Shown piece after piece: positions 1 through 64,000 of a stretch of 64,000 bases of DNA. Numbering within the stretch: position 1 is the first letter of the stretch; the number at the start of each line of letters is the position of its first letter. The DNA is from Phreatobacter sp. (lineage in GTDB: Bacteria > Pseudomonadota > Alphaproteobacteria > Rhizobiales > Phreatobacteraceae), in the NCBI RefSeq assembly GCF_022843985.1, contig NZ_JALHMP010000024.1, forward strand, positions 1-64,000, read 5' to 3'. The translations under genes and the position numbers were made by a program. The notes under the pieces were generated by a model. That model did not search any database and was not told the DNA's origin. It saw only the letters and a list, made by a program, of their open reading frames with translations.

Positions 1-2
1 AG

Positions 3-167
3 CCCGGCCGCCAGGTGGCCGCCCTGCCCGCCGGCACCCGCACGGCACAGGGCGCGCCGCGGACAGCCGGCGCCCGTGCCGCAACCTCCGGGGCGATGCC
101 GAGGGTGATGGCGTCGGTACCGCGCGACGACAATCGCCATTTCACCGAATGGTTCCTGCGCCGGTAG
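3..167 (+). CDS. C-terminal fragment of an unidentified protein
   Basis: An open frame enters from the left edge and ends at a TAG at 165-167. It reads as an Ala/Pro/Gly/Thr-rich stretch followed by a polar tail ending DDNRHFTEWFLRR. A low-complexity linker followed by a more typical end is what a real C-terminus would look like, but only about 54 residues are visible and no family is recognisable. A second frame is also open here, so coding is not certain. Confidence 0.35.
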   Translation, partial: PGRQVAALPAGTRTAQGAPRTAGARAATSGAMPRVMASVPRDDNRHFTEWFLRR

Positions 168-310
168 GCACCGCGCGCCGGGCGGCAGGGTGCGGCTCGC
201 GCGATGGGCACCGCCGCGGCCCTGCAAGTCATGCCAGAAGAGGCGTTGCCGGGGAAACGTCCGTCGCGCCTTGCAATTGTCCACCGGCGCCTTTATGCAG
301 CGCCTTTCGT

Positions 311-400
311 GGACAGGTGGCCGAGTGGTTGAAGGCGCACGCCTGGAAAGTGTGTATACGGGGAACCGTATCGCGGGTTCGAATCCCGCCCTGTCCGCCA
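311..400 (+). tRNA. tRNA-Ser (anticodon GGA)
   Basis: The 90-nt gene folds as a class II tRNA with an encoded CCA. The acceptor stem GGACAGG pairs with CCTGTCC, followed by discriminator G and CCA. The D-stem is GCC/GGC. The anticodon stem CACGC/GTGTG closes the loop CTGGAAA, giving anticodon GGA, which reads UCC/UCU serine codons. A long variable arm (TACGG/CCGTA) is typical of tRNA-Ser, and the T-stem GCGGG/CCCGC closes TTCGAAT. tRNA-Ser genes are common integration targets. A minus-strand methyltransferase island begins 265 bp downstream, but no second copy of the tRNA 3' end was seen in this window. Confidence 0.97.
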
Positions 401-665
401 TTAACTTCAAGTGAAGCGTCTCGCAGCGCACGGTGCGGCAGAAGAAAGCGCAACGTTCCAAAGGCTTTGCAGGTTCGACCTCTGCACTGCGCTGCCCGCG
501 AACTCCGGGCCGCATTCTCCGAATGGCCCGTTTCTCTCCCGACCTGTGGACTGAAGCCCGCACGATACGGACAGAAACTCTCGCTTCTTCATACGGTTAG
601 GCGATCAGGCCGGGACGGGATTTCGAGTTTTCTTCAGTAATCCAATGACTGCAAAAAAGCCGTAG
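401..665. other. Intergenic spacer between tRNA-Ser and the methyltransferase island
   Basis: This 265-bp stretch separates the tRNA from the converging minus-strand operon. Open frames cross it but show no start, no conserved motif and no ribosome binding site that I would trust. If the island entered at the tRNA, the junction should be at the tRNA 3' end. I see no clear terminator and no repeat here. Confidence 0.5.
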
Positions 666-1751
666 CTAGATTAGACCTACAATTCTGTTTGATGCGATTT
701 CGCCAAGGCGGAAGAGGGTTTGTCTTTGCGCTGATGCCTGCCGCCAAGCACGCGCAAGATCGGATTCCCATGGTGTTACGATAAGCTCAAACGACCCATC
801 CGTTAGTCGTCGGAACATGACGGCTGTATCAGCATAATCGAATCCGCCTTGGGCTGCCGTTGGCAGGTTCATCCTCTCCATCCGGTTGTTGCCGTGCCAG
901 GTCAATCGCCGATCGCTCCAGACGCGCGTGCCGCTACGGAGGACGGGCTCACCAATCGTTAGATTATGCGGATAGTCATACTGGTCGAACACAAATCCGA
1001 AGAACCGATGGCCCCCGCGCGGCAATTCCAATTGGTTGCTCGATCCGCCCTGAAGGGCCTCACCGTGGACCCACATGGCCGCGTAATCGGCCGGGTTGAT
1101 GGCTCCGTTCGCGATAGCGAGCCTGAACAGGGGCAGCGCGGCAGCGGCGACAGGTGCCGGCGCTGCTACAGGTTGCGCCTCCTGCTCGATCTCGGGCGGC
1201 GGCGGTTGGGCTTGGCGCAGAGCGGTATAGGCTGCGAGCAAGTCGTCGGTGAGAGCGGTCGTTTCAAAACGCGCCTTGTCAAAGGCAGCATCGGCATTGG
1301 CACGAGGAATGCTCTGCTGCACCCATGCCACCTCCGTGTTCACGCTAAAGCCACGGCTCGTAAGGTTCGCCGAGCCGACCAGCGTGCTGCATGTTTGGGG
1401 ATCGCGGCCAAAGACATAAAACTTGGGGTGAAAGGCACGCTGCGGCATAAGCGAACCCTGCGCCAGTCTCTGCGCGCCGGAGACGAAAACTGTGGCGTTC
1501 GCCAGCGCGCGCCAATGCTGCAATGCCTGTGGTTCGGTGAGGCCGAAATCGAACGATGTAACAAGAGTCTTGGGCATCGCCGCGAACGCGGCAGGACCCA
1601 CAGCGTTCGCGACGGCGGACAGCAGTATGTTTGCGCCGCCGAGCGTGACGTAAGCAGAGGCCACGCGAATATCGATCGTCCCCGCCGTGACGATATCGAC
1701 AAGAGCGTTGCGCAAGCTCGCCGGTTCCGCGGCATTCTGGACGATCAGCAT
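666..1751 (-). CDS. PLD-family nuclease-like protein of the methyltransferase operon
   Basis: This 361-residue protein is the last gene of the operon. It contains one phospholipase-D half-motif, HPKFYVF at 108-114 followed by VGSANLTSRG at 125-134 (H108, K110, S127, N129). That arrangement is typical of restriction-associated PLD nucleases (NgoFVII and DrmC-like), which dimerise to build one active site. The C-terminal half beyond a Pro/Ala-rich linker (about 180-205) is unassigned. The ATG at 1749-1751 overlaps the upstream methyltransferase stop by 7 bp (ATGCTGA), so translation is probably coupled. Inference: it is the effector of a DNA-modification defence system. It could instead be a structural PLD-fold protein, since only one HKD-type motif is present. 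Confidence 0.75.
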   Translation of the reverse strand: MLIVQNAAEPASLRNALVDIVTAGTIDIRVASAYVTLGGANILLSAVANAVGPAAFAAMPKTLVTSFDFGLTEPQALQHWRALANATVFVSGAQRLAQGSLMPQRAFHPKFYVFGRDPQTCSTLVGSANLTSRGFSVNTEVAWVQQSIPRANADAAFDKARFETTALTDDLLAAYTALRQAQPPPPEIEQEAQPVAAPAPVAAAALPLFRLAIANGAINPADYAAMWVHGEALQGGSSNQLELPRGGHRFFGFVFDQYDYPHNLTIGEPVLRSGTRVWSDRRLTWHGNNRMERMNLPTAAQGGFDYADTAVMFRRLTDGSFELIVTPWESDLARAWRQASAQRQTLFRLGEIASNRIVGLI

Positions 1752-4700
1752 GCCGGTGCCTGCGCCCCGCTGCCGGTCCCGCCGGTCGACGCGGTGGATG
1801 TGCCGGCAAGAGCAGACCGGGCCAGCGTTTCAAGCTGCACCAGGAGCGGCGATCCTTCGAGCAGCGCGCGCAATTTGCGGCGGCGCGCTGTCAGCGCTTT
1901 GGCAGGGTCGGCCAGATAGGGGTCAGTCGTGCAATGGCCCTCGGCAAGTACGGCAATGTCCTTCGCGAGGGCCGCGATCTTCCGGTGGTCGCCGTTGCCT
2001 GCATCGTATGCAGGCATCATCCTGTACGGCAGCGTGTGGAGATGCCGTTCGCCAAAATCTCCCTTCGGGTTGAACGCGAGGGTGGCGTTGGTCAGGGCCA
2101 CGCTGTTGAGCATGCCGACCTGGTACCAGGCCTCGTCCGCGTCCGCGACGACCTTCCAGTAGAGGGTCTGATCGACGACAAGATCCAGGGCCCGCGCCAC
2201 CGGAAGGCACGCCGCGCAGATTATCTTGCCGCCAGCCCCGGCCAGAATGAGATGCCCGGCCGCCCCGAACACCTGTTTGGACAGCTTGCCCCGTTCGTCG
2301 ATGCGCTGCTGGAGCGTTTTTCCTTTCCCGACCGTTTTCAGCTTCTGGTTGATCGCGGCGAAGCGCCGCGCTGTCTGGGTAAATCCCTGGCGGCGGATTT
2401 CAGACTCGTCGAGAATACTCCATGTCCCGCCGGCCGCGCGCAGCGCCGGCAAAGCCATGGGCGCGCGATGGGCACCGAGAACGAATGGCAGCAGGTTTTC
2501 CGACTGCGCCATGCGATAGATAAAGCGCGGTGCGACATGGCCGGGAAAACGCTCGGTCGCCATCTCCTTGGCGGATTTGATGGTAAACCCCCATGCGGAA
2601 GCGCGGGTCGGCGTATCGACACGGTATTCCGGCCCCGCATTTTGAACGATGTCCACGCATACAGCCGTGCGCGGCATAAGATCGGCCCCCTGCTGCGGCA
2701 GGTCTGCCCCGCCGCTGGCCACGGCCGCACCGCCGCCCTTTTCGAGCACCCAGGCGCTGCGCGCCGACCCGATAGTACGAACTGAAAAGCCTGCGGCATC
2801 CAGCCCCGCATCGGTCGCGACGAAGCCGGCGAACGCGTTCTGCGGAAGCCCGGTCGTGTCCGCTCTCTTGTATCCGACCAGCGCCGCGCCGGGATACTTG
2901 AAGGTGCCGGGCGCGACCTGCCAGACTTCGGCGATGTCGAACGGCACGGGACGGTCGCTTGCCAGGAAGTCATGCCGCCGCAGCCGCTCATGATGGTCTC
3001 CGTTAAGCACCGTGCCGGGCACGAGACAGGCGACGCAGGCATCCGGCCCGAGATAGCGGTCGATGGCGTGAAGCAGGTGCATCGTCCCCAGCTCAAGATG
3101 AAGGAAGGACTGTCCCGCCGGCTGGATGCCGTAGAGTTTCGCCCTGCCTTTCAGCAGGTCCCGGTAGGGATTGTCGGCCAACCCGCTCATGGCGAGCCAT
3201 GGCGGATTGGACACAAGCCCGTTGAAGTGGCCGGTCAGGAGTCCCGGCCTGTATGTATTGCGCAGGATGAACGCCCAGATGCCGTTGCGCCCGGCGACCG
3301 CCAGTTCAGCCATGCGATGCGCCAGCGGGAAAAGCGCGCCGGAAAGCTGTTTGCGAAGGTCCGGCGGCAATGTGATCCCGAACGCCTCGATCGTGCCGTC
3401 GAGAAAGCTGTCCGCGTCGGCCTTGCTGAAGCCCGCGACGGTTCCGCGCCGCTGCGCATCGCGCGCTTCGTCGTAAGCCCAGTCCACGATCCGGTCGAAA
3501 AACTCCCGGTAGGCCGGCTGCACCAGCGCCGTCGGCAGCTGGATAGTCGTGCCGTCGAGGGAAACCGGAATGGTGTCGCTTTCGCCGACCAAGGGAACTG
3601 ACGCGGAAACCGGCGTAACGGCGAACAGCGAGTCCGCGTGATAGACCGGGATGACGATTGGTTTCGTCGCCGCCTTGATCTCGGCCGACAGGCTGACGAC
3701 CCATGTCGCCTTCGCGAGGCTGACGGCCAGCGGGTCGATATCAAAGCCGGTCGCAACGTCCTCAAGCTGTTCGATCGCGGCAAAGCCGAACCGGTCCCGC
3801 GTCGCTTTTATGATTTCCGCGAGCATCGTGCCGGACCCGCAGCACATATCGACGATCCGGGGGATTTCCCCTGCCGGGAGGCCGTCGATGCAACGGTCGG
3901 CAAGCAGGCGGGCGAGCCAGTGCGGGGTCCATTCCTGGCCGAGCAGCTTGCGCTGGCTGCGCCGGGCGAGCTGCGCCATGAGGCGGCCGAACAAATCCTC
4001 TTCGGGATACCAGCTGAAATCATAAGCATAGAGATCTCGCTGGAGGTCGCGGGCCACCGCGACGAGCCGGTCGATGTAGGACGGGCCGAGAAGCCAGCCA
4101 AAATAGTCCTGCTCGACCACATTCTCCAGCTGGAAATTGTTGCGGAAGAATGCGCCGTTCAGCATCGCCTTCAGCTCGTCGTCCGTGCTGAGAAGCGCCT
4201 TGCCCGTCAGCACGTTCGCGCTCAGCAGCCGCGCGAGCAGCGTTACGTAGGCTTCATCGACAAACGCGGCGGTCCGGAAGGTGCCCGCCGGCCCCTCCAG
4301 GTGATCGACGAAGCGGGACCAGAGGTCGGTCGCCAGGCTCGCCGACGGATCGGCCTTGCGCCCCTCGTTCACCAACAGCGACAAAGGCCCCGCGCTGCTC
4401 TTATATGCGGCCGAATCCATGCCAAGATCGGAAGCGAGGAATTCGGCGCGCAGGGGCCGGGACTGTTCGCGCGCCAGATGCTTCCTGATGAAAGCGCCGA
4501 GCTGCTCGGCGGACCGGACGCTGTCATCGGCCAGCGTCAGTTCGTCAACGACGACGAGCGTGATATCGGCAGCGGTGCAGGCGGACGAATTGACAGCAGG
4601 CGCAAGCACGGCATCGTAGGCGTACCATTCGACCGTGTCGGACAGCACGCCCCGGACCATAGAAACCGGCATGCCTGCGCGGACGAGCCCCGCCGCCTGC

Positions 4701-5011
4701 TCCTGCACCTGCGCGTAGCCGGTGTCGCGCTTGGCCGTGTTGCGCAGGTCGGATTCGTATTCGATCGTGGTCGATCCCACGAGATTGTCTATGAACCGGG
4801 ACGCGGCCTTGCCCGATCCCGTGCCGACCTTGGTATGCGCCTCGGTCCCTTCGGTGTAGTTGTTGATCCAGGTTTCATGCGCGGTGTCGGGAAACATGAG
4901 CCGCAGCCGCCCCTGGAACTCGCTGCGCAGGACCGCCTCGACACGGCCCGCGTCCCGCAGCATGCGGCAGCGACCGATGGTTTCACGAATGCGGGCAATG
5001 TCAGCTGTCAT
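1745..5011 (-). CDS. Large N6-adenine DNA methyltransferase
   Basis: A 1088-residue protein. Motif I is VDMCCGSGTML near residue 384-395 and catalytic motif IV is SNPPW near residue 600, the order of gamma-class N6-adenine methyltransferases. The N-terminal roughly 350 residues are unassigned and could carry a helical targeting region. Upstream in-frame ATGs exist to 5194, but ATG 5011 (MTADIARIRET) is preferred because it overlaps the previous stop by 11 bp (ATGACAGCTGA). Its size recalls PglX or type IIG/type I HsdM-like enzymes. No type IIG-like endonuclease motif was recognised at its ends, and no BREX partner genes are present. It probably methylates adenine using S-adenosylmethionine. 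Confidence 0.85.
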   Translation of the reverse strand: MTADIARIRETIGRCRMLRDAGRVEAVLRSEFQGRLRLMFPDTAHETWINNYTEGTEAHTKVGTGSGKAASRFIDNLVGSTTIEYESDLRNTAKRDTGYAQVQEQAAGLVRAGMPVSMVRGVLSDTVEWYAYDAVLAPAVNSSACTAADITLVVVDELTLADDSVRSAEQLGAFIRKHLAREQSRPLRAEFLASDLGMDSAAYKSSAGPLSLLVNEGRKADPSASLATDLWSRFVDHLEGPAGTFRTAAFVDEAYVTLLARLLSANVLTGKALLSTDDELKAMLNGAFFRNNFQLENVVEQDYFGWLLGPSYIDRLVAVARDLQRDLYAYDFSWYPEEDLFGRLMAQLARRSQRKLLGQEWTPHWLARLLADRCIDGLPAGEIPRIVDMCCGSGTMLAEIIKATRDRFGFAAIEQLEDVATGFDIDPLAVSLAKATWVVSLSAEIKAATKPIVIPVYHADSLFAVTPVSASVPLVGESDTIPVSLDGTTIQLPTALVQPAYREFFDRIVDWAYDEARDAQRRGTVAGFSKADADSFLDGTIEAFGITLPPDLRKQLSGALFPLAHRMAELAVAGRNGIWAFILRNTYRPGLLTGHFNGLVSNPPWLAMSGLADNPYRDLLKGRAKLYGIQPAGQSFLHLELGTMHLLHAIDRYLGPDACVACLVPGTVLNGDHHERLRRHDFLASDRPVPFDIAEVWQVAPGTFKYPGAALVGYKRADTTGLPQNAFAGFVATDAGLDAAGFSVRTIGSARSAWVLEKGGGAAVASGGADLPQQGADLMPRTAVCVDIVQNAGPEYRVDTPTRASAWGFTIKSAKEMATERFPGHVAPRFIYRMAQSENLLPFVLGAHRAPMALPALRAAGGTWSILDESEIRRQGFTQTARRFAAINQKLKTVGKGKTLQQRIDERGKLSKQVFGAAGHLILAGAGGKIICAACLPVARALDLVVDQTLYWKVVADADEAWYQVGMLNSVALTNATLAFNPKGDFGERHLHTLPYRMMPAYDAGNGDHRKIAALAKDIAVLAEGHCTTDPYLADPAKALTARRRKLRALLEGSPLLVQLETLARSALAGTSTASTGGTGSGAQAPAC

Positions 5012-7130
5012 GAACGGTCCTTTGACGGGCGGCACACGCGGCCTCGAGTCGGGAGTCGATATGACGCGCCGCCGCTTTGAGGTCGTGTTCATCGCTGCCG
5101 GGCAACGCAGCGGCCAGGATGAACATGTCGATCTCGTGCCGGGTTGACGGCACGGCCGCGGCCAGCTGCTGTCCGAGCGTGGCGATTCTCTCACAGTCCC
5201 GTTCGGACAATGGCGGAATCGGCACCTGGCGAATGTGCGTTGCTTCTAGCTTTAGCGCGCCGCCGCCAAGCGGCGTGCCGACAGATTCCATCGCTGCCCG
5301 GCACCAACTGCTGTGGAACAGGGCGTAAAGTGCGTGAGCTGTCCATTTCCTCTCTTCCGCCCACAGGGTCGAAAAATTGGCATCGATCAGGATTGGCGGC
5401 TGGGTATTGAGCGCGACGACCGGTGTCCCGTGATTGATCCGCGGCGTGAAGATCACGGGGAGGTGGCGCGCGGTGAAGGCTGGCAACATGTACCAGAAGC
5501 GCGGAACGTCGCGGCCGTTGGCCGGCCGGCGGACATTGGTGCGTACCGCCGACAGGTCGGGAATGAATCGCGCTGGCTCTTTGGGGTCCAGCGCATACCG
5601 GGCGGCGAGCCGCACGAACGATGCCAGCTCGGGCGGCATGACGCGCGGCACGAACATGCCCTGCCTGCGGTAAGCTTCCGCCGCTTCAATGACGGCCGGC
5701 ATGTCTTCCGGCAGGACCCAGTCCGACAGATCGAGCACGCGTGTTACCGGAAGGTAGCCGCTTGCAAAGGCCTCCATATCCGCCTGGCGGTGGAGAACGG
5801 GCCGCAGCGCCGCCGCCGGAACGCGGAAACGCATGTTCTGAAAGCTCTCCGACGCTTCGACGGTAACGGTTTCGTTCTCATCCTCACCAACAAGCGTCAC
5901 ATAGAAAAACCGGTTGCAACCCGAACGCAGGCCCTGGCTGACCCGGATGCCCGCCCGTTGAAGCGTCTGGAGACGCGCCGGCGCCGCGCCGGGCGGCAGC
6001 ATGTCGCGCAATCCTTCCGGCATCGCCGCCGGCCTTGCCTCCCCGACTGAAAAAAGCGGCAGCGCGTCGCGCCGGTTTTCGGCGTTCTGAAACCAGCTCT
6101 TGCGTCCAAGGCGCTGCTCCAGCGTTCGCCATTCCTCATCCAGCGCAAACGGGCGGCTCTCGATGCCCGGAACCTCCCGGTTCGCCGCGCGCGCCCAGGT
6201 TGCGAAATCCCGCTCCGGTTCCGGCCCGGGGAAGGCACTCCCCACCAGGGACTCTCCGCCCGCCGCCGCCGGCGCTACTTGCAGCCAGTGTGCGGCCGAC
6301 AATGACAGCCGACCCGACACGGGGGTTTGGGCCTCGTCCCATGAGAGCCGCCGCGCGATCAAAAGGTGAGTGCGCACCAGCGCGTCCGAAAACCAGCCCG
6401 GCTGCGTATCGGCGACGATGTATTCAAGGCAAAACGCGCGCAGCAGCAGGTAGCGCACGACATCGGCGTAGTCGCGCGAGCGCCAGGTGGCGGGAACGAC
6501 CATGGCTAGGCGGCCGCCCGGACGCGTCAGCAGGGCGGACAGGAGCCAGGCCGGCACCGAAAGATCGGCAAGGCCCGAATATCCTTCAACCAGCGCCTGC
6601 CAGAGCGCGCATTCGCCGCCGGCCACGCGCGCGTCCACGATCGTGGACAGGCCCCGGCGCACGTCATCGACACCGGCACCGTTCCCGTTTTGCGACTGGT
6701 ATCTCACATACGGGGGATTGGTAATGACAAGATCGTAGCCGGACGCGTCCAGCGCAGCGACGATTGCTGGATCAAAGGCGCTGCCCGTGACAATGCGGGC
6801 AGCGGCGACGGCACCGTCCGCCTTCAACGCCGCGGTCCTACGGCCGCAGAAGGCGGACGTCTCAGGGTCGAGCTCAATGCCGTCCAGCCGGCCGAGCCGG
6901 GCACCTCGCGCCCGCGCCGTCAATGCGGCCGCGTCGAGTAGGTCGCCGTGACCGGCCATGGGATCGATCACGGCGCGCGCATCGGGGGCGAGCGCGATGT
7001 GCGCCAGCAGTGTCCCCAGCGGCAATCCGGTGAAGAACTGCCCGAGGCGCTTCCGCTGGGCAGGCGGCAGGCCTTCCTCGAAGGAGCGCGCCGAGGACCT
7101 GATCGCGCTGACCGCGTCAGTCGCCGGCAC
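5001..7130 (-). CDS. Eco57I/N6-adenine-type DNA methyltransferase
   Basis: This is the second methyltransferase of the operon, about 709 residues. It shows RLGQFFTG (motif X-like), DPMAGHGDLL (motif I) and LVITNPPYVRYQ (motif IV NPPY), all within the first 150 residues, as in Eco57I-type and type I HsdM-like adenine methyltransferases. The C-terminal 350 residues resemble the target-recognition part of such enzymes by position only. The start is uncertain: ATGs lie at 7181 and 7163, but the GTG at 7128-7130 has a GGGAG ribosome site 9 nt upstream and gives only a 14-bp overlap with the preceding gene. It overlaps the next methyltransferase by 11 bp. Confidence 0.85.
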   Translation of the reverse strand: MPATDAVSAIRSSARSFEEGLPPAQRKRLGQFFTGLPLGTLLAHIALAPDARAVIDPMAGHGDLLDAAALTARARGARLGRLDGIELDPETSAFCGRRTAALKADGAVAAARIVTGSAFDPAIVAALDASGYDLVITNPPYVRYQSQNGNGAGVDDVRRGLSTIVDARVAGGECALWQALVEGYSGLADLSVPAWLLSALLTRPGGRLAMVVPATWRSRDYADVVRYLLLRAFCLEYIVADTQPGWFSDALVRTHLLIARRLSWDEAQTPVSGRLSLSAAHWLQVAPAAAGGESLVGSAFPGPEPERDFATWARAANREVPGIESRPFALDEEWRTLEQRLGRKSWFQNAENRRDALPLFSVGEARPAAMPEGLRDMLPPGAAPARLQTLQRAGIRVSQGLRSGCNRFFYVTLVGEDENETVTVEASESFQNMRFRVPAAALRPVLHRQADMEAFASGYLPVTRVLDLSDWVLPEDMPAVIEAAEAYRRQGMFVPRVMPPELASFVRLAARYALDPKEPARFIPDLSAVRTNVRRPANGRDVPRFWYMLPAFTARHLPVIFTPRINHGTPVVALNTQPPILIDANFSTLWAEERKWTAHALYALFHSSWCRAAMESVGTPLGGGALKLEATHIRQVPIPPLSERDCERIATLGQQLAAAVPSTRHEIDMFILAAALPGSDEHDLKAAARHIDSRLEAACAARQRTVHDS

Positions 7131-8994
7131 TGCATAAAACTCCCGGCGGCATTTGCTCTGCATACCAGCGATAGAAGACATCAGCGTCGAGCGGGACTTG
7201 CTGATGATGGCTGAGGAAATGCGTTACGAGGCGGGAATACAGCCTCTGCGCCGTCGCTTCGGCCGGATCATGCGCGGCGGTCGCCGCGCGGTGAAGGGCC
7301 GTCGCGACGGTCCATACACAGTCGTCCGCCCCGGCCTTGCTTTCGATCCGGGCCTCGGCCTTGCGGCGCGGCCCCAACAGGAGCACGGGGTCGCCGCGCA
7401 CGGCCCCTTCGGTCGTGACCTGCTTGAAGCTGCCCTGCTTCTTGTCGAGAACCCCCGCATATTCCACGTCGAAGCCGGCATCCTGGTAGGCGCGCTGCAA
7501 GGCGTTCCAGACTTCGGCGGACGCGGAATGAAAAACCATCGTGGCTTTGCCGGACGGTTTCAATATCCGGCGGGCCTCGCTGAACGACCGGGTCAGTAAT
7601 TCCCTATACTCGTCGATGGCCTTGCCCTGGTCCGGGCTCACGATGGCTTCGTCCGTGCGGTCGGTAAACGTCTTGAGCCAGGCCTCGTTTATGAAACTGA
7701 GTTCGGCATAGGGTATGTTCGCCCCGAAGGGCGGGTCCGTGAACACATAGTCGATGCTCCCGGATGGCAGCGCGACATCGCAACTGGAACCGTGGACAAC
7801 TTCGACCTTGCCGCTGCCGCCGTGAATGGTCTCGAACGCCTGCGCAATCGTCGTCAGCTTGCGCCGCAATCCTGCAAAAAAGTTCTTCTCGACCGGCAGG
7901 CCGCTGACATACAGCACGCCGGGCTGGGCGCTGGTGACAACTAGGTCCTTTTGACCGGACTTCGCCACGACGCGCGTCATGATCGTCCCGTGCGCCGCGT
8001 TGTAGCTCAGCAGCCAGAAGCGTAGCCCCTCGCGGAGCGCGCCGCGATAGGATTCCACGCGTTCCCACATGCGGGCGAAAACGATGAGATTACGCCGCGT
8101 GTAGAAATGGTGAACATGCGTAACGCCCTGATGGTAGCCTTTCCGGTAGAGGTCGCCCCAAGGGATCAGCGCTTGCGGCACGCATGACGGGATCGGCTCG
8201 GCCTCGATCTTCTTGATAAGCGTTAGGTCGGCAGCTGTGGCCGGACGCGACCAGCGTTTTTTTCCGGTCGAACCATAGACGCGGGCCATCGTCCGCCCAC
8301 GCAGGGCGCGCTGTTCACCCAATACGTCGTCACGTTCCTGCACCGTCACCCGCGGCACACCGTCCAGCGGCTCTTGATGGCCGCATTTCGGGCAAGAGAA
8401 GGTGGAGGAAATCTCTGCCGGATCGAGCGCGACACACGCATCCCACAGGGTGACGACACCCCGGCAAGCAGGGCAGTGCAGCTTGTCGCTCCAGATCAGA
8501 TGACGAAGGGAGCCTTTCGCACCGGAGGGGTCGCGCGCCTCGTACATCCAGCCGTCTTCGCTCTCGCCTGCGGCCAACACGTCTTCGGCCGCCTTCCTGA
8601 ACGCGGCGGGATCGGGCGGATGGGTCAGGGTCCGGCCGACAAATGAGCCAAGAGCACCCAGCTCATATAGAATGGCATTTCGTGCGCCCCATTGCACGTC
8701 CAGCCCAAGACGTGTCGCTTCGGCGCGCATGTCGTCCGTCGGTCGCCCACAAAGCAAAGCAGCAAGGCCGGTCGTCCCACTGCCGCCAAACCCATCAAAA
8801 ACGGTATCACCCGGCGCGGTGTGGGCCGCTATATAAAGCGCAACCGCTTCAGGCGATATCTTTGTCGGATAAGGAAATGCATTAAATAATGCGCCGCCAC
8901 GCCGTGATTCCAAAGGCTTTCTATACAACGCATCAACAATCGCACTTCTCATTGATGAGGTGCCTTTCGACTTCGGAGTGCGCGCGTATTTCAT
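7117..8994 (-). CDS. DNA methyltransferase with zinc ribbon
   Basis: A 625-residue protein and the first large gene of the operon. Motif I is FDGFGGSGTT at 66-75 and catalytic motif DPPF is at 420-423 in TDPPFGANIPY. The DPPF tetrad and FxGxG-type loop fit N4-cytosine/N6-adenine methyltransferases. About 350 residues are inserted between the two motifs, including a four-cysteine zinc ribbon (C174, C177, C201, C204) that may read DNA. The ATG at 8994 has GAGG six nt upstream. It starts 27 bp after the ribbon-helix-helix gene, so the two are probably co-transcribed. The methylated base cannot be told from sequence. Confidence 0.85.
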   Translation of the reverse strand: MKYARTPKSKGTSSMRSAIVDALYRKPLESRRGGALFNAFPYPTKISPEAVALYIAAHTAPGDTVFDGFGGSGTTGLAALLCGRPTDDMRAEATRLGLDVQWGARNAILYELGALGSFVGRTLTHPPDPAAFRKAAEDVLAAGESEDGWMYEARDPSGAKGSLRHLIWSDKLHCPACRGVVTLWDACVALDPAEISSTFSCPKCGHQEPLDGVPRVTVQERDDVLGEQRALRGRTMARVYGSTGKKRWSRPATAADLTLIKKIEAEPIPSCVPQALIPWGDLYRKGYHQGVTHVHHFYTRRNLIVFARMWERVESYRGALREGLRFWLLSYNAAHGTIMTRVVAKSGQKDLVVTSAQPGVLYVSGLPVEKNFFAGLRRKLTTIAQAFETIHGGSGKVEVVHGSSCDVALPSGSIDYVFTDPPFGANIPYAELSFINEAWLKTFTDRTDEAIVSPDQGKAIDEYRELLTRSFSEARRILKPSGKATMVFHSASAEVWNALQRAYQDAGFDVEYAGVLDKKQGSFKQVTTEGAVRGDPVLLLGPRRKAEARIESKAGADDCVWTVATALHRAATAAHDPAEATAQRLYSRLVTHFLSHHQQVPLDADVFYRWYAEQMPPGVLCSAGD

Positions 8995-9021
8995 ATTATG
9001 CCTCGCCGATCACCAATTCAA

Positions 9022-9231
9022 TTACGCTCTATCTATTGCGCGCAAAGTCTTACCCTCTGGCTTTCTATAAGTGACTTGTCGGTGCCGACTCAGAAAATCT
9101 TGGATGGCCTTTCGAACCACCCAGGAGACGGAGACATCGTCTCTATCCGCGATTGCGTTCAAGGCATCGTAGTCACCGCGTTTCACGCTAACTGTGACGC
9201 GAGGTCCTAATTTTTGTGCTTTACCGCTCAT
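9022..9231 (-). CDS. Ribbon-helix-helix (CopG-like) regulator
   Basis: A 69-residue protein. An N-terminal strand (PRVTVSVKRGDYDALNAIA) followed by two helices (DVSVSWVVRKAIQDFLSRH) matches the ribbon-helix-helix fold of CopG/Arc/MetJ repressors, which bind DNA as dimers through the strand. ATG 9231 (MSGKAQKL) is preferred over a longer start at 9288 because the fold begins just after it. It heads the methyltransferase operon, 27 bp before the first methyltransferase. Inference: it autoregulates the operon, delaying or dosing modification versus nuclease after transfer. Confidence 0.75.
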   Translation of the reverse strand: MSGKAQKLGPRVTVSVKRGDYDALNAIADRDDVSVSWVVRKAIQDFLSRHRQVTYRKPEGKTLRAIDRA

Positions 9232-9367
9232 GGCGCACCCAGATATGTTCCTGTCTTGTTCTCTACGCCGGCTCGATTCGAAATGCAACAGAGTGCATCA
9301 CTTTGATTCACACGAGGCGTTCGATCAAGTGCCTTGAGTGCGGTTGAGACTCGCGGTGTTAGCCGCG

Positions 9368-9787
9368 TTATCTTTGGCCGCCCAGTTCGCCCAAAAAAGA
9401 CTCCTGTTTTGCCCACTCCACCGGGAACGGCACCAGCAGGTCGTCCAGCTGCAATCCCGGCGGCTGCCGCCCGTCGAGGATCGCCTCGACGATGTCCGGC
9501 GCGAGCAGTGTGAGGCGCAGGACACGGGCGATGTAGGACGGGTTGATCTTCTCGGCCTCGGCAAGGTCCTGGACGGTCTGGAAGCGGCCACTGTCGAGCT
9601 GCTTCTTCCAGCGATGGGCGCGGGCCAGCGCCTTGACCATGGTGTTGTCGATGCGGGCGCGCGGCAGCGCCCACGCATCGGCCCCGTTCGGTGCGATGAC
9701 GAGCTTGCGGCCTCCGCGCTTCCGGAATGTCATCGGCACGGTGACGGTGAGCGCACCCGCATCGTGGAGGAGAGCGCCCTTCGCCAT
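9368..9787 (-). CDS. HTH protein encoded downstream of the serine recombinase
   Basis: A 139-residue protein. Residues 72-105 (VQDLAEAEKINPSYIARVLRL...) look like a ParB/KorB-type helix-turn-helix; the N-terminal half is unassigned. ATG 9787 shares one base with the recombinase stop (TGATG), so the two are translationally coupled. Small HTH proteins of this sort follow large serine recombinases in alphaproteobacterial elements and may act as a directionality or regulatory factor. That role is inferred from position. Confidence 0.7.
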   Translation of the reverse strand: MAKGALLHDAGALTVTVPMTFRKRGGRKLVIAPNGADAWALPRARIDNTMVKALARAHRWKKQLDSGRFQTVQDLAEAEKINPSYIARVLRLTLLAPDIVEAILDGRQPPGLQLDDLLVPFPVEWAKQESFLGELGGQR

Positions 9788-11127
9788 CAGGCCGCGTCCT
9801 TTCGGTCGGGGAAGGTCTGCAGTTCGCCCAGCAGCTTGGTCAGCCCGCCGGTGCGGAGGCGGATCGCAATGCCGTCGACCTTCACGTCGACCCGTTCGAC
9901 CAGAAGCTGGACGATGCGCGCCTGCTCGGCGGGGAACAACTCGTCCCACATGGGATCGAGCCGCTCGAAGGTGTCGCGAACCTCGGCCTCGGTGATGCGA
10001 TCGTCGTGCCTTGTCGCGGCCATCCATGTCCGCACGATCAGTTCCGGCGCGCGCAGGAAGCCGCGAAGCTGCTCGATGACCGCCGTCTCGATCTCGGCGG
10101 CAGGAACCCGGCCCACCGGGCATGTTCCCGGTCCGCGCTTCAAGACCGACTGCGTGACATAGTAGCGGTAGAGCCGATCGCCCTTCCGGGTGTGGCTCGG
10201 CGACATCGCGTCTCCATTCGGCGAGAAGATCAGGCCTCGCAGCAGGGACGGCCCCGACAGTCGGGTCTGGTTGGCGCGCATGCGCGGGCTCTCGCCCATG
10301 ATGGCGTGAGCGCGCCGCCAGAGATCGGTGCTGATGATGGCCTCGTGCTCGCCGGGATAGGCTTCGCCCTTGTGGACGGCCTCGCCGATATAGACCCGGT
10401 TGTTGAGCAGCTTGTAGAGCGCGCCCTTGTCGAGCATGTAGCCGCGCCTGCTGCGGATTCCGGCCGCTTGCAGTTCCCCCATCAGCAGCTTGATCGATCC
10501 GAGCTTCACGAAGCGCTCGAAGATCAGACGCACGGATGCCGCCTCTTCCTCGTTGACGAGCAGCTTGCGGTTCTCGACGCGGTAGCCGAGCGGCACGTAG
10601 CCGCCCATCCACATGCCTTTCCGGCGCGAGGCTGCGACCTTGTCGCGGATGCGCTCGCCGATGACCTCGCGCTCGAACTGGGCGAAGGACAGGAGGATGT
10701 TGAGCGTCAGCCGCCCCATCGACGTCGTCGTGTTGAAGGACTGCGTGACGCTGACGAAAGTGACGCCGCGCCGCTCGAACACCTCAACCAGCTTGGCGAA
10801 GTCCATGAGCGACCGCGACAGGCGGTCGATCTTGTAGACGACGACCACATCGATCTTGCCGAACTCGATGTCGGCGATGAGCCGCTTCAGCGCCGGACGC
10901 TCCAGCGTGCCGCCGGAGATCCCGCCATCGTCATAACGGTCGGCGACCGCAACCCAACCCTCCGGCTTCTGGCTCAGGATATAGGCGGAACAGGCCTCGC
11001 GCTGCGCGTCGAGGCTGTTGAACTCCATGTCGAGCCCTTCCTCGGACGATTTGCGGGTGTAGATCGCGCAGCGGACCTTCGGCGTGATCTTCGTCGTCGG
11101 CGGGCTCGGGGACGTTGCGCGCCTCAT
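9787..11127 (-). CDS. Large serine recombinase (site-specific integrase/resolvase family)
   Basis: A 446-residue protein. The N-terminal resolvase domain begins AIYTRKSSEEGLDM, with the likely catalytic serine at residue 26-27, and carries the conserved YDDGGISGGTLERPAL and KIDRLSRS signatures. A recombinase domain follows (GYVPLGYRVENRKLLVNEEEA...), and then a C-terminal zinc-ribbon-like region. This is the architecture of large serine integrases that recombine attP and attB without host factors. ATG 11127 overlaps the DUF2924-like stop (ATGA). It may be the integrase of the adjacent prophage or of a separate cassette. No core attachment sequence was identified. Confidence 0.92.
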   Translation of the reverse strand: MRRATSPSPPTTKITPKVRCAIYTRKSSEEGLDMEFNSLDAQREACSAYILSQKPEGWVAVADRYDDGGISGGTLERPALKRLIADIEFGKIDVVVVYKIDRLSRSLMDFAKLVEVFERRGVTFVSVTQSFNTTTSMGRLTLNILLSFAQFEREVIGERIRDKVAASRRKGMWMGGYVPLGYRVENRKLLVNEEEAASVRLIFERFVKLGSIKLLMGELQAAGIRSRRGYMLDKGALYKLLNNRVYIGEAVHKGEAYPGEHEAIISTDLWRRAHAIMGESPRMRANQTRLSGPSLLRGLIFSPNGDAMSPSHTRKGDRLYRYYVTQSVLKRGPGTCPVGRVPAAEIETAVIEQLRGFLRAPELIVRTWMAATRHDDRITEAEVRDTFERLDPMWDELFPAEQARIVQLLVERVDVKVDGIAIRLRTGGLTKLLGELQTFPDRKDAA

Positions 11128-11570
11128 GTGCCGCGCCCCGCGTTCTTCAGCCCGAAGAACACCCAGCCGTTCCACTGCACGCCGGTGATCGCGCGCGCGA
11201 TCGCGGACAGCGACCGGTAGGGGCGGCCCTGGTATTCGTAGCCGTCGACCGTGACCGTCACGATGTGCTCGACGCCATGGAACTCGCGCAGCAGCCGTGT
11301 GCCGGCAACCGGCTTGCGGTCAGTCCGAATCCGCCGCGTCTTGGGGTTGGTGTCTTCGACGCCGCGCGCGAGCGCATCCAGCCGCTTCACCGTCTCGGGC
11401 TTGAGCCCGCCATAGGCGAGTTCCTGGATGCGGTAGGCCAGACGGCTTTCGAGGAAGCGCCGGTTGTACGGCGGTGCTTCAGTGCCATGCAGATCGCGCC
11501 ACATCGTCTTCAAGGCGGGCGTGGGCATGGTCTTGATGGCGGCGACGCGCGCCAGCACGGGATCGTTCAT
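11124..11570 (-). CDS. DUF2924-like protein
   Basis: A 148-residue protein starting MNDPVLARVAAIKTMPTP. It has the sequence character of DUF2924 proteins, including MWRDLHGTEAPPYNRRFLESRLAYRIQELAYGG and a C-terminal VDGYEYQGRPYRSLSAIARAITG...WNGWVFFGLK segment. That last segment resembles the RAMA-type small DNA-related domain. Such proteins are nearly always next to serine recombinases in alphaproteobacteria, but the biochemical role is unknown. It is linked by 4-bp ATGA overlaps to both neighbours. Confidence 0.8.
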   Translation of the reverse strand: MNDPVLARVAAIKTMPTPALKTMWRDLHGTEAPPYNRRFLESRLAYRIQELAYGGLKPETVKRLDALARGVEDTNPKTRRIRTDRKPVAGTRLLREFHGVEHIVTVTVDGYEYQGRPYRSLSAIARAITGVQWNGWVFFGLKNAGRGT

Positions 11571-11812
11571 GGGCGGTCTCCGCCGAGTTGCGTGTCCGCA
11601 TGACGGCGTCGGTCGGCGGTGAAGTCCACCGAACTGTCTCCGCACTCGCGAGATAAAGGTGTGGGTCGTCCCTCCCGCCGCTGCCGAAGCCGGACGATGC
11701 CGCGCGCGAGGATCTCGGCGGCTTCATCGAGCCGCTCGGCATCGCTCATCAGTTCGGGGCGCAAGGCGTTGGGGCCAGTCTCCGCGCAGTGGGGATCGAA
11801 AGCGTTTCGCAT
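11567..11812 (-). CDS. Small hypothetical protein, first gene of the recombinase operon
   Basis: An 81-residue protein (MRNAFDPHCAETGPNAL...). It contains one probable helix, SDAERLDEAAEILARGIVRLRQRRE, and a polar C-terminus. ATG 11812 is chosen over an in-frame start six codons upstream because the run-up is short either way. Its stop overlaps the DUF2924-like start (ATGA). Proteins of this size and composition commonly sit in front of DUF2924 genes; no function is known. Confidence 0.6.
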   Translation of the reverse strand: MRNAFDPHCAETGPNALRPELMSDAERLDEAAEILARGIVRLRQRREGRPTPLSRECGDSSVDFTADRRRHADTQLGGDRP

Positions 11813-12083
11813 GAGTGAAACGCTAGGCATTGATCATAATAAAACAAGCAAAATCAGATGGTTATCTAACTTCTGCAAAGCAGGTCGAAATCATTCATAT
11901 TGCTTCGCAACTGTTGATTCCATCGGCGCGGGTATCGCAGACTTCCAAGCAACCTCTTCCCGGCGAATCAGTCCTGCAGTTGTTCATCTGCAGGGCAGGT
12001 TTCACCGGAGCCCCAAAATGCAAACGCAGACTTACAGGAATGAGAGACTGATCGACCAATAGAGCTGCTCGAAAGATGATGGA
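11813..12083. other. AT-richer divergent intergenic region
   Basis: This 271-bp stretch lies between the leftward recombinase operon and the rightward QueC-like operon. The first about 120 bp (TGATCATAATAAAACAAG... onward) is clearly more AT-rich than the surroundings, as expected for divergent promoters or acquired DNA. TGATCA is a small palindrome at 11831-11836. I could not identify a confident promoter pair or an attachment site. Confidence 0.45.
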
Positions 12084-12872
12084 ATGGGGCATCAGCGCCT
12101 TGGGAAACTACCAGCATTCAAGATGCTGCCAGATATCATCAAGTATCTGGTGTCCGGCGGAACACCGACCGCCGAGCTGGTCAACCAGGTGACCGAGTTC
12201 GGTCGCGATGCACTCAAGGCAGCCCTGAATGACAAGGTGTTTATCGAGGCGCTCTGGCTTCTGATCAGCCTGCCGCAGGCAGCAGCCGCAAAGAACAGCG
12301 CGGAATCCTTGGCAACGATCGGGGTAAGGGATCCAAATCTATCAAGCGTGTCAGACGTCCTCGTTGCATATGATCAATGCCTCGAAAGAGCTCAACGTAG
12401 TCACCATTCACATTCGACGGATCTCGGCGAGATCGCCCGGCAGGCTGGCCTTTCCGCCTTGGGAGAGGCCCTGAGTAATTCATTGCCCTCGCTCTGGGCT
12501 CCAACTGCGAACGACATCCGTACATCCTTGGCTGCGTTGAAGGGAACAGAGCAATTTTCAGCGCTTGCACACGGCTTTTACTCAAAATTTGTAGAGAGGG
12601 TGATCCATTACTACGTTGATCGCAATTTGCACAAAATGGTCGGCGCTGAGCGCGTTGCGCGGTCTGTTCACGATCTGCGCGCCTTCAACGAATCTATCCG
12701 GCGTCACTGTGACGAGGCAGCGCTTATCATGCGGGCATTCTCCAGAGATTGGCTGGGCAAGAACCATTACAAGGACGGCAAGCAGATATCGAAGGACGAC
12801 GTGAAGCGCTTCTCCGCCCATGCGGTCGACAAGATCCGTATCGAACTCGATATCAGGAAGGGGGCACAGTGA
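12084..12872 (+). CDS. Helical protein of unknown function paired with the QueC-like enzyme
   Basis: A protein of up to 262 residues, predicted mostly alpha-helical, with no signal peptide or transmembrane segment and no recognised motif. Features visible are a His-rich patch (RSHHSHS, near 105-111) and a basic C-terminus (KDGKQISKDDVKRFSAHAVDKIRIELDIRKG). The start may be ATG 12084 or ATG 12123 (MLPDIIKYL); neither has a strong ribosome site. Its stop overlaps the GTG of the next gene (GTGA), indicating one transcriptional unit. It occupies the place of a partner protein such as QatB in Qat-type defence systems, but I see no sequence match to QatB. Confidence 0.75.
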   Translation: MGHQRLGKLPAFKMLPDIIKYLVSGGTPTAELVNQVTEFGRDALKAALNDKVFIEALWLLISLPQAAAAKNSAESLATIGVRDPNLSSVSDVLVAYDQCLERAQRSHHSHSTDLGEIARQAGLSALGEALSNSLPSLWAPTANDIRTSLAALKGTEQFSALAHGFYSKFVERVIHYYVDRNLHKMVGAERVARSVHDLRAFNESIRRHCDEAALIMRAFSRDWLGKNHYKDGKQISKDDVKRFSAHAVDKIRIELDIRKGAQ

Positions 12873-14731
12873 AGCGCTTCTCGATCGAGTGCGGCGTCAC
12901 TCGGCCATCGGCCGCTGACGCAATCGCCATGGACGTCCAGGGAGCCGGGAAGAACGTCAACCTGCGTATCGACTACATCAGTAGGACCATGCTCGGAAAC
13001 GTGCCGGATCTGCTGATCGATCTGCTGGAGGTCGCTTCTTACGTCTATTGCGCCGATCAGAGGTTGCGCCGCGGCTCCGACATGCTGACAAACTTCGGAG
13101 AGGATTGGCGCCGAAGCCTCCATTTTTCCATTCCTGTGCGGCAACTCAATGTCTGGCAGGATCCCGATGTTCAGGACCAACTGGCCAAGACCCTCGGGTT
13201 TCTGTCGGACGACAGCTATGAATTCACCTTTCGCCAGGCTGAGGCCCCTGCCCAGCCGAAAGAGTTGTATTTTTCAGACCTCATCGACACGACCTTCGAG
13301 CACGACCAGGTCGCCCTGTTTTCGGGAGGCATCGATTCCTTTGCCGGGACCGCCCACGACATCGTCAAGATGGGGAAGTCCGTCACGCTGGTTGGACACT
13401 ACTCGTCGACGAAAGTTCGTGCCGTTCAAGAGAACCTGATCGAGGGCCTGAGGAAACGAGGATTTGATCGGCAGGTTTCATACATTCCGGTCTGGGTCAG
13501 CAACGAGAATGAGCGGGCCCATGAATTCACGCAACGGACGCGGTCATTTCTGTTCGCTTGCCTCGGCATTGTTGTAGCGAGGATGGCCGGCAAGGACAGA
13601 TTCACGTTTTATGAGAACGGGGTTGTCAGCGTAAATCCGCCGCTGGCGGGGGATGTCGTTGGTGGCCGCGCGACGCGAACCACCCACCCACAAGTGCTGC
13701 GCGGGCTGGAGTCGCTGTTCTCGTTGCTCCTTGACCGCACGATCGAGATACAGACGCCGTTGCAGTGGATGACAAAGCAGGAAGTGACCCGGCTCATATC
13801 TGCGGCTGGCCTTTCAGACATGCTTGCCCAGACAGCAAGTTGCACGCGACCTCGGACGTGGACCAGGAAGCAAAAGCACTGCGGAGTATGTTCTCAGTGC
13901 ATTGATCGTCGTTTCGCAGTGCTGTCGGCAGGGTTGGGTGATCACGAACCGTCTGGAAATTACGCGTGTGATCTGCTTGTTTCGGATCGCAGTGCGGACG
14001 ATGATCTTCGAATGGCGCTGAGTTACGTCGCGTTTTTTCAGAAGATTTCTGCAACCAGCAAGGACAGGTTCGTCGTCGACTTTCCCGAGGTCACGTCTGC
14101 AATTGGCCACTTCCCTGATCTGACTGCGGACGCGGCCAGCTCGAAACTCCATGAAATGTTTCAGCGTCAGGCCAAGGCTGTCGAGGAGGTGATTACCGGC
14201 GCGCTTGTCGAGCATCGAACGGCGCTATTCCGAAACGAGCTTCCCTCCGGATCATTGCTGGCAATGTGCTTCAACCGGAACGGTGTCGTAACCGAGCCTC
14301 CGTCGGGCTATGACGCACAGGTGAAGGCCTTCGTTGATCGGCTCAGCGCGCCTGTTCTCGAATTCGCGGTCGACGAGACCGACGCGCGCATTTTGTTCCA
14401 CGGCGGCGACCGGCTTGATGAAGCGAATTACCGGATCGTTCTGGCACTCATCACCAACTTCCGCTCGGCCAAAGCAACATCAGCAGAGGTTCCATTCATT
14501 CGAGCGCCCGATCTCGCAGCAGTGATGAACATCGATGAGCAGTCCTTGCGCCAGCAGGTAAGCCGCCTCCGAAAGGCAATTGAACCCCTGGCCGTGAATC
14601 TCGGCATCCCGATGGATCAGAACACCTTCATTGAAACCAAGGAGCGCGCGGGCTACCGCATCAATCCCGAATGCCGGGAAATCTCCGTTGCCGACGTACG
14701 CGCGGCAGACCGAGCCGTGCGGCCCGGATAA
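12869..14731 (+). CDS. QueC-like PP-loop enzyme fused to an OmpR-type winged helix
   Basis: A 620-residue protein. Residues 148-160 (VALFSGGIDSFAG) form a PP-loop pyrophosphatase motif SGGxDS. ENGVVSVNPP follows at 249-258, and a zinc site C325, C338, C341, C344 (CGVCSQCIDRR) is as in QueC, which makes 7-cyano-7-deazaguanine. The N-terminal about 140 residues are extra. The C-terminus (546-604) resembles an OmpR/ToxR winged helix: LRQQVSRLRKAIEP, then FIETKERAGYRIN. QueC-like proteins outside queuosine loci occur in antiphage systems (QatC, CBASS-associated Cap9). No other queuosine gene lies nearby, so a defence role is inferred. GTG 12869 is chosen for the GTGA overlap with the upstream gene. 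Confidence 0.85.
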   Translation: MKRFSIECGVTRPSAADAIAMDVQGAGKNVNLRIDYISRTMLGNVPDLLIDLLEVASYVYCADQRLRRGSDMLTNFGEDWRRSLHFSIPVRQLNVWQDPDVQDQLAKTLGFLSDDSYEFTFRQAEAPAQPKELYFSDLIDTTFEHDQVALFSGGIDSFAGTAHDIVKMGKSVTLVGHYSSTKVRAVQENLIEGLRKRGFDRQVSYIPVWVSNENERAHEFTQRTRSFLFACLGIVVARMAGKDRFTFYENGVVSVNPPLAGDVVGGRATRTTHPQVLRGLESLFSLLLDRTIEIQTPLQWMTKQEVTRLISAAGLSDMLAQTASCTRPRTWTRKQKHCGVCSQCIDRRFAVLSAGLGDHEPSGNYACDLLVSDRSADDDLRMALSYVAFFQKISATSKDRFVVDFPEVTSAIGHFPDLTADAASSKLHEMFQRQAKAVEEVITGALVEHRTALFRNELPSGSLLAMCFNRNGVVTEPPSGYDAQVKAFVDRLSAPVLEFAVDETDARILFHGGDRLDEANYRIVLALITNFRSAKATSAEVPFIRAPDLAAVMNIDEQSLRQQVSRLRKAIEPLAVNLGIPMDQNTFIETKERAGYRINPECREISVADVRAADRAVRPG

Positions 14732-14782
14732 CCCGCCGACGTCACAGCCAGTCCCATTCGATGTCACAACTCGTGTCGTGAA

Positions 14783-14804
14783 AGCCCCGGTTTCCGGGGC
14801 TTTT
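14783..14804 (+). terminator. Rho-independent terminator after the QueC-like operon
   Basis: A perfect 8-bp stem AGCCCCGG/CCGGGGCT with a TTT loop is followed by TTTT and lies 52 bp after the stop of the QueC-like gene. It isolates this operon from the rightward prophage genes that start at 14938. Confidence 0.85.
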
Positions 14805-14937
14805 CTGCGTTTGCCCGTCACAAGAAAAGTCAACGCTGATCATATCGATCAGGGCTCAACCCGTTGAAAATGCACGAATATCCGAGCGTCTCCGGGCGTT
14901 TGGACAAGTCGAGGCGCATTCTAACGGAGGCCCTGCA

Positions 14938-15147
14938 ATGGCCATCAGGCATCTGAACCAGATCGAGCTCGCCGCTCGCTGGAACATCAGCCACCGCACG
15001 CTTGAGCGCTGGCGGTGGTCGGGGGAAGGCCCCCGCTACATCAAGATCGGCGGGCGGGTCGTCTACCGGCTCGAAGACGTCGAGGATTACGAGAAGGAAC
15101 AGCTTCGCGCGAGCACGGCCGTCAAGCCTGCCCTCAAGTCGGCGTGA
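14938..15147 (+). CDS. Helix-turn-helix (AlpA/excisionase-like) protein
   Basis: A 69-residue protein with a MerR/AlpA-type winged HTH: LNQIELAARWNISHRTLERWRWSGEGPRYIKIGGRVVYRLEDVEDYE. This is the DNA-binding fold of phage excisionases and AlpA activators. ATG 14938 is preceded by AACGGAGG. It is the first gene of the rightward phage early operon and could act as excisionase or early activator. Confidence 0.85.
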   Translation: MAIRHLNQIELAARWNISHRTLERWRWSGEGPRYIKIGGRVVYRLEDVEDYEKEQLRASTAVKPALKSA

Positions 15148-15155
15148 GGGTGGCG

Positions 15156-15629
15156 ATGACGATCCCCAACCACATCACCCTCGACGCGCTCCGGCAGATG
15201 CAGATCGGCGACATCGTGGCCTTGCCCGCCGAGCAACTGGCTCTCCTCCATGAAGAAGCCGACGCCGCGCTGAAGGCAGCCAAGACCCTCAAGGACTGGC
15301 TCGATGGGGCCATCGGGCTCCGCTACGGCGAGCGCGCTTCGCAGGCGCGGATCGCCATGGCGAAGGATACCGGCACGGTCCGCTTTGCCGACGGCTCGGT
15401 GACGGTCGTAGCCGATCTTCCCAAGAGGGTCGAGTGGGATCAGGCGAAACTCGCCGCGCTCGTCGAGACCATCCGCGCCGAGGGCGAGAACCCCACCGAC
15501 TACATCGAGATCACGTTCGGCGTGTCCGAGCGCGCCTTCGGCGCATGGCCGGAATCGATCCGCCGCGCCTTCACCCCGGCCCGCACGCTGAAGACCGGCA
15601 AGCAGACCTTCCGCCTTCTCCGCGACTGA
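15156..15629 (+). CDS. Phage early protein of unknown function
   Basis: A 157-residue protein starting MTIPNHITLDALRQMQIGD. It has a helical N-terminal half (ALPAEQLALLHEEADAALKAAKTLKDWLDGAI) and a C-terminal part ending SIRRAFTPARTLKTGKQTFRLLRD. It recalls small conserved proteins of alphaproteobacterial prophages that sit before the Sak4/SSB genes. It begins 9 bp after the HTH gene and is soluble by composition. Confidence 0.75.
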   Translation: MTIPNHITLDALRQMQIGDIVALPAEQLALLHEEADAALKAAKTLKDWLDGAIGLRYGERASQARIAMAKDTGTVRFADGSVTVVADLPKRVEWDQAKLAALVETIRAEGENPTDYIEITFGVSERAFGAWPESIRRAFTPARTLKTGKQTFRLLRD

Positions 15630-15640
15630 AAGGATCACCC

Positions 15641-15964
15641 ATGTTTCCGTTCGGCAAATCCAAGCCCGAAGCCCCTCTGTCCGCGCTCGAAGCGCTGAAG
15701 ACGGCGCATTATAGCCTCGGCTCATTGCCTGAGACGATCCGCATCCCGGCAACGCCGGAGCGCGGCGAGACCGACGCCAAGCCGATCAGCGAGGCGACCC
15801 TCGACGACATCGCTTTCGCGCTGCGCGGACTGGAGGCAGCGTCGAGCGCGCTCATCGATCAGATGTACGCCCTGCGCAAGCTCAGCCAGATCGCGCGTGA
15901 TGGCGGTGCTCTCGGCGCGCACCGTGCCGTCGAGGCTGCGGCCCGCGCCAAGACGGAGCGCTGA
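15641..15964 (+). CDS. Small phage protein of unknown function
   Basis: A 107-residue protein, MFPFGKSKPEAPLSALEAL..., with a helical central region (ATLDDIAFALRGLEAASSALIDQMYALRKLSQIARDGG). GGATCACCC precedes the ATG. It lies between the previous early gene and the Sak4-like ATPase, with 2 bp to the latter, so it is part of the recombination operon. No family is recognised. Confidence 0.7.
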   Translation: MFPFGKSKPEAPLSALEALKTAHYSLGSLPETIRIPATPERGETDAKPISEATLDDIAFALRGLEAASSALIDQMYALRKLSQIARDGGALGAHRAVEAAARAKTER

Positions 15965-15966
15965 TC

Positions 15967-16845
15967 ATGGCGCTCCCCATCATCACCGCCGACCAGCGGC
16001 TCGCGGAACCTCGCGGCATCAAGGGCACGATCTTCGGCAAGTCCGGCATCGGCAAGACCTCGCTTCTCTGGACGCTCGATGCCGAGACCACCTTGTTCAT
16101 GGACCTCGAGGCGGGTGACCTCGCCATCGAGGGATGGCCCGGCGACACGGTGCGGCCGCGCACCTGGCCCGAATGCCGCGACTTCGCCGTGTTCATCGGC
16201 GGGCCGAACCCGGCCCTGCGCGACGACCAGGCCTACAGCCCCGCGCATTTCGCGGCGGTCTGCGAACGCTTCGGCGATCCCGGTGTCATGGATCGCTACC
16301 GGACGGTGTTCATCGACTCGATCACGGTCGCCGGCCGGCTGTGTTTCCAGTGGTGCAAGGGCCAGCCCGACGCCTTCTCCGAGAAGACCGGCAAGCCCGA
16401 CATTCGCGGCGCCTACGGCCTGCATGGCCGCGAGATGATCGCGTGGCTCACGCACCTCCAGCACACAAGGGCGAAGAACGTCTGGTTCGTCGGCATCCTC
16501 GACGAGAAGCTGGACGACTTCAACCGGCGCATCTTCCAGCCGCAGATCGACGGTTCGAAGACCGGTCTCGAACTGCCCGGCATCGTCGATGAAGTGCTGA
16601 CGATGGCGGAGATCAAGGACGATGCGGGCACGCCCTATCGCGCCTTCGTCTGCCACACGATCAATCCGTGGGGCTTTCCCGCCAAGGACCGGTCAGGGCG
16701 TCTGTCGCCCGTCGAAGAGCCGCATCTTGGTCGGCTGATGACGAAGATCCGCGGCCCCGTGAAGCCCGCCGCCGAGCGTCTCGCGTTCAGCCGGCCGGAC
16801 GCCGCGAACGCTACCACTGACATCACCCATCCCGAAAACGCCTGA
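15967..16845 (+). CDS. Sak4-like RecA-family ATPase
   Basis: A 292-residue protein with Walker A GKSGIGKTS at 24-32 and a following LFMDLEAGD that fits the phage nucleotide-binding (AAA_24/Sak4) family. Such proteins promote single-strand annealing or strand exchange in phage recombination. A possible Walker B is VFIDSITVAG around 112-121. The next gene looks like an ssDNA-binding protein, the usual partner of Sak4. It acts in the cytoplasm on phage DNA. Confidence 0.85.
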   Translation: MALPIITADQRLAEPRGIKGTIFGKSGIGKTSLLWTLDAETTLFMDLEAGDLAIEGWPGDTVRPRTWPECRDFAVFIGGPNPALRDDQAYSPAHFAAVCERFGDPGVMDRYRTVFIDSITVAGRLCFQWCKGQPDAFSEKTGKPDIRGAYGLHGREMIAWLTHLQHTRAKNVWFVGILDEKLDDFNRRIFQPQIDGSKTGLELPGIVDEVLTMAEIKDDAGTPYRAFVCHTINPWGFPAKDRSGRLSPVEEPHLGRLMTKIRGPVKPAAERLAFSRPDAANATTDITHPENA

Positions 16846-16861
16846 AGAGGAGCAACCAGCC

Positions 16862-17443
16862 ATGTCTGGAACCTGGAACGACTTCAACGACGCCAAGCAG
16901 AACAGCAACATCATCCCGAAGGGCACGCTGGCCAAGGTGCGCCTCACCATCCGCCCGGGCGGCTTCGACGATCCGGCTCAGGGCTGGACCGGAGGCTACG
17001 CGACACGCGGCACGACTGGTTCGGTCTATCTGTCCGGCGAGTTCACCGTGCTCGAAGGGCCCTATGCGCGGCGCAAGATCTTCACGCTGATCGGGCTCTA
17101 CAGCCCGAAGGGTCCAGACTGGGCCAACATGGGCCGCAGCCTGATCCGCGGCATGCTGAATTCCGCTCGCGGCATTTCCGACAAGGATTCCTCGGCTCAG
17201 GCGCAGGCGGCGCGCCGCATCAACGGTTTCGCCGATCTCGACGGCCTGGAGTTCGTGGCCCGCATCGATGTCGGGACCGACACCAACGGCGAGGAGAAGA
17301 ACGAGATCCGCGCCGCCGTCACGCCGGATCACAAGGAATACGCGCCGCTGGCGGGCGCAGCGGCAAGGGCGACGGCTACGCAGCGGCAACCCGCGCAGGC
17401 TTCGATGCCCCAGCCGGGCATCCGTCCCTCATGGGCGCAGTGA
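16862..17443 (+). CDS. Phage single-stranded DNA-binding-like protein
   Basis: A 193-residue protein (MSGTWNDFNDAKQNSNIIPKGTLAKVRLTIRPGG...). It is beta-rich in the first 100 residues (YLSGEFTVLEGPYARRKIFTLIGLYSP) and ends in a flexible Ala/Gln/Pro-rich tail finishing PSWAQ. An OB-type core with a disordered tail suits an ssDNA-binding protein, and its position after the Sak4-like gene supports that. Assignment is by context and overall character, not by a clear motif. Confidence 0.65.
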   Translation: MSGTWNDFNDAKQNSNIIPKGTLAKVRLTIRPGGFDDPAQGWTGGYATRGTTGSVYLSGEFTVLEGPYARRKIFTLIGLYSPKGPDWANMGRSLIRGMLNSARGISDKDSSAQAQAARRINGFADLDGLEFVARIDVGTDTNGEEKNEIRAAVTPDHKEYAPLAGAAARATATQRQPAQASMPQPGIRPSWAQ

Positions 17444-17455
17444 GGGCCGCTACCC

Positions 17456-19147
17456 ATGCTGCTGCGACCCCGCCAGAAACTGTTCGTCGAGCGAAGCGTC
17501 AGCGCGCTTTCGCAATACGGCAACACGCTCGCCGTGGCCCCGACCGGGGCCGGCAAGACGATCATGCTCTCGGCTGTCGCGGGGCGCATGATCGCCGATC
17601 CCGACGCCAAGGCCTGCGTGCTCGCCCATCGCGACGAACTCACTGACCAGAACCGTGACAAGTTCCGCCGCGTCGTGCCCGGTCTCTCCACGTCCGTCGT
17701 CGATGCGCGCGAGAAGTCCTGGAAGGGACAGGTGACCTTCGCGATGGTGCCAACGCTGGCGCGCTCCGGTAATCTCGATGGGATGCCGACGCTCGATCTT
17801 CTGGTGATCGACGAGGCGCATCATGCGGCGGCCGACAGCTATCGCCGGATCATTGACCAGGCGCTGAAGAGCAATCCCGCCTGCGGGATCTACGGGGTCA
17901 CGGCTACGCCCAACCGGGGCGACAAGCGCGGCCTTCGCGCCGTCTTTTCGAATGTCGCGGATCAGATCCGCATCGGCGAACTGATCGCCTCCGGCCATCT
18001 CGTGCCGCCGCGCACCTTCGTCATCGACGTCGGTGTTCAGGAGCAGCTCACCAAGGTGCGGCGCACCGCCGATGACTTCGACATGAGCGAAGTCGATGCG
18101 ATCATGAACCGGACTCCGGTGACCGATGCCGTCATTCGGCAATGGCGGGAAAAGGCCGGAAACCGGCAGACGGTCGTTTTCTGCTCCACCGTCGATCATG
18201 CCCGCAATGTCGCCCGGGCATTCAATGGCGCGGGCATTCCTGCCGGGCTTGTCCATGGCGAAATGCCGGATGCCGAGCGCAGGTCCGTGCTCGCGGCCTA
18301 TGCGGCAGGCGATCTTCGCGTGGTGGTCAACGTCGCGGTTCTGACCGAGGGCTGGGATCATCCCCCCACGAGCTGCGTCGTCCTCCTGAGGCCGAGTTCC
18401 TACAAGTCGACGATGATCCAGATGATCGGCCGCGGACTGCGCACGGTCTCGCTGGATGAACATCCCGGTGTTCTGAAGACCGACTGCATTGTCCTCGATT
18501 TCGGCACGTCGACGCTGCTTCACGGATCGCTCGAACAGGACGTTGACCTGAACGGTCGCGAGTCCACTGGCGAGGCCCCGACGAAGGACTGTCCGGAATG
18601 CGGCGCAGTGGTGCCGCTCGCCACCACCGAGTGTCCGCTTTGCGGCCACCATTGGGAACGGGATGAGACCGGCGAGGCTACGCCGCTCGGCGAATTCGTG
18701 ATGTCGGAGATCGACCTCCTGAAGCGGTCGAGTTTCCGGTGGTGCGATCTTTTCGGCGACGATGCCGCGCTCATCGCCAGCGGCTTCAATGCCTGGGGCG
18801 GGGTCTTCTTTCTCAATGGCCGCTGGTACGGCATCGGCGGGGTGCAGAAGCAGCGGCCCCATCTGCTGGCGGCCGGCGAACGCACGGTCTGTCTCGCTGC
18901 GGCCGATGACTGGCTGAACGAGCATGAGAGCGACGAGAGCGCCCACAAGACAAGGCGGTGGCTGAACCAGCCGCCGACCGACAAGCAGCTCTCGTTCCTC
19001 CCGCCCGAGTACCGGCAGGATTTCGGGCTCACGCGCTACCAGGCATCGGCGCTCCTGGCGTTCCGCTTCAACCGCGATGCCATTCGCTCGCTCGTCTTCG
19101 GCGCAGCGGACGCCGCCCCCGCTGACCTGATCGGGAGGGCTGCGTGA
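17456..19147 (+). CDS. DEAD/DEAH-type superfamily 2 helicase with zinc ribbon
   Basis: A 563-residue protein. Motif I APTGAGKTI (near 26-34), motif II DEAH (LVIDEAHHAA), motif III TATPNRGDKRG, and a C-terminal helicase domain with TEGWDHPPTSCVV and QMIGRGLRT are all visible. A zinc ribbon CPECGAVVPLATTECPLCGHHW follows (near 380-400). The domain order matches phage and host RadD/UvsW-like helicases, which remodel forks or R-loops. It begins 12 bp after the SSB-like gene. Its likely role is phage replication-recombination; a polarity cannot be read from sequence. Confidence 0.88.
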   Translation: MLLRPRQKLFVERSVSALSQYGNTLAVAPTGAGKTIMLSAVAGRMIADPDAKACVLAHRDELTDQNRDKFRRVVPGLSTSVVDAREKSWKGQVTFAMVPTLARSGNLDGMPTLDLLVIDEAHHAAADSYRRIIDQALKSNPACGIYGVTATPNRGDKRGLRAVFSNVADQIRIGELIASGHLVPPRTFVIDVGVQEQLTKVRRTADDFDMSEVDAIMNRTPVTDAVIRQWREKAGNRQTVVFCSTVDHARNVARAFNGAGIPAGLVHGEMPDAERRSVLAAYAAGDLRVVVNVAVLTEGWDHPPTSCVVLLRPSSYKSTMIQMIGRGLRTVSLDEHPGVLKTDCIVLDFGTSTLLHGSLEQDVDLNGRESTGEAPTKDCPECGAVVPLATTECPLCGHHWERDETGEATPLGEFVMSEIDLLKRSSFRWCDLFGDDAALIASGFNAWGGVFFLNGRWYGIGGVQKQRPHLLAAGERTVCLAAADDWLNEHESDESAHKTRRWLNQPPTDKQLSFLPPEYRQDFGLTRYQASALLAFRFNRDAIRSLVFGAADAAPADLIGRAA

Positions 19148-19159
19148 TGGAGCGCCCAA

Positions 19160-19573
19160 ATGAACATGACATCCTCGGATCGTCTGCGCCTCTGGCATCC
19201 GCGTGGGACGCTCTGCGCCGTTTGCCGCTGTCCGACCCGTGGCTTTGGCTGGTTCGACCCGGTGCGATCGAAGCAGCCGCGCCCCTCGGTCTGGTTCTGC
19301 TCGATCGCCTGCCAAGGCTTCTGGACACGCTTGGCGCGGGAGCGTTGGGCCATGGTTGACCTCACCGAACAGGAAAAGGCGGCCATCCGCGCCAGCATGA
19401 AGCCGATTGCCGAGATCATGGAGGAGATCGGCTGGAAGACCCGGCTCGCCGAGCTCTCGGAAGCTCAGGTTCGAACCCTGATCGAAGTCGCCGTCGGCGG
19501 ATTTCAGGATGCCATGCGCGCCATCGCCCAAGGCTCTGCCGAAACGCGCGGGGACGCGGAGATCCCATTCTGA
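19160..19573 (+). CDS. Small zinc-finger phage protein
   Basis: A 137-residue protein. The N-terminal half carries a treble-clef-like pattern: CAVCRCPTRGFGWFDP then FCSIACQGFW. The second half is helical (DLTEQEKAAIRASMKPIAEIMEEIGW). It resembles the DUF6511-type proteins of alphaproteobacterial prophages, a tentative match. It starts 12 bp after the helicase stop and shares a TGATG junction with the nuclease gene, so it is in the same operon. Confidence 0.7.
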   Translation: MNMTSSDRLRLWHPRGTLCAVCRCPTRGFGWFDPVRSKQPRPSVWFCSIACQGFWTRLARERWAMVDLTEQEKAAIRASMKPIAEIMEEIGWKTRLAELSEAQVRTLIEVAVGGFQDAMRAIAQGSAETRGDAEIPF

Positions 19574-20340
19574 TGCTCGACTTCAATCACCGCTCCCTGA
19601 TCGCCGGACGCATCAACGCTCTGATCGACGACAGCCTTGATGCCGCGCGCGCCGTGACGCCGCCCCGGACCTATCTGGGTGGATCGCGGCTCGGGCAGCC
19701 TTGCGAGCGCGCGTTGCAGTTCGAATTCGCCGATGCGCCGAAGGACGACGGCTCCGACTTCGACGGCCAAACGCTGCGGATCTTCGAGATCGGGCATGCG
19801 CTTGAAGATCTGGCCATCCGCTGGCTCCGTGGTGCTGGCTTCGATCTCTACACCCGCAAGGGCAATCGCGCGGACGGGCAGCAGTTCGGCTTCTCGATCG
19901 CCGGTGGCCGTGTTCGCGGTCATGTCGATGGAATCATCGCGGCAGCCCCCGACCAGCTGGGCCTTGCCGTTCCCGCGCTCTGGGAATGCAAGACCATGAA
20001 CGCCAGGAACTGGCGGGAGACCGTCTCCAAAGGCGTCGTCATCGCCAAGCCGGTCTATGCGGCGCAGATCGCCCTCTACCAGGCCTACATGGAAGCCAGC
20101 GTCTTTGGCATTTGCTCCAATCCGGCGCTGTTCACCGCCATCAACAAGGACACGGCCGAACTGCACCACGAACTCGTGGCCTTCGATGCCGGTCTTGCCC
20201 AGCGGATGAGTGATCGCGCCGTCCGAATCCTCCAGGCGACGGACGCGGGCGAATTGCTGCCCCGGATCGCGACCACGCGCGACTTCCATGAATGTCGGAT
20301 GTGCCCCTGGGGCCAGCGCTGCTGGAGCCTGCCAGCATGA
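19573..20340 (+). CDS. Cas4-like PD-(D/E)XK nuclease
   Basis: A 255-residue protein. The nuclease core GHVDGII (D119) followed by LWECKT (E138, K140) is the PD-(D/E)XK signature. A cysteine near the N-terminus (C44) plus a C-terminal CRMCPWGQRC match the iron-sulfur arrangement of Cas4/AddB-type nucleases. It probably resects DNA ends for phage recombination together with the Sak4-like and SSB-like proteins. No CRISPR array or cas1/cas2 is present, so this is not a CRISPR gene. Confidence 0.85.
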   Translation: MLDFNHRSLIAGRINALIDDSLDAARAVTPPRTYLGGSRLGQPCERALQFEFADAPKDDGSDFDGQTLRIFEIGHALEDLAIRWLRGAGFDLYTRKGNRADGQQFGFSIAGGRVRGHVDGIIAAAPDQLGLAVPALWECKTMNARNWRETVSKGVVIAKPVYAAQIALYQAYMEASVFGICSNPALFTAINKDTAELHHELVAFDAGLAQRMSDRAVRILQATDAGELLPRIATTRDFHECRMCPWGQRCWSLPA

Positions 20341-22658
20341 GCGATCACAACGTCGTTTCCCTTGATGCCTGGCGCGACTTCAATGACGCGACGCCGCAGG
20401 TTGATCCCTTCGACGTCGAGCCGGACGCTGAGCAGATCGCCATCTTTCTCGACGTCGTCTTCAGCTATTGCGACGGCTGGGTGCCGTTGCGCGGCTTCAT
20501 CGACAAGGGCCAGGGGCAAGTAAACCCTGAGGAAAGCCGTGCGGAGCACGGCGGCGGTCGCCCGCACAATGCCTGGATCGAAGCTGACGCAAACCTGCTC
20601 AAGAAGGCGATCGCTTTCGCAGGTTGGGCGGCGCGCGAAGGTGCTGCTTTCTATGTGGTGCCGGGAACGGTGGCCGAGAGCGGCAAGGCCAAGTCCACCG
20701 ACGTGCGCCAGATGCAAACGGTGCTCGTCGATCTCGACGCCGGCGACATCGCTTCCAAACTCGATCACATGATCCGGCATCTGGGCGAGCCGACCCTGAT
20801 CGTCGAAAGCGGAGGCCGCACGCCGGACGGTCTCGACAAGCTGCATGTCTGGTGGCGCCTGACCGAACCTGCCGAAGCCGACGACATCACGCTGCTGTGC
20901 CGGTTACGCGGCGATATCGCGATCAAGGTTGGTGGCGACACGCATTTTCGTTCAGCGCACCAGCCTATCCGTCTGGCGGGATCGATCTATCACAAGGGCG
21001 GCTTCAAGCGGCTCGTCACCATCCGTCGCCACAACTCGCAGGTCGAGGTGGACCTGCGCGACTTCGCGGAACGGGTCGACGCCATGCCGCCTCTTGTCGG
21101 CGTCGGATCGGAACCAGGACCAGCCGCCTCGAAGCCGTCGATCGCCGATGTTCTGACAACGCCGGTTCGGGAAGGCAGCGAAGACGCATGGACCCGGTTT
21201 CAGGGTGCGAGCGCCGCCATCGGCCATTTCATCCGGCTGGCCCATGAGGGGCGCATGGGCCGCGACGAGGCCTGGGAGGCGATCTGCCAGTACAACGCCG
21301 CGATGCTGCGCCCGAGCTGGCCGCTGGAGCGGCTGGCATCGGAGGCGCAGCGCCTGTGGCGGCTGCACGAAGAACGGCACGGGCCGCCGCTGGAACGTCT
21401 GGCGGTTACGCCGATGTCGCCATTGCCGACCTTCACGCTCGGAACGCTCCTCGACGACAGAAGCGCGATGCCGGACGACATCATCGGGCCGCGCGTGCTG
21501 ACGCCGGGTGGAATGCTGGTCCTCGGCGGCGCGCCCAAGGTCGGGAAAAGCGACTTCCTGATCAGCCTGCTGGTGCACATGGCGGCCGGCATCCCGTTCC
21601 TCGGTTTCGCGCCATGCCGCCCGCTGCGGATCTTCTATCTGCAAGCCGAGATCCAGTACCATTATCTGCGCGAGCGGCTTCAGGGCATTCGGCTCGACCC
21701 GGCGCTGCTCTCAGCCGCCCGCGACAATCTGGTCGCGACGCCGAAGGTCCGGATGCTGCTCGATGCGGGCGGTGTTTCGCGCGCCGTGGCCGCCGCGCGG
21801 GCGCATTACGGCCATGGCGCACCTGACATCCTCTGCATCGACCCGATCCGCAACCTCTTCGATGGCGGCCCTGATGGCGGCGGCGAGAACGACAACACGG
21901 CGATGCTGTTCTTCCTGCAGGAACGTGTCGAGGTGTTCAGGGATTCGGTGGCGCCGGACGCCGGTCTGATCCTCTGCCACCACACCCGCAAAATCACCAA
22001 AAAGCAGCTGGCCGAGGATCCGTTCATGGCGCTATCGGGCGCTGGAAGCCTGCGCAGCTTCTACACCTCCGGCATCATCATGCACCGGCCCGACGAAGAA
22101 CGTTCGGAGCGGATGCTGCATTTTGAGCTGCGCAACGGCCCGGGCATCGAGCCGAAGATCATCGACAAGACCGACGGACGCTGGGTGGAAGTCGACCGTT
22201 CGGGCGAGCGGCTGGTGCGCAAGTCGCTGGGCGAGCGTCTCGATGCGGAGCGTGTGCGCAAGCACGATGTCATTCTCGGCATATTGCTCGACGAAGCGCT
22301 GGCCGGTCGACTTTACACGATCAACCAGTTCGCGGAGGCGTTCGAGAACCGCGGCGGGCTTGGCGGCAAGGACACGATCCGGGACCGGCTGAACGTGCTT
22401 GCCACCAAGGGCTTCGTGAAGTTCGTGCGCGACGGTGCGCCCTACGGCTTTGGCCCGTCCCGATCCCGCTTCGGGTTTCTGTGCGTCGAAGCGATGGCCA
22501 TTCCGACGGACGGCGAAGCGGTTGATCCCGAAACCGGCGAGGTCTCGCAGGCCACCATCGCGGTCCTGCCGACCCATTACAAGTCGCCCCAGACCGGCGC
22601 GTTGCTCGAGGTCGAGAACCCGCATGTCTGGGTCTATCCGGAGGGCGAACCGTCATGA
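20337..22658 (+). CDS. Phage primase-helicase (RepA-like AAA ATPase)
   Basis: A 773-residue protein. The N-terminal half resembles RepB/primase-polymerase domains: VLVDLDAGD, then ESGGRTPDGLDKLHVWWRL, then HQPIRLAGSIYHKGG. The C-terminal half is a RecA-like helicase (AAA_25) with Walker A GAPKVGKSDF near 397 and Walker B ILCIDP near 497. A probable winged helix follows at the end. This two-domain design primes and unwinds phage DNA. ATG 20337 is chosen for the ATGA overlap with the nuclease gene rather than an earlier ATG 45 bp upstream. Confidence 0.88.
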   Translation: MSDHNVVSLDAWRDFNDATPQVDPFDVEPDAEQIAIFLDVVFSYCDGWVPLRGFIDKGQGQVNPEESRAEHGGGRPHNAWIEADANLLKKAIAFAGWAAREGAAFYVVPGTVAESGKAKSTDVRQMQTVLVDLDAGDIASKLDHMIRHLGEPTLIVESGGRTPDGLDKLHVWWRLTEPAEADDITLLCRLRGDIAIKVGGDTHFRSAHQPIRLAGSIYHKGGFKRLVTIRRHNSQVEVDLRDFAERVDAMPPLVGVGSEPGPAASKPSIADVLTTPVREGSEDAWTRFQGASAAIGHFIRLAHEGRMGRDEAWEAICQYNAAMLRPSWPLERLASEAQRLWRLHEERHGPPLERLAVTPMSPLPTFTLGTLLDDRSAMPDDIIGPRVLTPGGMLVLGGAPKVGKSDFLISLLVHMAAGIPFLGFAPCRPLRIFYLQAEIQYHYLRERLQGIRLDPALLSAARDNLVATPKVRMLLDAGGVSRAVAAARAHYGHGAPDILCIDPIRNLFDGGPDGGGENDNTAMLFFLQERVEVFRDSVAPDAGLILCHHTRKITKKQLAEDPFMALSGAGSLRSFYTSGIIMHRPDEERSERMLHFELRNGPGIEPKIIDKTDGRWVEVDRSGERLVRKSLGERLDAERVRKHDVILGILLDEALAGRLYTINQFAEAFENRGGLGGKDTIRDRLNVLATKGFVKFVRDGAPYGFGPSRSRFGFLCVEAMAIPTDGEAVDPETGEVSQATIAVLPTHYKSPQTGALLEVENPHVWVYPEGEPS

Positions 22659-22706
22659 TCGCGCCCGCGTCGCTCATCGCGCACGACTGCGCTCCGGCCA
22701 GTTTGA

Positions 22707-22884
22707 ACCAGATGGGGTGCGGTTCCGAAACTGCTCCGTCATCCCCGCGTCGAACTACGCTCCACACCGCCGAGACCAGATTGGGCGCGATGCCCAAACT
22801 GCCCCTTCGGAACTGCGCGCGAGCCAGATCGGCTGCGCTGCAATCAGATTGGGCTGCGAGTGCTGGCCAAGGCTCCCGAAACTG
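22707..22884. repeat. Iteron-like imperfect repeats after the primase-helicase gene
   Basis: Two 28-bp copies at 22707-22734 and 22775-22802 share ACCAGAT-GGG-GCG-T-CC-AAACTGC and are spaced 68 bp. Two shorter derivatives follow at 22823-22841 (CCAGATCGGCTGCG) and 22843-22884 (CAGATTGGGCTGCG ... CCGAAACTGG). They lie in a 409-bp stretch with no convincing gene, directly downstream of the replication gene. Candidate phage origin or regulatory array; I infer this from position and repetition only. Confidence 0.6.
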
Positions 22885-22941
22885 GAAATTCCACAGTCTC
22901 GCCAATGCCTTGCCGTGGCCCGCAAGTTTGGGGGCTGAAAG

Positions 22942-22988
22942 CCACCCCTTTCAGGGGTGGGGGAGACCGCTCGCCGAGCGGGGTCTCC
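22942..22988. other. Pair of strong hairpins upstream of the RuvC-like gene
   Basis: Two adjacent stems are visible. CCACCCCT/AGGGGTGG with a TTC loop spans 22943-22960. GGAGACC/GGTCTCC spans 22962-22988, with an inner GCTCG/CGAGC-type pairing. A third C-rich palindrome CCCCACCCCTGGGG follows at 22992. No T-run follows, so these are not typical terminators. A structured leader RNA for the resolvase gene 80 bp downstream, or part of the origin, are both possible. Confidence 0.55.
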
Positions 22989-23067
22989 CATCCCCACCCC
23001 TGGGGCATCGCGCGCGCGGCGTGCCGACACTCCTCTGAACGACACCCCAAACGAAGGATCCATCCCG

Positions 23068-23601
23068 ATGAGCATGATTGCGTCACCTGTTCCCGAACCA
23101 GCCTGTCTTCCGGCAGCTCTGGCTTCATCAACACGAAGCTCCGCCATCCTGGCGCTCGACCTTGGCACGACGACGGGCTGGGCCAGCCGGATCGGTGGTA
23201 TCATGCAGAGCGGCACGGTCTCATTCCGACCCAGCCGCTACGATGGCGGCGGCATGCGCTATCTGCGCTTCCAGTGCTGGCTCGATGCGCTCGTCCACGA
23301 CAATGACGGTCTGGCCACAATCTACTTCGAGGAAGTTCGTCGGCATGTCGGCACGGATGCCGCCCATCTCTACGGCGGCTTCCTGGCAACACTAACTGCG
23401 TGGTGCGAGCGCGAACAGGTCGCCTATCAGGGCGTGCCGGTCGGCACCATCAAGCGCTTCGCCACCGGCAAGGGCAACGCCGACAAGCATGCGGTGCTCG
23501 CCGCCGTCACTGCACGGGGCTTCCGGCCCGCCGACGACAACGAGGCCGACGCGATCGCCATCCTGCTCTGGGCGATGGAGACCCGGGGAGGTGTGCTGTG
23601 A
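23068..23601 (+). CDS. RuvC-like Holliday junction resolvase of phage type
   Basis: A 177-residue protein. ILALDLGTTTGWA (catalytic D31), a second acidic strand IYFEEVRRH and a C-terminal DDNEADAIAILLWA give the RNase-H-fold acidic triad and tetrad of RuvC-type resolvases. An N-terminal Ala/Pro/Ser-rich segment of 25 residues precedes the fold. ATG 23068 is chosen over longer frames because the upstream part runs through the hairpin region. It should cut branched phage DNA before packaging. Confidence 0.85.
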   Translation: MSMIASPVPEPACLPAALASSTRSSAILALDLGTTTGWASRIGGIMQSGTVSFRPSRYDGGGMRYLRFQCWLDALVHDNDGLATIYFEEVRRHVGTDAAHLYGGFLATLTAWCEREQVAYQGVPVGTIKRFATGKGNADKHAVLAAVTARGFRPADDNEADAIAILLWAMETRGGVL

Positions 23602-23795
23602 GGTGGTCACCACGAGGATATGGCGGCCAACGTCGCAGCCCTGATGACGTCAAGCGCGATGGCTGGCGCGAGCAGCGCGTCCTTGCGGTGTCGATCGACG
23701 ACGCTCGGCTGACCTGGCCAGAACGTGAACTGATCCGGCAACTCGGCGAGAAGCTCTATGGCGATCGCAATCAATCCAAGGAGGCGCGCCGATGA
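23598..23795 (+). CDS. Small basic phage protein
   Basis: A 65-residue protein starting with GTG in a GTGA overlap with the resolvase stop. It ends RLTWPERELIRQLGEKLYGDRNQSKEARR, a charged helical tail, and begins RWSPRGYGGQRRSP. Its own stop overlaps the next start (ATGA). No family is recognised, but the tight coupling on both sides supports a real gene. Confidence 0.65.
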   Translation: MRWSPRGYGGQRRSPDDVKRDGWREQRVLAVSIDDARLTWPERELIRQLGEKLYGDRNQSKEARR

Positions 23796-24226
23796 CCAAC
23801 TGGACGCCAAGCCTCGTCGAGGAACGTCTCGCAGAAGCGGCTTTCGTGCTCAAGCGCCTGCCCGAACCGCGACGGCAGGGATACTTCAGCACATGGCCGG
23901 AGATCATCCATGGCTTTGCCGACAAGGTCGAACAGGAGCCGAAGCCGATGCGTGTGCTGCCCTCGCCTGCGGCCATCAGCAGGATGGAGGAGACGCTGAG
24001 CTGGACCGTCGGGCTGGATCCGGTCGAGGGCAAGATCATCTGGATGCGTGCCTACGGCGAGCGCTGGAAGACGATCTGCTGGACGGTTGGGTTGCAGCGC
24101 TCTGCTGCCCACCAGCACTGGCTCTACGCGCTGTGTGTCATCGCTTTCCGGCTTAACGGACGGCGGCTCAACCGCAGCTACTCGAAGCGCAAGGTGATCG
24201 AACTGGCTGGCGCGGCGCAGCGGTGA
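23792..24226 (+). CDS. DUF6362-like phage protein
   Basis: A 144-residue protein with a probable sigma-like or HTH segment: VEGKIIWMRAYGERWKTICWTVGLQRSAAHQHWLYAL. It resembles DUF6362 proteins, which lie beside resolvase and methyltransferase genes in Rhodobacteria-type prophages. A DNA-binding role, perhaps late-gene activation, is inferred from the HTH-like pattern. It begins with an ATGA overlap. Confidence 0.7.
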   Translation: MTNWTPSLVEERLAEAAFVLKRLPEPRRQGYFSTWPEIIHGFADKVEQEPKPMRVLPSPAAISRMEETLSWTVGLDPVEGKIIWMRAYGERWKTICWTVGLQRSAAHQHWLYALCVIAFRLNGRRLNRSYSKRKVIELAGAAQR

Positions 24227-24614
24227 GTAGCGGCGAGCAAAGTGTCCGCCGGACAGTTTTCGCGCGGACAGAAATGCCTGTTCAGGGTAGATTTCGGGCT
24301 AACCTCGGGAGAGCCACGCACCAATTCGACGCCCAAATACACCCATTTCGGCCTGCGTCCGCTGATACTCTGGTTCCTTCCCGGCGGATACCCTATGCGG
24401 GAGGGCGCGGCGCGAAACGTCGCTAGTGGCAGGCCGGATTTTTTGGGAAGCCACTCGGAGTCCAGCGCCTTTCACGGCCGCTCGGAAGTCCCGACGAACA
24501 CAGGCTTTTTTGCCGTACGACGCCTGCCATGCCTGGACCCTTCGCGGAGTCCAGCTCGGCATCCGGCATCCAGCGGCCCATCGACGGCGACACGCCCAGC
24601 CTCCACCGGACATC
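24227..24614. other. Non-coding stretch before the ParB-methyltransferase gene
   Basis: This 388-bp stretch holds a 13-bp palindrome TGTCCGCCGGACA at 24243-24255 followed by a second CGGACAG 18 bp on. Further along are two T-rich runs (GGATTTTTTGG at 24434, GGCTTTTTTGCC at 24512). Open frames cross it without a start or motif that I would accept. Possible promoter or operator region; nothing else was seen. Confidence 0.4.
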
Positions 24615-25934
24615 ATGACCCTCAGCTTCGCCCCCGAAGCGATCGAGACCTGGCCGCTCGACCGCCTGCACCCCTATGCGCGCAACGCCAAGACCCATGG
24701 CGCGGACCAGGTCGCCAGGATCGCCGCCAGCATGGCGGAGTTCGGCTGGACCGTCCCGGTGCTGGTGTCGAGCGATGGCGAGGTCATTGCCGGCCATGGC
24801 CGGATCATGGCGGCTGCGCAGCTCGGCCTCACCGAAGCGCCGGTCATCGTGCTCGATCATCTGACCGAAGCGCAGCGTCGTGCCTACCGTATCGCCGACA
24901 ACAAGCTGACCGAACTCGGGGCCTGGGACGAAGCGCTTCTTTCCGGAGAGCTGCAGGAACTCGTCGCCGATGAATTCGACCTGTCGCTGATCGGCTTCTC
25001 CGATGGCGAGCTCGACCGGCTGCTCGCGCTCGAACCGGGCGACGAGGCATCCGACGGCGCGGGTGTCGCCCCCGTCGTGATCCCGGAACCGCCGCGCAAT
25101 CCGGCATCCAGGCTCGGGGACCTTTGGATTCTTGGCGATCACCGGCTGCTCTGCGGCGACAGCACAAGTGCCGCCGATGTTCGCCGCCTGATGAATGGCG
25201 AGCGGGCCATCCTGTTCGCCACCGACCCGCCCTATCTCGTCGATTACGACGGTTCCAACCATCCGACCCGCAACAAGGACTGGTCGCCATCCTACGGCGT
25301 GACCTGGGACGACAGCAGCCAGGGCGCGGAACTCTATGACGGATTCATCGCGGCGGCCGTTGCCGAGGCGATCGCGGAAGACGCCGCCTGGTATTGCTGG
25401 CACGCCTCGCGCCGCCAAGCGATGCTGGAAGCCTGCTGGGAGAAAGCGGGCGCGTTCGTCCATCAGCAGATCATCTGGGTGAAGGACCGCGGAGTTCTGA
25501 CCCGGTCGCACTACCTCTGGAAGCACGAGCCCTGCTTCATGGGCTGGATCAAGGGCAAGCGGCCGCCGAAAGTCGCCGAGGAAACGCTGCCATCAACGTG
25601 GGCGCTGCCCAGCTTCGCCAAGGACGACCGGCCCGATCACCCGACGCCGAAGCCGCTCGATGCCTTCGGGATCCCGATGCGCCAGCACGTGGCGCGCGGC
25701 GGGCTGTGTTACGAGCCGTTTTCCGGGTCGGGATCGCAGATCATGGCGGGCGAAGCCAATGGCCGCCGCGTCTTCGCGATGGAGATCAGCCCGGCTTATG
25801 TCGATGTCGCCATCGAACGCTGGCAAGCCGACACCGGGCGCGAAGCGATCCTCGACGGCGACGGACGGACCTTTGCGCAGGTGAGAGAGGAGCGGTTAGG
25901 CCAGTCTGCGAACATCGAGAGTTCAGCCGCATGA
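24615..25934 (+). CDS. ParB-like nuclease domain fused to a DNA methyltransferase
   Basis: A 439-residue protein. The first 100 residues are a ParB/Srx-type domain with the GHGR motif at 60-63 (VIAGHGRIMAA) and the RIADNKLTELGAWD signature. The rest is a DPPY-type methyltransferase: DPPY at 204-207, SPSYGVTWDD, HPTPKPLDAFGIPM, and FSGSGSQIMAGE as motif I after the catalytic motif, i.e. beta-class order. This fusion is common in phages and probably protects phage DNA from host restriction or marks it. The host window has three unrelated methyltransferases at 1.7-9.0 kb. Confidence 0.9.
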   Translation: MTLSFAPEAIETWPLDRLHPYARNAKTHGADQVARIAASMAEFGWTVPVLVSSDGEVIAGHGRIMAAAQLGLTEAPVIVLDHLTEAQRRAYRIADNKLTELGAWDEALLSGELQELVADEFDLSLIGFSDGELDRLLALEPGDEASDGAGVAPVVIPEPPRNPASRLGDLWILGDHRLLCGDSTSAADVRRLMNGERAILFATDPPYLVDYDGSNHPTRNKDWSPSYGVTWDDSSQGAELYDGFIAAAVAEAIAEDAAWYCWHASRRQAMLEACWEKAGAFVHQQIIWVKDRGVLTRSHYLWKHEPCFMGWIKGKRPPKVAEETLPSTWALPSFAKDDRPDHPTPKPLDAFGIPMRQHVARGGLCYEPFSGSGSQIMAGEANGRRVFAMEISPAYVDVAIERWQADTGREAILDGDGRTFAQVREERLGQSANIESSAA

Positions 25935-26197
25935 AGCAAAGCAGGGCGATGTCGCTGGTCGAGGCCATCGCCAATGTCGTGGTCGGCTACGGCGTCGCCG
26001 TCGTCACCCAGCTCCTCGTCTTTCCGTTGTTCGGGCTGCACACGACATTGGCCGAGAACCTGACCATCGGCGCGATCTTCACCGTGGTGAGCATCGCCCG
26101 TTCATTCGCCCTGCGACGGCTGTTCGAAGCCATCAGGGTCGCCAGTCGCTGCGACGGCCATGCCGGACATGTAGAACCTGCACCACGCCGTCGATAA
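25931..26197 (+). CDS. Small membrane protein (DUF7220-like)
   Basis: An 88-residue protein with two probable transmembrane segments: VEAIANVVVGYGVAVVTQLLVFPLF and NLTIGAIFTVVSIARSFALRRLF. It fits the small phage membrane proteins listed as DUF7220, a tentative match. It overlaps the methyltransferase stop (ATGA), and its 3' end runs 65 bp into the oppositely oriented toxin gene. Confidence 0.65.
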   Translation: MKQSRAMSLVEAIANVVVGYGVAVVTQLLVFPLFGLHTTLAENLTIGAIFTVVSIARSFALRRLFEAIRVASRCDGHAGHVEPAPRRR

Positions 26198-26444
26198 TGG
26201 CATAGTAGATGCGCCAGCGCGTTGCGCGGCCGTAGAGGGCGCGACGGATCGGCAGTTCGAAAGCCTGCGACTCGGGCGCGATCGGATGCGCCTCGGGCAT
26301 GGCGCCGAGGCCAAGGATCGTGGCCCGAATGCCCGACAGCCACTCGTCCGCAGCCCGCGGGTTGCGTTCACGCAGCCACACCCATGATTCAGTCAGATCA
26401 TTCGCCGCGTTCGGCGTGATGATCACGGGGAATGGCGAAGTCAT
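26133..26444 (-). CDS. RelE/ParE-family toxin
   Basis: A 103-residue protein with the plasmid-stabilisation toxin pattern: VIITPNAANDLTESWVWLRERNPRAADEWLSGIRATILGLGAMPEAHPIA, ending RRALYGRATRWRIYYAIIDGVVQVLHVRHGRRSDWRP. This family either cleaves ribosome-bound mRNA (RelE) or poisons gyrase (ParE). ATG 26444 overlaps the antitoxin stop by 4 bp. It is transcribed against the phage genes, so it is likely a lysogenic accessory. Confidence 0.88.
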   Translation of the reverse strand: MTSPFPVIITPNAANDLTESWVWLRERNPRAADEWLSGIRATILGLGAMPEAHPIAPESQAFELPIRRALYGRATRWRIYYAIIDGVVQVLHVRHGRRSDWRP

Positions 26445-26716
26445 TTGGATCGGGCAAGCTCGTCGAAGAAGCGGCTGGCCTCGGTGCCTTCGCCGGCGCG
26501 GGCCTGCGTCAGACCCTTGCGGATTCCGGCGACGGTCTCGGCGTAATCGAGCTGGTCCTGCATGTCCTGCCAAGCGGCGGCGTCCATCACGACGACCGAC
26601 GGCTTGCCGTTCACGGTCAGGATCTGCGGCCGCCCGGTTTCCTTGATGCGCGCGATCATGCGCGCCGACTCCCGCTTGAACTCGGTCAGCGGGCTGATGT
26701 CCTCGGTGATGTTCAT
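26441..26716 (-). CDS. Phd/YefM-family antitoxin
   Basis: A 91-residue protein. The N-terminal DNA-binding half (MNITEDISPLTEFKRESARMIARIKETGRPQILTVNGKPSVVVMDAAAW) is typical of Phd/YefM. The C-terminal half (GIRKGLTQARAGEGTEASRFFDELARSK) would wrap the toxin. AGGAGG lies 6 nt before ATG 26716, which decides this start against one seven codons upstream. An 11-bp inverted repeat straddles the promoter (26730-26776), consistent with autorepression. Confidence 0.88.
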   Translation of the reverse strand: MNITEDISPLTEFKRESARMIARIKETGRPQILTVNGKPSVVVMDAAAWQDMQDQLDYAETVAGIRKGLTQARAGEGTEASRFFDELARSK

Positions 26717-26729
26717 GGCATACCTCCTG

Positions 26730-26776
26730 ACGCGCATCGAATTCGGTGCGAATATAGCGCCGTTATCGATGCGCGT
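26730..26776 (-). promoter_or_regulatory. Operator/promoter of the toxin-antitoxin pair
   Basis: The arms ACGCGCATCGA (26730-26740) and TCGATGCGCGT (26766-26776) form a perfect 11-bp inverted repeat. Between them, read on the minus strand, lies TATATT, a good -10 box. The site is 14 bp upstream of the antitoxin ATG. The arrangement suits a Phd/YefM-type autorepressor; binding is inferred. Confidence 0.7.
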
Positions 26777-26791
26777 CGAGGATTTTGGCCG

Positions 26792-27352
26792 TCAGGCGAT
26801 CCGGTAAACCCGCCCGCGCGCCTCGACCTTCTCGGAGGTCACTTGGAGACCGAGCTTCTTCTTGAGCGCACCGGCGATTGCGCCGCGCACCGTGTGGGCC
26901 TGCCAGCCGGTGGCGACCGTGATCTCCTTGATGGTCGCGCCCTCAGGCGCTCGCAGCATGGCGATCAGGGCGGCCTGCTTGGTTCCGGCGCGCGGCGTGC
27001 GCGTCGAGGATGTGCGCTCGGGAGCAGCGTCTGGCGTGGGATCCTGAGAGGGCTCTTCTGTCGCGCTCGCGGGTGTGGTTTCGGTTTCATCCGGCTCGAT
27101 GCCGATGGCGGCAAGGCCTGCGTCGGTGGCGACCAGCGTGGTGCCGTGGCCGTCGCCGGTTTCGCGCCAGACCGGTTCGCCGCGTCGTGCGTTGACTTCG
27201 ACCTCCTGCAGGAGGCCCTTCGCGATCATCGTGCTGACGACCTTGGCGGCTGCTCCGCCGCGCAGGCTGTCGGGCAGCGGCAGGGCGATCCGCTTGGGTC
27301 GTTGCGCGGCGGCGCTCAAAATGATGGCTTGGGTGTCGGAAAGCTGGGTCAT
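26792..27352 (-). CDS. DUF3489-domain protein
   Basis: A 186-residue protein. An N-terminal winged-helix-like part (LSDTQAIILSAAAQRPKRIALPLPDSL..., MIAKGLLQEVEV) is followed by a Thr/Pro-rich linker (about 88-122). The DUF3489 module then reads KQAALIAMLRAPEGATIKEITVATGWQAHTVRGAIAGALKKKLGL. It is found on many alphaproteobacterial mobile elements and looks like a DNA-binding regulator. It is divergent from the terminase genes and could be the regulator acting at the 27.4-27.7 kb promoters. Confidence 0.85.
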   Translation of the reverse strand: MTQLSDTQAIILSAAAQRPKRIALPLPDSLRGGAAAKVVSTMIAKGLLQEVEVNARRGEPVWRETGDGHGTTLVATDAGLAAIGIEPDETETTPASATEEPSQDPTPDAAPERTSSTRTPRAGTKQAALIAMLRAPEGATIKEITVATGWQAHTVRGAIAGALKKKLGLQVTSEKVEARGRVYRIA

Positions 27353-27444
27353 CGGAACCTCCGGATCGAGAGCGGCGCGACCATCGCGGCGCTTCTACGA
27401 GGCCAAGCCCCGCAATCGCGGGGCTGGCGCGGAGGTCGGCCGGA

Positions 27445-27666
27445 TCATTCGGCGTGTTCGCCCTCGCGGAAGGCACTGTCGGTGATGCGCTTCAAGAGTT
27501 CGGCGTAGTGGGCGAGCGTGCCGACATGGCCCCAGTGCACTTCGTCGGGATGAACGTCAAAATGCTCGTCGCTCAGGGCGGCAAGCCGCGCCAGCATGGC
27601 GTCGATCTCGACCTTGCGGGCGATGAAGGCGTCGAGGGCCTGGGCGTTCTTGGCTTGGCGGGTCAT
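27445..27666 (-). CDS. Small acidic helical protein
   Basis: A 73-residue protein, MTRQAKNAQALDAFIARKVEIDAMLARLAALSDEHFDVHPDEVHWGHVGTL..., predicted helical with no motif. It is encoded 93 bp upstream of the DUF3489 gene on the same strand. A GGAGAATTCC stretch lies before the ATG at 27666. Similar small proteins accompany DUF3489 genes in related prophages; the function is unknown. Confidence 0.7.
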   Translation of the reverse strand: MTRQAKNAQALDAFIARKVEIDAMLARLAALSDEHFDVHPDEVHWGHVGTLAHYAELLKRITDSAFREGEHAE

Positions 27667-27761
27667 CGGAATTCTCCTTGGTTGGTGACCCCATACAGGC
27701 TCTGTCCGGCACGCTTATCAAGGCAATAAGTACATCAAAACATTATGTTTTCGGAGCGGAC

Positions 27762-28325
27762 ATGCAGGGCATGAGCGAACGCCAGTACGCGTCCCATGTC
27801 GGCATGTCGCGGGGCGCGATCCAGAAGGCGAAGACCTCTGGACGGCTCGTCCTGCATGCCGATGGTTCGATCGATGCGCGGGCCAGCGATGCGCGCCGCG
27901 CGTCGATGACCGACCCTTCGAAGCAGCGTCGGGATGGCGCCGAGGCCAAGCTGAAGCCCGTCCCCGATGCGGCCTTGTCCGCCGTCGGCGACACGCTGCG
28001 CGAAAGCGGAATCGCGCCGTCTCCGGCTGGCGGCGGGACCACGTTCCTGCAGGCCAAGACGGCCAACGAGGTGCTGAAGGCTCAGGAACGGCGTCTGCGG
28101 CTGCAGCGCATGAAGGGCGAGGTCATCGACCGGGCGCGGGCGACCGCTCTCGTCTTTCGACTGGCGCGCGAGGAGCGCGATGCATGGGCGAACTGGCCCG
28201 CACGGATCGCGGCACTGATGGCGGCGGAGCTCGGCCTCGAAGCGCACGCGATGCAGAAGGTTCTGGAGACCCATGTCCGAGCGCACCTCGCCGATCTCGC
28301 CGAGGTCGCCACAGATTTTCGCTGA
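27762..28325 (+). CDS. Terminase small subunit-like protein
   Basis: A 187-residue protein. The N-terminal HTH (MSERQYASHVGMSRGAIQKAKTSGRLVLHADGSID) resembles the DNA-recognition part of gpNu1-type small terminases and elements-of-external-origin proteins. A helical C-terminus follows (VLKAQERRLRLQRMKGEVIDRARATALVFRLAREERDAW...). ATG 27762 has GGAG five nt upstream. It directly precedes, and overlaps by 53 bp, the large terminase, which supports the role of recognising the packaging site. Confidence 0.8.
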   Translation: MQGMSERQYASHVGMSRGAIQKAKTSGRLVLHADGSIDARASDARRASMTDPSKQRRDGAEAKLKPVPDAALSAVGDTLRESGIAPSPAGGGTTFLQAKTANEVLKAQERRLRLQRMKGEVIDRARATALVFRLAREERDAWANWPARIAALMAAELGLEAHAMQKVLETHVRAHLADLAEVATDFR

Positions 28326-30303
28326 CGCGGACCGTCGGTCCGATGAGCTGTTCGCCTTCGAAGGCGTCGATGCGCTCGTCCAGGCCTGGCGCGATGGGCT
28401 GACCCCCGACCCCGCGCTCACCGTCGCGGAATGGGCGGATCGGCACCGCTTCTTGAGCCCGCGTGCTTCGGCCGAGCCGGGGCGCTATCGCACGGACCGC
28501 ACGCCCTACATGCGCGCCATCATGGATGCGCTGTCGCCGGGCAACGCCGCGCGCCGCATCGTCTTCATGAAGGCCGCGCAAGTTGGTGCGACCGAGGCCG
28601 GGAACAACTGGATCGGCTATGTCATCCACCATGCGCCGGGACCGATGCTCGCGGTCCAGCCGACGGTGGAACTGGCCAAGCGCTTCTCGCGCCAGCGCAT
28701 CGATCCGCTGATCGCGGAAAGCCCGGTGCTGCGCGAGCGCGTCAAGCCGCAACGCTCGCGCGATGCCGGCAACACGGTTCTGTCAAAAGAGTTCCCGGCC
28801 GGGCTTCTGGTCATCACCGGCGCGAACAGCGCGGTCGGCCTGCGATCCATGCCGGCGCGCTACCTGTTTCTCGACGAGGTCGACGCCTATCCGCCGTCCG
28901 CCGACGAGGAAGGCGATCCGGTCGCCTTGGCCGAGGCCCGCACGCGCACGTTCTCCTGGCGCTCGAAGGTCTTTCTGACATCGACGCCGACGATCCACGG
29001 CGTGTCGCGGATCGAGCGCGAGTTCGAGGCCAGCGACCAGCGGCGTTACTTCGTGGCGTGCCCGCATTGCGATCATCGCCAGTGGCTTCGCTTCGAGCGC
29101 CTGCGCTGGGAGAAGGGGCAACCGCACACGGCGCACTATGTCTGCGAATCTTGCGACGGCCGGATCGAGGAGCATCACAAGACCTCTCTGATGATGTCCG
29201 GCGAATGGCGCCCGACGCGCGATGGCGTGCACGCGGGAACGGTCGGCTACCACCTCTCAGGGCTCTATTCACCAGTAGGCTGGCTCTCATGGGCCGATAT
29301 CGCCCGGATGTGGGAAGCCGCGCAGACCAGCGACGAGGCGAAGCGCAGCTTCAAGAATGGCGTCCTCGGCGAAACCTGGATCGAGACCGGCGAAGCGCCG
29401 GACTGGCAGCGGCTCTACGAGCGGCGCGAGCCCTGGCGCATCGGCACGGTGCCGAGCGGCGGCCTGTTTCTCACGGCAGGCGCCGACATCCAGAAGGATC
29501 GCATCGAAGTCTCGATCTGGGCCTGGGGTCGCGGGCTCGCGAGCTGGCTCGTGGATCACATCGTCATCCCCGGCGGCCCGGACAGCGCCGAGGCTTGGGT
29601 CGGATTGACGGATCTCCTCGGCAAGACATGGCCGCACGCCCATGGCGTTCGCTTGAGCCTCTCGAAGCTCGCGATCGACACAGGCTTCGAAGCGCCAACC
29701 GTCTATGCATGGGCGCGCCAGCAGGGCTTTGCGCAAGTCACTCCCATCAAGGGTGTCGAGGGCTTCAATCGCGCGGCTCCAGTGACCGGCCCGTCCTTCG
29801 TCGATGCGACGGAAGGTGGCCGGAAGATCCGCCGCGGCGCACGGCTCTGGACGATCGCCGTCGCGACCTTCAAGGCGGAGACCTATCGCTTTCTGCGGCT
29901 TTCAAAGCCCACCGACGAGGACGCGACGGACGGAACGCAGGGCCCGGCCGGACTTGTGCACTTGCCCCACGGCGTCGACGCCGAATGGGTGAAGCAGCTC
30001 GTCGCCGAGCATCTCGTGAGCGTCACCACCAAGCGCGGCTTCCAGAAGCTCGAATGGCAGAAGGTGCGCGAACGCAACGAGGCGCTGGACTGCCGGGTCT
30101 ACGCCCGGGCCGCCGTCTGGATCGCCGGAGCCGATCGCTGGTCCGAGGACAAGTGGCGCGATCTCGAAGATCAGGTCGGCCCGCAGCCTGCGGACACCGA
30201 CGACACGCACTCGAACATCGAAGCCGGGCGTCTCGCCCGTCCAAACCCGCCATCGACCAAGCGGCAGAGCGACTGGCTCGGCCCGCGCGGGAAGTGGTTC
30301 TGA
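28273..30303 (+). CDS. Terminase large subunit (GpA family)
   Basis: A 676-residue protein. The N-terminal ATPase shows VFMKAAQVGATEAGNNW, AVQPTVELAKRFSRQRIDPLI and FLDEVDAYP (Walker B), typical of lambda gpA-type packaging motors. A zinc ribbon CPHCDHRQWLRF...CESCDG follows. The C-terminal RNase-H-like nuclease contains TAGADIQKDRIEVSIWAWG and LAIDTGFEAPTVYAWAR. It cuts concatemers and pumps DNA into the prohead. The gpA family usually cuts at cos sites. Confidence 0.93.
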   Translation: MSERTSPISPRSPQIFADADRRSDELFAFEGVDALVQAWRDGLTPDPALTVAEWADRHRFLSPRASAEPGRYRTDRTPYMRAIMDALSPGNAARRIVFMKAAQVGATEAGNNWIGYVIHHAPGPMLAVQPTVELAKRFSRQRIDPLIAESPVLRERVKPQRSRDAGNTVLSKEFPAGLLVITGANSAVGLRSMPARYLFLDEVDAYPPSADEEGDPVALAEARTRTFSWRSKVFLTSTPTIHGVSRIEREFEASDQRRYFVACPHCDHRQWLRFERLRWEKGQPHTAHYVCESCDGRIEEHHKTSLMMSGEWRPTRDGVHAGTVGYHLSGLYSPVGWLSWADIARMWEAAQTSDEAKRSFKNGVLGETWIETGEAPDWQRLYERREPWRIGTVPSGGLFLTAGADIQKDRIEVSIWAWGRGLASWLVDHIVIPGGPDSAEAWVGLTDLLGKTWPHAHGVRLSLSKLAIDTGFEAPTVYAWARQQGFAQVTPIKGVEGFNRAAPVTGPSFVDATEGGRKIRRGARLWTIAVATFKAETYRFLRLSKPTDEDATDGTQGPAGLVHLPHGVDAEWVKQLVAEHLVSVTTKRGFQKLEWQKVRERNEALDCRVYARAAVWIAGADRWSEDKWRDLEDQVGPQPADTDDTHSNIEAGRLARPNPPSTKRQSDWLGPRGKWF

Positions 30304-30312
30304 GGAACAGTC

Positions 30313-30522
30313 ATGGCCTGGACGACCGACGAACTCGATGCGCTGAAGCGCGCCTATGCCAGCGGCACGCTCCGGGTCAGCTATGACGGCAAGACGGTCG
30401 AATACGGATCGGCGGACGACCTCTTGAAGCGGATCCGCACCATCGAGACCGAGATCACGGCATCCTCCGGCGAATCACGCCCAATCGCGAGCTACGCCGG
30501 CTTCGGACGGGGCGACCGGTGA
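30313..30522 (+). CDS. gpW-like head-tail joining protein
   Basis: A 69-residue protein: MAWTTDELDALKRAYASGTLRVSYDGKTVEYGSADDLLKRIRTIETEI. This is the compact gpW fold pattern, and it sits between terminase and portal exactly as W does in lambda. gpW seals the portal after packaging. The preceding GAGGAACAG supports the start, and the stop overlaps the portal start by 4 bp. Confidence 0.85.
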   Translation: MAWTTDELDALKRAYASGTLRVSYDGKTVEYGSADDLLKRIRTIETEITASSGESRPIASYAGFGRGDR

Positions 30523-32039
30523 GCCAGATCACCTTCCTCGACCGGATGGTGGCGTGGGCTGCGCCCGAGGCAGGTGTGAGACGCGCGCTCGCGCGGCGCA
30601 GTTTCGAGGCGCTGAGCGCCAAGACCCATGGCAGTTCCCGTGGCTATGACGGCGCTACCAAGGGACGGCGCACGGATGGATGGAAAGCGGCGGGAACATC
30701 GGCTGATGCCGAGATAGCCGCCGCCAGCGGCCTGTTGCGGGATCGCATGCGCGATCTCACCCGCAACAATCCGCATGCGGCGAAGGCCGTCTCGGTGCTG
30801 GTCAACAACATCGTCGGCAGCGGCATCATTCCGCGTGCCGCCACGGGTGACGCCAGGCTCGACGAGACGGTGGACCGGCTCTGGACCGAGTGGATCGCCG
30901 CCTGTGACGCCGATGGCCAGCTCGACATCTTCGGGCTTCAGACCCTGGCCGTGCGGGAATTGATCGAGGCTGGCGAGGTGCTGATCCGCCGCCGCCCACG
31001 ACGTCCGAGCGATGGTCTGGCCGTTCCGCTCCAGATTCAGATCATCGAAGCCGATCTTCTGGACAATACCCGCAGCGGCGATCTCGCCGATGGCGGGCGT
31101 TTGCTTCAGGGCATCGAGTTCGATCCCCTCGGTCGACGCCGCGCCTATTGGCTCCATGCCCAGCATCCCGGCGATGCCGTCGTCACCATGCGTCGACGTC
31201 TGGAGAGTCTCGCCATCCCGGCGAGCGAGGTGCTGCATCTTTACGAGAAGCAGCGCACGCAGGTGCGCGGCGTCCCGTGGGGCACGCCGGTGATGCGGGC
31301 CCTGCGCGATCTCGACGACTGGACGCAGGCCGAGCTCGTCCGCAAGAAGACGGAAGCCTGTGTCGTCGGCATCGTGCTTGGCGCCGACGAAGCCGATCAG
31401 GGGATTGCTCCGTCGGTGGTCGACGCCGACGGCAACCGCGTCGAACAGTTCGAGCCCGGGCTGATCGCCTATGCGCGCGGCGGCAAGGACATCCGCTTCA
31501 ATCAGCCCGCCACGACGGCGGGTGTGGGCGAGTGGCTCCGTGCGCAGCTTCACATCGTGGCAGCGGGGTTCCGCATGCCCTACGAGCTGCTGACCGGCGA
31601 TCTCAGTCAGGTCAATTATTCATCGATCCGGGCGGGGCTCGTGGAGTTCCGCCGCCTGATCGACGCCGTCCAATGGCAGATCGTCATCCCGGTTCTCTGC
31701 CAGCCCATATGGGTCTGGTTCTGCCAGGCGGCGTGGGCTGCCGGGAAACTGCCCCGGCCGGACATCGCGGTCGAGTGGTCTCCGCCGCGTTTTGAAGCTG
31801 TCGATCCGTTGAAGGACGCGATGGCCGATCTCCTGGCGCTGCGCTCGGGCACCATGTCGCTGGCACAGGCCATCGCGCGTCAAGGTCACAACCCGGACGC
31901 CGTGCTCGCCGAGATCGCCGCCATGAACGCCAAGATCGACGCCCTTGGGCTCATTTTCGATAGCGATCCGCGGCGCGTGACGAAAACCGGCGTGATGCAG
32001 GCTGACACGACTGGCCAACCCGTCAATCCCGACACCTGA
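30519..32039 (+). CDS. Portal protein (lambda gpB family)
   Basis: A 506-residue protein. LLRDRMRDLTRNNPHAAKAVSVLVNNIVGSGI, then LIEAGEVLIRRRPR and VNYSSIRAGLVEFRRLIDAVQWQIVIPVLCQPIWVWF, are characteristic of the lambda-type portal. The protein forms the dodecameric ring at the head vertex through which DNA passes. Its GTG start is in GTGA overlap with the gpW-like gene. Length is close to lambda gpB (533). Confidence 0.92.
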   Translation: MSQITFLDRMVAWAAPEAGVRRALARRSFEALSAKTHGSSRGYDGATKGRRTDGWKAAGTSADAEIAAASGLLRDRMRDLTRNNPHAAKAVSVLVNNIVGSGIIPRAATGDARLDETVDRLWTEWIAACDADGQLDIFGLQTLAVRELIEAGEVLIRRRPRRPSDGLAVPLQIQIIEADLLDNTRSGDLADGGRLLQGIEFDPLGRRRAYWLHAQHPGDAVVTMRRRLESLAIPASEVLHLYEKQRTQVRGVPWGTPVMRALRDLDDWTQAELVRKKTEACVVGIVLGADEADQGIAPSVVDADGNRVEQFEPGLIAYARGGKDIRFNQPATTAGVGEWLRAQLHIVAAGFRMPYELLTGDLSQVNYSSIRAGLVEFRRLIDAVQWQIVIPVLCQPIWVWFCQAAWAAGKLPRPDIAVEWSPPRFEAVDPLKDAMADLLALRSGTMSLAQAIARQGHNPDAVLAEIAAMNAKIDALGLIFDSDPRRVTKTGVMQADTTGQPVNPDT

Positions 32040-32050
32040 GCTTTTGCACC

Positions 32051-34012
32051 ATGACCCGAAACATCGACCTGCCGCCGCTGACGCGGGTGGCGGACCTGTT
32101 GCCTGCGTCCATCGATGCGGCCGAGCGCACCATCGACGTAGTCTGGTCCACGGGCGCGCGTGTGCGCCGCAATCCGTTCTTCGGCGATCCGTTCGACGAG
32201 GAACTGGCGATGGATCCGCGCGCCGTCCGTCTCGATCGCCTGAATGCGGGTGCGCCTCTCCTGAAGGTGCACGACGCCTCCGTGCTCGACAGCGTCATCG
32301 GCTCGGTCGTGCCGGGAAGCGCCCGCATCGAGAACGGGCGCGGCGTCGCCCGTGTCCGCTTTTCCGACCGGGCCGAGGTCGAACCGCTCTGGAAGGACGT
32401 CGAGGCCGGGCACATCCGGGCGGTGTCGATCGGCTACCAGGTCCATCGCTTCGAGGTGACCAAGCAGGCGGGCGCGCCCGAGTTGTGGCGCGCGGTCGAT
32501 TGGACGCCCTTCGAGATCTCCGCAGTGCCCATCGGCGCTGATCCGGCTGCGGGCTTCCGTGCCGAAGAACCCCTTCACCCCTGCGTCGTCCACCGCGCCG
32601 ACGCTTCATCCAAGGAGAAAGCAGCCATGGACGACGCTGTGACCGAAAACACTGAGACGCAGACGCGCCAGGCCGCGCCTGAACCGCAGGATCGCGTGCC
32701 GACCACGCCCACTATCGATGCGGAGACGATCGCAGCCCGCGCGCGCGACACGGAGCGCGAGCGTGTCGGAACCATCTACGATCTTGCCGGCCGCCTCCAC
32801 CTCGAGCGCAGCTTCGCCGACGATCTCGTCAAGCGTGGCGTCACGCTCGACGCGGCGCGCAGCGAGATCCTCGACAAGGTCGCCACCGATGCCGAGAAGA
32901 CGCGGGTTTCGCCTCAGGTCAGCATCCCGCTCGGCGGCCGCGATGAGCGCGTCACGCGTCGTGACGCCGTGTCGAACGCTCTTCTGCACCGCTACTCGCC
33001 CACGCTCTTCCCCTTGAGCGAACCGGCGCGGGAGTATCGCGGCATGACGCTCGTGGAGCACGCCCGCGAGTTCCTCTCAAGCTCGGGCGTCAATGTCCGG
33101 GGCATGTCGCGCGACGAGATCGCCACCCGAGCTCTCCATTCCACCTCGGACTTTCCGGAGGTTCTCGCCGCCGTGACGGGAAAGACGCTGCGGCAGGCCT
33201 ATGATGCCTATCCGCGCACCTACGTGCCCTTCTGCCGACAGGTTCTCGCGACCGACTTCAAGGCGATGCACCGTGTCCAGCTCGGCGAAGCGCCGCAGCT
33301 CGTGAAGGTGAACGAGGGCGGCGAGTTCAAGCGCGGTACTCTTGCCGAAGGGCGCGAGAGCTACCGGGTCGAGACCTACGGGCGCGTCGTCGCGGTCACC
33401 CGGCAGGTCCTCATCAACGACGATCTCGACGCCTTCACCCGCATCCCGGCGATGTATGGCACGGCGATCGCCACGCTGGAGAGCGATGTGGTCTGGGGCA
33501 TCATCCTGGCGAACGCCGCCATGAGCGACTCCATCGCGCTATTCCACCAGAACCACGGCAATCTGGCGAACCCGGCCACCGCGCTCAGCGTCACCGCGAT
33601 CGGCGCGGCGCGCGCGGCCATGGCCCGGCAGACCGGCCTCGACAAGAAGACCATCCTCAATGTCCGGCCCGCCTATCTCATCGTGCCGGCATCGCTCGAA
33701 CTCGCGGCCGAGCAGCTGGTGGCGCAGAACCTCGTGCCTGCCCAGACCGGCAACGTGGTCCCGTCCTCGATCCGAACCCTGACGCCGATCTCCGAGCCTC
33801 GTCTCGATGCCGCGAGCCTCACCGCCTGGTATCTCGCCGCGAACCCCGCCCAGATCGACACCATCGAGTACGCCTATCTCGAAGGCCAGCAAGGCGCCTA
33901 CATCGAGACGCGCAACGGCTTCGATGTCGACGGCGTCGAGATCAAGTGCCGCCTCGACTTCGGCGCGAAGGCGATCGACTGGCGCGGGCTCTACCGCAAT
34001 CCCGGCGCGTGA
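32051..34012 (+). CDS. Fused prohead protease and major capsid protein
   Basis: A 653-residue protein. Residues 1-185 resemble HK97/S49-type maturation proteases (TIDVVWSTGARVRRNPF..., APLLKVHDA, VSIGYQVHRFEVTK, DWTPFEISAVPIGADPAAG). Then comes an acidic scaffold-like linker with ERERVGTIYDLAGRLHLERSFADDLVKRG, and finally the capsid domain from about 340 (TDFKAMHRVQLGEAPQLVKVNEGGEFKRGT..., FHQNHGNLANP). Protease, scaffold and capsid are in one polypeptide with no stop, a fusion known in alphaproteobacterial phages. Self-cleavage is expected. Confidence 0.9.
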   Translation: MTRNIDLPPLTRVADLLPASIDAAERTIDVVWSTGARVRRNPFFGDPFDEELAMDPRAVRLDRLNAGAPLLKVHDASVLDSVIGSVVPGSARIENGRGVARVRFSDRAEVEPLWKDVEAGHIRAVSIGYQVHRFEVTKQAGAPELWRAVDWTPFEISAVPIGADPAAGFRAEEPLHPCVVHRADASSKEKAAMDDAVTENTETQTRQAAPEPQDRVPTTPTIDAETIAARARDTERERVGTIYDLAGRLHLERSFADDLVKRGVTLDAARSEILDKVATDAEKTRVSPQVSIPLGGRDERVTRRDAVSNALLHRYSPTLFPLSEPAREYRGMTLVEHAREFLSSSGVNVRGMSRDEIATRALHSTSDFPEVLAAVTGKTLRQAYDAYPRTYVPFCRQVLATDFKAMHRVQLGEAPQLVKVNEGGEFKRGTLAEGRESYRVETYGRVVAVTRQVLINDDLDAFTRIPAMYGTAIATLESDVVWGIILANAAMSDSIALFHQNHGNLANPATALSVTAIGAARAAMARQTGLDKKTILNVRPAYLIVPASLELAAEQLVAQNLVPAQTGNVVPSSIRTLTPISEPRLDAASLTAWYLAANPAQIDTIEYAYLEGQQGAYIETRNGFDVDGVEIKCRLDFGAKAIDWRGLYRNPGA

Positions 34013-34059
34013 TCGCCGCCGGAACGCTTCCCATCACCTGATACTCTCGGAGAATTCCC

Positions 34060-34395
34060 ATGCGCGGCTACATCCAGCCCGGCAACACCATCACGCTTCC
34101 CGCCCCCTATGCCGTCGCCTCCGGCGATGGACTGCTGGTCGGCGCGATCTTCGGCATCGCGACCGGATCGGCGGCCATCAACGCCGAGGTCGAGACCCTC
34201 ACCGAGGGCGTCGTGGAACTGCGCAAGGCCCCGTCCCAGGCATGGGTCGTCGGCGCGCGCATCTATTGGGACAATGCCGCCCGCCTCGCGACGACTGTGG
34301 TCGCATCGAACACCCTGATCGGCGCTGCGACCGAACCGGTGGCAGGCGGCGCCAGCGATACGATCGGCCGCGTTCGGCTGAACGGCAGCTTCTGA
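34060..34395 (+). CDS. DUF2190 capsid decoration (cement) protein
   Basis: A 111-residue protein: MRGYIQPGNTITLPAPYAVASGDGLLVGAIFGIATGSA..., ending GGASDTIGRVRLNGSF. This is the DUF2190 pattern of small head decoration proteins that bind the expanded capsid. It directly follows the capsid gene, and CTCGGAGAATTCCC gives the ribosome site. Confidence 0.88.
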   Translation: MRGYIQPGNTITLPAPYAVASGDGLLVGAIFGIATGSAAINAEVETLTEGVVELRKAPSQAWVVGARIYWDNAARLATTVVASNTLIGAATEPVAGGASDTIGRVRLNGSF

Positions 34396-34396
34396 C

Positions 34397-34711
34397 GTGA
34401 ACGCGTTCGCGGCAGCGCTCGACACCCTGTTCGCCGATCCGAACCTTGGCGAGACCGCGCTCTGGCAGGCGGGCGGCATCGGCCCCGGTGTCCCCGTCCG
34501 CGTCATCCGCCGCCGCCCGGACGCCGTGGTCGAGTTCGGGGCGTCCCGCGCCTTGATGGCGACCGTTCTGCTCGACCTGCGCAGGACCGAAGCTGCGGCA
34601 ATCGATGAGGGCGATCTCGTCGTGATCGGGACGGAGACCTTTAAGATCATCGGGACGCCCTCATCCGATCCCATGGGGCTCGTCCTCACCTGCGAGGCGG
34701 TCAAGGTCTGA
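34397..34711 (+). CDS. Head-tail attachment protein (FII-like)
   Basis: A 104-residue protein starting with GTG 34397. Beta-rich C-terminus (DEGDLVVIGTETFKIIGTPSSDPMGLVLTCEAVKV) and N-terminal helix (NAFAAALDTLFADPNLGETALW) fit the small head-tail connectors of lambda-like phages. The assignment is by position between capsid decoration and the tail-completion genes plus this pattern. Confidence 0.7.
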   Translation: MNAFAAALDTLFADPNLGETALWQAGGIGPGVPVRVIRRRPDAVVEFGASRALMATVLLDLRRTEAAAIDEGDLVVIGTETFKIIGTPSSDPMGLVLTCEAVKV

Positions 34712-34715
34712 TCCC

Positions 34716-35348
34716 ATGCGCTTCAACCTTGAACGTCCCGACATGCGCAAGGCGCTGGCGGGCACGCAGCAGGATATCGAACGCGCCGTCACCTCCGGGA
34801 TGCGAGATGCTTCAGTCGAGCTGAAGGCGCGCTTGCGCGAAGATGTCGTCTCATCCGGCCTTGGCGAACGCCTCTCGCGGACATGGAGGGGCAAGGTATT
34901 CCCCGAGGTCGGCGAGAGCGTCGAAGCCGCAGCCTTCGTCTGGTCGAAGGCCCCGAAGCTCATCGACGCTTTCGATCGCGGCGTCACCATTCGCTCGGCG
35001 CGAGGCTTCTGGCTGGCGATTCCGACACCCGCCGCCGGGACGCGCGGGCGAGGACCGAACGGGCGTGCGTCACGCATCACGCCCGGCGGCTGGGAACGGC
35101 GCACCGGCATGCGGCTGCGCTTCGTCTACCGCAAGCGCGGCCCTTCGCTTCTGGTCGCCGATGCGGCCCGCATCAACACGCGCGGATTGGCGGCAGCGAA
35201 TAGGCGCAAGACCGGTCATTCAACCGTGATCGTGTTCCTGCTTGTGCCCCAGGTCACGCTCCGCAAGCGGCTCAACATCGATGCGATCGCGAAGCGGCAA
35301 GCCGCGCGCGTTCCGACCCTGATCGCGCGGCACTGGCCGCGATCCTGA
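34716..35348 (+). CDS. DUF6441-like phage protein
   Basis: A 210-residue protein (MRFNLERPDMRKALAGTQQDIERAVTSGMRDASVELKARLREDV...GLAAANRRKTGHSTVIVFLLVPQVTLRKRLNIDAIAKRQAARVPTLIARHW). It matches in character the DUF6441 family of tail-completion proteins, analogous to lambda gpZ. Its place between connector and tail terminator supports this. It is positively charged. Confidence 0.75.
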   Translation: MRFNLERPDMRKALAGTQQDIERAVTSGMRDASVELKARLREDVVSSGLGERLSRTWRGKVFPEVGESVEAAAFVWSKAPKLIDAFDRGVTIRSARGFWLAIPTPAAGTRGRGPNGRASRITPGGWERRTGMRLRFVYRKRGPSLLVADAARINTRGLAAANRRKTGHSTVIVFLLVPQVTLRKRLNIDAIAKRQAARVPTLIARHWPRS

Positions 35349-35361
35349 AGGCTCTTTGTTC

Positions 35362-35796
35362 ATGCCCTCGAAACGCGAAACCGTCCTCGGCGCGGTCAAT
35401 GCGCTCGTCGCCGATGCCCTGCCGGGCGCGGAGGTGAAGCGCAATCTCGCCAAGCCGGAGCGCATTCCGCCGGGGGGACTGGTCGTGATCCGCGATGGCG
35501 ATCCGGGCGAGCCCGACGTCACGCTCTCGCCGGTGTCCTATCTCTACACCCATCGAATTCCCGTCGAGATCGCAGCTTTCGAGAGCGCCACGCTCACGCG
35601 TGAGCAGGTGGTCGACGAGATGCTTGGCGCCATCGGTGCGGCAATCATCGCCAATCGCAGGCTCGGCGGGCTTGTCGACTGGATCGAGGCGGAAGCCCCG
35701 TCCTCCGAGGATATCGAGACAACAGGCAGTCAGGTCGGCCGTTTCGCCGATGTCATGATCGTTGCGACCTACGCTACCGCCGATCCGCTGAACTGA
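35362..35796 (+). CDS. Tail terminator-like protein
   Basis: A 144-residue protein starting MPSKRETVLGAVNALVADALPGAEVKRNLAKPERIPPGGLVVIRDGDPG. It occupies the gpU position before the tail tube gene. In related phages it is often labelled acyl-CoA transferase, but no such catalytic motif is visible, so I treat that as a misnomer. ATG 35362 is preferred over a TTG two codons upstream. Confidence 0.7.
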   Translation: MPSKRETVLGAVNALVADALPGAEVKRNLAKPERIPPGGLVVIRDGDPGEPDVTLSPVSYLYTHRIPVEIAAFESATLTREQVVDEMLGAIGAAIIANRRLGGLVDWIEAEAPSSEDIETTGSQVGRFADVMIVATYATADPLN

Positions 35797-35804
35797 GTGA
35801 CGAC

Positions 35805-35882
35805 CCTTCGACTGCGCTCGGGCCGTTGGAACTGATCGACGGTCCTTCGACTGCGCTCGGACCTTCGGAACTGAACAGCGCC
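35805..35882. repeat. Tandem 39-bp repeat before the tail tube gene
   Basis: Two copies of CCTTCGACTGCGCTCGG begin at 35805 and 35844, each followed by a degenerate CC-T-GGAACTGA-C block, giving a 39-bp period. Repeats with a CTTCGACTGCGCTC core are scattered between genes of some alphaproteobacteria. Its presence inside a phage tail operon is unusual. Confidence 0.75.
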
Positions 35883-35931
35883 GGTCCGGCCCCGCTCAGG
35901 CCCCGACACCACACCACATGGAGAACGACCC

Positions 35932-37179
35932 ATGCCTCGCGCACGCGGCGTGAACGCGGCTCTCGCCGCCGTGTTCGAAAGCACCTATGGCACCCCGCCC
36001 GGCACCGGCTTTCGCCGCATGCCGTTCGCCTCCGTCAACATCGGCGAGGAACAGGGCCTGATCGCAAGCGAGCTTCTCGGCTTCGGCCGCGAGCCGCTGG
36101 CGCCGGTCTATGACGTGATCACCAACATGGGCGATCTCGTCGTTCCCGTGGATACCCGCAATATCGGCGTCTGGCTGCGCGGCCTGATGGGCGCGCCGAC
36201 GACGGTCGCCGCGAACGCCGCCACCGGAACGATCACGCTGACCGCGAACCTTCTGGTCAACGACACGGTGACGGTCGATGGCACGGTCTATACCGCCGTC
36301 GCCTCCGGCGCGACGGGCCAGCAGTTCAACCTTGGCGGCACAGCGGCGCTGACCGCCACCGCGCTCGCCGCGATCATCAATCCGAGCGCGAACGTCGCTG
36401 CTGCGGCGGTTGGCGCGGTCGTCAACCTGACCGCCAAGGCGCTGGGACCGGGCGGCAATGCGCGCACGCTGGCGACGAACGCGCCGACACGCGCCACGTT
36501 GTCGGGGGCGACGCTGTCGGGCGGCGCGAACAGCCACACCTGGTTCTCGGGCGCGCAGGCTCTCCCCTCGATGTCGATCGAGGTCCAGCTTCCCGACGTG
36601 CCGTTCTTCGGGATGAACTACGGCGCGCGCATCAACAGCTTTCAGGTTCAGGCGCAGCGATCCGGGCTGCTCACCGCCTCTCTCAACATCATGGCGCAGG
36701 GCGAGACCATCGCCGCCACGGCGCAGTCCGGCACGCTGTCGGAGTTCGTGCTGGAGCGCTTCGGCCAGTTCCAGGGCGAGGTCCGCCGCAACAACGTGGC
36801 GCTCGGCAACGTCATCTCGGCGGAACTCACCTATTCGAACAACCTCGAAGCAGTCGAGGTGATCCGCAGCGACGGGCGCATCGCCGATGCCGATCCGGGC
36901 ATCATCGCGCTGACCGGCAACATCACCACCCGCTTCGAGGACCGCGTCCTTCTCGATCAGGCGACCAACCGCCTGCCTTGCGAGCTTCAGTTCCGCTGGG
37001 CGGCTGGTGCGGGCACATCGCTGGTTTGGACGGCGCACCGGGTCTTCCTGCCGCGCGGCGACCGTCAGATCCAGGGGCCGGGCGGCGTGCAGGCCCCGTT
37101 CGCATTCCAGGCCGCGATCGATCCGGTACTGAACCGCGCCGCGACCTGCGTGCTCACCAACGACGTCGCGTCCTACTGA
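35932..37179 (+). CDS. Major tail tube protein
   Basis: A 415-residue protein. Both ends match phage tail tube proteins (AALAAVFESTYGTPPGTGFRRMPFASVNIGEEQ; SFQVQAQRSGLLTASLNIMAQGE; RNNVALGNVISAELTYSNNLEAVEVIRSDGRI). An Ala/Thr/Gly-rich insert at about 95-205 (TGTITLTANLLVNDTVTVDGTVYTAV...) looks like an added Ig- or decoration-type domain. The tube forms stacked hexameric rings; the insert may project from the surface. Confidence 0.88.
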   Translation: MPRARGVNAALAAVFESTYGTPPGTGFRRMPFASVNIGEEQGLIASELLGFGREPLAPVYDVITNMGDLVVPVDTRNIGVWLRGLMGAPTTVAANAATGTITLTANLLVNDTVTVDGTVYTAVASGATGQQFNLGGTAALTATALAAIINPSANVAAAAVGAVVNLTAKALGPGGNARTLATNAPTRATLSGATLSGGANSHTWFSGAQALPSMSIEVQLPDVPFFGMNYGARINSFQVQAQRSGLLTASLNIMAQGETIAATAQSGTLSEFVLERFGQFQGEVRRNNVALGNVISAELTYSNNLEAVEVIRSDGRIADADPGIIALTGNITTRFEDRVLLDQATNRLPCELQFRWAAGAGTSLVWTAHRVFLPRGDRQIQGPGGVQAPFAFQAAIDPVLNRAATCVLTNDVASY

Positions 37180-37201
37180 TCCGCTTCACGAGGAGGTTCC
37201 C

Positions 37202-37579
37202 TTGCTCAAGCTCTCGACACCATCCCGCGATCCGTTCTGGCTCGACATCCTGCCGGGCGTGCGCATCCAGTTCCGGCCGATCTCCGTGGCCGACATGCTC
37301 GTCGCCCGCGCCGCCGCCGCCGAGTCTCTCGGCACGAAGGTCGAGGGCGACTTGGCCCTCGACCGTAGCACCACCGTCGCTGCTGGCGCGGCCTTTACGC
37401 GCTCGCTTGCGCTGAGCGGCATCGTTGCGTGGGAGGGCATTGGCGATGCCGGCGGCAAGCCGATCGATCCGAACCCCATCGCCATCAATCAGCTGCTCGA
37501 GGTCTGGCCCGCCTTCGACGCCATCGACCGGCTTTATGTCGGCCCGGCCCTGACAAGGTTTGAGGAAAAAAACGTCTGA
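37202..37579 (+). CDS. Tail assembly chaperone, frame-0 product (lambda gpG-like)
   Basis: A 125-residue product beginning at TTG 37202, fixed by an AGGAGG five nt upstream. Sequence: LKLSTPSRDPFWLDILPGVRIQFRPISVADMLVARAAAAES..., ending in LTRFEEKNV. It ends at TGA 37579, six nt after a slippery A AAA AAC heptamer. Its place between the tail tube and tape measure genes is where lambda G lies. It would coat the tape measure during tail assembly. Confidence 0.8.
   Translation: MLKLSTPSRDPFWLDILPGVRIQFRPISVADMLVARAAAAESLGTKVEGDLALDRSTTVAAGAAFTRSLALSGIVAWEGIGDAGGKPIDPNPIAINQLLEVWPAFDAIDRLYVGPALTRFEEKNV
37567..37573 (+). promoter_or_regulatory. Programmed -1 frameshift site (A AAA AAC)
   Basis: The heptamer is in the correct X-XXY-YYZ phase with frame 0 (codons GAA AAA AAC). 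The -1 frame is open from here to 37896, and the frame-0 stop follows two codons later. This is the classic arrangement of tail chaperone G/GT genes of siphoviruses. Confidence 0.85.
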
Positions 37580-37896
37580 TCGCCCTCGCGCGCTGGCACT
37601 TCGAGGGCGGCGAGAGCTACTGCGCCGCCTGCCCATCGCGCTGCGGGGCTTGCGCCTACATCGAGCACGCGCCCGTGACAGCCGAGGGGCTTCTGGCATG
37701 GGAGGTCATCCGCCGCTGCGCGGGACAGGTGCGCGCCGTGATGGGCGGCGTCTACGCCATCGACTTCGGCGCAATGCTTGCCCTGGCTGCGGCCATGGAT
37801 GCGTCCTCGCCGCTGCTGGCCGACATCCTTCCCGAGATCGAGCCGATCATCGTGGCCGCCTATGGCCGCGACGCCTGCCGTTCCAATCGCGATTGA
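37573..37896 (+). CDS. -1 frameshift extension of the tail chaperone (gpT-like part)
   Basis: This 107-codon extension has no independent ATG before 37675 (a GTG) and no ribosome site near the junction. Joined by the -1 shift to the frame-0 product it gives a 231-residue protein. It contains CAACPSRCGAC, a four-cysteine cluster that may bind zinc, then a helical part (TAEGLLAWEVIRRCAGQVRAVMGGVYAIDFGAMLALAAAMDAS). The tape measure gene starts 12 bp after its stop. Confidence 0.8.
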   Translation, partial: RLIALARWHFEGGESYCAACPSRCGACAYIEHAPVTAEGLLAWEVIRRCAGQVRAVMGGVYAIDFGAMLALAAAMDASSPLLADILPEIEPIIVAAYGRDACRSNRD

Positions 37897-37908
37897 GCAA
37901 CGCCGCCC

Positions 37909-40900
37909 ATGTCCACCACCCAGGTCTCGATCCGCCTCGGCGTCGAGGGCAAGGCGGAGGTCAAGCGCGCCTTCGAGGAGGTCGGCCAGGCGGGTACGCA
38001 GGCCTTCGGGCAAGTCGACCGGGCGCTTGAGAAGACGGGAGCCGCGACCGATCGCGAGACCGCCCGGTTCAAGCGCCTGGCGGAAGCCGCCCGCATGGCG
38101 GCGCAGGCCGACGCCGCGCAGGGGCGGTTCAATCAGGTACTGGGCGTCGATCGTCAGGCGGCGGGTTCGGCGCGCGCGTCGGCCGAGGTCTTCGAACAGG
38201 CCGCGAGGGAAGCCGAACGCTATGAGGCCCGAGCCCGGGCGCTGCGCGCGACGCTTGATCCGCTCTCAGCGGCGCAGGACCGGCTCAATGCCGAGCTCGC
38301 CGAGCATGCAGCGCTCGCCAGCCGTGGCGCGATCACCACCGCCGAGCAGGCGGCGGCGAATGCGCTGGCGAAGTCGCGCTTCGATCAGACAGCACAGGCG
38401 ATCAAAGGCGTCGGCGCCAACTCGAAGCTCACGACCCAGCAGGTCATGACGCTTCAGTACACGGTGAACGACGTGATTGCGTCGATGTCCACCGGCATGT
38501 CGCCGATGACCATCCTGATGCAGCAGGGCGGACAGGTGACACAGGCCTTCGGCGGCTTGCGCGGCACGATCATGACGCTCGGCTCCGCCATCGGCGTTGT
38601 CGGCGGCGTCATCGCGGGCGTCGCCGTCTCCGTTGGCGTGCTCACGGCGGCGTGGTTCGCCAATGACGCCTCGACGCGGGCGGTCGCCACCGCGCTCGCG
38701 GGCGTCGGCCGCGCGTCCGGCGCGACCGCCGTGCAGCTGGAACAGGTCGCGCAATCCTCTGCCGATGCCGGCAAGGTCTCGGTGTCGACGGCGCGCGACA
38801 TGCAGGTCGCGTTCTTAGCGACAGGCAAGATCGGCGCGGAGGAAATGGGCCGCGCCATCGCGGTCTCGCGCAACCTTGGCGTCACGCTCGGCGTCGACAC
38901 GAAGCAAGCTGCCGAGGAACTCGCCCGTGCGCTGGCCGATCCGTTGCGCGGCGCGGACGAACTCAACGACCGCATCCGCTTCCTGGACGACCGCACCCGC
39001 GCCTATGTCCGTACGCTGGTCGACCAGAACAACCGGGCGGAGGCGCAGCGCGTCATCCTGAACGCGCTCGCGCCCTCGCTGGCCGACGCCGAGCAGGCGG
39101 TCAACGCGCTCGGGCGGGCCTGGCAGTTCGTCGGGCGCTCGGCCTCGAACGCCTTCGACGCGCTCGGTAAGGCCATCGACCGGGCTGTGGATGGGCGCAC
39201 ACCCACGGACGAGCTGGAACTGCTGCGCTGGCAGCAGGAGCGGCTCCGGGCGAACGTGCGCGGCAATGTCGTGCCGCTCATGCTGCCACAGGTCGAGCGG
39301 CGCATCGCCGAGATCGAGCGGCAACTCGCCGACCAGCAGGAGCGAGCCCGCAGGATCGCCGCGGAAGCCCGCGCCAATGAGCAGTCGGTCCGCGCCGGTG
39401 AGATCGCCCGCGATACCAACCCCGGCGCGCGCGAGATCGAGCGGCTGCGGACGCAGGAAGGCGTGCTCCGCGCCGCGCTCGCCGATCCGCTGGTCCGGTC
39501 GAAACTGGCCGACGTGGCGGAGGTCGAAGCGGCCTATCGGCGTGTCATCACGGAACTCGCCCGGTATCGACCCTCGGTGGATGCGGCCACGCAGGCCGTG
39601 GTGGAGCAGACGTCCGCCACGGACATCTCGATCCGCGCGACGCTTTCGCTGGCCGAGGCCTATCTCGAAAGCGCCGAGGCTGCCGTCCGCGCGGAGGCAC
39701 GCCGGCAAGGGCTCGTCGATCAGGCCCGCGAGGGCGTCAACGCGGAGACACGCGCGCGGCAGGCCTTGCGGGAGCGGATTGCCGAACAGGCGGTCGAGGC
39801 CGCCCGGCAGGTATCGGAACTGGGCCGCCAGATCGACGGCCAGCGCCGTCTGAACGAAGCGATCGCGTCGGGTGCGCTGTCGTCCCAGCGCGCCCAGCAG
39901 ATCATGCAGGTCGAGCAGGCGCTGCGCCCGTTGATCACGGCGCAGACGCTGGCCGAGGGCGAGGCCAAGGAGAAGCTCGGCCGTATCATCGACCGCACGC
40001 GCGAAGCCTACGAGCAGCTTCACCGCGAGCAGAACCGCACGGACCTGCTTCAGGGGATCGAGCGCCGCCGCGACGAGATCGCGTTGCGTGAACGGGAACT
40101 GTCGCTGGTGCGGCGCGGTCCGGCCGCACGCCGTGAGGGCGTCGATCAGCTGCGTTTCGAGCAGGAGCTGAAGCGGCTCGGTATCGATCCGAACGATCCC
40201 GATGCCAGCTATTCCCGAGAGCAGATCAGGCGGCTCAACCAGCTCGGGCGACAAACGGCGGGCCGCGAGGCGGCCTTCGACTACGAACAGCAGAACACCG
40301 GTCTCGCTCGCGAGGTCGAGCTCCTGAAGCAGGGAGCCTCGGCCCGCTCGGAAGCGATCGCCATAATCCGCGCCGAGCAGCAGCTTCGGCGGCAAGGGAT
40401 CGATCCGGCGGGAGCCGAAGGACAGGCAGCGCTCGCCGCCGCAAGGCGTCAGTTCGCGCTTGAGCGCCAGGCGGAGGCGCAAGTTGCCTTGCAGGATCAG
40501 CGCGCCGAGATCGCCCTGATCGAAACCCAGATCGGCCTGATCGGCGCGTCCGCGCAGCAGCGCGAGACGGTGCTGGCCACGGTCCGGGCCGAACAGGATC
40601 TGCGCCGACGCGGCATCGACCTCGCGAGCGAGGAAGGCCGCGCCATCGTCGCCAACGCCGTCCGCGTTCAGCAACTGACGACAGAACTTCAACGGCAGGA
40701 AGCGACCCAGCGGGCCTTGCAGGGCGCGATCGGCAACGCGCTGGACCGCTTCGGCACGCTGCTGGCGCAGGGCAAGACCGACTGGAAATCGTGGGCGAAT
40801 GCCGGCCAGGCGGCGATCAACGACATCATGAACGAGCTGATCAAGCTCGCGGTGATGAACCCGCTGAAGAACTTCCTGTTCGGCGGCAACGCGCCGACGC

Positions 40901-41265
40901 TGGCGACCGGCGGCGGCATCTTCGGTGAACTCGGCAAGATCTTCGCCGGACTGTTTCATGACGGCGGGCTGGTCGGCGCGGGCGGGCCGGGGCGCAACGT
41001 ACCGGCGCTCCTGTTCGCGGGCGCGCCGCGCCTTCACGGCGGCGGCTACATCCGGCCGGGCGAGGTGCCCGCCATCCTGCAAACCGGCGAGCGGGTGCTG
41101 AACCGCAAGGAAACCGCCGCCTACGACCAGCGGGGCGATCAGGCCGCGCCGATGATGGTGACGTTCAACATCACGACGCCAGACGCCGGCTCGTTCCGCC
41201 GCGCGCAGGGGCAGATTACCGCCGAGATGGCCTCGGCGCTTGAGAGGGCGAGGCGCAACCTGTGA
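37909..41265 (+). CDS. Tail length tape measure protein
   Basis: A 1118-residue protein, the longest in the phage apart from the megatron. Long coiled-coil stretches rich in Ala/Arg/Glu/Gln alternate with a hydrophobic segment (about 215-250, LGSAIGVVGGVIAGVAVSVGVLTAAWFA). KLTTQQVMTLQYTVNDVIASMSTGMSPMTILMQQGG (165-200) is the prophage tail-length signature. A C-terminal part holds IGNALDRFGTLLAQGKTDWKSWANAGQAAINDIMNELIKLAV. It sets tail length and probably forms a channel on infection. Confidence 0.93.
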   Translation: MSTTQVSIRLGVEGKAEVKRAFEEVGQAGTQAFGQVDRALEKTGAATDRETARFKRLAEAARMAAQADAAQGRFNQVLGVDRQAAGSARASAEVFEQAAREAERYEARARALRATLDPLSAAQDRLNAELAEHAALASRGAITTAEQAAANALAKSRFDQTAQAIKGVGANSKLTTQQVMTLQYTVNDVIASMSTGMSPMTILMQQGGQVTQAFGGLRGTIMTLGSAIGVVGGVIAGVAVSVGVLTAAWFANDASTRAVATALAGVGRASGATAVQLEQVAQSSADAGKVSVSTARDMQVAFLATGKIGAEEMGRAIAVSRNLGVTLGVDTKQAAEELARALADPLRGADELNDRIRFLDDRTRAYVRTLVDQNNRAEAQRVILNALAPSLADAEQAVNALGRAWQFVGRSASNAFDALGKAIDRAVDGRTPTDELELLRWQQERLRANVRGNVVPLMLPQVERRIAEIERQLADQQERARRIAAEARANEQSVRAGEIARDTNPGAREIERLRTQEGVLRAALADPLVRSKLADVAEVEAAYRRVITELARYRPSVDAATQAVVEQTSATDISIRATLSLAEAYLESAEAAVRAEARRQGLVDQAREGVNAETRARQALRERIAEQAVEAARQVSELGRQIDGQRRLNEAIASGALSSQRAQQIMQVEQALRPLITAQTLAEGEAKEKLGRIIDRTREAYEQLHREQNRTDLLQGIERRRDEIALRERELSLVRRGPAARREGVDQLRFEQELKRLGIDPNDPDASYSREQIRRLNQLGRQTAGREAAFDYEQQNTGLAREVELLKQGASARSEAIAIIRAEQQLRRQGIDPAGAEGQAALAAARRQFALERQAEAQVALQDQRAEIALIETQIGLIGASAQQRETVLATVRAEQDLRRRGIDLASEEGRAIVANAVRVQQLTTELQRQEATQRALQGAIGNALDRFGTLLAQGKTDWKSWANAGQAAINDIMNELIKLAVMNPLKNFLFGGNAPTLATGGGIFGELGKIFAGLFHDGGLVGAGGPGRNVPALLFAGAPRLHGGGYIRPGEVPAILQTGERVLNRKETAAYDQRGDQAAPMMVTFNITTPDAGSFRRAQGQITAEMASALERARRNL

Positions 41266-41843
41266 GCTTCCATGACGTGTCCTTCCCGGACGCCATCGCG
41301 CGCGGCGCGACCGGCGGCCCGGAATACTCGACCGACGTGGTGATGGTCGCGTCCGGCTTCGAGCAGCGGAACCAGAACTGGTCGGCCTCGCGCGCCCGCT
41401 ACGACATTTCGACCGGCATCCGCACCCGCGAGCAGATGGCCGAGGTGATCGCCTTCTTCCGCGCCCGCAAGGGCCGCGCCTTCGGTTTCCGCTTCCGGGA
41501 TTGGGGCGACTTCGAAGCCACCGACCAGCAATGCCAGGCGGTGAGCGCGACCGTGTTCCAGCTGGTGAAGCGCTATCCGTCCGGCCCCGTCGTCGAAATC
41601 CGCACCATCACCCGCCCGGTCGTCGGCTCGGTCGTGGTGCGCGTCAATGGGAACGTCGTCACGCCGACTATCGATCACGCGACGGGGCGGCTCACCTTTG
41701 CTTCGGCTCCGGCGGCGACGCCTGTCGCGACCTTCCGCTTCGACGTGCCCGTGCGCTTCGACACCGACCACCTTCAGGTCATCAGCCGCGCCTATAACCT
41801 GCAGAACGTCCAGTCGATCCCGCTGGTCGAGATCAGGGCATGA
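41262..41843 (+). CDS. Distal tail protein, DUF2460 family (GTA gp12-like)
   Basis: A 193-residue protein: SFHDVSFPDAIARGATGGPEYSTDVVMVASGFEQRNQNWSASRARYDIS, FFRARKGRAFGFRFRDWGDFEAT. This is the TIGR02217/DUF2460 family found as gp12 of the Rhodobacter gene transfer agent. It starts with GTG in GTGA overlap with the tape measure gene. In GTA it is the distal tail protein. Confidence 0.92.
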   Translation: MSFHDVSFPDAIARGATGGPEYSTDVVMVASGFEQRNQNWSASRARYDISTGIRTREQMAEVIAFFRARKGRAFGFRFRDWGDFEATDQQCQAVSATVFQLVKRYPSGPVVEIRTITRPVVGSVVVRVNGNVVTPTIDHATGRLTFASAPAATPVATFRFDVPVRFDTDHLQVISRAYNLQNVQSIPLVEIRA

Positions 41844-41905
41844 CGAACGGGAACATCGCTCGGCCCAACCATGTTGCGAGCATCGTTGCTCGCACCTCTG
41901 ATCAC

Positions 41906-42451
41906 TCAGCCCTCGATCCCAAGCCCCGCACAGAAGGCCGTCAGCAGGTCACGGCCCTGGGTCCAGTCACCAAGGCCGCTTGCGCCGTTGATGTGACCGA
42001 GTTCGCCGACGTCGATCACTGAACAACCCCATTGGCTCGCTCTCGCCCTGGCGTAATCGGATGTGCCGTAGGGGTCGTTCCGGCTTGCAATCATCAGCGA
42101 CCGAAACGGGAGCATGATTTCCGGTGGATCGCGGAACGTCGTTGCCTGCTTGGGGAACTTCGCCTCACTGGGGTCCGGAACCGCCACAAGAAAAGCACCG
42201 GCAACTTTGCCGGCAATCGCCTCCGCGGCATAAGCGACCATGAGGCATGCGAGGCTGTGCGGCACCAGGACGATCGGCGGCGCAGCAGCGAGGATCGTGC
42301 GTTCGAGCGCGGAGATCCAGTCACGCAGGACCGGCTCATCCCAGCTTGTCGGCGCGAAACGTTGAAACCGGGCGTCAGCAGCCTCCCAAAGGCTCTGCCA
42401 ATGCGAGCCACCGGAGTTCCCGATCCCGGGCAGGGTGACGAAGCTGGTCAT
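41906..42451 (-). CDS. RBBP9/YdeN-type serine hydrolase (phage moron)
   Basis: A 181-residue alpha/beta hydrolase: FVTLPGIGNSGGSHWQSLWE at the N-terminus, nucleophile S66 in VPHSLAC, D126 in NDPYG and H153 in GHING. These are the triad residues of the COG3545/RBBP9 family. ATG 42451 has GAGGGGG four nt upstream. It is encoded against the tail operon and next to a divergent Lrp/AsnC gene. It has no obvious structural phage role; the substrate is unknown. Confidence 0.88.
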   Translation of the reverse strand: MTSFVTLPGIGNSGGSHWQSLWEAADARFQRFAPTSWDEPVLRDWISALERTILAAAPPIVLVPHSLACLMVAYAAEAIAGKVAGAFLVAVPDPSEAKFPKQATTFRDPPEIMLPFRSLMIASRNDPYGTSDYARARASQWGCSVIDVGELGHINGASGLGDWTQGRDLLTAFCAGLGIEG

Positions 42452-42557
42452 GGCCCCCTCATTCATTTGCGATCTAAACAAGATATGCAGACAGGGGCTT
42501 GGGCTGAATGGTATATCATCGGAAACAATGCGTTCCTGCCGATGAACCAAAGGAATA

Positions 42558-43043
42558 ATGTGGATGTCCGGCTTGCAACAATCGGACGCGCTCGATCACA
42601 AGGACATCGCGATCCTCGAAGCCCTTCAGCAGGATGGGCGCATCCCGCTATCGGAGCTTGGACGCAAGATCGGCCTGTCGCAGCCGGCGATTTCCGAGCG
42701 GGTGAAGAAGCTGGAGGAGCGAGGCGTCATCCTCGGCTATGGCGTTCGTCTCAATCACAAGGCGCTTGGCATCGGTGTCACCGCGATCATGCGGCTTCGA
42801 ACGTCGCATGAGCACATCAAGGAAAGTCTCAAGCGCTTCGCCGAGATCCCCAACGTGATCGAGGTTCACCGCGTGACGGGCGAGGACTGCTTCGTGCTCA
42901 AGGTTCTTGTTCCCGACCCGGAAGCGTTGGAAGGCATTGTCGACCGCATCGCGGCTCTCGGCGCGGTCACGACCTCAATAGTGCTGAGAAGCGAAAGCGC
43001 GAGGCCGATTGGACGGGCGCTTCTTGCTGGCCAGGCGAAATAG
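42558..43043 (+). CDS. Lrp/AsnC-family transcriptional regulator (phage moron)
   Basis: A 161-residue protein. The N-terminal winged HTH reads DHKDIAILEALQQDGRIPLSELGRKIGLSQPAISERVKKLEERGVILGYGVRLN. The C-terminal RAM/AsnC ligand domain reads GVTAIMRLRTSHEHIKESLKRFAEIPNVIEVHRVTGEDCFVLKVLV. It is divergent from the hydrolase across 106 bp, so it probably controls it and itself. The pair breaks the tail operon between gp12-like and gp13-like genes, the mark of a moron insertion. Confidence 0.92.
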   Translation: MWMSGLQQSDALDHKDIAILEALQQDGRIPLSELGRKIGLSQPAISERVKKLEERGVILGYGVRLNHKALGIGVTAIMRLRTSHEHIKESLKRFAEIPNVIEVHRVTGEDCFVLKVLVPDPEALEGIVDRIAALGAVTTSIVLRSESARPIGRALLAGQAK

Positions 43044-43182
43044 ATCGAAGCCGCAACTCGCGGCAAATGCGCCTTCCCTAAAAAGACCTGCAAGGGTCTC
43101 GTCCGGGCGCGTTTAGCGGGTGCCGACCGACCCATAAACACAGATCGGCGTCCTTACCCCAAGCCGAAGGCACCGTCATTCC

Positions 43183-44022
43183 ATGAAACCCACCACCCCT
43201 GCGCTTGCCGCGCATCTTGCCGGCGAGGTGACCACGCTTGCGACCTGCTGGCGGCTTGAGCGGGCCGATGGCTGGGTTCGCGGCTTCACCGACCATGACC
43301 GCGAACTCGTGGTCGATGGGCTGACCTATGTGGCGTCCACCGGCTTCCTGCCTTCCGCGATCAAGACGGCCTCCGATCTCTCCGTCGACAACCTCGATGT
43401 CGACGGCTTTCTCGACGATGCAGCGCTCAAGGCGGAAGACCTGATCGCCGGGTTGTTCGACGGAGCGCGCATCGAGGTCTTCCTCGTTAACTGGGCGGAC
43501 CTGTCGCAAGGCCGGCTCCTTCTGCGCAAGGGCTTCCTCGGGGAGATCAAGCGCGCCGACCAACGCTTCCAGGCCGAGATCAGGGGATTGTCGAACAGGC
43601 TTCAACAGACCTCCGGCAAGCTCTACTCGCGCCTCTGCCGCACGGACCTCGGCTCGGCGGAGTGCGGCGTCTCGCTCGGTTCCCGGACGGATTCCTACAC
43701 CGTGACGCAGGTGATCGCGGCCGACACCGTGCGGATCGTGACCGCGCGGCCGACCGGCTACTTCACGTTCGGCAAGGCGACGTTCACCAGCGGCGCGAAC
43801 GCCGGCGCGGTCAACGAGGTGCTGCTCCATGACGGGCAGACCATCCGGCTGTTCGTGCCGATGCCGCGGCCCATCGTGGTCGGCGACCAGATCGTGCTCG
43901 TCGCCGGTTGCGACAAGACGCCGGAGACCTGCAACGCCAAGTTCGCCAACATCCTGAACTTCAGGGGCGAGCCGCACATTCCGGGGAACGACAAGGTGTT
44001 CTCCTATCCGGTGCGAGCCTGA
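43183..44022 (+). CDS. DUF2163 baseplate hub protein (GTA gp13-like)
   Basis: A 279-residue protein: ATCWRLERADGWVRGFTDHDRELVVDGLTYVASTGFLPSAI, SVDNLDVDGFLDD, and a C-terminal CNAKFANILNFRGEPHIPGNDKVFSYP with C-rich VAGCDKTPETCNAKF. This is the DUF2163 signature of GTA gp13, a hub protein. In a typical genome it directly follows gp12; here 1.3 kb of moron DNA separates them. Confidence 0.92.
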   Translation: MKPTTPALAAHLAGEVTTLATCWRLERADGWVRGFTDHDRELVVDGLTYVASTGFLPSAIKTASDLSVDNLDVDGFLDDAALKAEDLIAGLFDGARIEVFLVNWADLSQGRLLLRKGFLGEIKRADQRFQAEIRGLSNRLQQTSGKLYSRLCRTDLGSAECGVSLGSRTDSYTVTQVIAADTVRIVTARPTGYFTFGKATFTSGANAGAVNEVLLHDGQTIRLFVPMPRPIVVGDQIVLVAGCDKTPETCNAKFANILNFRGEPHIPGNDKVFSYPVRA

Positions 44023-44078
44023 ACACTGGTCGCAACTCCGGACGGCAAACCGGTTCCCACTTTGCCTGGAGTTGCTCC

Positions 44079-44513
44079 ATGACCACCTTCACGCGTGCCG
44101 CCCTCATCGCTGAGGCGCGCACCTGGATCGGCACGCCCTGGCATCATCAGGCGGCGGTCAAGGGCGCGGGCTGCGACTGCATCGGCTTCGTGCGCGGCGC
44201 GGCCGAGCCGTTCATCGGGGCGATCACCCAGCCGATGAACTATGCCGCGACCTGGCCGCTCTACCGGGCGGAAGAGCGCCTGCGTGACGAGATGGCGGTC
44301 CATGCCGCCGAGATCGACATCGCCGATGCTTTGCCCGGCGACATCCTGCTGTTCGGCGTCGGCAAGGGTCCGGCCCATCACTGCGGGTTCTTGAGTGAGG
44401 ATAACCGCCTGCTGCATTGCTACCGTGAGGCGGGCGCGGTCGTCGAACAGGAACTGACCGGGTTCTGGATCGAGAAGGCGCGCGCCGCCTTCCGCCTGCC
44501 GGGCATCGTCTGA
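44079..44513 (+). CDS. NlpC/P60 peptidoglycan peptidase of the tail (GTA gp14-like)
   Basis: A 144-residue protein. The NlpC/P60 core has WIGTPWHHQAAVKGAGCDCIGFVRG, with catalytic C34, and GKGPAHHCGFLS with the histidine at 100-101. It would open the cell wall on DNA delivery as in GTA gp14. Its stop shares a base with the next start (TGATG). Confidence 0.9.
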   Translation: MTTFTRAALIAEARTWIGTPWHHQAAVKGAGCDCIGFVRGAAEPFIGAITQPMNYAATWPLYRAEERLRDEMAVHAAEIDIADALPGDILLFGVGKGPAHHCGFLSEDNRLLHCYREAGAVVEQELTGFWIEKARAAFRLPGIV

Positions 44514-45142
44514 TGGCGCGGATCGTCCTGACCGTCGCGGGCAATGTCATCGGCAACCTGCTGCTGCCTGGCCTTGGCGCTGCCATTGGCGGGGCAATCG
44601 GCGCCTATGTGGGCGGCATGGTTGACAGCCAGCTGTTTGGCAAGACGCAGAACAATGTCGTCACCGGCCCGCGCCTGCATGATCTGCGGGTGCAGTCATC
44701 CGGCTACGGCTCGGTGATCCCGCGCGTCTATGGCAAGGCGCGGTTGTCGGGCAACGTGATCTGGATGCGCGGCTTCGACGAGGAGACGCGAACCCAGACG
44801 CAGACAGTCGGCGGCGGCGGCAAGGGCGGTGGTGCCGGGGGCCGGCAGACCACCACGACCGTGACTTACGTCTATTTCTGCGATGTCGCGGTGGCGCTCT
44901 GCGAAGGACCGATCACGAGCATCGGAAAGATGTTCGCCGACGGTAACGCCATCGGCTCCGAGCACTATGTGGCGCGACGTGTCTATCTTGGCGACGCCAC
45001 GCAATCGGCGGATCCGCTGATCGCGGCGACCGAAGGCCTCGCGCCCGCCTATCGCGGCCTTGCCTACGTGGTGCTGGAACGCTTCGCCATCACGCCCTTC
45101 GGCAACCGCCTGCCCAACTTCTCGTTCGAACTCACCGCCTGA
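44513..45142 (+). CDS. Tail tip protein, paralogue of the N-terminus of the megatron
   Basis: A 209-residue protein. Its whole length aligns by eye with the first 210 residues of the following 1271-residue protein. Shared blocks include LTVAG near the start, YGSVIPRVYGKARLSGNVIW against YGQPIPRVWGRGRIAANIIW, VGGGGKGGG, CEGPITS against CEGAVTA, and TPFGNRLPNF against TPFGNRFPNF. This is a tandem duplication or a split of one gene. It is a gp15-related tail fibre/hub accessory. Confidence 0.85.
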   Translation: MARIVLTVAGNVIGNLLLPGLGAAIGGAIGAYVGGMVDSQLFGKTQNNVVTGPRLHDLRVQSSGYGSVIPRVYGKARLSGNVIWMRGFDEETRTQTQTVGGGGKGGGAGGRQTTTTVTYVYFCDVAVALCEGPITSIGKMFADGNAIGSEHYVARRVYLGDATQSADPLIAATEGLAPAYRGLAYVVLERFAITPFGNRLPNFSFELTA

Positions 45143-45153
45143 AGGTCCGATCC

Positions 45154-48100
45154 GTGGCGCAACTCGTCTTGACCGTTGCCGGTGCCTGGGCGGGCAACGC
45201 CATTGGCGGCGGGCTTGGCCAGGCGGCGGGCGCGATGCTGGGGTCCTATCTCGGTGCCGCGATCGAGCAGGACCTGTTCGGCCCCGGCCCCGCGGCCGTC
45301 AACAGGAGCGAAGGCGCGCGCGTCACCGATCTGCAGGTCTCGGGCTCCGCCTATGGCCAGCCGATCCCGAGGGTGTGGGGACGCGGGCGGATCGCCGCCA
45401 ACATCATCTGGGTGCGCGGCATCAGGGAGACCGCGATCACCGAGACCGAGACCACGGGCGGTGGCGGCAAAGGTGGCGGCGGAGGTCGCCGCCAGACCAC
45501 GGTTCGCACGCGCTACGAATACTCGGCCGACATCCTGCTCGGCGTCTGCGAAGGCGCGGTGACGGCGGTTTACCGGATCTGGGTCAACAACACGATGCTG
45601 GATCCCGAGCATGTCGGCGCGATCCGGGTCGGGTATGGCGAGGATAGTCAGCAGGCCGATCCACTGGTGGCGGCGGTGGAAGGCGCAGGCCGGACGCCCG
45701 CCCATCGCGGCCTTGTCACGGTCATGCTGGAGGATTTCAAGCTCACTCCGTTCGGGAATCGCTTTCCGAACTTCGAGGTCGAGATCTACCGGGGCTCGGA
45801 CGATCCCGGCAATGCGCGCCACCTCGTCGAGGGCGTCTGCCTGATCCCGGCCTCGGGCGAGTTCGTCACCGACACCGAGATCGTGCGCAAGGTCGGTCAC
45901 GGCTCCGCGACGTCGCAGGCGGCGATCAACGCCAACACCGGCACGAAGCGCGCGGACTTCCTTGTCTCGGTCGACAATCTGAAGCGCGAACTGCCGAACG
46001 TCGAATGGATCAACTTCGTCTACGCCTGGTTCGGCACGTCGATCGACGTTGCGACATGCGATCTCGTGCCCAAATGCGAGTACGCGCAAGGTCAGTCGGG
46101 CGCATTCGGGGCTGAGACCGCGCCGCACCTCTGGTCGGTCGCAGGTGGCGGGCGCTCCGTGTGGCCGGTTGTCACCTCCTACACGCTGCCAAATGGACAG
46201 TCGGCGCTGTCCTACGGCGGCACGATCAGCGACGGCTCGGTCATCCGGGCGGTTCAGGAACTGAAAGCGCGGGGCTACAAGGTCCTCTTCTATCCCTTCA
46301 TCATGATGGACATCCCGCCGCCCGATCCGGCGCCGTTCCCCTGGCGCGGCAGGATCACCGGCGCTGCGGCGGATGTGGCCGGGTTCTTCACCCGTCCTGC
46401 GGGCTATCTCCGCTTCATCCGCCACTGCATGACGCTCTGCGAGCAGGCGGGTGGCGTCGATGCCTTCGCCATCGGTTCGGAAATGGTCGGCCTCAACCGC
46501 ATCCGGGATGGAAGCGGAGCCTATCCCGCCGTGCCGTTCTGGCAACAGATCGCGGCGGACACCAAGACCAGGCTCGGTGCGAACTGCACCGTGACCTACG
46601 CCGCCGACTGGTCGGAATACCGCTACCATGATCGCGGCGGCGCGAACGTGGACTTCCCGCTCGACGCGCTCTGGGCCGACAGCAACATCGATGCGGTCGG
46701 CATCGACGCCTACTTCCCCATCACTGACGCCGACCGTTCGCTCACCGACCCGGCGGCGATCGGCGCGGGCTGGGGCTCGGGCGAACTGATCAGCTATTTC
46801 TATGCGAGCGAGGCCGACCGGGACTTGGCCGGGCGCGGCGCCAACCGTGTCCAGTCGCCGATCAGCGAGCCGTTCTGGGCGCTCAAGGACCTGCGCTGGT
46901 GGTGGGACAACGCCCACACGCCGCGCGTGGCAGGCGTGCCGACGGGAGGGCCAACCGCCTGGACGCCGAAGATGAAGCCGATCTGGCTCACCGAATACGG
47001 CTTCCCGTCGGTGCACTGCTCGCCGAACCGCCCGAACGTCTTCGTCGATCCGAAGTCGGCGGAGAGCTTCTACCCCTGGTACTCGAACCGATCAGTGGAC
47101 CGCGTGGTCCAGCGCGTCGCGATCAAGGGCACCGAGGATTGGTGGCGGGACCCTGCCAACAATCCGCTCGACGGCCAGGGGCGGCGGATGATCGGGCCGC
47201 GCTTCCTCTGGTGCTGGGACGCGAGGCCTTACCCGTTTTTCCCGTCGCTGAAACGGGTCTGGCAGGACGGCGACAATTACCGCCTCGGCCATTGGGTTCA
47301 GGGAAAGATCGGCAACATGCAGCTCTCCGAGATCGTGCGCGATCTGTGCCTTCGCGCCGGGCTTTCCAATGCCGACATCGATGTCACGAGCCTCACCGAT
47401 GAGGTCTCGGGTTATGTCGTCTCGGAGCGCAAGTCGCTGCGCGAGATGATCTCGGTCCTGCAGACCGCGTTCTTCTTCGATGCGGTCGAGAGCGGCGGGG
47501 TGCTGCGCTTCGTCAAGCGCGGCGGCGGAACCATCGTCGGCATCGACGCCAATGATCTTGGCGCGGCGGAAGGCGATGGGGACCGGGCGCGCATCCGCAT
47601 CGAGCGCGCGCAGGATGTCGAACTGCCGATCTCGATCGACGTGGTGCATCTCGATGAGGCCCGCGATTACCAGAGTTCGACCGTCACGGGCCGCAGGCAG
47701 CTCGGCACGTCGCGCAGCGTGACCACCTTCTCGCTGCCGCTGATCCTCTCGGTCGAGGAAGCTCAGACCATCGCTCAGCGTGCGCTCCGGGAAATCTGGC
47801 AGGGCCGCGTCACGCTCGAAGCCAAGCTGCCGACGCGCGCGATCCGCATCGATCCGACCGACGTGATCGAGGTGCCGGTCGATGGCGCAATCCGCCGCTT
47901 TCGGGTGACGTCCGTGACCTATGGCAAGCCGGGGCTCGTGCTGGTGCGCGGCGTCGCCACCGACGGCGACCTGCCGCAGTTCGTCACCGTGCCGACCGGA
48001 TCGGGTGACCTCCAGCCGAACGTGCCGGACACCGCCGCGCCGACGCGGGTCGAACTGATGGACCTGCCGTTGCTGACGGAAGCCGAGGCAGGCGAAGCGA

Positions 48101-48969
48101 CCTCGTTCTATATGGCCGCATGCTCGCTCGGCGGCGCGCCGTTCCGGGGCGTCTCGCTGTTCCGGCCGACAGCGGACGGGCTCGACTACACCGTCTCCGG
48201 CGTCGCCGACGTCGCCTCGGTGATCGGCGACACGCTGACCGCGCTGGCGCCGGGACCGGCGCATGTCTGGGACAACGGCAATTCGGTCGAGGTTCAACTC
48301 GCCTTCGGCTCGCTCGAAAGCCTGCCCGATACCCGCATCCTCGATGGCGCGAACGGCGCGCTGATCAATGGCGAGATCATCCAGTTCGCCAACGCGGTGC
48401 TGATCGGGCCGGGACGGTATCGGCTCTCGCGCCTGCTGCGCGGGCGGCTCGGGACCGAGCACCGGATCGCGACGCACGCCATCGGCTCGCGCTTCGTGCT
48501 GCTCGATCCGGGCCGGCTTGAACGCCCGACCTTCTCGGCCTCCAGCATCGGCCTCGCCATCGCCTGGCGCTTCGCGCCGGCGCCACAGGGGCCGACCGGG
48601 GACCAGTCCGGGCAAATCACCTTCGCGAATGGCGGCGAGGCCCTGAAGCCATGGTCGCCGGCGCATGTGCGGGGCACGCGCAATGGCGCGGGCGATTTGT
48701 CGATCAGCTGGATCCGCCGCACCCGCCATGGCGGCTGGTGGCGCGATCTGACGGATGTTCCCCTCAATGAAGAGACCGAGCGCTACGAGGTCGATGTGAT
48801 GAACGGCGCGACGGTGGTCCGGACCATCACCGCTTCCGCGCCTACCGCGATCTACACCGCCGCCCAGCAGGTCGCCGATTTCGGGTCGGCGCAGGCGAGC
48901 GTCACCGTCCGCGTCGTCCAGCTCTCGACCGCGATCGGGCGCGGCACGTCGACAATCGCGACACTCTAA
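45154..48969 (+). CDS. Baseplate megatron protein with TIM-barrel domain (GTA gp15-like)
   Basis: A 1271-residue protein starting at GTG 45154. It has a glycine-rich N-terminal region (about 1-210), then a TIM-barrel glycoside-hydrolase-like domain (WINFVYAWFGTS..., GVDAFAIGSEMVGLNRIRDG, ALWADSNIDAVGIDAYFPITD, KPIWLTEYGFPS, PRFLWCWDARPYPFFPS). A Phage-tail_3-like region (ISVLQTAFFFDAVESGGVLRFVKRGG) and a C-terminal Ig-type region follow. It matches GTA gp15, which forms the tail tip and may degrade capsule. Confidence 0.92.
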   Translation: MAQLVLTVAGAWAGNAIGGGLGQAAGAMLGSYLGAAIEQDLFGPGPAAVNRSEGARVTDLQVSGSAYGQPIPRVWGRGRIAANIIWVRGIRETAITETETTGGGGKGGGGGRRQTTVRTRYEYSADILLGVCEGAVTAVYRIWVNNTMLDPEHVGAIRVGYGEDSQQADPLVAAVEGAGRTPAHRGLVTVMLEDFKLTPFGNRFPNFEVEIYRGSDDPGNARHLVEGVCLIPASGEFVTDTEIVRKVGHGSATSQAAINANTGTKRADFLVSVDNLKRELPNVEWINFVYAWFGTSIDVATCDLVPKCEYAQGQSGAFGAETAPHLWSVAGGGRSVWPVVTSYTLPNGQSALSYGGTISDGSVIRAVQELKARGYKVLFYPFIMMDIPPPDPAPFPWRGRITGAAADVAGFFTRPAGYLRFIRHCMTLCEQAGGVDAFAIGSEMVGLNRIRDGSGAYPAVPFWQQIAADTKTRLGANCTVTYAADWSEYRYHDRGGANVDFPLDALWADSNIDAVGIDAYFPITDADRSLTDPAAIGAGWGSGELISYFYASEADRDLAGRGANRVQSPISEPFWALKDLRWWWDNAHTPRVAGVPTGGPTAWTPKMKPIWLTEYGFPSVHCSPNRPNVFVDPKSAESFYPWYSNRSVDRVVQRVAIKGTEDWWRDPANNPLDGQGRRMIGPRFLWCWDARPYPFFPSLKRVWQDGDNYRLGHWVQGKIGNMQLSEIVRDLCLRAGLSNADIDVTSLTDEVSGYVVSERKSLREMISVLQTAFFFDAVESGGVLRFVKRGGGTIVGIDANDLGAAEGDGDRARIRIERAQDVELPISIDVVHLDEARDYQSSTVTGRRQLGTSRSVTTFSLPLILSVEEAQTIAQRALREIWQGRVTLEAKLPTRAIRIDPTDVIEVPVDGAIRRFRVTSVTYGKPGLVLVRGVATDGDLPQFVTVPTGSGDLQPNVPDTAAPTRVELMDLPLLTEAEAGEATSFYMAACSLGGAPFRGVSLFRPTADGLDYTVSGVADVASVIGDTLTALAPGPAHVWDNGNSVEVQLAFGSLESLPDTRILDGANGALINGEIIQFANAVLIGPGRYRLSRLLRGRLGTEHRIATHAIGSRFVLLDPGRLERPTFSASSIGLAIAWRFAPAPQGPTGDQSGQITFANGGEALKPWSPAHVRGTRNGAGDLSISWIRRTRHGGWWRDLTDVPLNEETERYEVDVMNGATVVRTITASAPTAIYTAAQQVADFGSAQASVTVRVVQLSTAIGRGTSTIATL

Positions 48970-48981
48970 GGGATTACATCC

Positions 48982-50193
48982 ATGCACATCTTCACCGGCA
49001 ACGGCGTCTCCGACGCCGTCGCGAGCGATTCCGCCGTGGCGCATGTCGCGCTGCGCGGGGCGTTCGGCGGCGGACTCGTGACCGCCGAAACGATCGCTCC
49101 GGATCTTCCGGACGGCGAGACCTCGAACTGGATTCCGATCCCCTCGGTCGCCGCGTCCGCTCCGACCTTGATCGCAATCCCCATCCCGGCGGGATGGCGC
49201 TGGCGGCTGCGGCTCTCCGGCGCGACGGCGCCGAACCTCGCCGTTGCGCGCATCGCCTTTCCCGCGACGGACGCCGGCTGGAACGCTCCGCTCGCCGGGC
49301 TCTTGCGGTCGGCTGGCGCCGCCGGCGGGCCGATCAGCATCGCCAACTTCCCAGCCGCGCAGGCGGTCACCGGCCCACTCACCGACGCGCAGCTCCGGGC
49401 AGCGCTCGTGCCGGTGCTTGCGCGGCCCGCGGACGGGCTTCTCGTCACCGGCTCTGCGACATCGGCAGCGACTCTGTTCACCCAGGATTGCGCGCCTCCG
49501 GACGCTCCCGCCTTCAATTCTGTCGCGGTGCAGATCACCAATCCGGGCACCGGATGCACTGTTGCTTACGAGGTCTCGAACGACGGCTTGACCTGGTCGG
49601 CGGTCACCGGCTCTACGCCCCTCTGGACGGCCGCTTCTGCCGGCAACAATCCCTCGACTTCCACAACCGCGGCCATGCTCGTCTTCCCGGTGTTCGCGCG
49701 CTTCTTCCGAGCGCGCGTCTCTACCTACGGCTCGGGCACCGTCGCGGCCGTCGCTGTCTTTCGACAGGACGCCCGGCCGATCACTACGATGAACGTCGGC
49801 CTCATCGCGACGACGGCGGCGATCGGCGACGTCGGCCTGCAGTTGCGTGCGACCGCCACCGGCGCAGCGACGATCCATCACGTGATCGCTGCGGCCACGA
49901 CCAACGCTGCAGTCGTGAAGGCCGCTGCCGGCCGGCTCGTCGGCTGGTGCCTCGGCAATGCGGCGGCCGCTTGGCGCTACGTGAAGTTGCACAACATCGC
50001 CAGCGCGCCGACCGCCGGGACCGGCGTCGTCCTCACCATCGCGATCCCGCCCAACGGCCTCGCCCAGCACGACATACCGGCCGGAATCGGATTCTCGACC
50101 GGCATCGGCCGCACGATCGTCTCGGGCTTCGCGGACGCTGACGCCACGGCGGTCACGGCCGGTGACGTCGTGGGCGACATGTTCTTCGCTTGA
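48982..50193 (+). CDS. Tail fibre or receptor-binding-like protein
   Basis: A 403-residue protein of beta-rich, Ala/Thr-rich composition typical of fibre or spike proteins, with no signal peptide. Repeated short strand patterns (NSVAVQITNPGTGCTVAYEVSNDGLTW; ATGAATIHHVIAAATTNAAVV) suggest a trimeric fibre. Its position after the megatron and before DUF2793 fits a host-recognition protein. No family is recognised. Confidence 0.6.
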   Translation: MHIFTGNGVSDAVASDSAVAHVALRGAFGGGLVTAETIAPDLPDGETSNWIPIPSVAASAPTLIAIPIPAGWRWRLRLSGATAPNLAVARIAFPATDAGWNAPLAGLLRSAGAAGGPISIANFPAAQAVTGPLTDAQLRAALVPVLARPADGLLVTGSATSAATLFTQDCAPPDAPAFNSVAVQITNPGTGCTVAYEVSNDGLTWSAVTGSTPLWTAASAGNNPSTSTTAAMLVFPVFARFFRARVSTYGSGTVAAVAVFRQDARPITTMNVGLIATTAAIGDVGLQLRATATGAATIHHVIAAATTNAAVVKAAAGRLVGWCLGNAAAAWRYVKLHNIASAPTAGTGVVLTIAIPPNGLAQHDIPAGIGFSTGIGRTIVSGFADADATAVTAGDVVGDMFFA

Positions 50194-50221
50194 ACCGTCC
50201 CAATCTCCCGGAGCATCCGCC

Positions 50222-50923
50222 ATGACGACGCCGAACCTCGGCCTGCCCTTCATCGTCCAGGGGCAGGCGCAGAAGGAGGTCACGCACAACGAGGCGCTGA
50301 TCCGCCTCGATGCGCTGGTGCACGGCAGTGTGAGAAGCCGAACACTCACTACACCGCCGGGCTCGCCGGCTAACGGGGAACGCTGGATCGTGCCGACCGG
50401 CGCCACCGGCGCGTGGGCGGGGCAGACGGGCCGGATCGTGCATTGGAACACCAACGCCTGGGCCTTTTATGTGCCCGTCCTTGGTTGGCGCTATCACGTC
50501 GAGGACGAGCGGATCACGGTCGTCTGGACCGACGGGGAATGGCGCGACCGGCTCGTGGGCACACCAAACGGCGGCGCGCTTCGCCTCGTCGCGGCCGAGC
50601 AGGAGCTCGTGCTGACCGGTGCCTTTGTCGAGACCACGGGCGCGGCCGTCATTGCCGACCGCATGATCGTGCTGGCGGTCGCCTCCCGGACCACGCTCGC
50701 GATCACCGGGGCTGCCTCGTACAACGTTGGCATAGCCGGCAATACGAGCCAATTCGGCGGCTCGCTCGGCGTCGCCTTGGGATCGAACAACGTCGGCGTG
50801 ATCGGCCCGACCGCCTTCTACGCGAACACACCGATCCGGGTGACGGCGAATGGCGCCAACTTCACCGCCGGCCGGGTGCGCCTCGTCCTCTACGCGCTCG
50901 CCTTCACGTCCCCGACCGGCTGA
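50222..50923 (+). CDS. DUF2793 phage tail protein
   Basis: A 233-residue protein starting MTTPNLGLPFIVQGQAQKEVTHNEALIRLDALVHGSV. This opening is diagnostic of DUF2793 proteins, which occur beside GTA and phage tail genes. The C-terminal half is fibre-like (AVASRTTLAITGAASYNVGIAGNTSQFGGSLGVALGSNNVGVIGPTAFY). ATG 50222 is favoured over an upstream in-frame ATG at 50162. Confidence 0.9.
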   Translation: MTTPNLGLPFIVQGQAQKEVTHNEALIRLDALVHGSVRSRTLTTPPGSPANGERWIVPTGATGAWAGQTGRIVHWNTNAWAFYVPVLGWRYHVEDERITVVWTDGEWRDRLVGTPNGGALRLVAAEQELVLTGAFVETTGAAVIADRMIVLAVASRTTLAITGAASYNVGIAGNTSQFGGSLGVALGSNNVGVIGPTAFYANTPIRVTANGANFTAGRVRLVLYALAFTSPTG

Positions 50924-51060
50924 TCGCCGACCGTCCGCACACAAACGCGCACGGGGCGCGAAGGCGCGCCAGCCGCGCTCGACCTGCCCACCGACTCGCC
51001 ACGCCGCCCCGTCGCGCCCGCAGGCGCGCCGGTGGCCTTGCCCTGCCGGAGACCCCGCAT

Positions 51061-51387
51061 ATGCCTGCTGTCACCGCTACGTCCGAGGCGCTCACCCTCA
51101 CTTGGGTGTTCGCCGGAAGCATCGTCGTCGAACTCATCGTCATCGGCGTCGCGCTCGCCCGCACCGCTTGGTGGCTCTCCGGGCGCTTCACTGCGATCGA
51201 CGCCGCCTTCGTGGCGACGGCCCGCGACATCGCCGACCTCAAGGCCGATCTCGACAACGACATCGCCGGCCGTCGCGCCGTCGCCGAGGCCAAGACCGAC
51301 CTCGCGCAGATGAAGGCAACCTTGGTCGAATTCCGAGAACGCATTGATCGCCTCGAAGCCAACGAGGATGGGCGCAAGAGCGCCTGA
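51061..51387 (+). CDS. Small membrane protein of the lysis region
   Basis: A 108-residue protein with one N-terminal transmembrane segment (LTLTWVFAGSIVVELIVIGVALARTAWWL) followed by a charged helical tail (DIADLKADLDNDIAGRRAVAEAKTDLAQMKATLVEFRERIDRLEANE, coiled-coil-like). It precedes the endolysin. A holin, antiholin or spanin-like role is possible; the single span and long cytoplasmic or periplasmic coil favour an accessory lysis protein. The 137 bp before it hold no convincing gene. Confidence 0.6.
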   Translation: MPAVTATSEALTLTWVFAGSIVVELIVIGVALARTAWWLSGRFTAIDAAFVATARDIADLKADLDNDIAGRRAVAEAKTDLAQMKATLVEFRERIDRLEANEDGRKSA

Positions 51388-51421
51388 CCCGCCGCCTTCA
51401 ACCCAACCGCAGTCCGAACGA

Positions 51422-51444
51422 AAGCCCGCCCCTCCGGCGGGCTT
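51422..51444 (+). terminator. Candidate terminator hairpin before the endolysin
   Basis: A 9-bp stem AAGCCCGCC/GGCGGGCTT with a CCTCC loop is followed only by a short T-rich stretch (CGTCGTTTC). It is weaker than the terminator at 14783. AGGAGG for the endolysin lies 16 bp after the stem. Confidence 0.45.
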
Positions 51445-51464
51445 CGTCGTTTCAGGAGGTCGCA

Positions 51465-52034
51465 ATGCTGCCTGCCCAATACCGCTGGCTCGAAGCCGAG
51501 CCCGGCCCGCGCATGATCGTCGAGGCGCTGAAGGAATTCGGCACCCTCGAAGCGCCGGGCGACGCCGACAATCCGAAGATCATCGGCTGGCAAGAAGAAC
51601 TCGAAGCCGCGGGACTCGGCCGCGCCTATGCGGCCGTCTATCGGCACGACGCGATCCCGTGGTGCGGGCTGTTCATGGCCATCGTCGCCCACCGCGCCAA
51701 CCTCGAACGCCGCACTGAGCGCAATCCGCCGCGCCTCTATCTCTCGGCGCTCGAATGGGCGTCGTTCGGCATATCGGTTCCGAAGGGCGCAGCGGCGCTT
51801 GGCGACGTGCTCGTCTTCAAACGCAAGGGTGGCGGGCATGTCGGTCTCTATATCGGCCACGACGCCTCCGCGTTCCACGTTCTCGGCGGCAATCAATCCG
51901 ACCGCGTGACGATCTCCCGGCTTTCGAAGCAGCGCCTCATAACGGTGCGCCGCCCAGCTTACCGCGCCCAGCCCGCGAACGTTCGACCCATCGCCCTCGC
52001 CGCGAGCGGAAGCCTCTCCGTCAACGAGGCCTGA
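51465..52034 (+). CDS. Endolysin of the TIGR02594 (CHAP-like) peptidase family
   Basis: A 189-residue protein. The catalytic cysteine C67 lies in IPWCGLFMA, with a histidine H125 in GGGHVGLYIG. Start MLPAQYRWLEAEPGPRMIVEALKEFGT is typical of TIGR02594 phage lysins, which cut peptidoglycan peptides. It has no signal peptide, so it needs the holin-like protein encoded next to it. Confidence 0.88.
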   Translation: MLPAQYRWLEAEPGPRMIVEALKEFGTLEAPGDADNPKIIGWQEELEAAGLGRAYAAVYRHDAIPWCGLFMAIVAHRANLERRTERNPPRLYLSALEWASFGISVPKGAAALGDVLVFKRKGGGHVGLYIGHDASAFHVLGGNQSDRVTISRLSKQRLITVRRPAYRAQPANVRPIALAASGSLSVNEA

Positions 52035-52058
52035 TCCACCACAACCGAGGAGTTTTCC

Positions 52059-52256
52059 ATGAACGCCGTTCTTCAGTTCGGTGCGGGCTACCGCACCTAC
52101 ATCATCGCCGCTGTGCTCGTGCTGGTCGTCATTGTCGAGAAGGGCCTCGGCATCGATGTGCCGGGCGTCGATGTCGGTTCCGACTGGCTCACCCATGTCC
52201 TCGCTGCGCTGGGCCTCGGCACGCTGCGCGCCGGGATCACCGGGGCGAACAAGTGA
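52059..52256 (+). CDS. Holin-like small membrane protein
   Basis: A 65-residue protein: MNAVLQFGAGYRTYIIAAVLVLVVIVEKGLGIDVPGVDVGSDWLTHVLAALGLGTLRAGITGANK. It has one clear transmembrane segment (14-30) and a second weak one near the C-terminus. It directly follows the endolysin and precedes the spanin candidates, so a holin is likely. GAGGAG precedes the ATG. Confidence 0.65.
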   Translation: MNAVLQFGAGYRTYIIAAVLVLVVIVEKGLGIDVPGVDVGSDWLTHVLAALGLGTLRAGITGANK

Positions 52257-52396
52257 CCGGCTGGATCGCACTCACCCTTTTCGTCGCGGCAGTCATCGCC
52301 ACCGTTGCGATCTTCGCTGCTGGCCGCAAGGCGGGCGCTGCCGCTCCTCGTGATCGCGACGCTCTCACTGACCGCCTGCGTGACGGCACCTTCTAG
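52253..52396 (+). CDS. Candidate inner-membrane spanin (short)
   Basis: A 47-residue product from GTG 52253, in GTGA overlap with the holin stop. It has one N-terminal transmembrane segment (GWIALTLFVAAVIATVAIFAAGRKAG) and a charged tail (DRDALTDRLRDGTF). It is short for an Rz-type protein, but the lipoprotein gene in another frame starts inside it, the layout of an overlapping Rz/Rz1 pair. Confidence 0.5.
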   Translation: MTGWIALTLFVAAVIATVAIFAAGRKAGAAAPRDRDALTDRLRDGTF

Positions 52397-52514
52397 GTCG
52401 GCCGTCGTCTGCCCGCCGGTCGTTGCCCAAGACCGCGCCTTCCAGGCACGCCTTGCCGATGATGTCGCCCGCCTGCCGCCTGACGCGGCGCTAGAGCGGG
52501 CAATGCTCGACTGA
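52305..52514 (+). CDS. Candidate outer-membrane lipoprotein spanin (Rz1-like)
   Basis: A 69-residue product from TTG 52305, in the +1 frame relative to the short membrane protein. It begins RRALPLLVIATLSLTACVTAP, a signal peptide with lipobox LTAC (cysteine at 25). The mature part is short and Pro/Ala/Arg-rich (VCPPVVAQDRAFQARLADDVARLPPDAALERAMLD). It is the last phage gene. TTG is used because no ATG or GTG precedes the signal peptide in frame. Confidence 0.55.
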   Translation: MRSSLLAARRALPLLVIATLSLTACVTAPSRSAVVCPPVVAQDRAFQARLADDVARLPPDAALERAMLD

Positions 52515-52580
52515 GCCCGTCTGCGTGATGAGACGCGGGCTTGTGCCTTTGTCTCTGGACCGTCAGCGAGTCGAACCTCT

Positions 52581-52607
52581 TGAAACGGTCTGTTACAATG
52601 CTGAAAC
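52581..52607 (+). promoter_or_regulatory. Shared regulatory motif before the two-component system
   Basis: TGAAAC-N5-GTTACA-N3-CTGAAAC spans 52581-52607. The same motif with the same 11-bp spacing lies before the efflux operon (54751-54777), and a looser one lies before the DUF305 gene (61703-61729). It is a candidate binding site of the response regulator encoded 34 bp downstream. Confidence 0.6.
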
Positions 52608-52640
52608 AGAGGTGCAGCGGCATTGCTGCACAGTCATTCG

Positions 52641-53396
52641 ATGAGTGTCGAATTGGTGCAGCAAGAAGAGCAGCCAAGGGGGGCATTGCCTCCAGCGTTT
52701 GAAATCCTTGTGGTCGATGATGACCGCGAGATTCTTTCGCTCGTCTCCAAGTTCCTTCGTGCAAATGGCTTTCGCGTTCACTCAGCCCGCAGCGGGCCAG
52801 AGATGAGCGAATCGCTTCGGCATACCTCGATCGACTTGATCGTGCTCGATCTGATGCTGCCTGGGCGAAACGGTCTGGATTTGTGCAGAGACTTGCGACG
52901 AACCTCGTCGATACCCGTCATCATGTTGACGGCCAAAGGCGAGGAAACGGATAGGATCATCGGCCTCGAAGTCGGAGCCGACGACTACTTGCCGAAGCCC
53001 TTCAATCCGCGCGAGTTGCTCGCACGGATCAATGCCGTCTTGCGTCGCGCGCGAACCAATGACCAGCAGCCGGCAGAACACGGCGGGCGATCGCTGCAAT
53101 TCGCCGGCTGGCGCCTAGACACTCTCAAGCGTGAACTGACAGATCCGCGCGGCGTGGTGGTCGACCTGTCGACCGGCGAATACGACCTGTTGGTGGCGTT
53201 TCTGGAAGCTCCGCAACGAGTTCTCACCCGCGAGTTCCTGCTGGATGCGGCACGGAATCGTTCGATTGAAGCGTTTGACCGATCGATCGATGTCCAGGTC
53301 AGTCGCCTACGCCGAAAGCTCGACGGTGTCGACGATCTCATCAAGACAGTGCGCGGCGCAGGCTACCTCTTCGCGGCGGATGTAACGCGTGGGTGA
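52641..53396 (+). CDS. OmpR-family response regulator
   Basis: A 251-residue protein. The receiver domain has DDD at 26-28, phospho-acceptor D70 in LIVLDLMLPG, T97 and K119. The C-terminal winged helix reads STGEYDLLVAFLEAPQRVLTREFLLDA, ending IKTVRGAGYLFAADV. It is a DNA-binding regulator paired with the next gene (8-bp overlap). ATG 52641 is preferred over a TTG 18 bp upstream. With the metal genes that follow, it is probably copper- or heavy-metal-responsive (inferred). Confidence 0.93.
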   Translation: MSVELVQQEEQPRGALPPAFEILVVDDDREILSLVSKFLRANGFRVHSARSGPEMSESLRHTSIDLIVLDLMLPGRNGLDLCRDLRRTSSIPVIMLTAKGEETDRIIGLEVGADDYLPKPFNPRELLARINAVLRRARTNDQQPAEHGGRSLQFAGWRLDTLKRELTDPRGVVVDLSTGEYDLLVAFLEAPQRVLTREFLLDAARNRSIEAFDRSIDVQVSRLRRKLDGVDDLIKTVRGAGYLFAADVTRG

Positions 53397-54753
53397 AGGA
53401 CGGTCGCTTGCCCTCCTCGGCCTTTGGAGGCGGTTCGACAGCCTCGCCTTGCGCACGACGCTGGTGGTGCTGATCGGTATTGGGCTGGTGCACATCGCAA
53501 GCCTTTGGACCTACCAGCACAGCCTGACCCGCGAACTCGATCTCGCGAACGAAGCCCGGTTGGCTGATCAGCTTCTCGCGATCAAGCGTGCGGTGATGCG
53601 AGTCCCCGAGAGGGAACGCGAAACTGTCGCCCATGAGATGTCGGGTGGGCCGATCGAGGCGCACTGGAGTCGAACGGAGCACGCCGTGGCTGGCGGCCCC
53701 GGCGTGGCTGATTGGGAGGCATTGGGGCGACGGCTTCGCGAACTCGCGCCCGAAATCGCCGAAGACGGTCTCGTCATCGGGGCGAACCGACGTGTCATCG
53801 ACGACCCGCATCTCGCACTGATCTCGATCCGATTGCCCGACCAGTCCTGGATCAATGTAAGTCTCGTCTCGTGGAATCCACGTGTGCCGGCGGGCCATGG
53901 GACACTGTTGTCCACCACGTTGATGGCGTTTGGCGCCATCGTCGTCTCGGTGCTGCTGGTCAGTTGGCTCACGCGACCGCTGACCGGATTCGCCGCAGCC
54001 TCGAAGGAGCTTTATCGGAGCAAGGCCGCCGTCCTTGTGCCCGAGGACGGACCTCGCGAGGTTCGAGCACTCGCCATCGCGTTCAACGACATGCAGCGCC
54101 GGATCGGCAGGCTAATCGATGATCGTACGCAGGCGCTGGCGGCTGTTTCGCACGATCTCAAGACGCCGATCACCCGGTTGCGTTTCCGGCTTGAAGAGGT
54201 CTCCGACCCCGAGGCGCGGGCGGCGATCGCCGCGGATCTCGACGATATGGAGCGAATGCTCGATCAAACGCTCGCCTATCTTCGGGGCGATCGGGCCGAC
54301 GAGGAGTTCAAGGCCATCGACGTGGCCGCCATACTCGAAACGATTGTCGACGATGCGTCTGATCGTGGACACGCAGTAACGCTGACGAGGGCGGAGCATG
54401 TCAGCGTTCCCGGCAGGCGGCTCGCGTTGAAGCGCGCGTTCGGCAATCTCATCGACAACGCGCTGAAGTACGGTCGGGAGGCCCTTATCACCGTCGAGGA
54501 TCAGTCCGAAACTGTCATCGTCAGTATACGTGATCAGGGGCCCGGCATCGCGCCGGAGGATATCCCACGCGCGCTCGCGCCCTTCGTTCGTCTTGAACCC
54601 TCGCGCAATCAGGAGACGGGCGGCTTCGGACTCGGCTTGACCATCGCGCAGGCCATCGTCGAAGGGCATGGGGGTCAGCTGACATTGGCGAACCATGTTG
54701 CGGGTGGGCTTGTCGTGTCAGTCCATCTGCCCAAGAAGCAGCGGCCTGCCTGA
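53389..54753 (+). CDS. Sensor histidine kinase
   Basis: A 454-residue protein. A first transmembrane segment (ALRTTLVVLIGIGLVHIASLW, about 21-41) is followed by a periplasmic domain (about 42-175). A second segment (TTLMAFGAIVVSVLLVSWL), then HAMP-like FNDMQRRIGRLIDDRTQALAAVSHDLKTP with H255, follow. The N-box is NLIDNALKYG, and the G-boxes are DQGPGI and GGFGLGLTI. The kinase phosphorylates the response regulator encoded upstream. Start is GTG 53389. No metal-binding Met/His cluster stands out in its periplasmic domain. Confidence 0.92.
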   Translation: MGEGRSLALLGLWRRFDSLALRTTLVVLIGIGLVHIASLWTYQHSLTRELDLANEARLADQLLAIKRAVMRVPERERETVAHEMSGGPIEAHWSRTEHAVAGGPGVADWEALGRRLRELAPEIAEDGLVIGANRRVIDDPHLALISIRLPDQSWINVSLVSWNPRVPAGHGTLLSTTLMAFGAIVVSVLLVSWLTRPLTGFAAASKELYRSKAAVLVPEDGPREVRALAIAFNDMQRRIGRLIDDRTQALAAVSHDLKTPITRLRFRLEEVSDPEARAAIAADLDDMERMLDQTLAYLRGDRADEEFKAIDVAAILETIVDDASDRGHAVTLTRAEHVSVPGRRLALKRAFGNLIDNALKYGREALITVEDQSETVIVSIRDQGPGIAPEDIPRALAPFVRLEPSRNQETGGFGLGLTIAQAIVEGHGGQLTLANHVAGGLVVSVHLPKKQRPA

Positions 54754-54777
54754 AACAAACGGTTACAGAGCGGAAAT
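54751..54777 (+). promoter_or_regulatory. Shared regulatory motif before the RND efflux operon
   Basis: TGAAAC-N5-GTTACA-N3-CGGAAAT, spaced as the copy at 52581. It overlaps the kinase stop and lies 60 bp before the adaptor ATG. A TACTAG hexamer at 54796-54801 could be the -10 box, placing the motif at or just upstream of the -35 region. Confidence 0.6.
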
Positions 54778-54836
54778 CTTGGCTTTGTGGGAGAGTACTA
54801 GGGTCAAGGTCCAGAGATTCCGCGCACAGGACCAAC

Positions 54837-56513
54837 ATGACAGCCCCGCTCTCCTACCTCCTTGCCGTTCTAATGATGCTTGCGGCGGTCTTCGGGGCGT
54901 TGCCGGCTGTCGCGCACGAGGGCCATGATCATGGTGCCCCACCCCCGCCTGTCTCGGTGACGATTGCGCCTCGCGCCGACGCGTCATCAGCGGACTTCGA
55001 GTTGGTCGCAATCGCACGTGGTGCGAAACTCCGGATCTATGTCGACACATTTCGTGGCAACGAACCTGTCCAGGGCGCCGATATTGAGGTCGACGGCCCT
55101 GGCGGCACGAATAAGGCGACGGCGATGCCGGACGGCGCATACACGCTCGATGCGCCGTGGCTCGCGCGGCCTGGTCGCTACGATCTCGCCTTCACGGTCC
55201 AAACCGGAGACGCCATCGACATCCTGACGGCCACGTTGACGGTCCCCGAACCGCCCGCACCACCGATCCCGACCGTCAGCCTTTGGAACGCACTGATCGG
55301 CAGCGCTTGGGCGCAAGACATTCAGGCGCGGTTCGCGACGAGGGATACGAGCCTTTGGGCTGTTGGCGGAGGCGCGTTCGTTGCCGGCTTGGTCGTGGCG
55401 GCATTGTTTCGCAGACGCAGTCGCGCGGCCATCACGGCCATACTGGCGGCGCTCGTAGTCATCAGCGCAACTCCGTCGGACGCCGACAGCCCATCTGCGG
55501 CGGCGCCACTCATGGCCGAAAGAGACATTGCGCAGCGCTTTGCTGATGGGGCGATCTTCGTGCCCAAGACCACGCAACGCATTCTCGCGATCAGGACACT
55601 GTTTACCGAGGAACGTAGCTTCACCGGCACTGTCGAGCTCCCCGCGCGCATCATCCCCGATCCCAGCGCCGCCGGTTTCGTTCAAGCGTCGGTTGCGGGG
55701 CGTTTGATGCCTCCGCCCGGCGGTTTTCCACGGCTAGGAACGCGCGTTGAGGCTGGCGATGTTCTGGCCCTCGTCCAGCCGGCCATCGGTGCAGCGGACG
55801 TCACGAGTCAACAGCAGCAGTCACGAGAGCTCGACCAGCAGATTGCGATCATCGAACGGCGTCTGGAGCGGTTTCGGCAAATCCAGAGCGTGATCGCACG
55901 GGCGCAAATCGAGGATGCCGAACTGGAGTTGCGTGGCCTGCGCACGAGGCGCGCCAACCTGGAGCGGGCGCCACGCGAGCCCGAACGGCTCGTCGCACCC
56001 GTGTCGGGTGTCATTGCAACGGTTCAGGCCGTGGCTGGCCAAATCGCGGAACCGAATGCGATCATTTTTCAGATCGTTGATCCGTCCCGCTTCTGGGTGG
56101 AGGCGTTGAGCTTCGAGGCGCATGCGATCAATGGCTCCGCAAACGGAAGGTTCGGGGACGGGCGGACAGTGACGCTCGCCTATCGCGGCTCCGGTCTCGC
56201 CGACCGCAATCAGGCCATTCCAATCCAGTTCAGCGTCGAAGGCGCGGCACGCGGCCTGCGAGCCGGTCAGCTCCTAACGGTTCTGGCCTCTACGACCGAC
56301 GAACGTACCGGAATCGCCGTGCCGCGGACCAGCGTCCTTCGCGGTCCAAATGGTCAGTCGATCGTCTACGAACACACGAACGCTGAACGCTTCTTACCGC
56401 GCGAGGTTCGGGTCGAACCGCTCGACGGTACTCGGGTCCTGATCGTCTCAGGCGTCGAAGCTGGCAAACGCATCGTGACACAGGGCGCTGAGCTCCTGAA
56501 CCAGATTCGCTGA
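54837..56513 (+). CDS. RND efflux periplasmic adaptor with extended N-terminus (CusB/CzcB-like)
   Basis: A 558-residue protein. A signal peptide (to about ALPAVA) is followed by [11 protein letters not shown], a metal-binding His patch. A beta-sandwich region (about 40-130) comes next. Two hydrophobic segments ([16 protein letters not shown] and [14 protein letters not shown], about 180-220) follow, and then a normal CusB-type adaptor: [29 protein letters not shown], coiled-coil [49 protein letters not shown]. The N-terminal 230 residues look like a fused membrane protein. It links the RND pump to the outer-membrane factor. Confidence 0.9.
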
Positions 56514-56523
56514 GGCGGGCGCG

Positions 56524-59500
56524 ATGTTCAACTTTCTCGTCACACAGTCGCTGCGCAACCGACTTTTCGTTCTCGCTTTCGCGGCCGCACTGATCATTTA
56601 CGGCGCGTTCACCGTCACGAAGCTGCCGGTGGATGTCTTCCCGGACCTCAACCGCCCCACCGTAACGATCATGACGGAGGCGGAAGGGCTCGCGCCCCCG
56701 GAGGTCGAGCAGCTCGTCACTTTCCCGCTCGAAACGCAGATGAATGGGCTTCCGGGCGTCACACGCGTGCGCTCAACGTCGGGCGTCGGTCTCTCGATCA
56801 TCTATGTCGAGTTCGACTGGGGCACCGACATCTATCGCAATCGCCAGCAGATCGCCGAGCGTCTTTCGTTGGTTCAGGCGCAGCTGCCAGCCAATGTCGT
56901 TCCGCAGATGGGCCCGATCAATTCGATCATGGGCCAGATCATGTTGATCGCCGTGACTGGACCAAGCGGCGTCTCGGCCATGGATCTGCGCGAGCTCGCC
57001 GACTTCACAATCCGCCCCCGCTTGCTGACCATTCCTGGCGTCGCGCAGGTGATCCCGATCGGCGGCGAAGTCCGGCAATACCGCGTGTCGCCAAATCCGG
57101 CCGCGTTGCGTGCGCTTGGGGTCACGCAGGCACAGGTCGAAGCCGCGCTTGCCCAGTTTGGAGCAAACACAGGTGGTGGCTTCACCGACCAATACAGCCG
57201 CGAGTTCCTGATCCGGAACATCGGCCGCACGCGCAGTCTCGATGATCTGCGCAGCATTATCGTCGCGACGGTGGCGGGTCAGCCCGTGGCGTTGCGTCAG
57301 GTTGCCGATGTGTCATTCGCCCCGCGCATCAAGCGCGGCGACGCGGGCTTCCAGGGTCAATCTGCCGTCATCGTGTCGGTGGAGAAGCAACCGGGCATCG
57401 ACACAATCCGCCTGACCAGTCAGGTCGAGCAGGCAATCCGGGACATCACCGCGACGTTGCCGAATGGGATCCGCGCGGATCAGGTCCTGTTCCGGCAGGC
57501 GAGCTTTATCGAGACATCGATCGGGAATGTGAAAAAGGTGCTGCTTGAGGCGATCGTTGTCGTTGCGATCGTCCTGTTCGCCTTCCTCCTGAACGTGCGA
57601 ACCACGGCGATTTCGCTGACTGCCATCCCGGTCTCGATTCTCATCACGGCGATCGTCTTCCACCTGATGGGGCTTTCCATCAACACGATGACGCTCGGCG
57701 GTCTGGCCATCGCCATCGGCGAGTTGGTCGACGATGCGGTGGTCGACGTCGAGAACATCTTCCGGCGCCTGCGCGAGAACCGGGAGAAGGGAAACCCGCG
57801 CTCGGTCTTCGATGTCGTCGTCTCGGCGAGCCAGGAGGTGCGCTCCGGGATCGTCTACGCCACGATGATCATCGTGCTGGTGTTCGTGCCGCTCTTTGCC
57901 TTGTCCGGCATCGAGGGACGGCTCTTCGCGCCGCTTGGCCAAGCCTACATCATCTCCATCCTGGCGAGCCTCGTGGTCTCGATCACGCTCACCCCGGTCA
58001 TGGCCTATTACATGCTGCCGGGACTGAAGCGGCTCGACGAGCATGAAGGTGTGATCGTCCGCGTGCTGAAGCGCGGCAATCGCCGGCTTCTCGATTGGTC
58101 CTTTCGTCATCCGAAAACACTCATGACCGGCGCGCTCGCCGGCGTGATCGCCGCCGGAGCGTTCGCCACGCAGCTGCCGCGCTCGTTCCTGCCGCCCTTC
58201 AACGAGGGCACATTGACAATCTCGATGTTGTTCAACCCGGGCATCTCGCTTGCGGAGAGCCACCGGGTCGGGCTGATCGCCGAGCGGATCATCATGGAGG
58301 TCCCTGAGGTCAAGCTGGTTGGCCGGCGCACGGGACGCGCGGAACTCGACGAACATGCCGAAGGCGTCCACTCCTCGGAGATCGACGTCGATCTACATCC
58401 GAACGGTCGCTCGAAAAACGAAATCGTCAACGACATCCGCGCTCGCTTGTCGGTGCTGCCTGTCACCACCAACATGGGCCAGCCGATCTCGCACCGGCTC
58501 GACCACATGCTCTCGGGCGTGCGCGCGCAGATCGCCTTGAAGATATTCGGGGAGGATCTTGATACGATCCGCGCGCTCGCGGAGGAGCTTCGCCAGAGGC
58601 TCGCCAGTGTCCCAGGCGTCGTTGATCTGCAGGTCGAGAAGCAAGTCCGCATCCCGCAACTCGAGGTCATCGTCGACTATCGCCGCGCCGCACTCTACGG
58701 ACTTCAGCCGGCCGCGATCACGGAGCAATTGGAGCGCCTGTCGAACGGCCGCATCGTGTCCCGACTCGTCGACGGCAATCGCCGCTTCGACGTCGTCGTC
58801 CGCCTCCAGGACGAGCGCCGAACCACGCAAGGGCTCGCGGATCTGCTGATCGAATCGCCCGTAGGATGGATACCGGTGCGCCAGATCGCCGATATCGTCG
58901 AAACGGATGGGCCGAACCAGATCCTGCGTGAGAACGGCAAGCGGCGCGTGGTTGTCATGGCGAACACGGACGGCGCAGCCGACATGGCGACTGTGATCGG
59001 CCAGATTCGGCAGGTGATCGCCAAACATCAATTGCCGCCCGGCTTTTTCATCAGCCTGGAAGGGACATTCCAGGCGCAGGAAGAGTCGATGCGGACGATC
59101 GGGCTGTTGAGCCTCGTCTCACTCGCGATGATCTTCGCCGTCCTCTACTCTCGCTACCGCTCGGTGCTTTTCGTCGCGATCATCATGTCGAGCGTGCCGC
59201 TAGCGCTGATCGGCTCGGTCACGGCGCTATGGCTTGCGGGGCAGCCGCTATCCGTCGCCTCGATGGTCGGTTTCATTACGCTGACCGGCATCGCGACACG
59301 GAACGGTATCCTCAAGATCAGTCACTACGTCAACTTGGCGATCCACGAAGGGATGTCCTTCGGACCGGACCTCGTGATGCGCGGGTCGCTCGAACGGCTG
59401 ACGCCCGTGCTCATGACCGCGCTCTCCGCCGGCGTGGCGCTTGTCCCGCTGATGATCGACGCGTACGCGCCTGGCAAGGAGATCCTGCATCCTGTCGCGA

Positions 59501-59673
59501 TCACCATCTTCGGAGGGCTCGTGACCGCCACCGTGCTCGACACGTTTCTGACGCCCACCCTGTTCCTTCGCTACGGCCGCAAGCCACTCGAGCGGCTGGT
59601 CGCGCAGGTGCGCGACGCCCAACAAGCGCCCGTTGGCGGAACGATTGTCGCGAAACCGCTTGAATCCTTCTAG
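56524..59673 (+). CDS. Heavy-metal RND efflux pump (CusA/CzcA family)
   Basis: A 1049-residue inner-membrane pump. It begins [49 protein letters not shown] and contains the family signature [22 protein letters not shown] in TM4. Twelve transmembrane segments are expected around two periplasmic loops. It starts 11 bp after the adaptor. By linkage to copper genes, Cu(I)/Ag(I) is the likely substrate. Members of this family also export Zn, Co, Cd or Ni, so substrate is inferred. Confidence 0.94.
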
Positions 59674-59695
59674 ACCCCCGACATGGAGCCCTCTC

Positions 59696-60067
59696 GTGAC
59701 CCGCCTTATCCTTGCCGTGCTGCTCGGCCTTTCGCTTGCTGTTCCTGCCTTCGCGCATGATCCTCGTCCCGGGCCGAATGGCGGGCTCAAGGTCGATGCA
59801 GGCGCACGCCATCACGCCGAACTCGTGGTGAACGGAACGCCGCAGGTCGTGGTGTTTCTCTATGACGCGAACGACCAGCCGGTCTCGGCCCAAGGCTACC
59901 GCGCCAATGCCATCCTCGTCGTGGCCGGCGCGACGCAGCGCTTCGCCTTGCAGCCGGGCGAAGGAAACCGCCTGACTGGCACCGCACCGGTTTCAGTGCC
60001 AGCCGGAACCAGAGGCGCTGTGCAGATCACGGCCCCCGATGGCGCGACCGCTCAGGCGCGGTTCTGA
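59696..60067 (+). CDS. Small periplasmic protein of the efflux operon
   Basis: A 123-residue protein starting GTG 59696, with a signal peptide (RLILAVLLGLSLAVPAFA then HDPRPG). The mature part is beta-rich (GARHHAELVVNGTPQVVVFLYDANDQPVSAQGYRANAILVVAG...). Its fold recalls small copper-related periplasmic proteins, but I cannot name the family. It lies 23 bp after the pump gene. Confidence 0.75.
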   Translation: MTRLILAVLLGLSLAVPAFAHDPRPGPNGGLKVDAGARHHAELVVNGTPQVVVFLYDANDQPVSAQGYRANAILVVAGATQRFALQPGEGNRLTGTAPVSVPAGTRGAVQITAPDGATAQARF

Positions 60068-60145
60068 TCGTCAGCGTCTGAACCACCACTACAAACATCC
60101 ATCTCTCGTGAATAGCGGCGCAGCTTGCTCCGCCAGTGGGGATCT

Positions 60146-61654
60146 ATGTCCGCTTTCGTTCGTCGGTCGAAGTTCATGTTGGCGCCACTGGCGCTTCTTC
60201 TGGTGGCCGGGTGCACTCTGCGCGAGCAACCTGAGATCGGGCTGGCGCCCGTTCCCCATGCTTGGACCTATGGGCCAACCGCGCGCCCGGGCACGGTGAA
60301 CTTGAGCCTTGTCGACTGGTGGAAGCAGTACAGGGATCCCCAAGTAAGCCTTCTGGTCAACCAGGCGCTTGCCGGCAATCCCTCGGTTGCGGAAGCGCTT
60401 TACAGGGTGCAAGCGGCACGTGCCCTCGCGCGGGCAGACAATGCGTTGCGCTTTCCACAGGGAACACCGCGCGCTGGGATCGAGATTACCTCTCGGTTGG
60501 CGGGCCCAGCGGCAGGCCTCAATGAAGCTGGTGAAGCCGCCGGTCAAGGAGAGCGACGGACCGTCGGCGTCGGCCAAGCCGGAGTGGATGCGAGCTGGGA
60601 GATCGACCTGTTCGGCCGTCTCGGAGCACAGGCCGGGGCCTCGGAGCGCAATGCCGAAGCGCGGGTTGAAGACTTGGAGGCGGCTCGAACGACGCTCGCC
60701 GCCGATGTCGTCAGGACCTACATCGAACTCCGGGGCGCCCAACGTCGTCGCGCGGTCGTCGTCAATGAAATTGAAGCGAGGCGGCAACTCGCGCAATTGG
60801 TGAGGTCGCAGCAGGCTGCGGGCCTCGCCGGAGAGTTCGACGTGCAGCGTGCCGCGGCGACCTTCGAAGCAGCGCGCGCGCGGCTACCCCTTGTCGAGGC
60901 CGAAGTCGCCCTCGCGACTCAAAGGCTCGCGACGCTGACCGGTCAACCGGCGGCGACAGCTGCTCTTCGTCGGTCAATGGGTGGCATCCCCATGACCGCC
61001 ACGCCGGGTCCGACGCTGCCGGCGGACTTGCTCCGAATGCGTCCCGACATTCGCCGTTCGGAATTGACGGTGCTGCAACGCGCGGCGTTGGCGGAGGTCG
61101 CGTATGCCGAACTGTTTCCGAGGCTGACTTTGGGCGGGTCGATCGAGGTTCGCGCCAACGTGCTGGCGACGCCGATCGCCGGCACGCCCGTTACCGTGGC
61201 GGGCGGACCGGGCATCTCCATCCCGCTGTTTGATTGGGGACAGCGGCGTGCGCTCCTGAATGCGCGCGAGGCGGAACTGAAGGAGGGGATCGCTTCCTAC
61301 CGACGGGTTGTTCTTGAGGCTGTCGGCGAAGTCGAGATTGCATTGTCGCAAGTACGCCAGCAGGCGCTTCGAGTCGATCGACTGCGCACAGCCGTCGATG
61401 CGGCGCGACGAGCGTTCGTAACCGCACAGCGTTTGTATCAAGCCGGGGAAATCAACCTGACGGAGAGGCTTCAAGCTGAAGCCGACTTGAGGCAGGCGGA
61501 ACTGGATTTCGCCGCGGCGAGCGAAACGCGTGCCGTGGCTTTGGTGACCTTGTACCGGGCACTGGGAGCAGGACCGGGGCGGCTGCCAGCCCTTCCAGCG
61601 CCGACGGCAGCGCCACCCCCGCTCATTAGCATCCTCGCCCGCGAGTCGCAATGA
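60146..61654 (+). CDS. NodT-family outer membrane efflux lipoprotein (TolC-like)
   Basis: A 502-residue protein with signal peptide and lipobox LLLVAGC. The two repeated OEP halves show WWKQYRDPQVSLLVNQALAGNPSVAEALYRVQAA and LPADLLRMRPDIRRSELTVLQRAALAEVAYAELFPRLTLGGS. It forms the outer-membrane channel completing the tripartite pump. ATG 60146 is used rather than a TTG seven codons upstream. Confidence 0.92.
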   Translation: MSAFVRRSKFMLAPLALLLVAGCTLREQPEIGLAPVPHAWTYGPTARPGTVNLSLVDWWKQYRDPQVSLLVNQALAGNPSVAEALYRVQAARALARADNALRFPQGTPRAGIEITSRLAGPAAGLNEAGEAAGQGERRTVGVGQAGVDASWEIDLFGRLGAQAGASERNAEARVEDLEAARTTLAADVVRTYIELRGAQRRRAVVVNEIEARRQLAQLVRSQQAAGLAGEFDVQRAAATFEAARARLPLVEAEVALATQRLATLTGQPAATAALRRSMGGIPMTATPGPTLPADLLRMRPDIRRSELTVLQRAALAEVAYAELFPRLTLGGSIEVRANVLATPIAGTPVTVAGGPGISIPLFDWGQRRALLNAREAELKEGIASYRRVVLEAVGEVEIALSQVRQQALRVDRLRTAVDAARRAFVTAQRLYQAGEINLTERLQAEADLRQAELDFAAASETRAVALVTLYRALGAGPGRLPALPAPTAAPPPLISILARESQ

Positions 61655-61702
61655 AGCCCAAGCGGCCTCCGACATTTAGGTTTCGGTGCCCTAGGCCGCA
61701 CC

Positions 61703-61729
61703 GGACACAATCCGTTACATGACGGCAAT
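61703..61729 (+). promoter_or_regulatory. Looser copy of the shared motif before the DUF305 gene
   Basis: GGACAC-N5-GTTACA-N3-CGGCAAT keeps GTTACA with the same spacing but has a weaker left half. It lies 63 bp before the ATG. GACTAG at 61743 could be the -10 box. Confidence 0.5.
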
Positions 61730-61791
61730 GCCGTTGAAACCCGACTAGGGCCATCTGGACTCAACGCTTTCAGCTGCTTGAGGAGCACATC

Positions 61792-62382
61792 ATGAAACTG
61801 GCCGTCGCGCTGATGACCTCTGTCGCCGTTTCGCTTTTGTCGGCCACGGCATCCCTTGCGCAGAACCCGCATGCGGGACACGGCGCGCACGGGGCTGGGG
61901 CGGGGCAGCAGACGCCCATGGGCGACATGGACAACATGATGAGCATGATGCGCCAGATGACCGCCATGATGGAGCGCATGCGGACCGCGTCGCCTGCGGA
62001 GCGGGAGCGCATGATGGGCGAGATGCGGCCGATGATGCAGGGCATGATGCCGATGATGAAGGGCATGATGGGCGGCCACGGGATGGGGATGATGGGGCAG
62101 ACGCCTCAGACGCAGGCAGCCACCTCGCCGTCGACGCGCGCTTTCGAGGAGGCAAATGCGAAAATGCATCGCGACATGGCGATCGCCTTCAGCGGCAACG
62201 CGGACGTAGATTTCGTTCGCGGCATGATCCCACATCATCAGGGCGCCATCGACATGGCACGGGTTGTTCTGCAATTCGGAACGAACGAGCAGACCAAAAA
62301 GTGGGCCAACGAGATCATCGCCGCTCAGGAGCGCGAGATCGCCGAGATGCGGGAGTGGCTGCGCACGAATGCGCCGCAGTGA
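61792..62382 (+). CDS. Met/His-rich DUF305 periplasmic copper protein
   Basis: A 196-residue protein. A signal peptide is followed by HAGHGAHG and a Met-rich stretch (DMDNMMSMMRQMTAMMERM ... MMQGMMPMMKGMMGGHGMGMMG). The DUF305 domain then reads FVRGMIPHHQGAIDMARVVLQFG...WANEIIAAQEREIAEMREWL. Met and His clusters bind Cu(I). The protein is a likely periplasmic copper chaperone or scavenger. The domain is conserved in copper-resistance loci. Confidence 0.92.
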   Translation: MKLAVALMTSVAVSLLSATASLAQNPHAGHGAHGAGAGQQTPMGDMDNMMSMMRQMTAMMERMRTASPAERERMMGEMRPMMQGMMPMMKGMMGGHGMGMMGQTPQTQAATSPSTRAFEEANAKMHRDMAIAFSGNADVDFVRGMIPHHQGAIDMARVVLQFGTNEQTKKWANEIIAAQEREIAEMREWLRTNAPQ

Positions 62383-62418
62383 GCCGCCAGCCGAAGGAGG
62401 ACTGCGGGAGGTCAACCG

Positions 62419-62982
62419 ATGACGAGCGTGGTCGACCCGCTAGAGCTGTCTAATGACGGTTGGCGGACCGGCCTGCGCGGCTATCTCGGTGTGTCGGCGA
62501 TTGGACATCTTCTGTGGGAGGCAGCACACGTCCACCTCTACACGATTTGGAACACGGGCACCTCGATCGAGATTACAGGCGCGGTGCTTCATTGTTCTGT
62601 CGGCGATGTGCTGATCGCCATGTCCGTGCTTCTTGTTCCACTACTGACCTTACCGGGGGGCATAATTTGGCCGTTCCCTGCTCGGAGAATTTTGCCGGTT
62701 GTCGTGGCAACTCTCACCTTGGGCCTCGCCTACACAGTCGCCAGTGAGTGGTGGAACGTCGAAATACGCGGGACCTGGAGCTACACTCCAGAGATGCCAC
62801 GGCTGCTGCCATGGGGCACCGGGCTAACGCCGGTCTTGCAATGGTTGATCGTGCCGTCCCTCGCGCTGTTCGCGGCGAGCAGCCAAGCTGAGCGCGCAGT
62901 GCACAATGCCACTGCATCTCTGCACGGACGACCAACGCGTCCTGCTAACCCGGAGCGTCAAAGCCACGATGGCGTGCGTTGA
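62419..62982 (+). CDS. Polytopic membrane protein of the copper locus
   Basis: A 187-residue protein with about four transmembrane segments (e.g. VGDVLIAMSVLLVPLLTLPGG, ILPVVVATLTLGLAYTVASEW, TPVLQWLIVPSLALFAASS). His residues near the N-terminal segment (HLLWEAAHVHLYTIW) could bind metal. GGAGGTC precedes ATG 62419. It follows the DUF305 gene by 36 bp, so it is probably co-transcribed. Function unknown. Confidence 0.75.
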   Translation: MTSVVDPLELSNDGWRTGLRGYLGVSAIGHLLWEAAHVHLYTIWNTGTSIEITGAVLHCSVGDVLIAMSVLLVPLLTLPGGIIWPFPARRILPVVVATLTLGLAYTVASEWWNVEIRGTWSYTPEMPRLLPWGTGLTPVLQWLIVPSLALFAASSQAERAVHNATASLHGRPTRPANPERQSHDGVR

Positions 62983-63030
62983 TCGCCTTGGGCGTCATCA
63001 TACCGTTCGCCATGTCCTGCCAGGCTCGCG

Positions 63031-63090
63031 CCGCGCAGGAGCGCGAAATCGCAAGATGCGGGAGTGGCTGGCGAACAACGCACTGCGAGC
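63031..63090 (+). pseudogene. Remnant of a DUF305 C-terminus
   Basis: The bases match the 3' end of the intact DUF305 gene (AQEREIAEMREWLRTNA) but carry a deletion of about two bases within the EIAEM codons, which breaks the frame. The readable remnant is AQEREIA then MREWLANNAL. It is too short to be functional and points to an old duplication or an ancestral second copy. Confidence 0.6.
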
Positions 63091-63111
63091 GCCGACGTTC
63101 GACCCGCCCCT

Positions 63112-63501
63112 TCAGCGCCGTTCGAGTTCGTGGATGATCGGGCAGTCCGGCCTATCGTCGCCGTGGCAGGCTTCGGCGAGCGTCCGCAACGCGCCGGCGA
63201 CCTCTGCGAGCGCCTCCGCGCGGTGCTCCAGGTCGGCCACATGGGCGAGCGCGAGCGATTTCACTTCGGCGCTGGTGCGGCTGCGGTCGGCCCAGAGGCG
63301 AAGCAGCTCACGCATCTGCTCGACGGAGAAGCCGAGATCCTTCGCCCTCCGGACGAATTTCACCCGGTGCAGGTCAGCGGGGCCGTAGTCGCGGTAGCCA
63401 CTGTCGCGCCGCGCCGGTCGTGGCAAAAGCCCGATGCTCTCATAGTGGCGGATCATCTTGGCTGAGACGCCGCTCGCCGCCGCCAGTTCGCCGATCTGCA
63501 C
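63112..63501 (-). CDS. cueR: CueR, Cu(I)-responsive MerR-family regulator
   Basis: A 129-residue protein. The MerR HTH reads MQIGELAAASGVSAKMIRHYESIGLLPRPARRDSGYRDYG. The metal loop has C112 and C120 in ACHGDDRPDCPII, and S77 replaces the cysteine of divalent-metal MerR proteins. That combination marks CueR, which senses monovalent copper, silver or gold. Start is GTG at 63499-63501. It is divergent from the ATPase gene across an operator with a dyad. Confidence 0.93.
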   Translation of the reverse strand: MQIGELAAASGVSAKMIRHYESIGLLPRPARRDSGYRDYGPADLHRVKFVRRAKDLGFSVEQMRELLRLWADRSRTSAEVKSLALAHVADLEHRAEALAEVAGALRTLAEACHGDDRPDCPIIHELERR

Positions 63502-63516
63502 CGTAGCATCTCCCGC

Positions 63517-63548
63517 TTGACCTTCCCATGATGGGAAGGTGCAGGCTT
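63517..63548 (+). promoter_or_regulatory. CueR operator and ATPase promoter
   Basis: TTGACC (-35) at 63517-63522 is followed by the dyad ACCTTCCC/GGGAAGGT around ATGAT (63520-63540) and AGGCTT as -10 near 63543. The spacer of 19-20 bp is the overlong spacing typical of MerR-family promoters, which the activated regulator untwists. Confidence 0.88.
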
Positions 63549-63576
63549 TCGGTCAACCCGGGAAAAGGCGTCTGTC

Positions 63577-64000
63577 ATGCCCTCCAAAGATCAAGCTGCG
63601 CGCCACGCGCCATCCTCAGGCTGCTGCGGCGACCATGCCGCTCATGGACACGATCATGATGAGTACGTGCAGGCGGGCGGCGAAGCTCCCGAACCGCACC
63701 AAGTCCGCGACCCCGTTTGCGGAATGAGCGTCGATCCTCACACTTCGCTTCATCGCGCGACGCATGCCGGCCGCACGCAATACTTCTGCTCCGCTGGCTG
63801 CAAGACGAAGTTTGAAGCGGAGCCCCAACGCTACCTCAATCCTGCGCAGACGAAGCCGACCGCCCCGACGCCTGTAGGAACGATCTACACCTGCCCCATG
63901 CACCCGCAAGTGCGGCAGGTCGGACCCGGTAATTGTCCGATCTGTGGCATGGCGCTGGAACCTGAGATTGCAAGTGCTGATGCTGGCCCGAATCCTGAGC
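63577..64000 (+). CDS. CopA-type copper-translocating P-type ATPase, N-terminal part (cut by window end)
   Basis: An open frame from ATG 63577 to the window end, 141 complete codons. It begins with a Cys/His-rich tail (SGCCGDHAAHGHDHDEY). A YHS-type domain follows (VRDPVCGMSV...TQYFCSAGCKTKFEAEPQRY), and then the heavy-metal-binding motif YTCPMHPQVRQVGPGNCPICGMALEP. This order is that of CopA/CopB-like Cu(I)-exporting ATPases. The pump domains lie beyond the window. It is driven by the CueR promoter just upstream. Confidence 0.88.
   Translation, partial: MPSKDQAARHAPSSGCCGDHAAHGHDHDEYVQAGGEAPEPHQVRDPVCGMSVDPHTSLHRATHAGRTQYFCSAGCKTKFEAEPQRYLNPAQTKPTAPTPVGTIYTCPMHPQVRQVGPGNCPICGMALEPEIASADAGPNPE

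What the first reader, a model, noticed from the sequence alone, without database searches (positions are those of the whole stretch)
12084..14731. QueC-like enzyme with zinc site fused to an OmpR-like winged helix, paired with an unknown protein
Seen: SGGIDS, ENG...NPP, a four-cysteine zinc site and a C-terminal RLRKAIEP...GYRIN segment in one 620-residue protein, coupled by GTGA to an unknown 262-residue gene and closed by a terminator. Known: QueC-like proteins take part in Qat and some CBASS antiphage systems. Inference: this is a two-gene, DNA-sensing variant in which the winged helix could act as the sensor. No queuosine-pathway partners are visible.
Basis: partly seen in the sequence, partly recalled or inferred. 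Interest (0 to 1): 0.8.

Follow-up and report, generated by a model that had tools for sequence, protein, structure and literature searches.

The report
Two-gene prophage cousin of Qat defence
A prophage carries a compact two-gene relative of the bacterial Qat anti-phage system, in which one enzyme probably chemically tags the tip of its partner protein; the enzyme also carries a swappable tail, here a DNA-binding-like domain.

Summary
In detail: ORF1 (12084-12872, 262 aa) and ORF2 (12869-14731, GTG start, 620 aa) overlap by 4 nt and end at a strong terminator. The "unknown" partner is the new result: its AlphaFold model has QatB as best match among 350,542 PDB chains (Foldseek probability 0.98; others shown at most 0.25), although E is only 0.15. 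ORF2 is QatC-like and keeps the QatC substrate-site signature TRTTHP, which the host's true QueC lacks. Sixty-two other loci, 55 of them viral contigs and one a Leptospira plasmid, hold the pair; no QatA or QatD was found in the fetched flanks. ORF1 nearly always begins MGHxxLG, its most conserved stretch, and resembles the N-terminal glycine shown to be tagged in type IV CBASS and proposed to be tagged in QatB. The ORF2 tail is modular: an OmpR-like winged helix in most, a DpnII/MboI-type nuclease in Leptospira. Related prophages carry GmrSD or Abi genes in the same slot. Best reading: a stand-alone, prophage-borne QatB/QatC-type defence switch. Defence, the chemistry and DNA sensing by the winged helix are untested. 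New variant of a known kind.

The parts
12084..12872 (+). ORF1, QatB-like helical protein, 262 aa, N-terminus MGHQRLGKLP
   Evidence: AF2 model pLDDT 86.7, pTM 0.88; best PDB match QatB 9y01_A, prob 0.98, TM 0.43/0.50, E 0.15; no Pfam, NCBIfam or PADLOC match at E up to 1; 60 of 64 rows (two of them the window itself) start [MVL]G[HN], the other four explained
12084..12113 (+). N-terminal decapeptide of ORF1 (MGHQRLGKLP), proposed modification site with Gly2 as acceptor
   Evidence: most conserved 10-residue window in 47 non-redundant rows; DNA conservation begins at the start codon in 21 close relatives
12869..14731 (+). ORF2, QatC-like protein with C-terminal extension, 620 aa, GTG start
   Evidence: PADLOC QatC E 3.7e-56; NCBIfam QatC 212.4 bits, below its cut-off 280; Foldseek QatC 9y01_B E 8e-21, TM by target 0.78
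13322..13339 (+). SGGIDS ATP-pyrophosphatase loop (residues 152-157)
   Evidence: S, G, G, D and S identical in 51 of 51 ORF2 sequences and 13 of 13 QatC
13673..13690 (+). TRTTHP, QatC-type substrate-site signature (residues 269-274)
   Evidence: same residues in QatC (second-last Thr 11 of 13), different in the host's QueC
13841..13900 (+). four-cysteine zinc-type site C325, C338, C341, C344
   Evidence: 51 of 51
14351..14683 (+). probable OmpR-like winged-helix module (residues 495-605)
   Evidence: model secondary structure; tail profile against the PDB; Pfam Trans_reg_C above cut-off in relatives L077, L078, L081, whose tails align only weakly with this one
14781..14804 (+). intrinsic terminator hairpin with T tract
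9787..11645 (-). serine recombinase (9787-11175) and phrog_11806 gene (11124-11645) bounding the cargo slot on the left
15967..19147 (+). Sak4-like, phrog_2300 and helicase genes bounding the slot on the right; structural phage genes follow from 28273

Best explanation
The pair is a stand-alone, prophage-carried relative of the QatB-QatC core of the Qat anti-phage system. Shown here by computation: ORF2 has the QatC fold and substrate-site residues, ORF1 resembles QatB in fold, the two genes travel together in many phage contigs with no qatA or qatD found in the fetched flanks, and the extreme N-terminus of ORF1 is its most conserved part. Inferred: the proteins form a complex; ORF2 uses ATP to activate a carboxylated small molecule and joins it to Gly2 of ORF1 after removal of the start Met, as Cap9 does to the CD-NTase in type IV CBASS and as is proposed for QatB; the modified complex stops a superinfecting phage. 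The C-terminal module (winged helix here, DpnII/MboI-type nuclease in Leptospira) would take the place of QatA/QatD as the part that touches nucleic acid, either by locating the complex on DNA or by switching it on.
For: QatC is the only PDB match of the ORF2 profile at E up to 0.01 and the best fold match; TRTTHP is kept as in QatC and not as in the host's QueC. ORF1's best fold match is QatB, prob 0.98, others among the 50 shown of 600 at most 0.25; best shown in the viral library 0.28. Profile score of ORF1 against 11 QatB 27.6, against at most 19.9 in 120 column shuffles. N-terminal conservation. Pair present on a Leptospira plasmid and in 55 viral-contig rows. Slot holds GmrSD and Abi genes in related prophages. 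Literature: QatBC alone protects against lambda; QatB G2D and QatC S156A/S161A or T278A/T280A abolish protection (PMC13279940, Results read).
Against: No QatB model recognises ORF1; the Foldseek E-value is 0.15 and TM 0.43/0.50. hhalign's own probability for ORF1 against 11 QatB is 7.7, and an unrelated control (the ORF2 profile) scores 24.6, not far below 27.6. The motif is MGH, not MGTS, and the long disordered QatB tail is missing. NCBIfam's QatC cut-off is not reached. No phage assay or chemistry was possible, and QatC itself could not be reconstituted in vitro (PMC13279940). Prophage location would also fit lifestyle control. No QueE was found in the host genome, so the donor molecule is uncertain.
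Confidence: 0.62

Rival explanations
1. A DNA-sensing two-gene defence system: the winged helix recognises invading DNA and triggers the enzyme.
For: Winged-helix-like tail in 50 of 71 ORF2 rows by pattern; three nearly invariant arginines fall in the third helix of the model.
Against: The tail is swapped for a nuclease-type or unassigned domain in other members; nothing shows which DNA is bound or when.
Confidence: 0.2
2. A prophage regulator: the winged helix controls the pair's own promoter or lysogeny genes, and the enzyme modifies the partner as a switch of phage lifestyle rather than defence.
For: Location next to the recombinase; an imperfect inverted repeat at 11966-12001 upstream of ORF1 (not tested against chance).
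Against: Slot contents vary and include Abi and GmrSD genes; lower GC3 of the pair than of its neighbours suggests cargo; a relative is on a Leptospira plasmid; upstream DNA is not conserved in 21 close relatives.
Confidence: 0.13
3. A phage-encoded QueC feeding 7-deazaguanine into phage DNA or tRNA.
For: QueC fold and zinc-type site.
Against: QueC substrate residues are replaced by the QatC set; conserved protein partner; QatC fails to restore queuosine in a queC mutant (PMC13329287, section 7 read).
Confidence: 0.03

Closest known systems
QatB-QatC core of the qatABCD anti-phage system
   Same: Adjacent overlapping genes; QatC fold and substrate-site residues; helical partner with a QatB-like fold and N-terminal Met-Gly; QatBC alone suffices for some defence (PMC13279940)
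   Different: QatA and QatD in 0 of 70 pair loci (many short flanks); tip MGHxRLGxLP instead of MGTS, and no long disordered tail; extra C-terminal modules; separate group in a tree of the shared part (51 of 51 together, support 0.87); shorter cysteine spacing (12 against 19 residues) and longer R-to-WxR spacing (11 against 7) than the QatC motifs of PMC13329287
Type IV CBASS Cap9 with CD-NTase
   Same: QueC-like enzyme paired with a protein bearing an N-terminal glycine
   Different: ORF1 is not a CD-NTase by family search; substrate residues are of the QatC, not the Cap9, type; Cap10 was not searched for
QueC, 7-cyano-7-deazaguanine synthase
   Same: PP-loop ATPase fold, zinc-type cysteines
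   Different: Substrate residues, partner and size; the host has a separate QueC on another contig
OmpR/PhoB-type winged helix (Trans_reg_C)
   Same: Order of strands, helices and wing; GYRxNP ending
   Different: Below Pfam cut-off in the window protein; fused to a PP-loop enzyme rather than a receiver domain

Membership tests
QatC | reaches NCBIfam NF041925 equivalog cut-off | tested here: not met
   212.4 bits against 280
QatC | ATP loop, RxR, ENG, TxTxHP, P(x)4TK, four Cys and RR | tested here: met
   51 ORF2 and 13 QatC sequences (T269 is Ser in 6 of 51; P297 kept in 46 of 51); cysteine spacing is shorter
QatC | QatC fold with N- and C-terminal extensions | tested here: met
   Foldseek 9y01_B TM by target 0.78, E 8e-21
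QatB | match to a QatB sequence model | tested here: not met
   no match at E up to 1 in PADLOC or NCBIfam
QatB | QatB helical fold | tested here: inconclusive
   best of 350,542 chains, prob 0.98, but E 0.15 and TM 0.43/0.50; hhalign prob 7.7
QatB | N-terminal MGTS on a disordered tail | tested here: not met
   Met-Gly kept, then His; no secondary structure before residue 15 and low confidence only in residues 1-10 (mean pLDDT 54)
qatABCD system | qatA ATPase and qatD nuclease in the operon | tested here: not met
   tblastn with QatA and QatD of L020: 0 of 70 pair loci; the same queries found QatA in L021, L022, L024 and QatD in L021-L024
Qat-type defence | protection against phage | not testable with these tools
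   needs plaque assays
Type IV CBASS | CD-NTase partner | tested here: not met
   ORF1 has no such family match; best fold match is QatB
canonical QueC | QueC substrate residues | tested here: not met
canonical QueC | queuosine operon | tested here: inconclusive
   QueC and QueD matches lie on other contigs, no QueE match; QueF and Tgt not searched, flanks of relatives not searched for them
OmpR-type winged helix | Pfam Trans_reg_C cut-off | tested here: not met
   17.2 of 26.2 bits on the window tail; met in L077, L078, L081
OmpR-type winged helix | strand-helix-wing order | tested here: met
   predicted secondary structure; the tail was not compared as a separate fold

The most novel reading that the evidence does not exclude
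A self-contained immune switch built on QatB/QatC chemistry: enzyme, substrate and nucleic-acid module in two genes, with tails (winged helix, DpnII/MboI-type nuclease, others) exchanged between lineages as sensors or effectors, so that N-terminal tagging of the partner directly controls a fused module. That would make Qat-like defence a modular family of which qatABCD is one branch.
Probability: 0.35. Interest if true: 0.8.

Novelty: new variant of a known kind. Interest (0 to 1): 0.62.

Why it matters
The reaction of QatC, and how modified QatB stops phages, are named as open questions in PMC13279940. A natural two-gene version would support QatB-QatC as the functional core, pins the likely substrate to a short conserved N-terminal tip that can be followed by mass spectrometry, and offers tails with recognisable domains (a nuclease type in one lineage) that hint at what the complex acts on. 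It also places a Qat-like pair in temperate phages.

Tried and rejected
Family libraries gave nothing for ORF1. Profile comparison with QatB: 4 QatB rows gave hhalign probability 37 over columns 60-153, 11 rows only 7.7, and the two runs align different parts. The score of 27.6 beats 120 column shuffles and a reversed profile (14.6), but shuffles destroy helix periodicity and the ORF2 profile used as a control scores 24.6 over 37 columns. So the fold match, not the profile, carries the QatB claim.

The two winged-helix tail types align only weakly (hhalign prob 8.0). Of 36 tails, 14 match Trans_reg_C, 16 Sigma70_r4_2 and 13 HTH_11 at E up to 1. The best Pfam match of the window tail is PG_binding_4, below its cut-off.

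Genome-contig scan with ORF2: 1 relative, L001. Phage records with a relative's ORF2: 2 Listeria records over 41% of the query. Plasmids with the window's ORF2: 140 records, 1 covering at least 80%; with a relative's ORF1: 1, the same Leptospira plasmid. The tblastn with QatB is uninformative: it also missed the gene in the QatB position of L024. Donor question left open. Upstream DNA of ORF1 in 21 loci shows no shared operator; no sigma-70-like promoter found.

Rows and choices: ORF1 starts were placed at the motif [MVL]G[HN]..[LIF] where it occurs, and the 47-row conservation set was drawn from the 60 ORF1s that have it, so positions 1-3 are inflated; positions 5-10 are less so. The four of 64 without it are two contig-edge cuts (one of which still shows GHVRLGKLP), one frame break after the motif and one stop at residue 15. 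ORF2 starts were picked nearest to the ORF1 stop, so overlap lengths (63 of 64 overlap, 37 by 4 nt) lean that way. L002 and L026 in that list are the window itself. Seven of the 71 ORF2 rows have no ORF1 called: six begin at or near a contig edge, one (L010) is cut by IS elements.

Full report
OBSERVATION. The two genes are as described: ORF1 12084-12872 and ORF2 12869-14731, overlapping in GTGA. A hairpin and T tract follow (14781-14804; the 46-nt stretch folds at -21 kcal/mol, z -3.8, 0 of 200 shuffles as good). Both genes are under purifying selection (dN/dS 0.10-0.21 against L001 and L034; for L001 only the downstream 249 codons of ORF1 were used).

WHAT ORF2 IS. PADLOC QatC matches with E 3.7e-56 over residues 46-371; NCBIfam QatC scores 212 bits, below its cut-off of 280. 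A profile of 36 ORF2 sequences finds only QatC in the PDB at E up to 0.01 (2 of 2 distinct sequences). The AlphaFold model (pLDDT 86.2, pTM 0.74) matches QatC of the QatB-QatC complex best (9y01_B, E 8e-21, TM 0.78 by target), then QueC and Cap9. QatC uses T278 and T280 where QueC and Cap9 have Tyr and Asp (PMC13279940). I equate these with T269 and T271 from the shared pattern T-R-T-x-H. In an alignment of 51 two-gene ORF2s (window included), 13 classical QatC and the host's QueC, T269 is Thr in 45 of 51 and Ser in 6, T271 is Thr in 51 of 51, both are Thr in 13 of 13 QatC, and the QueC has Asp and Ser there. The 51 form one group in a FastTree (support 0.87); the 13 QatC group with two further genome hits (0.998).

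WHAT ORF1 IS. No family library knows it. The model is a confident helical domain with no secondary structure before residue 15 and low confidence in residues 1-10 (overall pLDDT 86.7, pTM 0.88). The best of 350,542 PDB chains is QatB (9y01_A), Foldseek probability 0.98; the other 49 shown of 600 are at most 0.25; E is 0.15, TM 0.43/0.50. The viral structure library gives nothing comparable (best of 50 shown 0.28). Profile comparison is weak support: 27.6 against at most 19.9 in 120 shuffles, but 24.6 for an unrelated control, and hhalign's own probability is 7.7.

THE N-TERMINUS. Of 64 ORF1 rows (two are the window), 60 start [MVL]G[HN]; the other four are cut by the contig edge (2) or broken in or just after the same motif (2). 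In 47 non-redundant rows M1 and G2 are invariant, H3, L6, G7, L9 and P10 are at 90% or more, and residues 1-10 are the most conserved 10-residue window of the protein (3.45 bits; next separate window 2.87; positions 1-3 partly by selection). Three intact ORF1s found later by genome search and not in that set start MGHIHLG, MGHIRLG and MGHIRLG (L102-L104). Five rows have GTG or TTG at the same place, and in 21 close relatives DNA conservation begins at the start codon, so the motif is very probably the true N-terminus. In type IV CBASS the exposed Gly2 of the CD-NTase is joined to a deazaguanine by the QueC-like Cap9. QatB has MGTS; its G2D mutant and QatC active-site mutants lose protection, and QatBC alone protects against lambda (PMC13279940, Results and Discussion read). 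PMC13329287 (sections 7 and 8 read; passages) lists QatC motifs, reports that QatC does not restore queuosine, and finds qatA and qatD beside about a third of its QatC cluster. Of the type IV CBASS preprint (PMC11996544) I saw only the listing with the start of its abstract.

THE TAIL. After the QatC-like part the model shows helices, a disordered stretch (470-494) and then strands, three helices and a wing. Trans_reg_C is below its cut-off on the window tail (17.2 of 26.2 bits; PG_binding_4 scores 19.1, cut-off 22.1) but above it in L077, L078 and L081, whose tails align only weakly with this one. Of 11 PDB sequences found with a 36-row tail profile at E up to 1, the 8 best are response regulators or transcription regulators (including TcpP), E 0.015-0.2; the other 3 are a designed protein and IFI16. 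By a simple pattern, of 71 ORF2 rows 47 carry this tail, 3 the second winged-helix type, 10 an unassigned type C, and 11 are other, 6 of these cut off. The Leptospira tail matches DpnII-MboI nuclease above cut-off (40.9 bits, cut-off 27).

CONTEXT AND SPREAD. The window holds a prophage: serine recombinase, Sak4, helicase, primase, terminase, portal, capsid and tape-measure genes. The pair lies between the recombinase block and Sak4 and has lower GC3 than the recombinase, phrog_11806, Sak4 and phrog_2300 genes (0.63-0.66 against 0.83-0.87). Viral-contig scans gave 52 loci with ORF2 and 17 with ORF1 relatives, some on the same contigs. Of 70 loci (window included, 7 without a called ORF1), 32 have a recombinase homologue, 33 the phrog_11806 gene, 26 Sak4 and 28 the helicase; 23 of 34 with 3 kb or more upstream have the recombinase; 17 of 70 have none of the ten window genes tested. 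In related prophages (the best 80 of about 600 matches in each of two scans) I found 92 such slots, some of them on the same contig twice; 8 of 92 hold the pair. Of 125 representative cargo ORFs from the others (crude ORF calls, so some are not genes) 101 were scanned: GmrSD_N 2, AbiJ_NTD3 1, Abi_C 1, HNH_2 2, M78/IrrE 6; most are unassigned. ORF1 relatives were found in 5 of 385 genomes of the class, 6 of 397 of the order and 3 of 398 of the phylum, own genome included each time. Some are broken or partial copies with no ORF2 in the fetched stretch (L030/L031, L106, L109). Named hosts: a Methylocystis MAG (L001, ORF1 frame broken) and a Leptospira noguchii plasmid, whose genes overlap by 4 nt as in the window. 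QatA and QatD were found in 0 of the 70 loci.

MECHANISM. Shown by computation: architecture, conservation, fold resemblance. Inferred: complex, ATP-dependent tagging of Gly2, defence, and a nucleic-acid role for the tail. My odds: complex formation about 0.85, N-terminal modification 0.65, defence 0.75, DNA sensing by the tail 0.2.

NOVELTY. Searches for QatC or QueC-like, deazaguanylation with QueC or CBASS, QatB, QueC with winged helix and anti-phage, QueC with defence island, prophage and two-gene, and qatABCD in the held PMC library (listings, and two papers read in part) showed no description of this two-gene form. Subscription papers and bioRxiv preprints are largely not held. It is a new variant of a known kind.

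Noticed in passing
L013 7886-11624 (G000 contig C15, outside the window): A different QueC-like locus in the same genome: 191-aa protein, 462-aa QatC-related protein with an altered ATP loop, XRE/ImmA-like protein and PIN-type protein; a similar gene order is on a Rhizobium plasmid (L025).
   Followed up: partly
window 669-8994 (-): Block of methyltransferase and type IIG-like genes, including a PglXI match, between tRNA-Ser (311-400) and the prophage recombinase.
   Followed up: partly
L069-L071, L073-L076, L080, L082, L098: ORF2 relatives with an unassigned type-C tail; no Pfam match over cut-off in the two scanned, L082 and L069.
   Followed up: partly
slot between the phrog_11806 gene and Sak4 in prophages (92 slots): Variable cargo slot of about 3-7 kb with several known defence genes; a place to look for unknown ones.
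   Followed up: partly
G000 genome: QueC and QueD matches, but none of three QueE models; source of a deazaguanine precursor unclear.
   Followed up: partly
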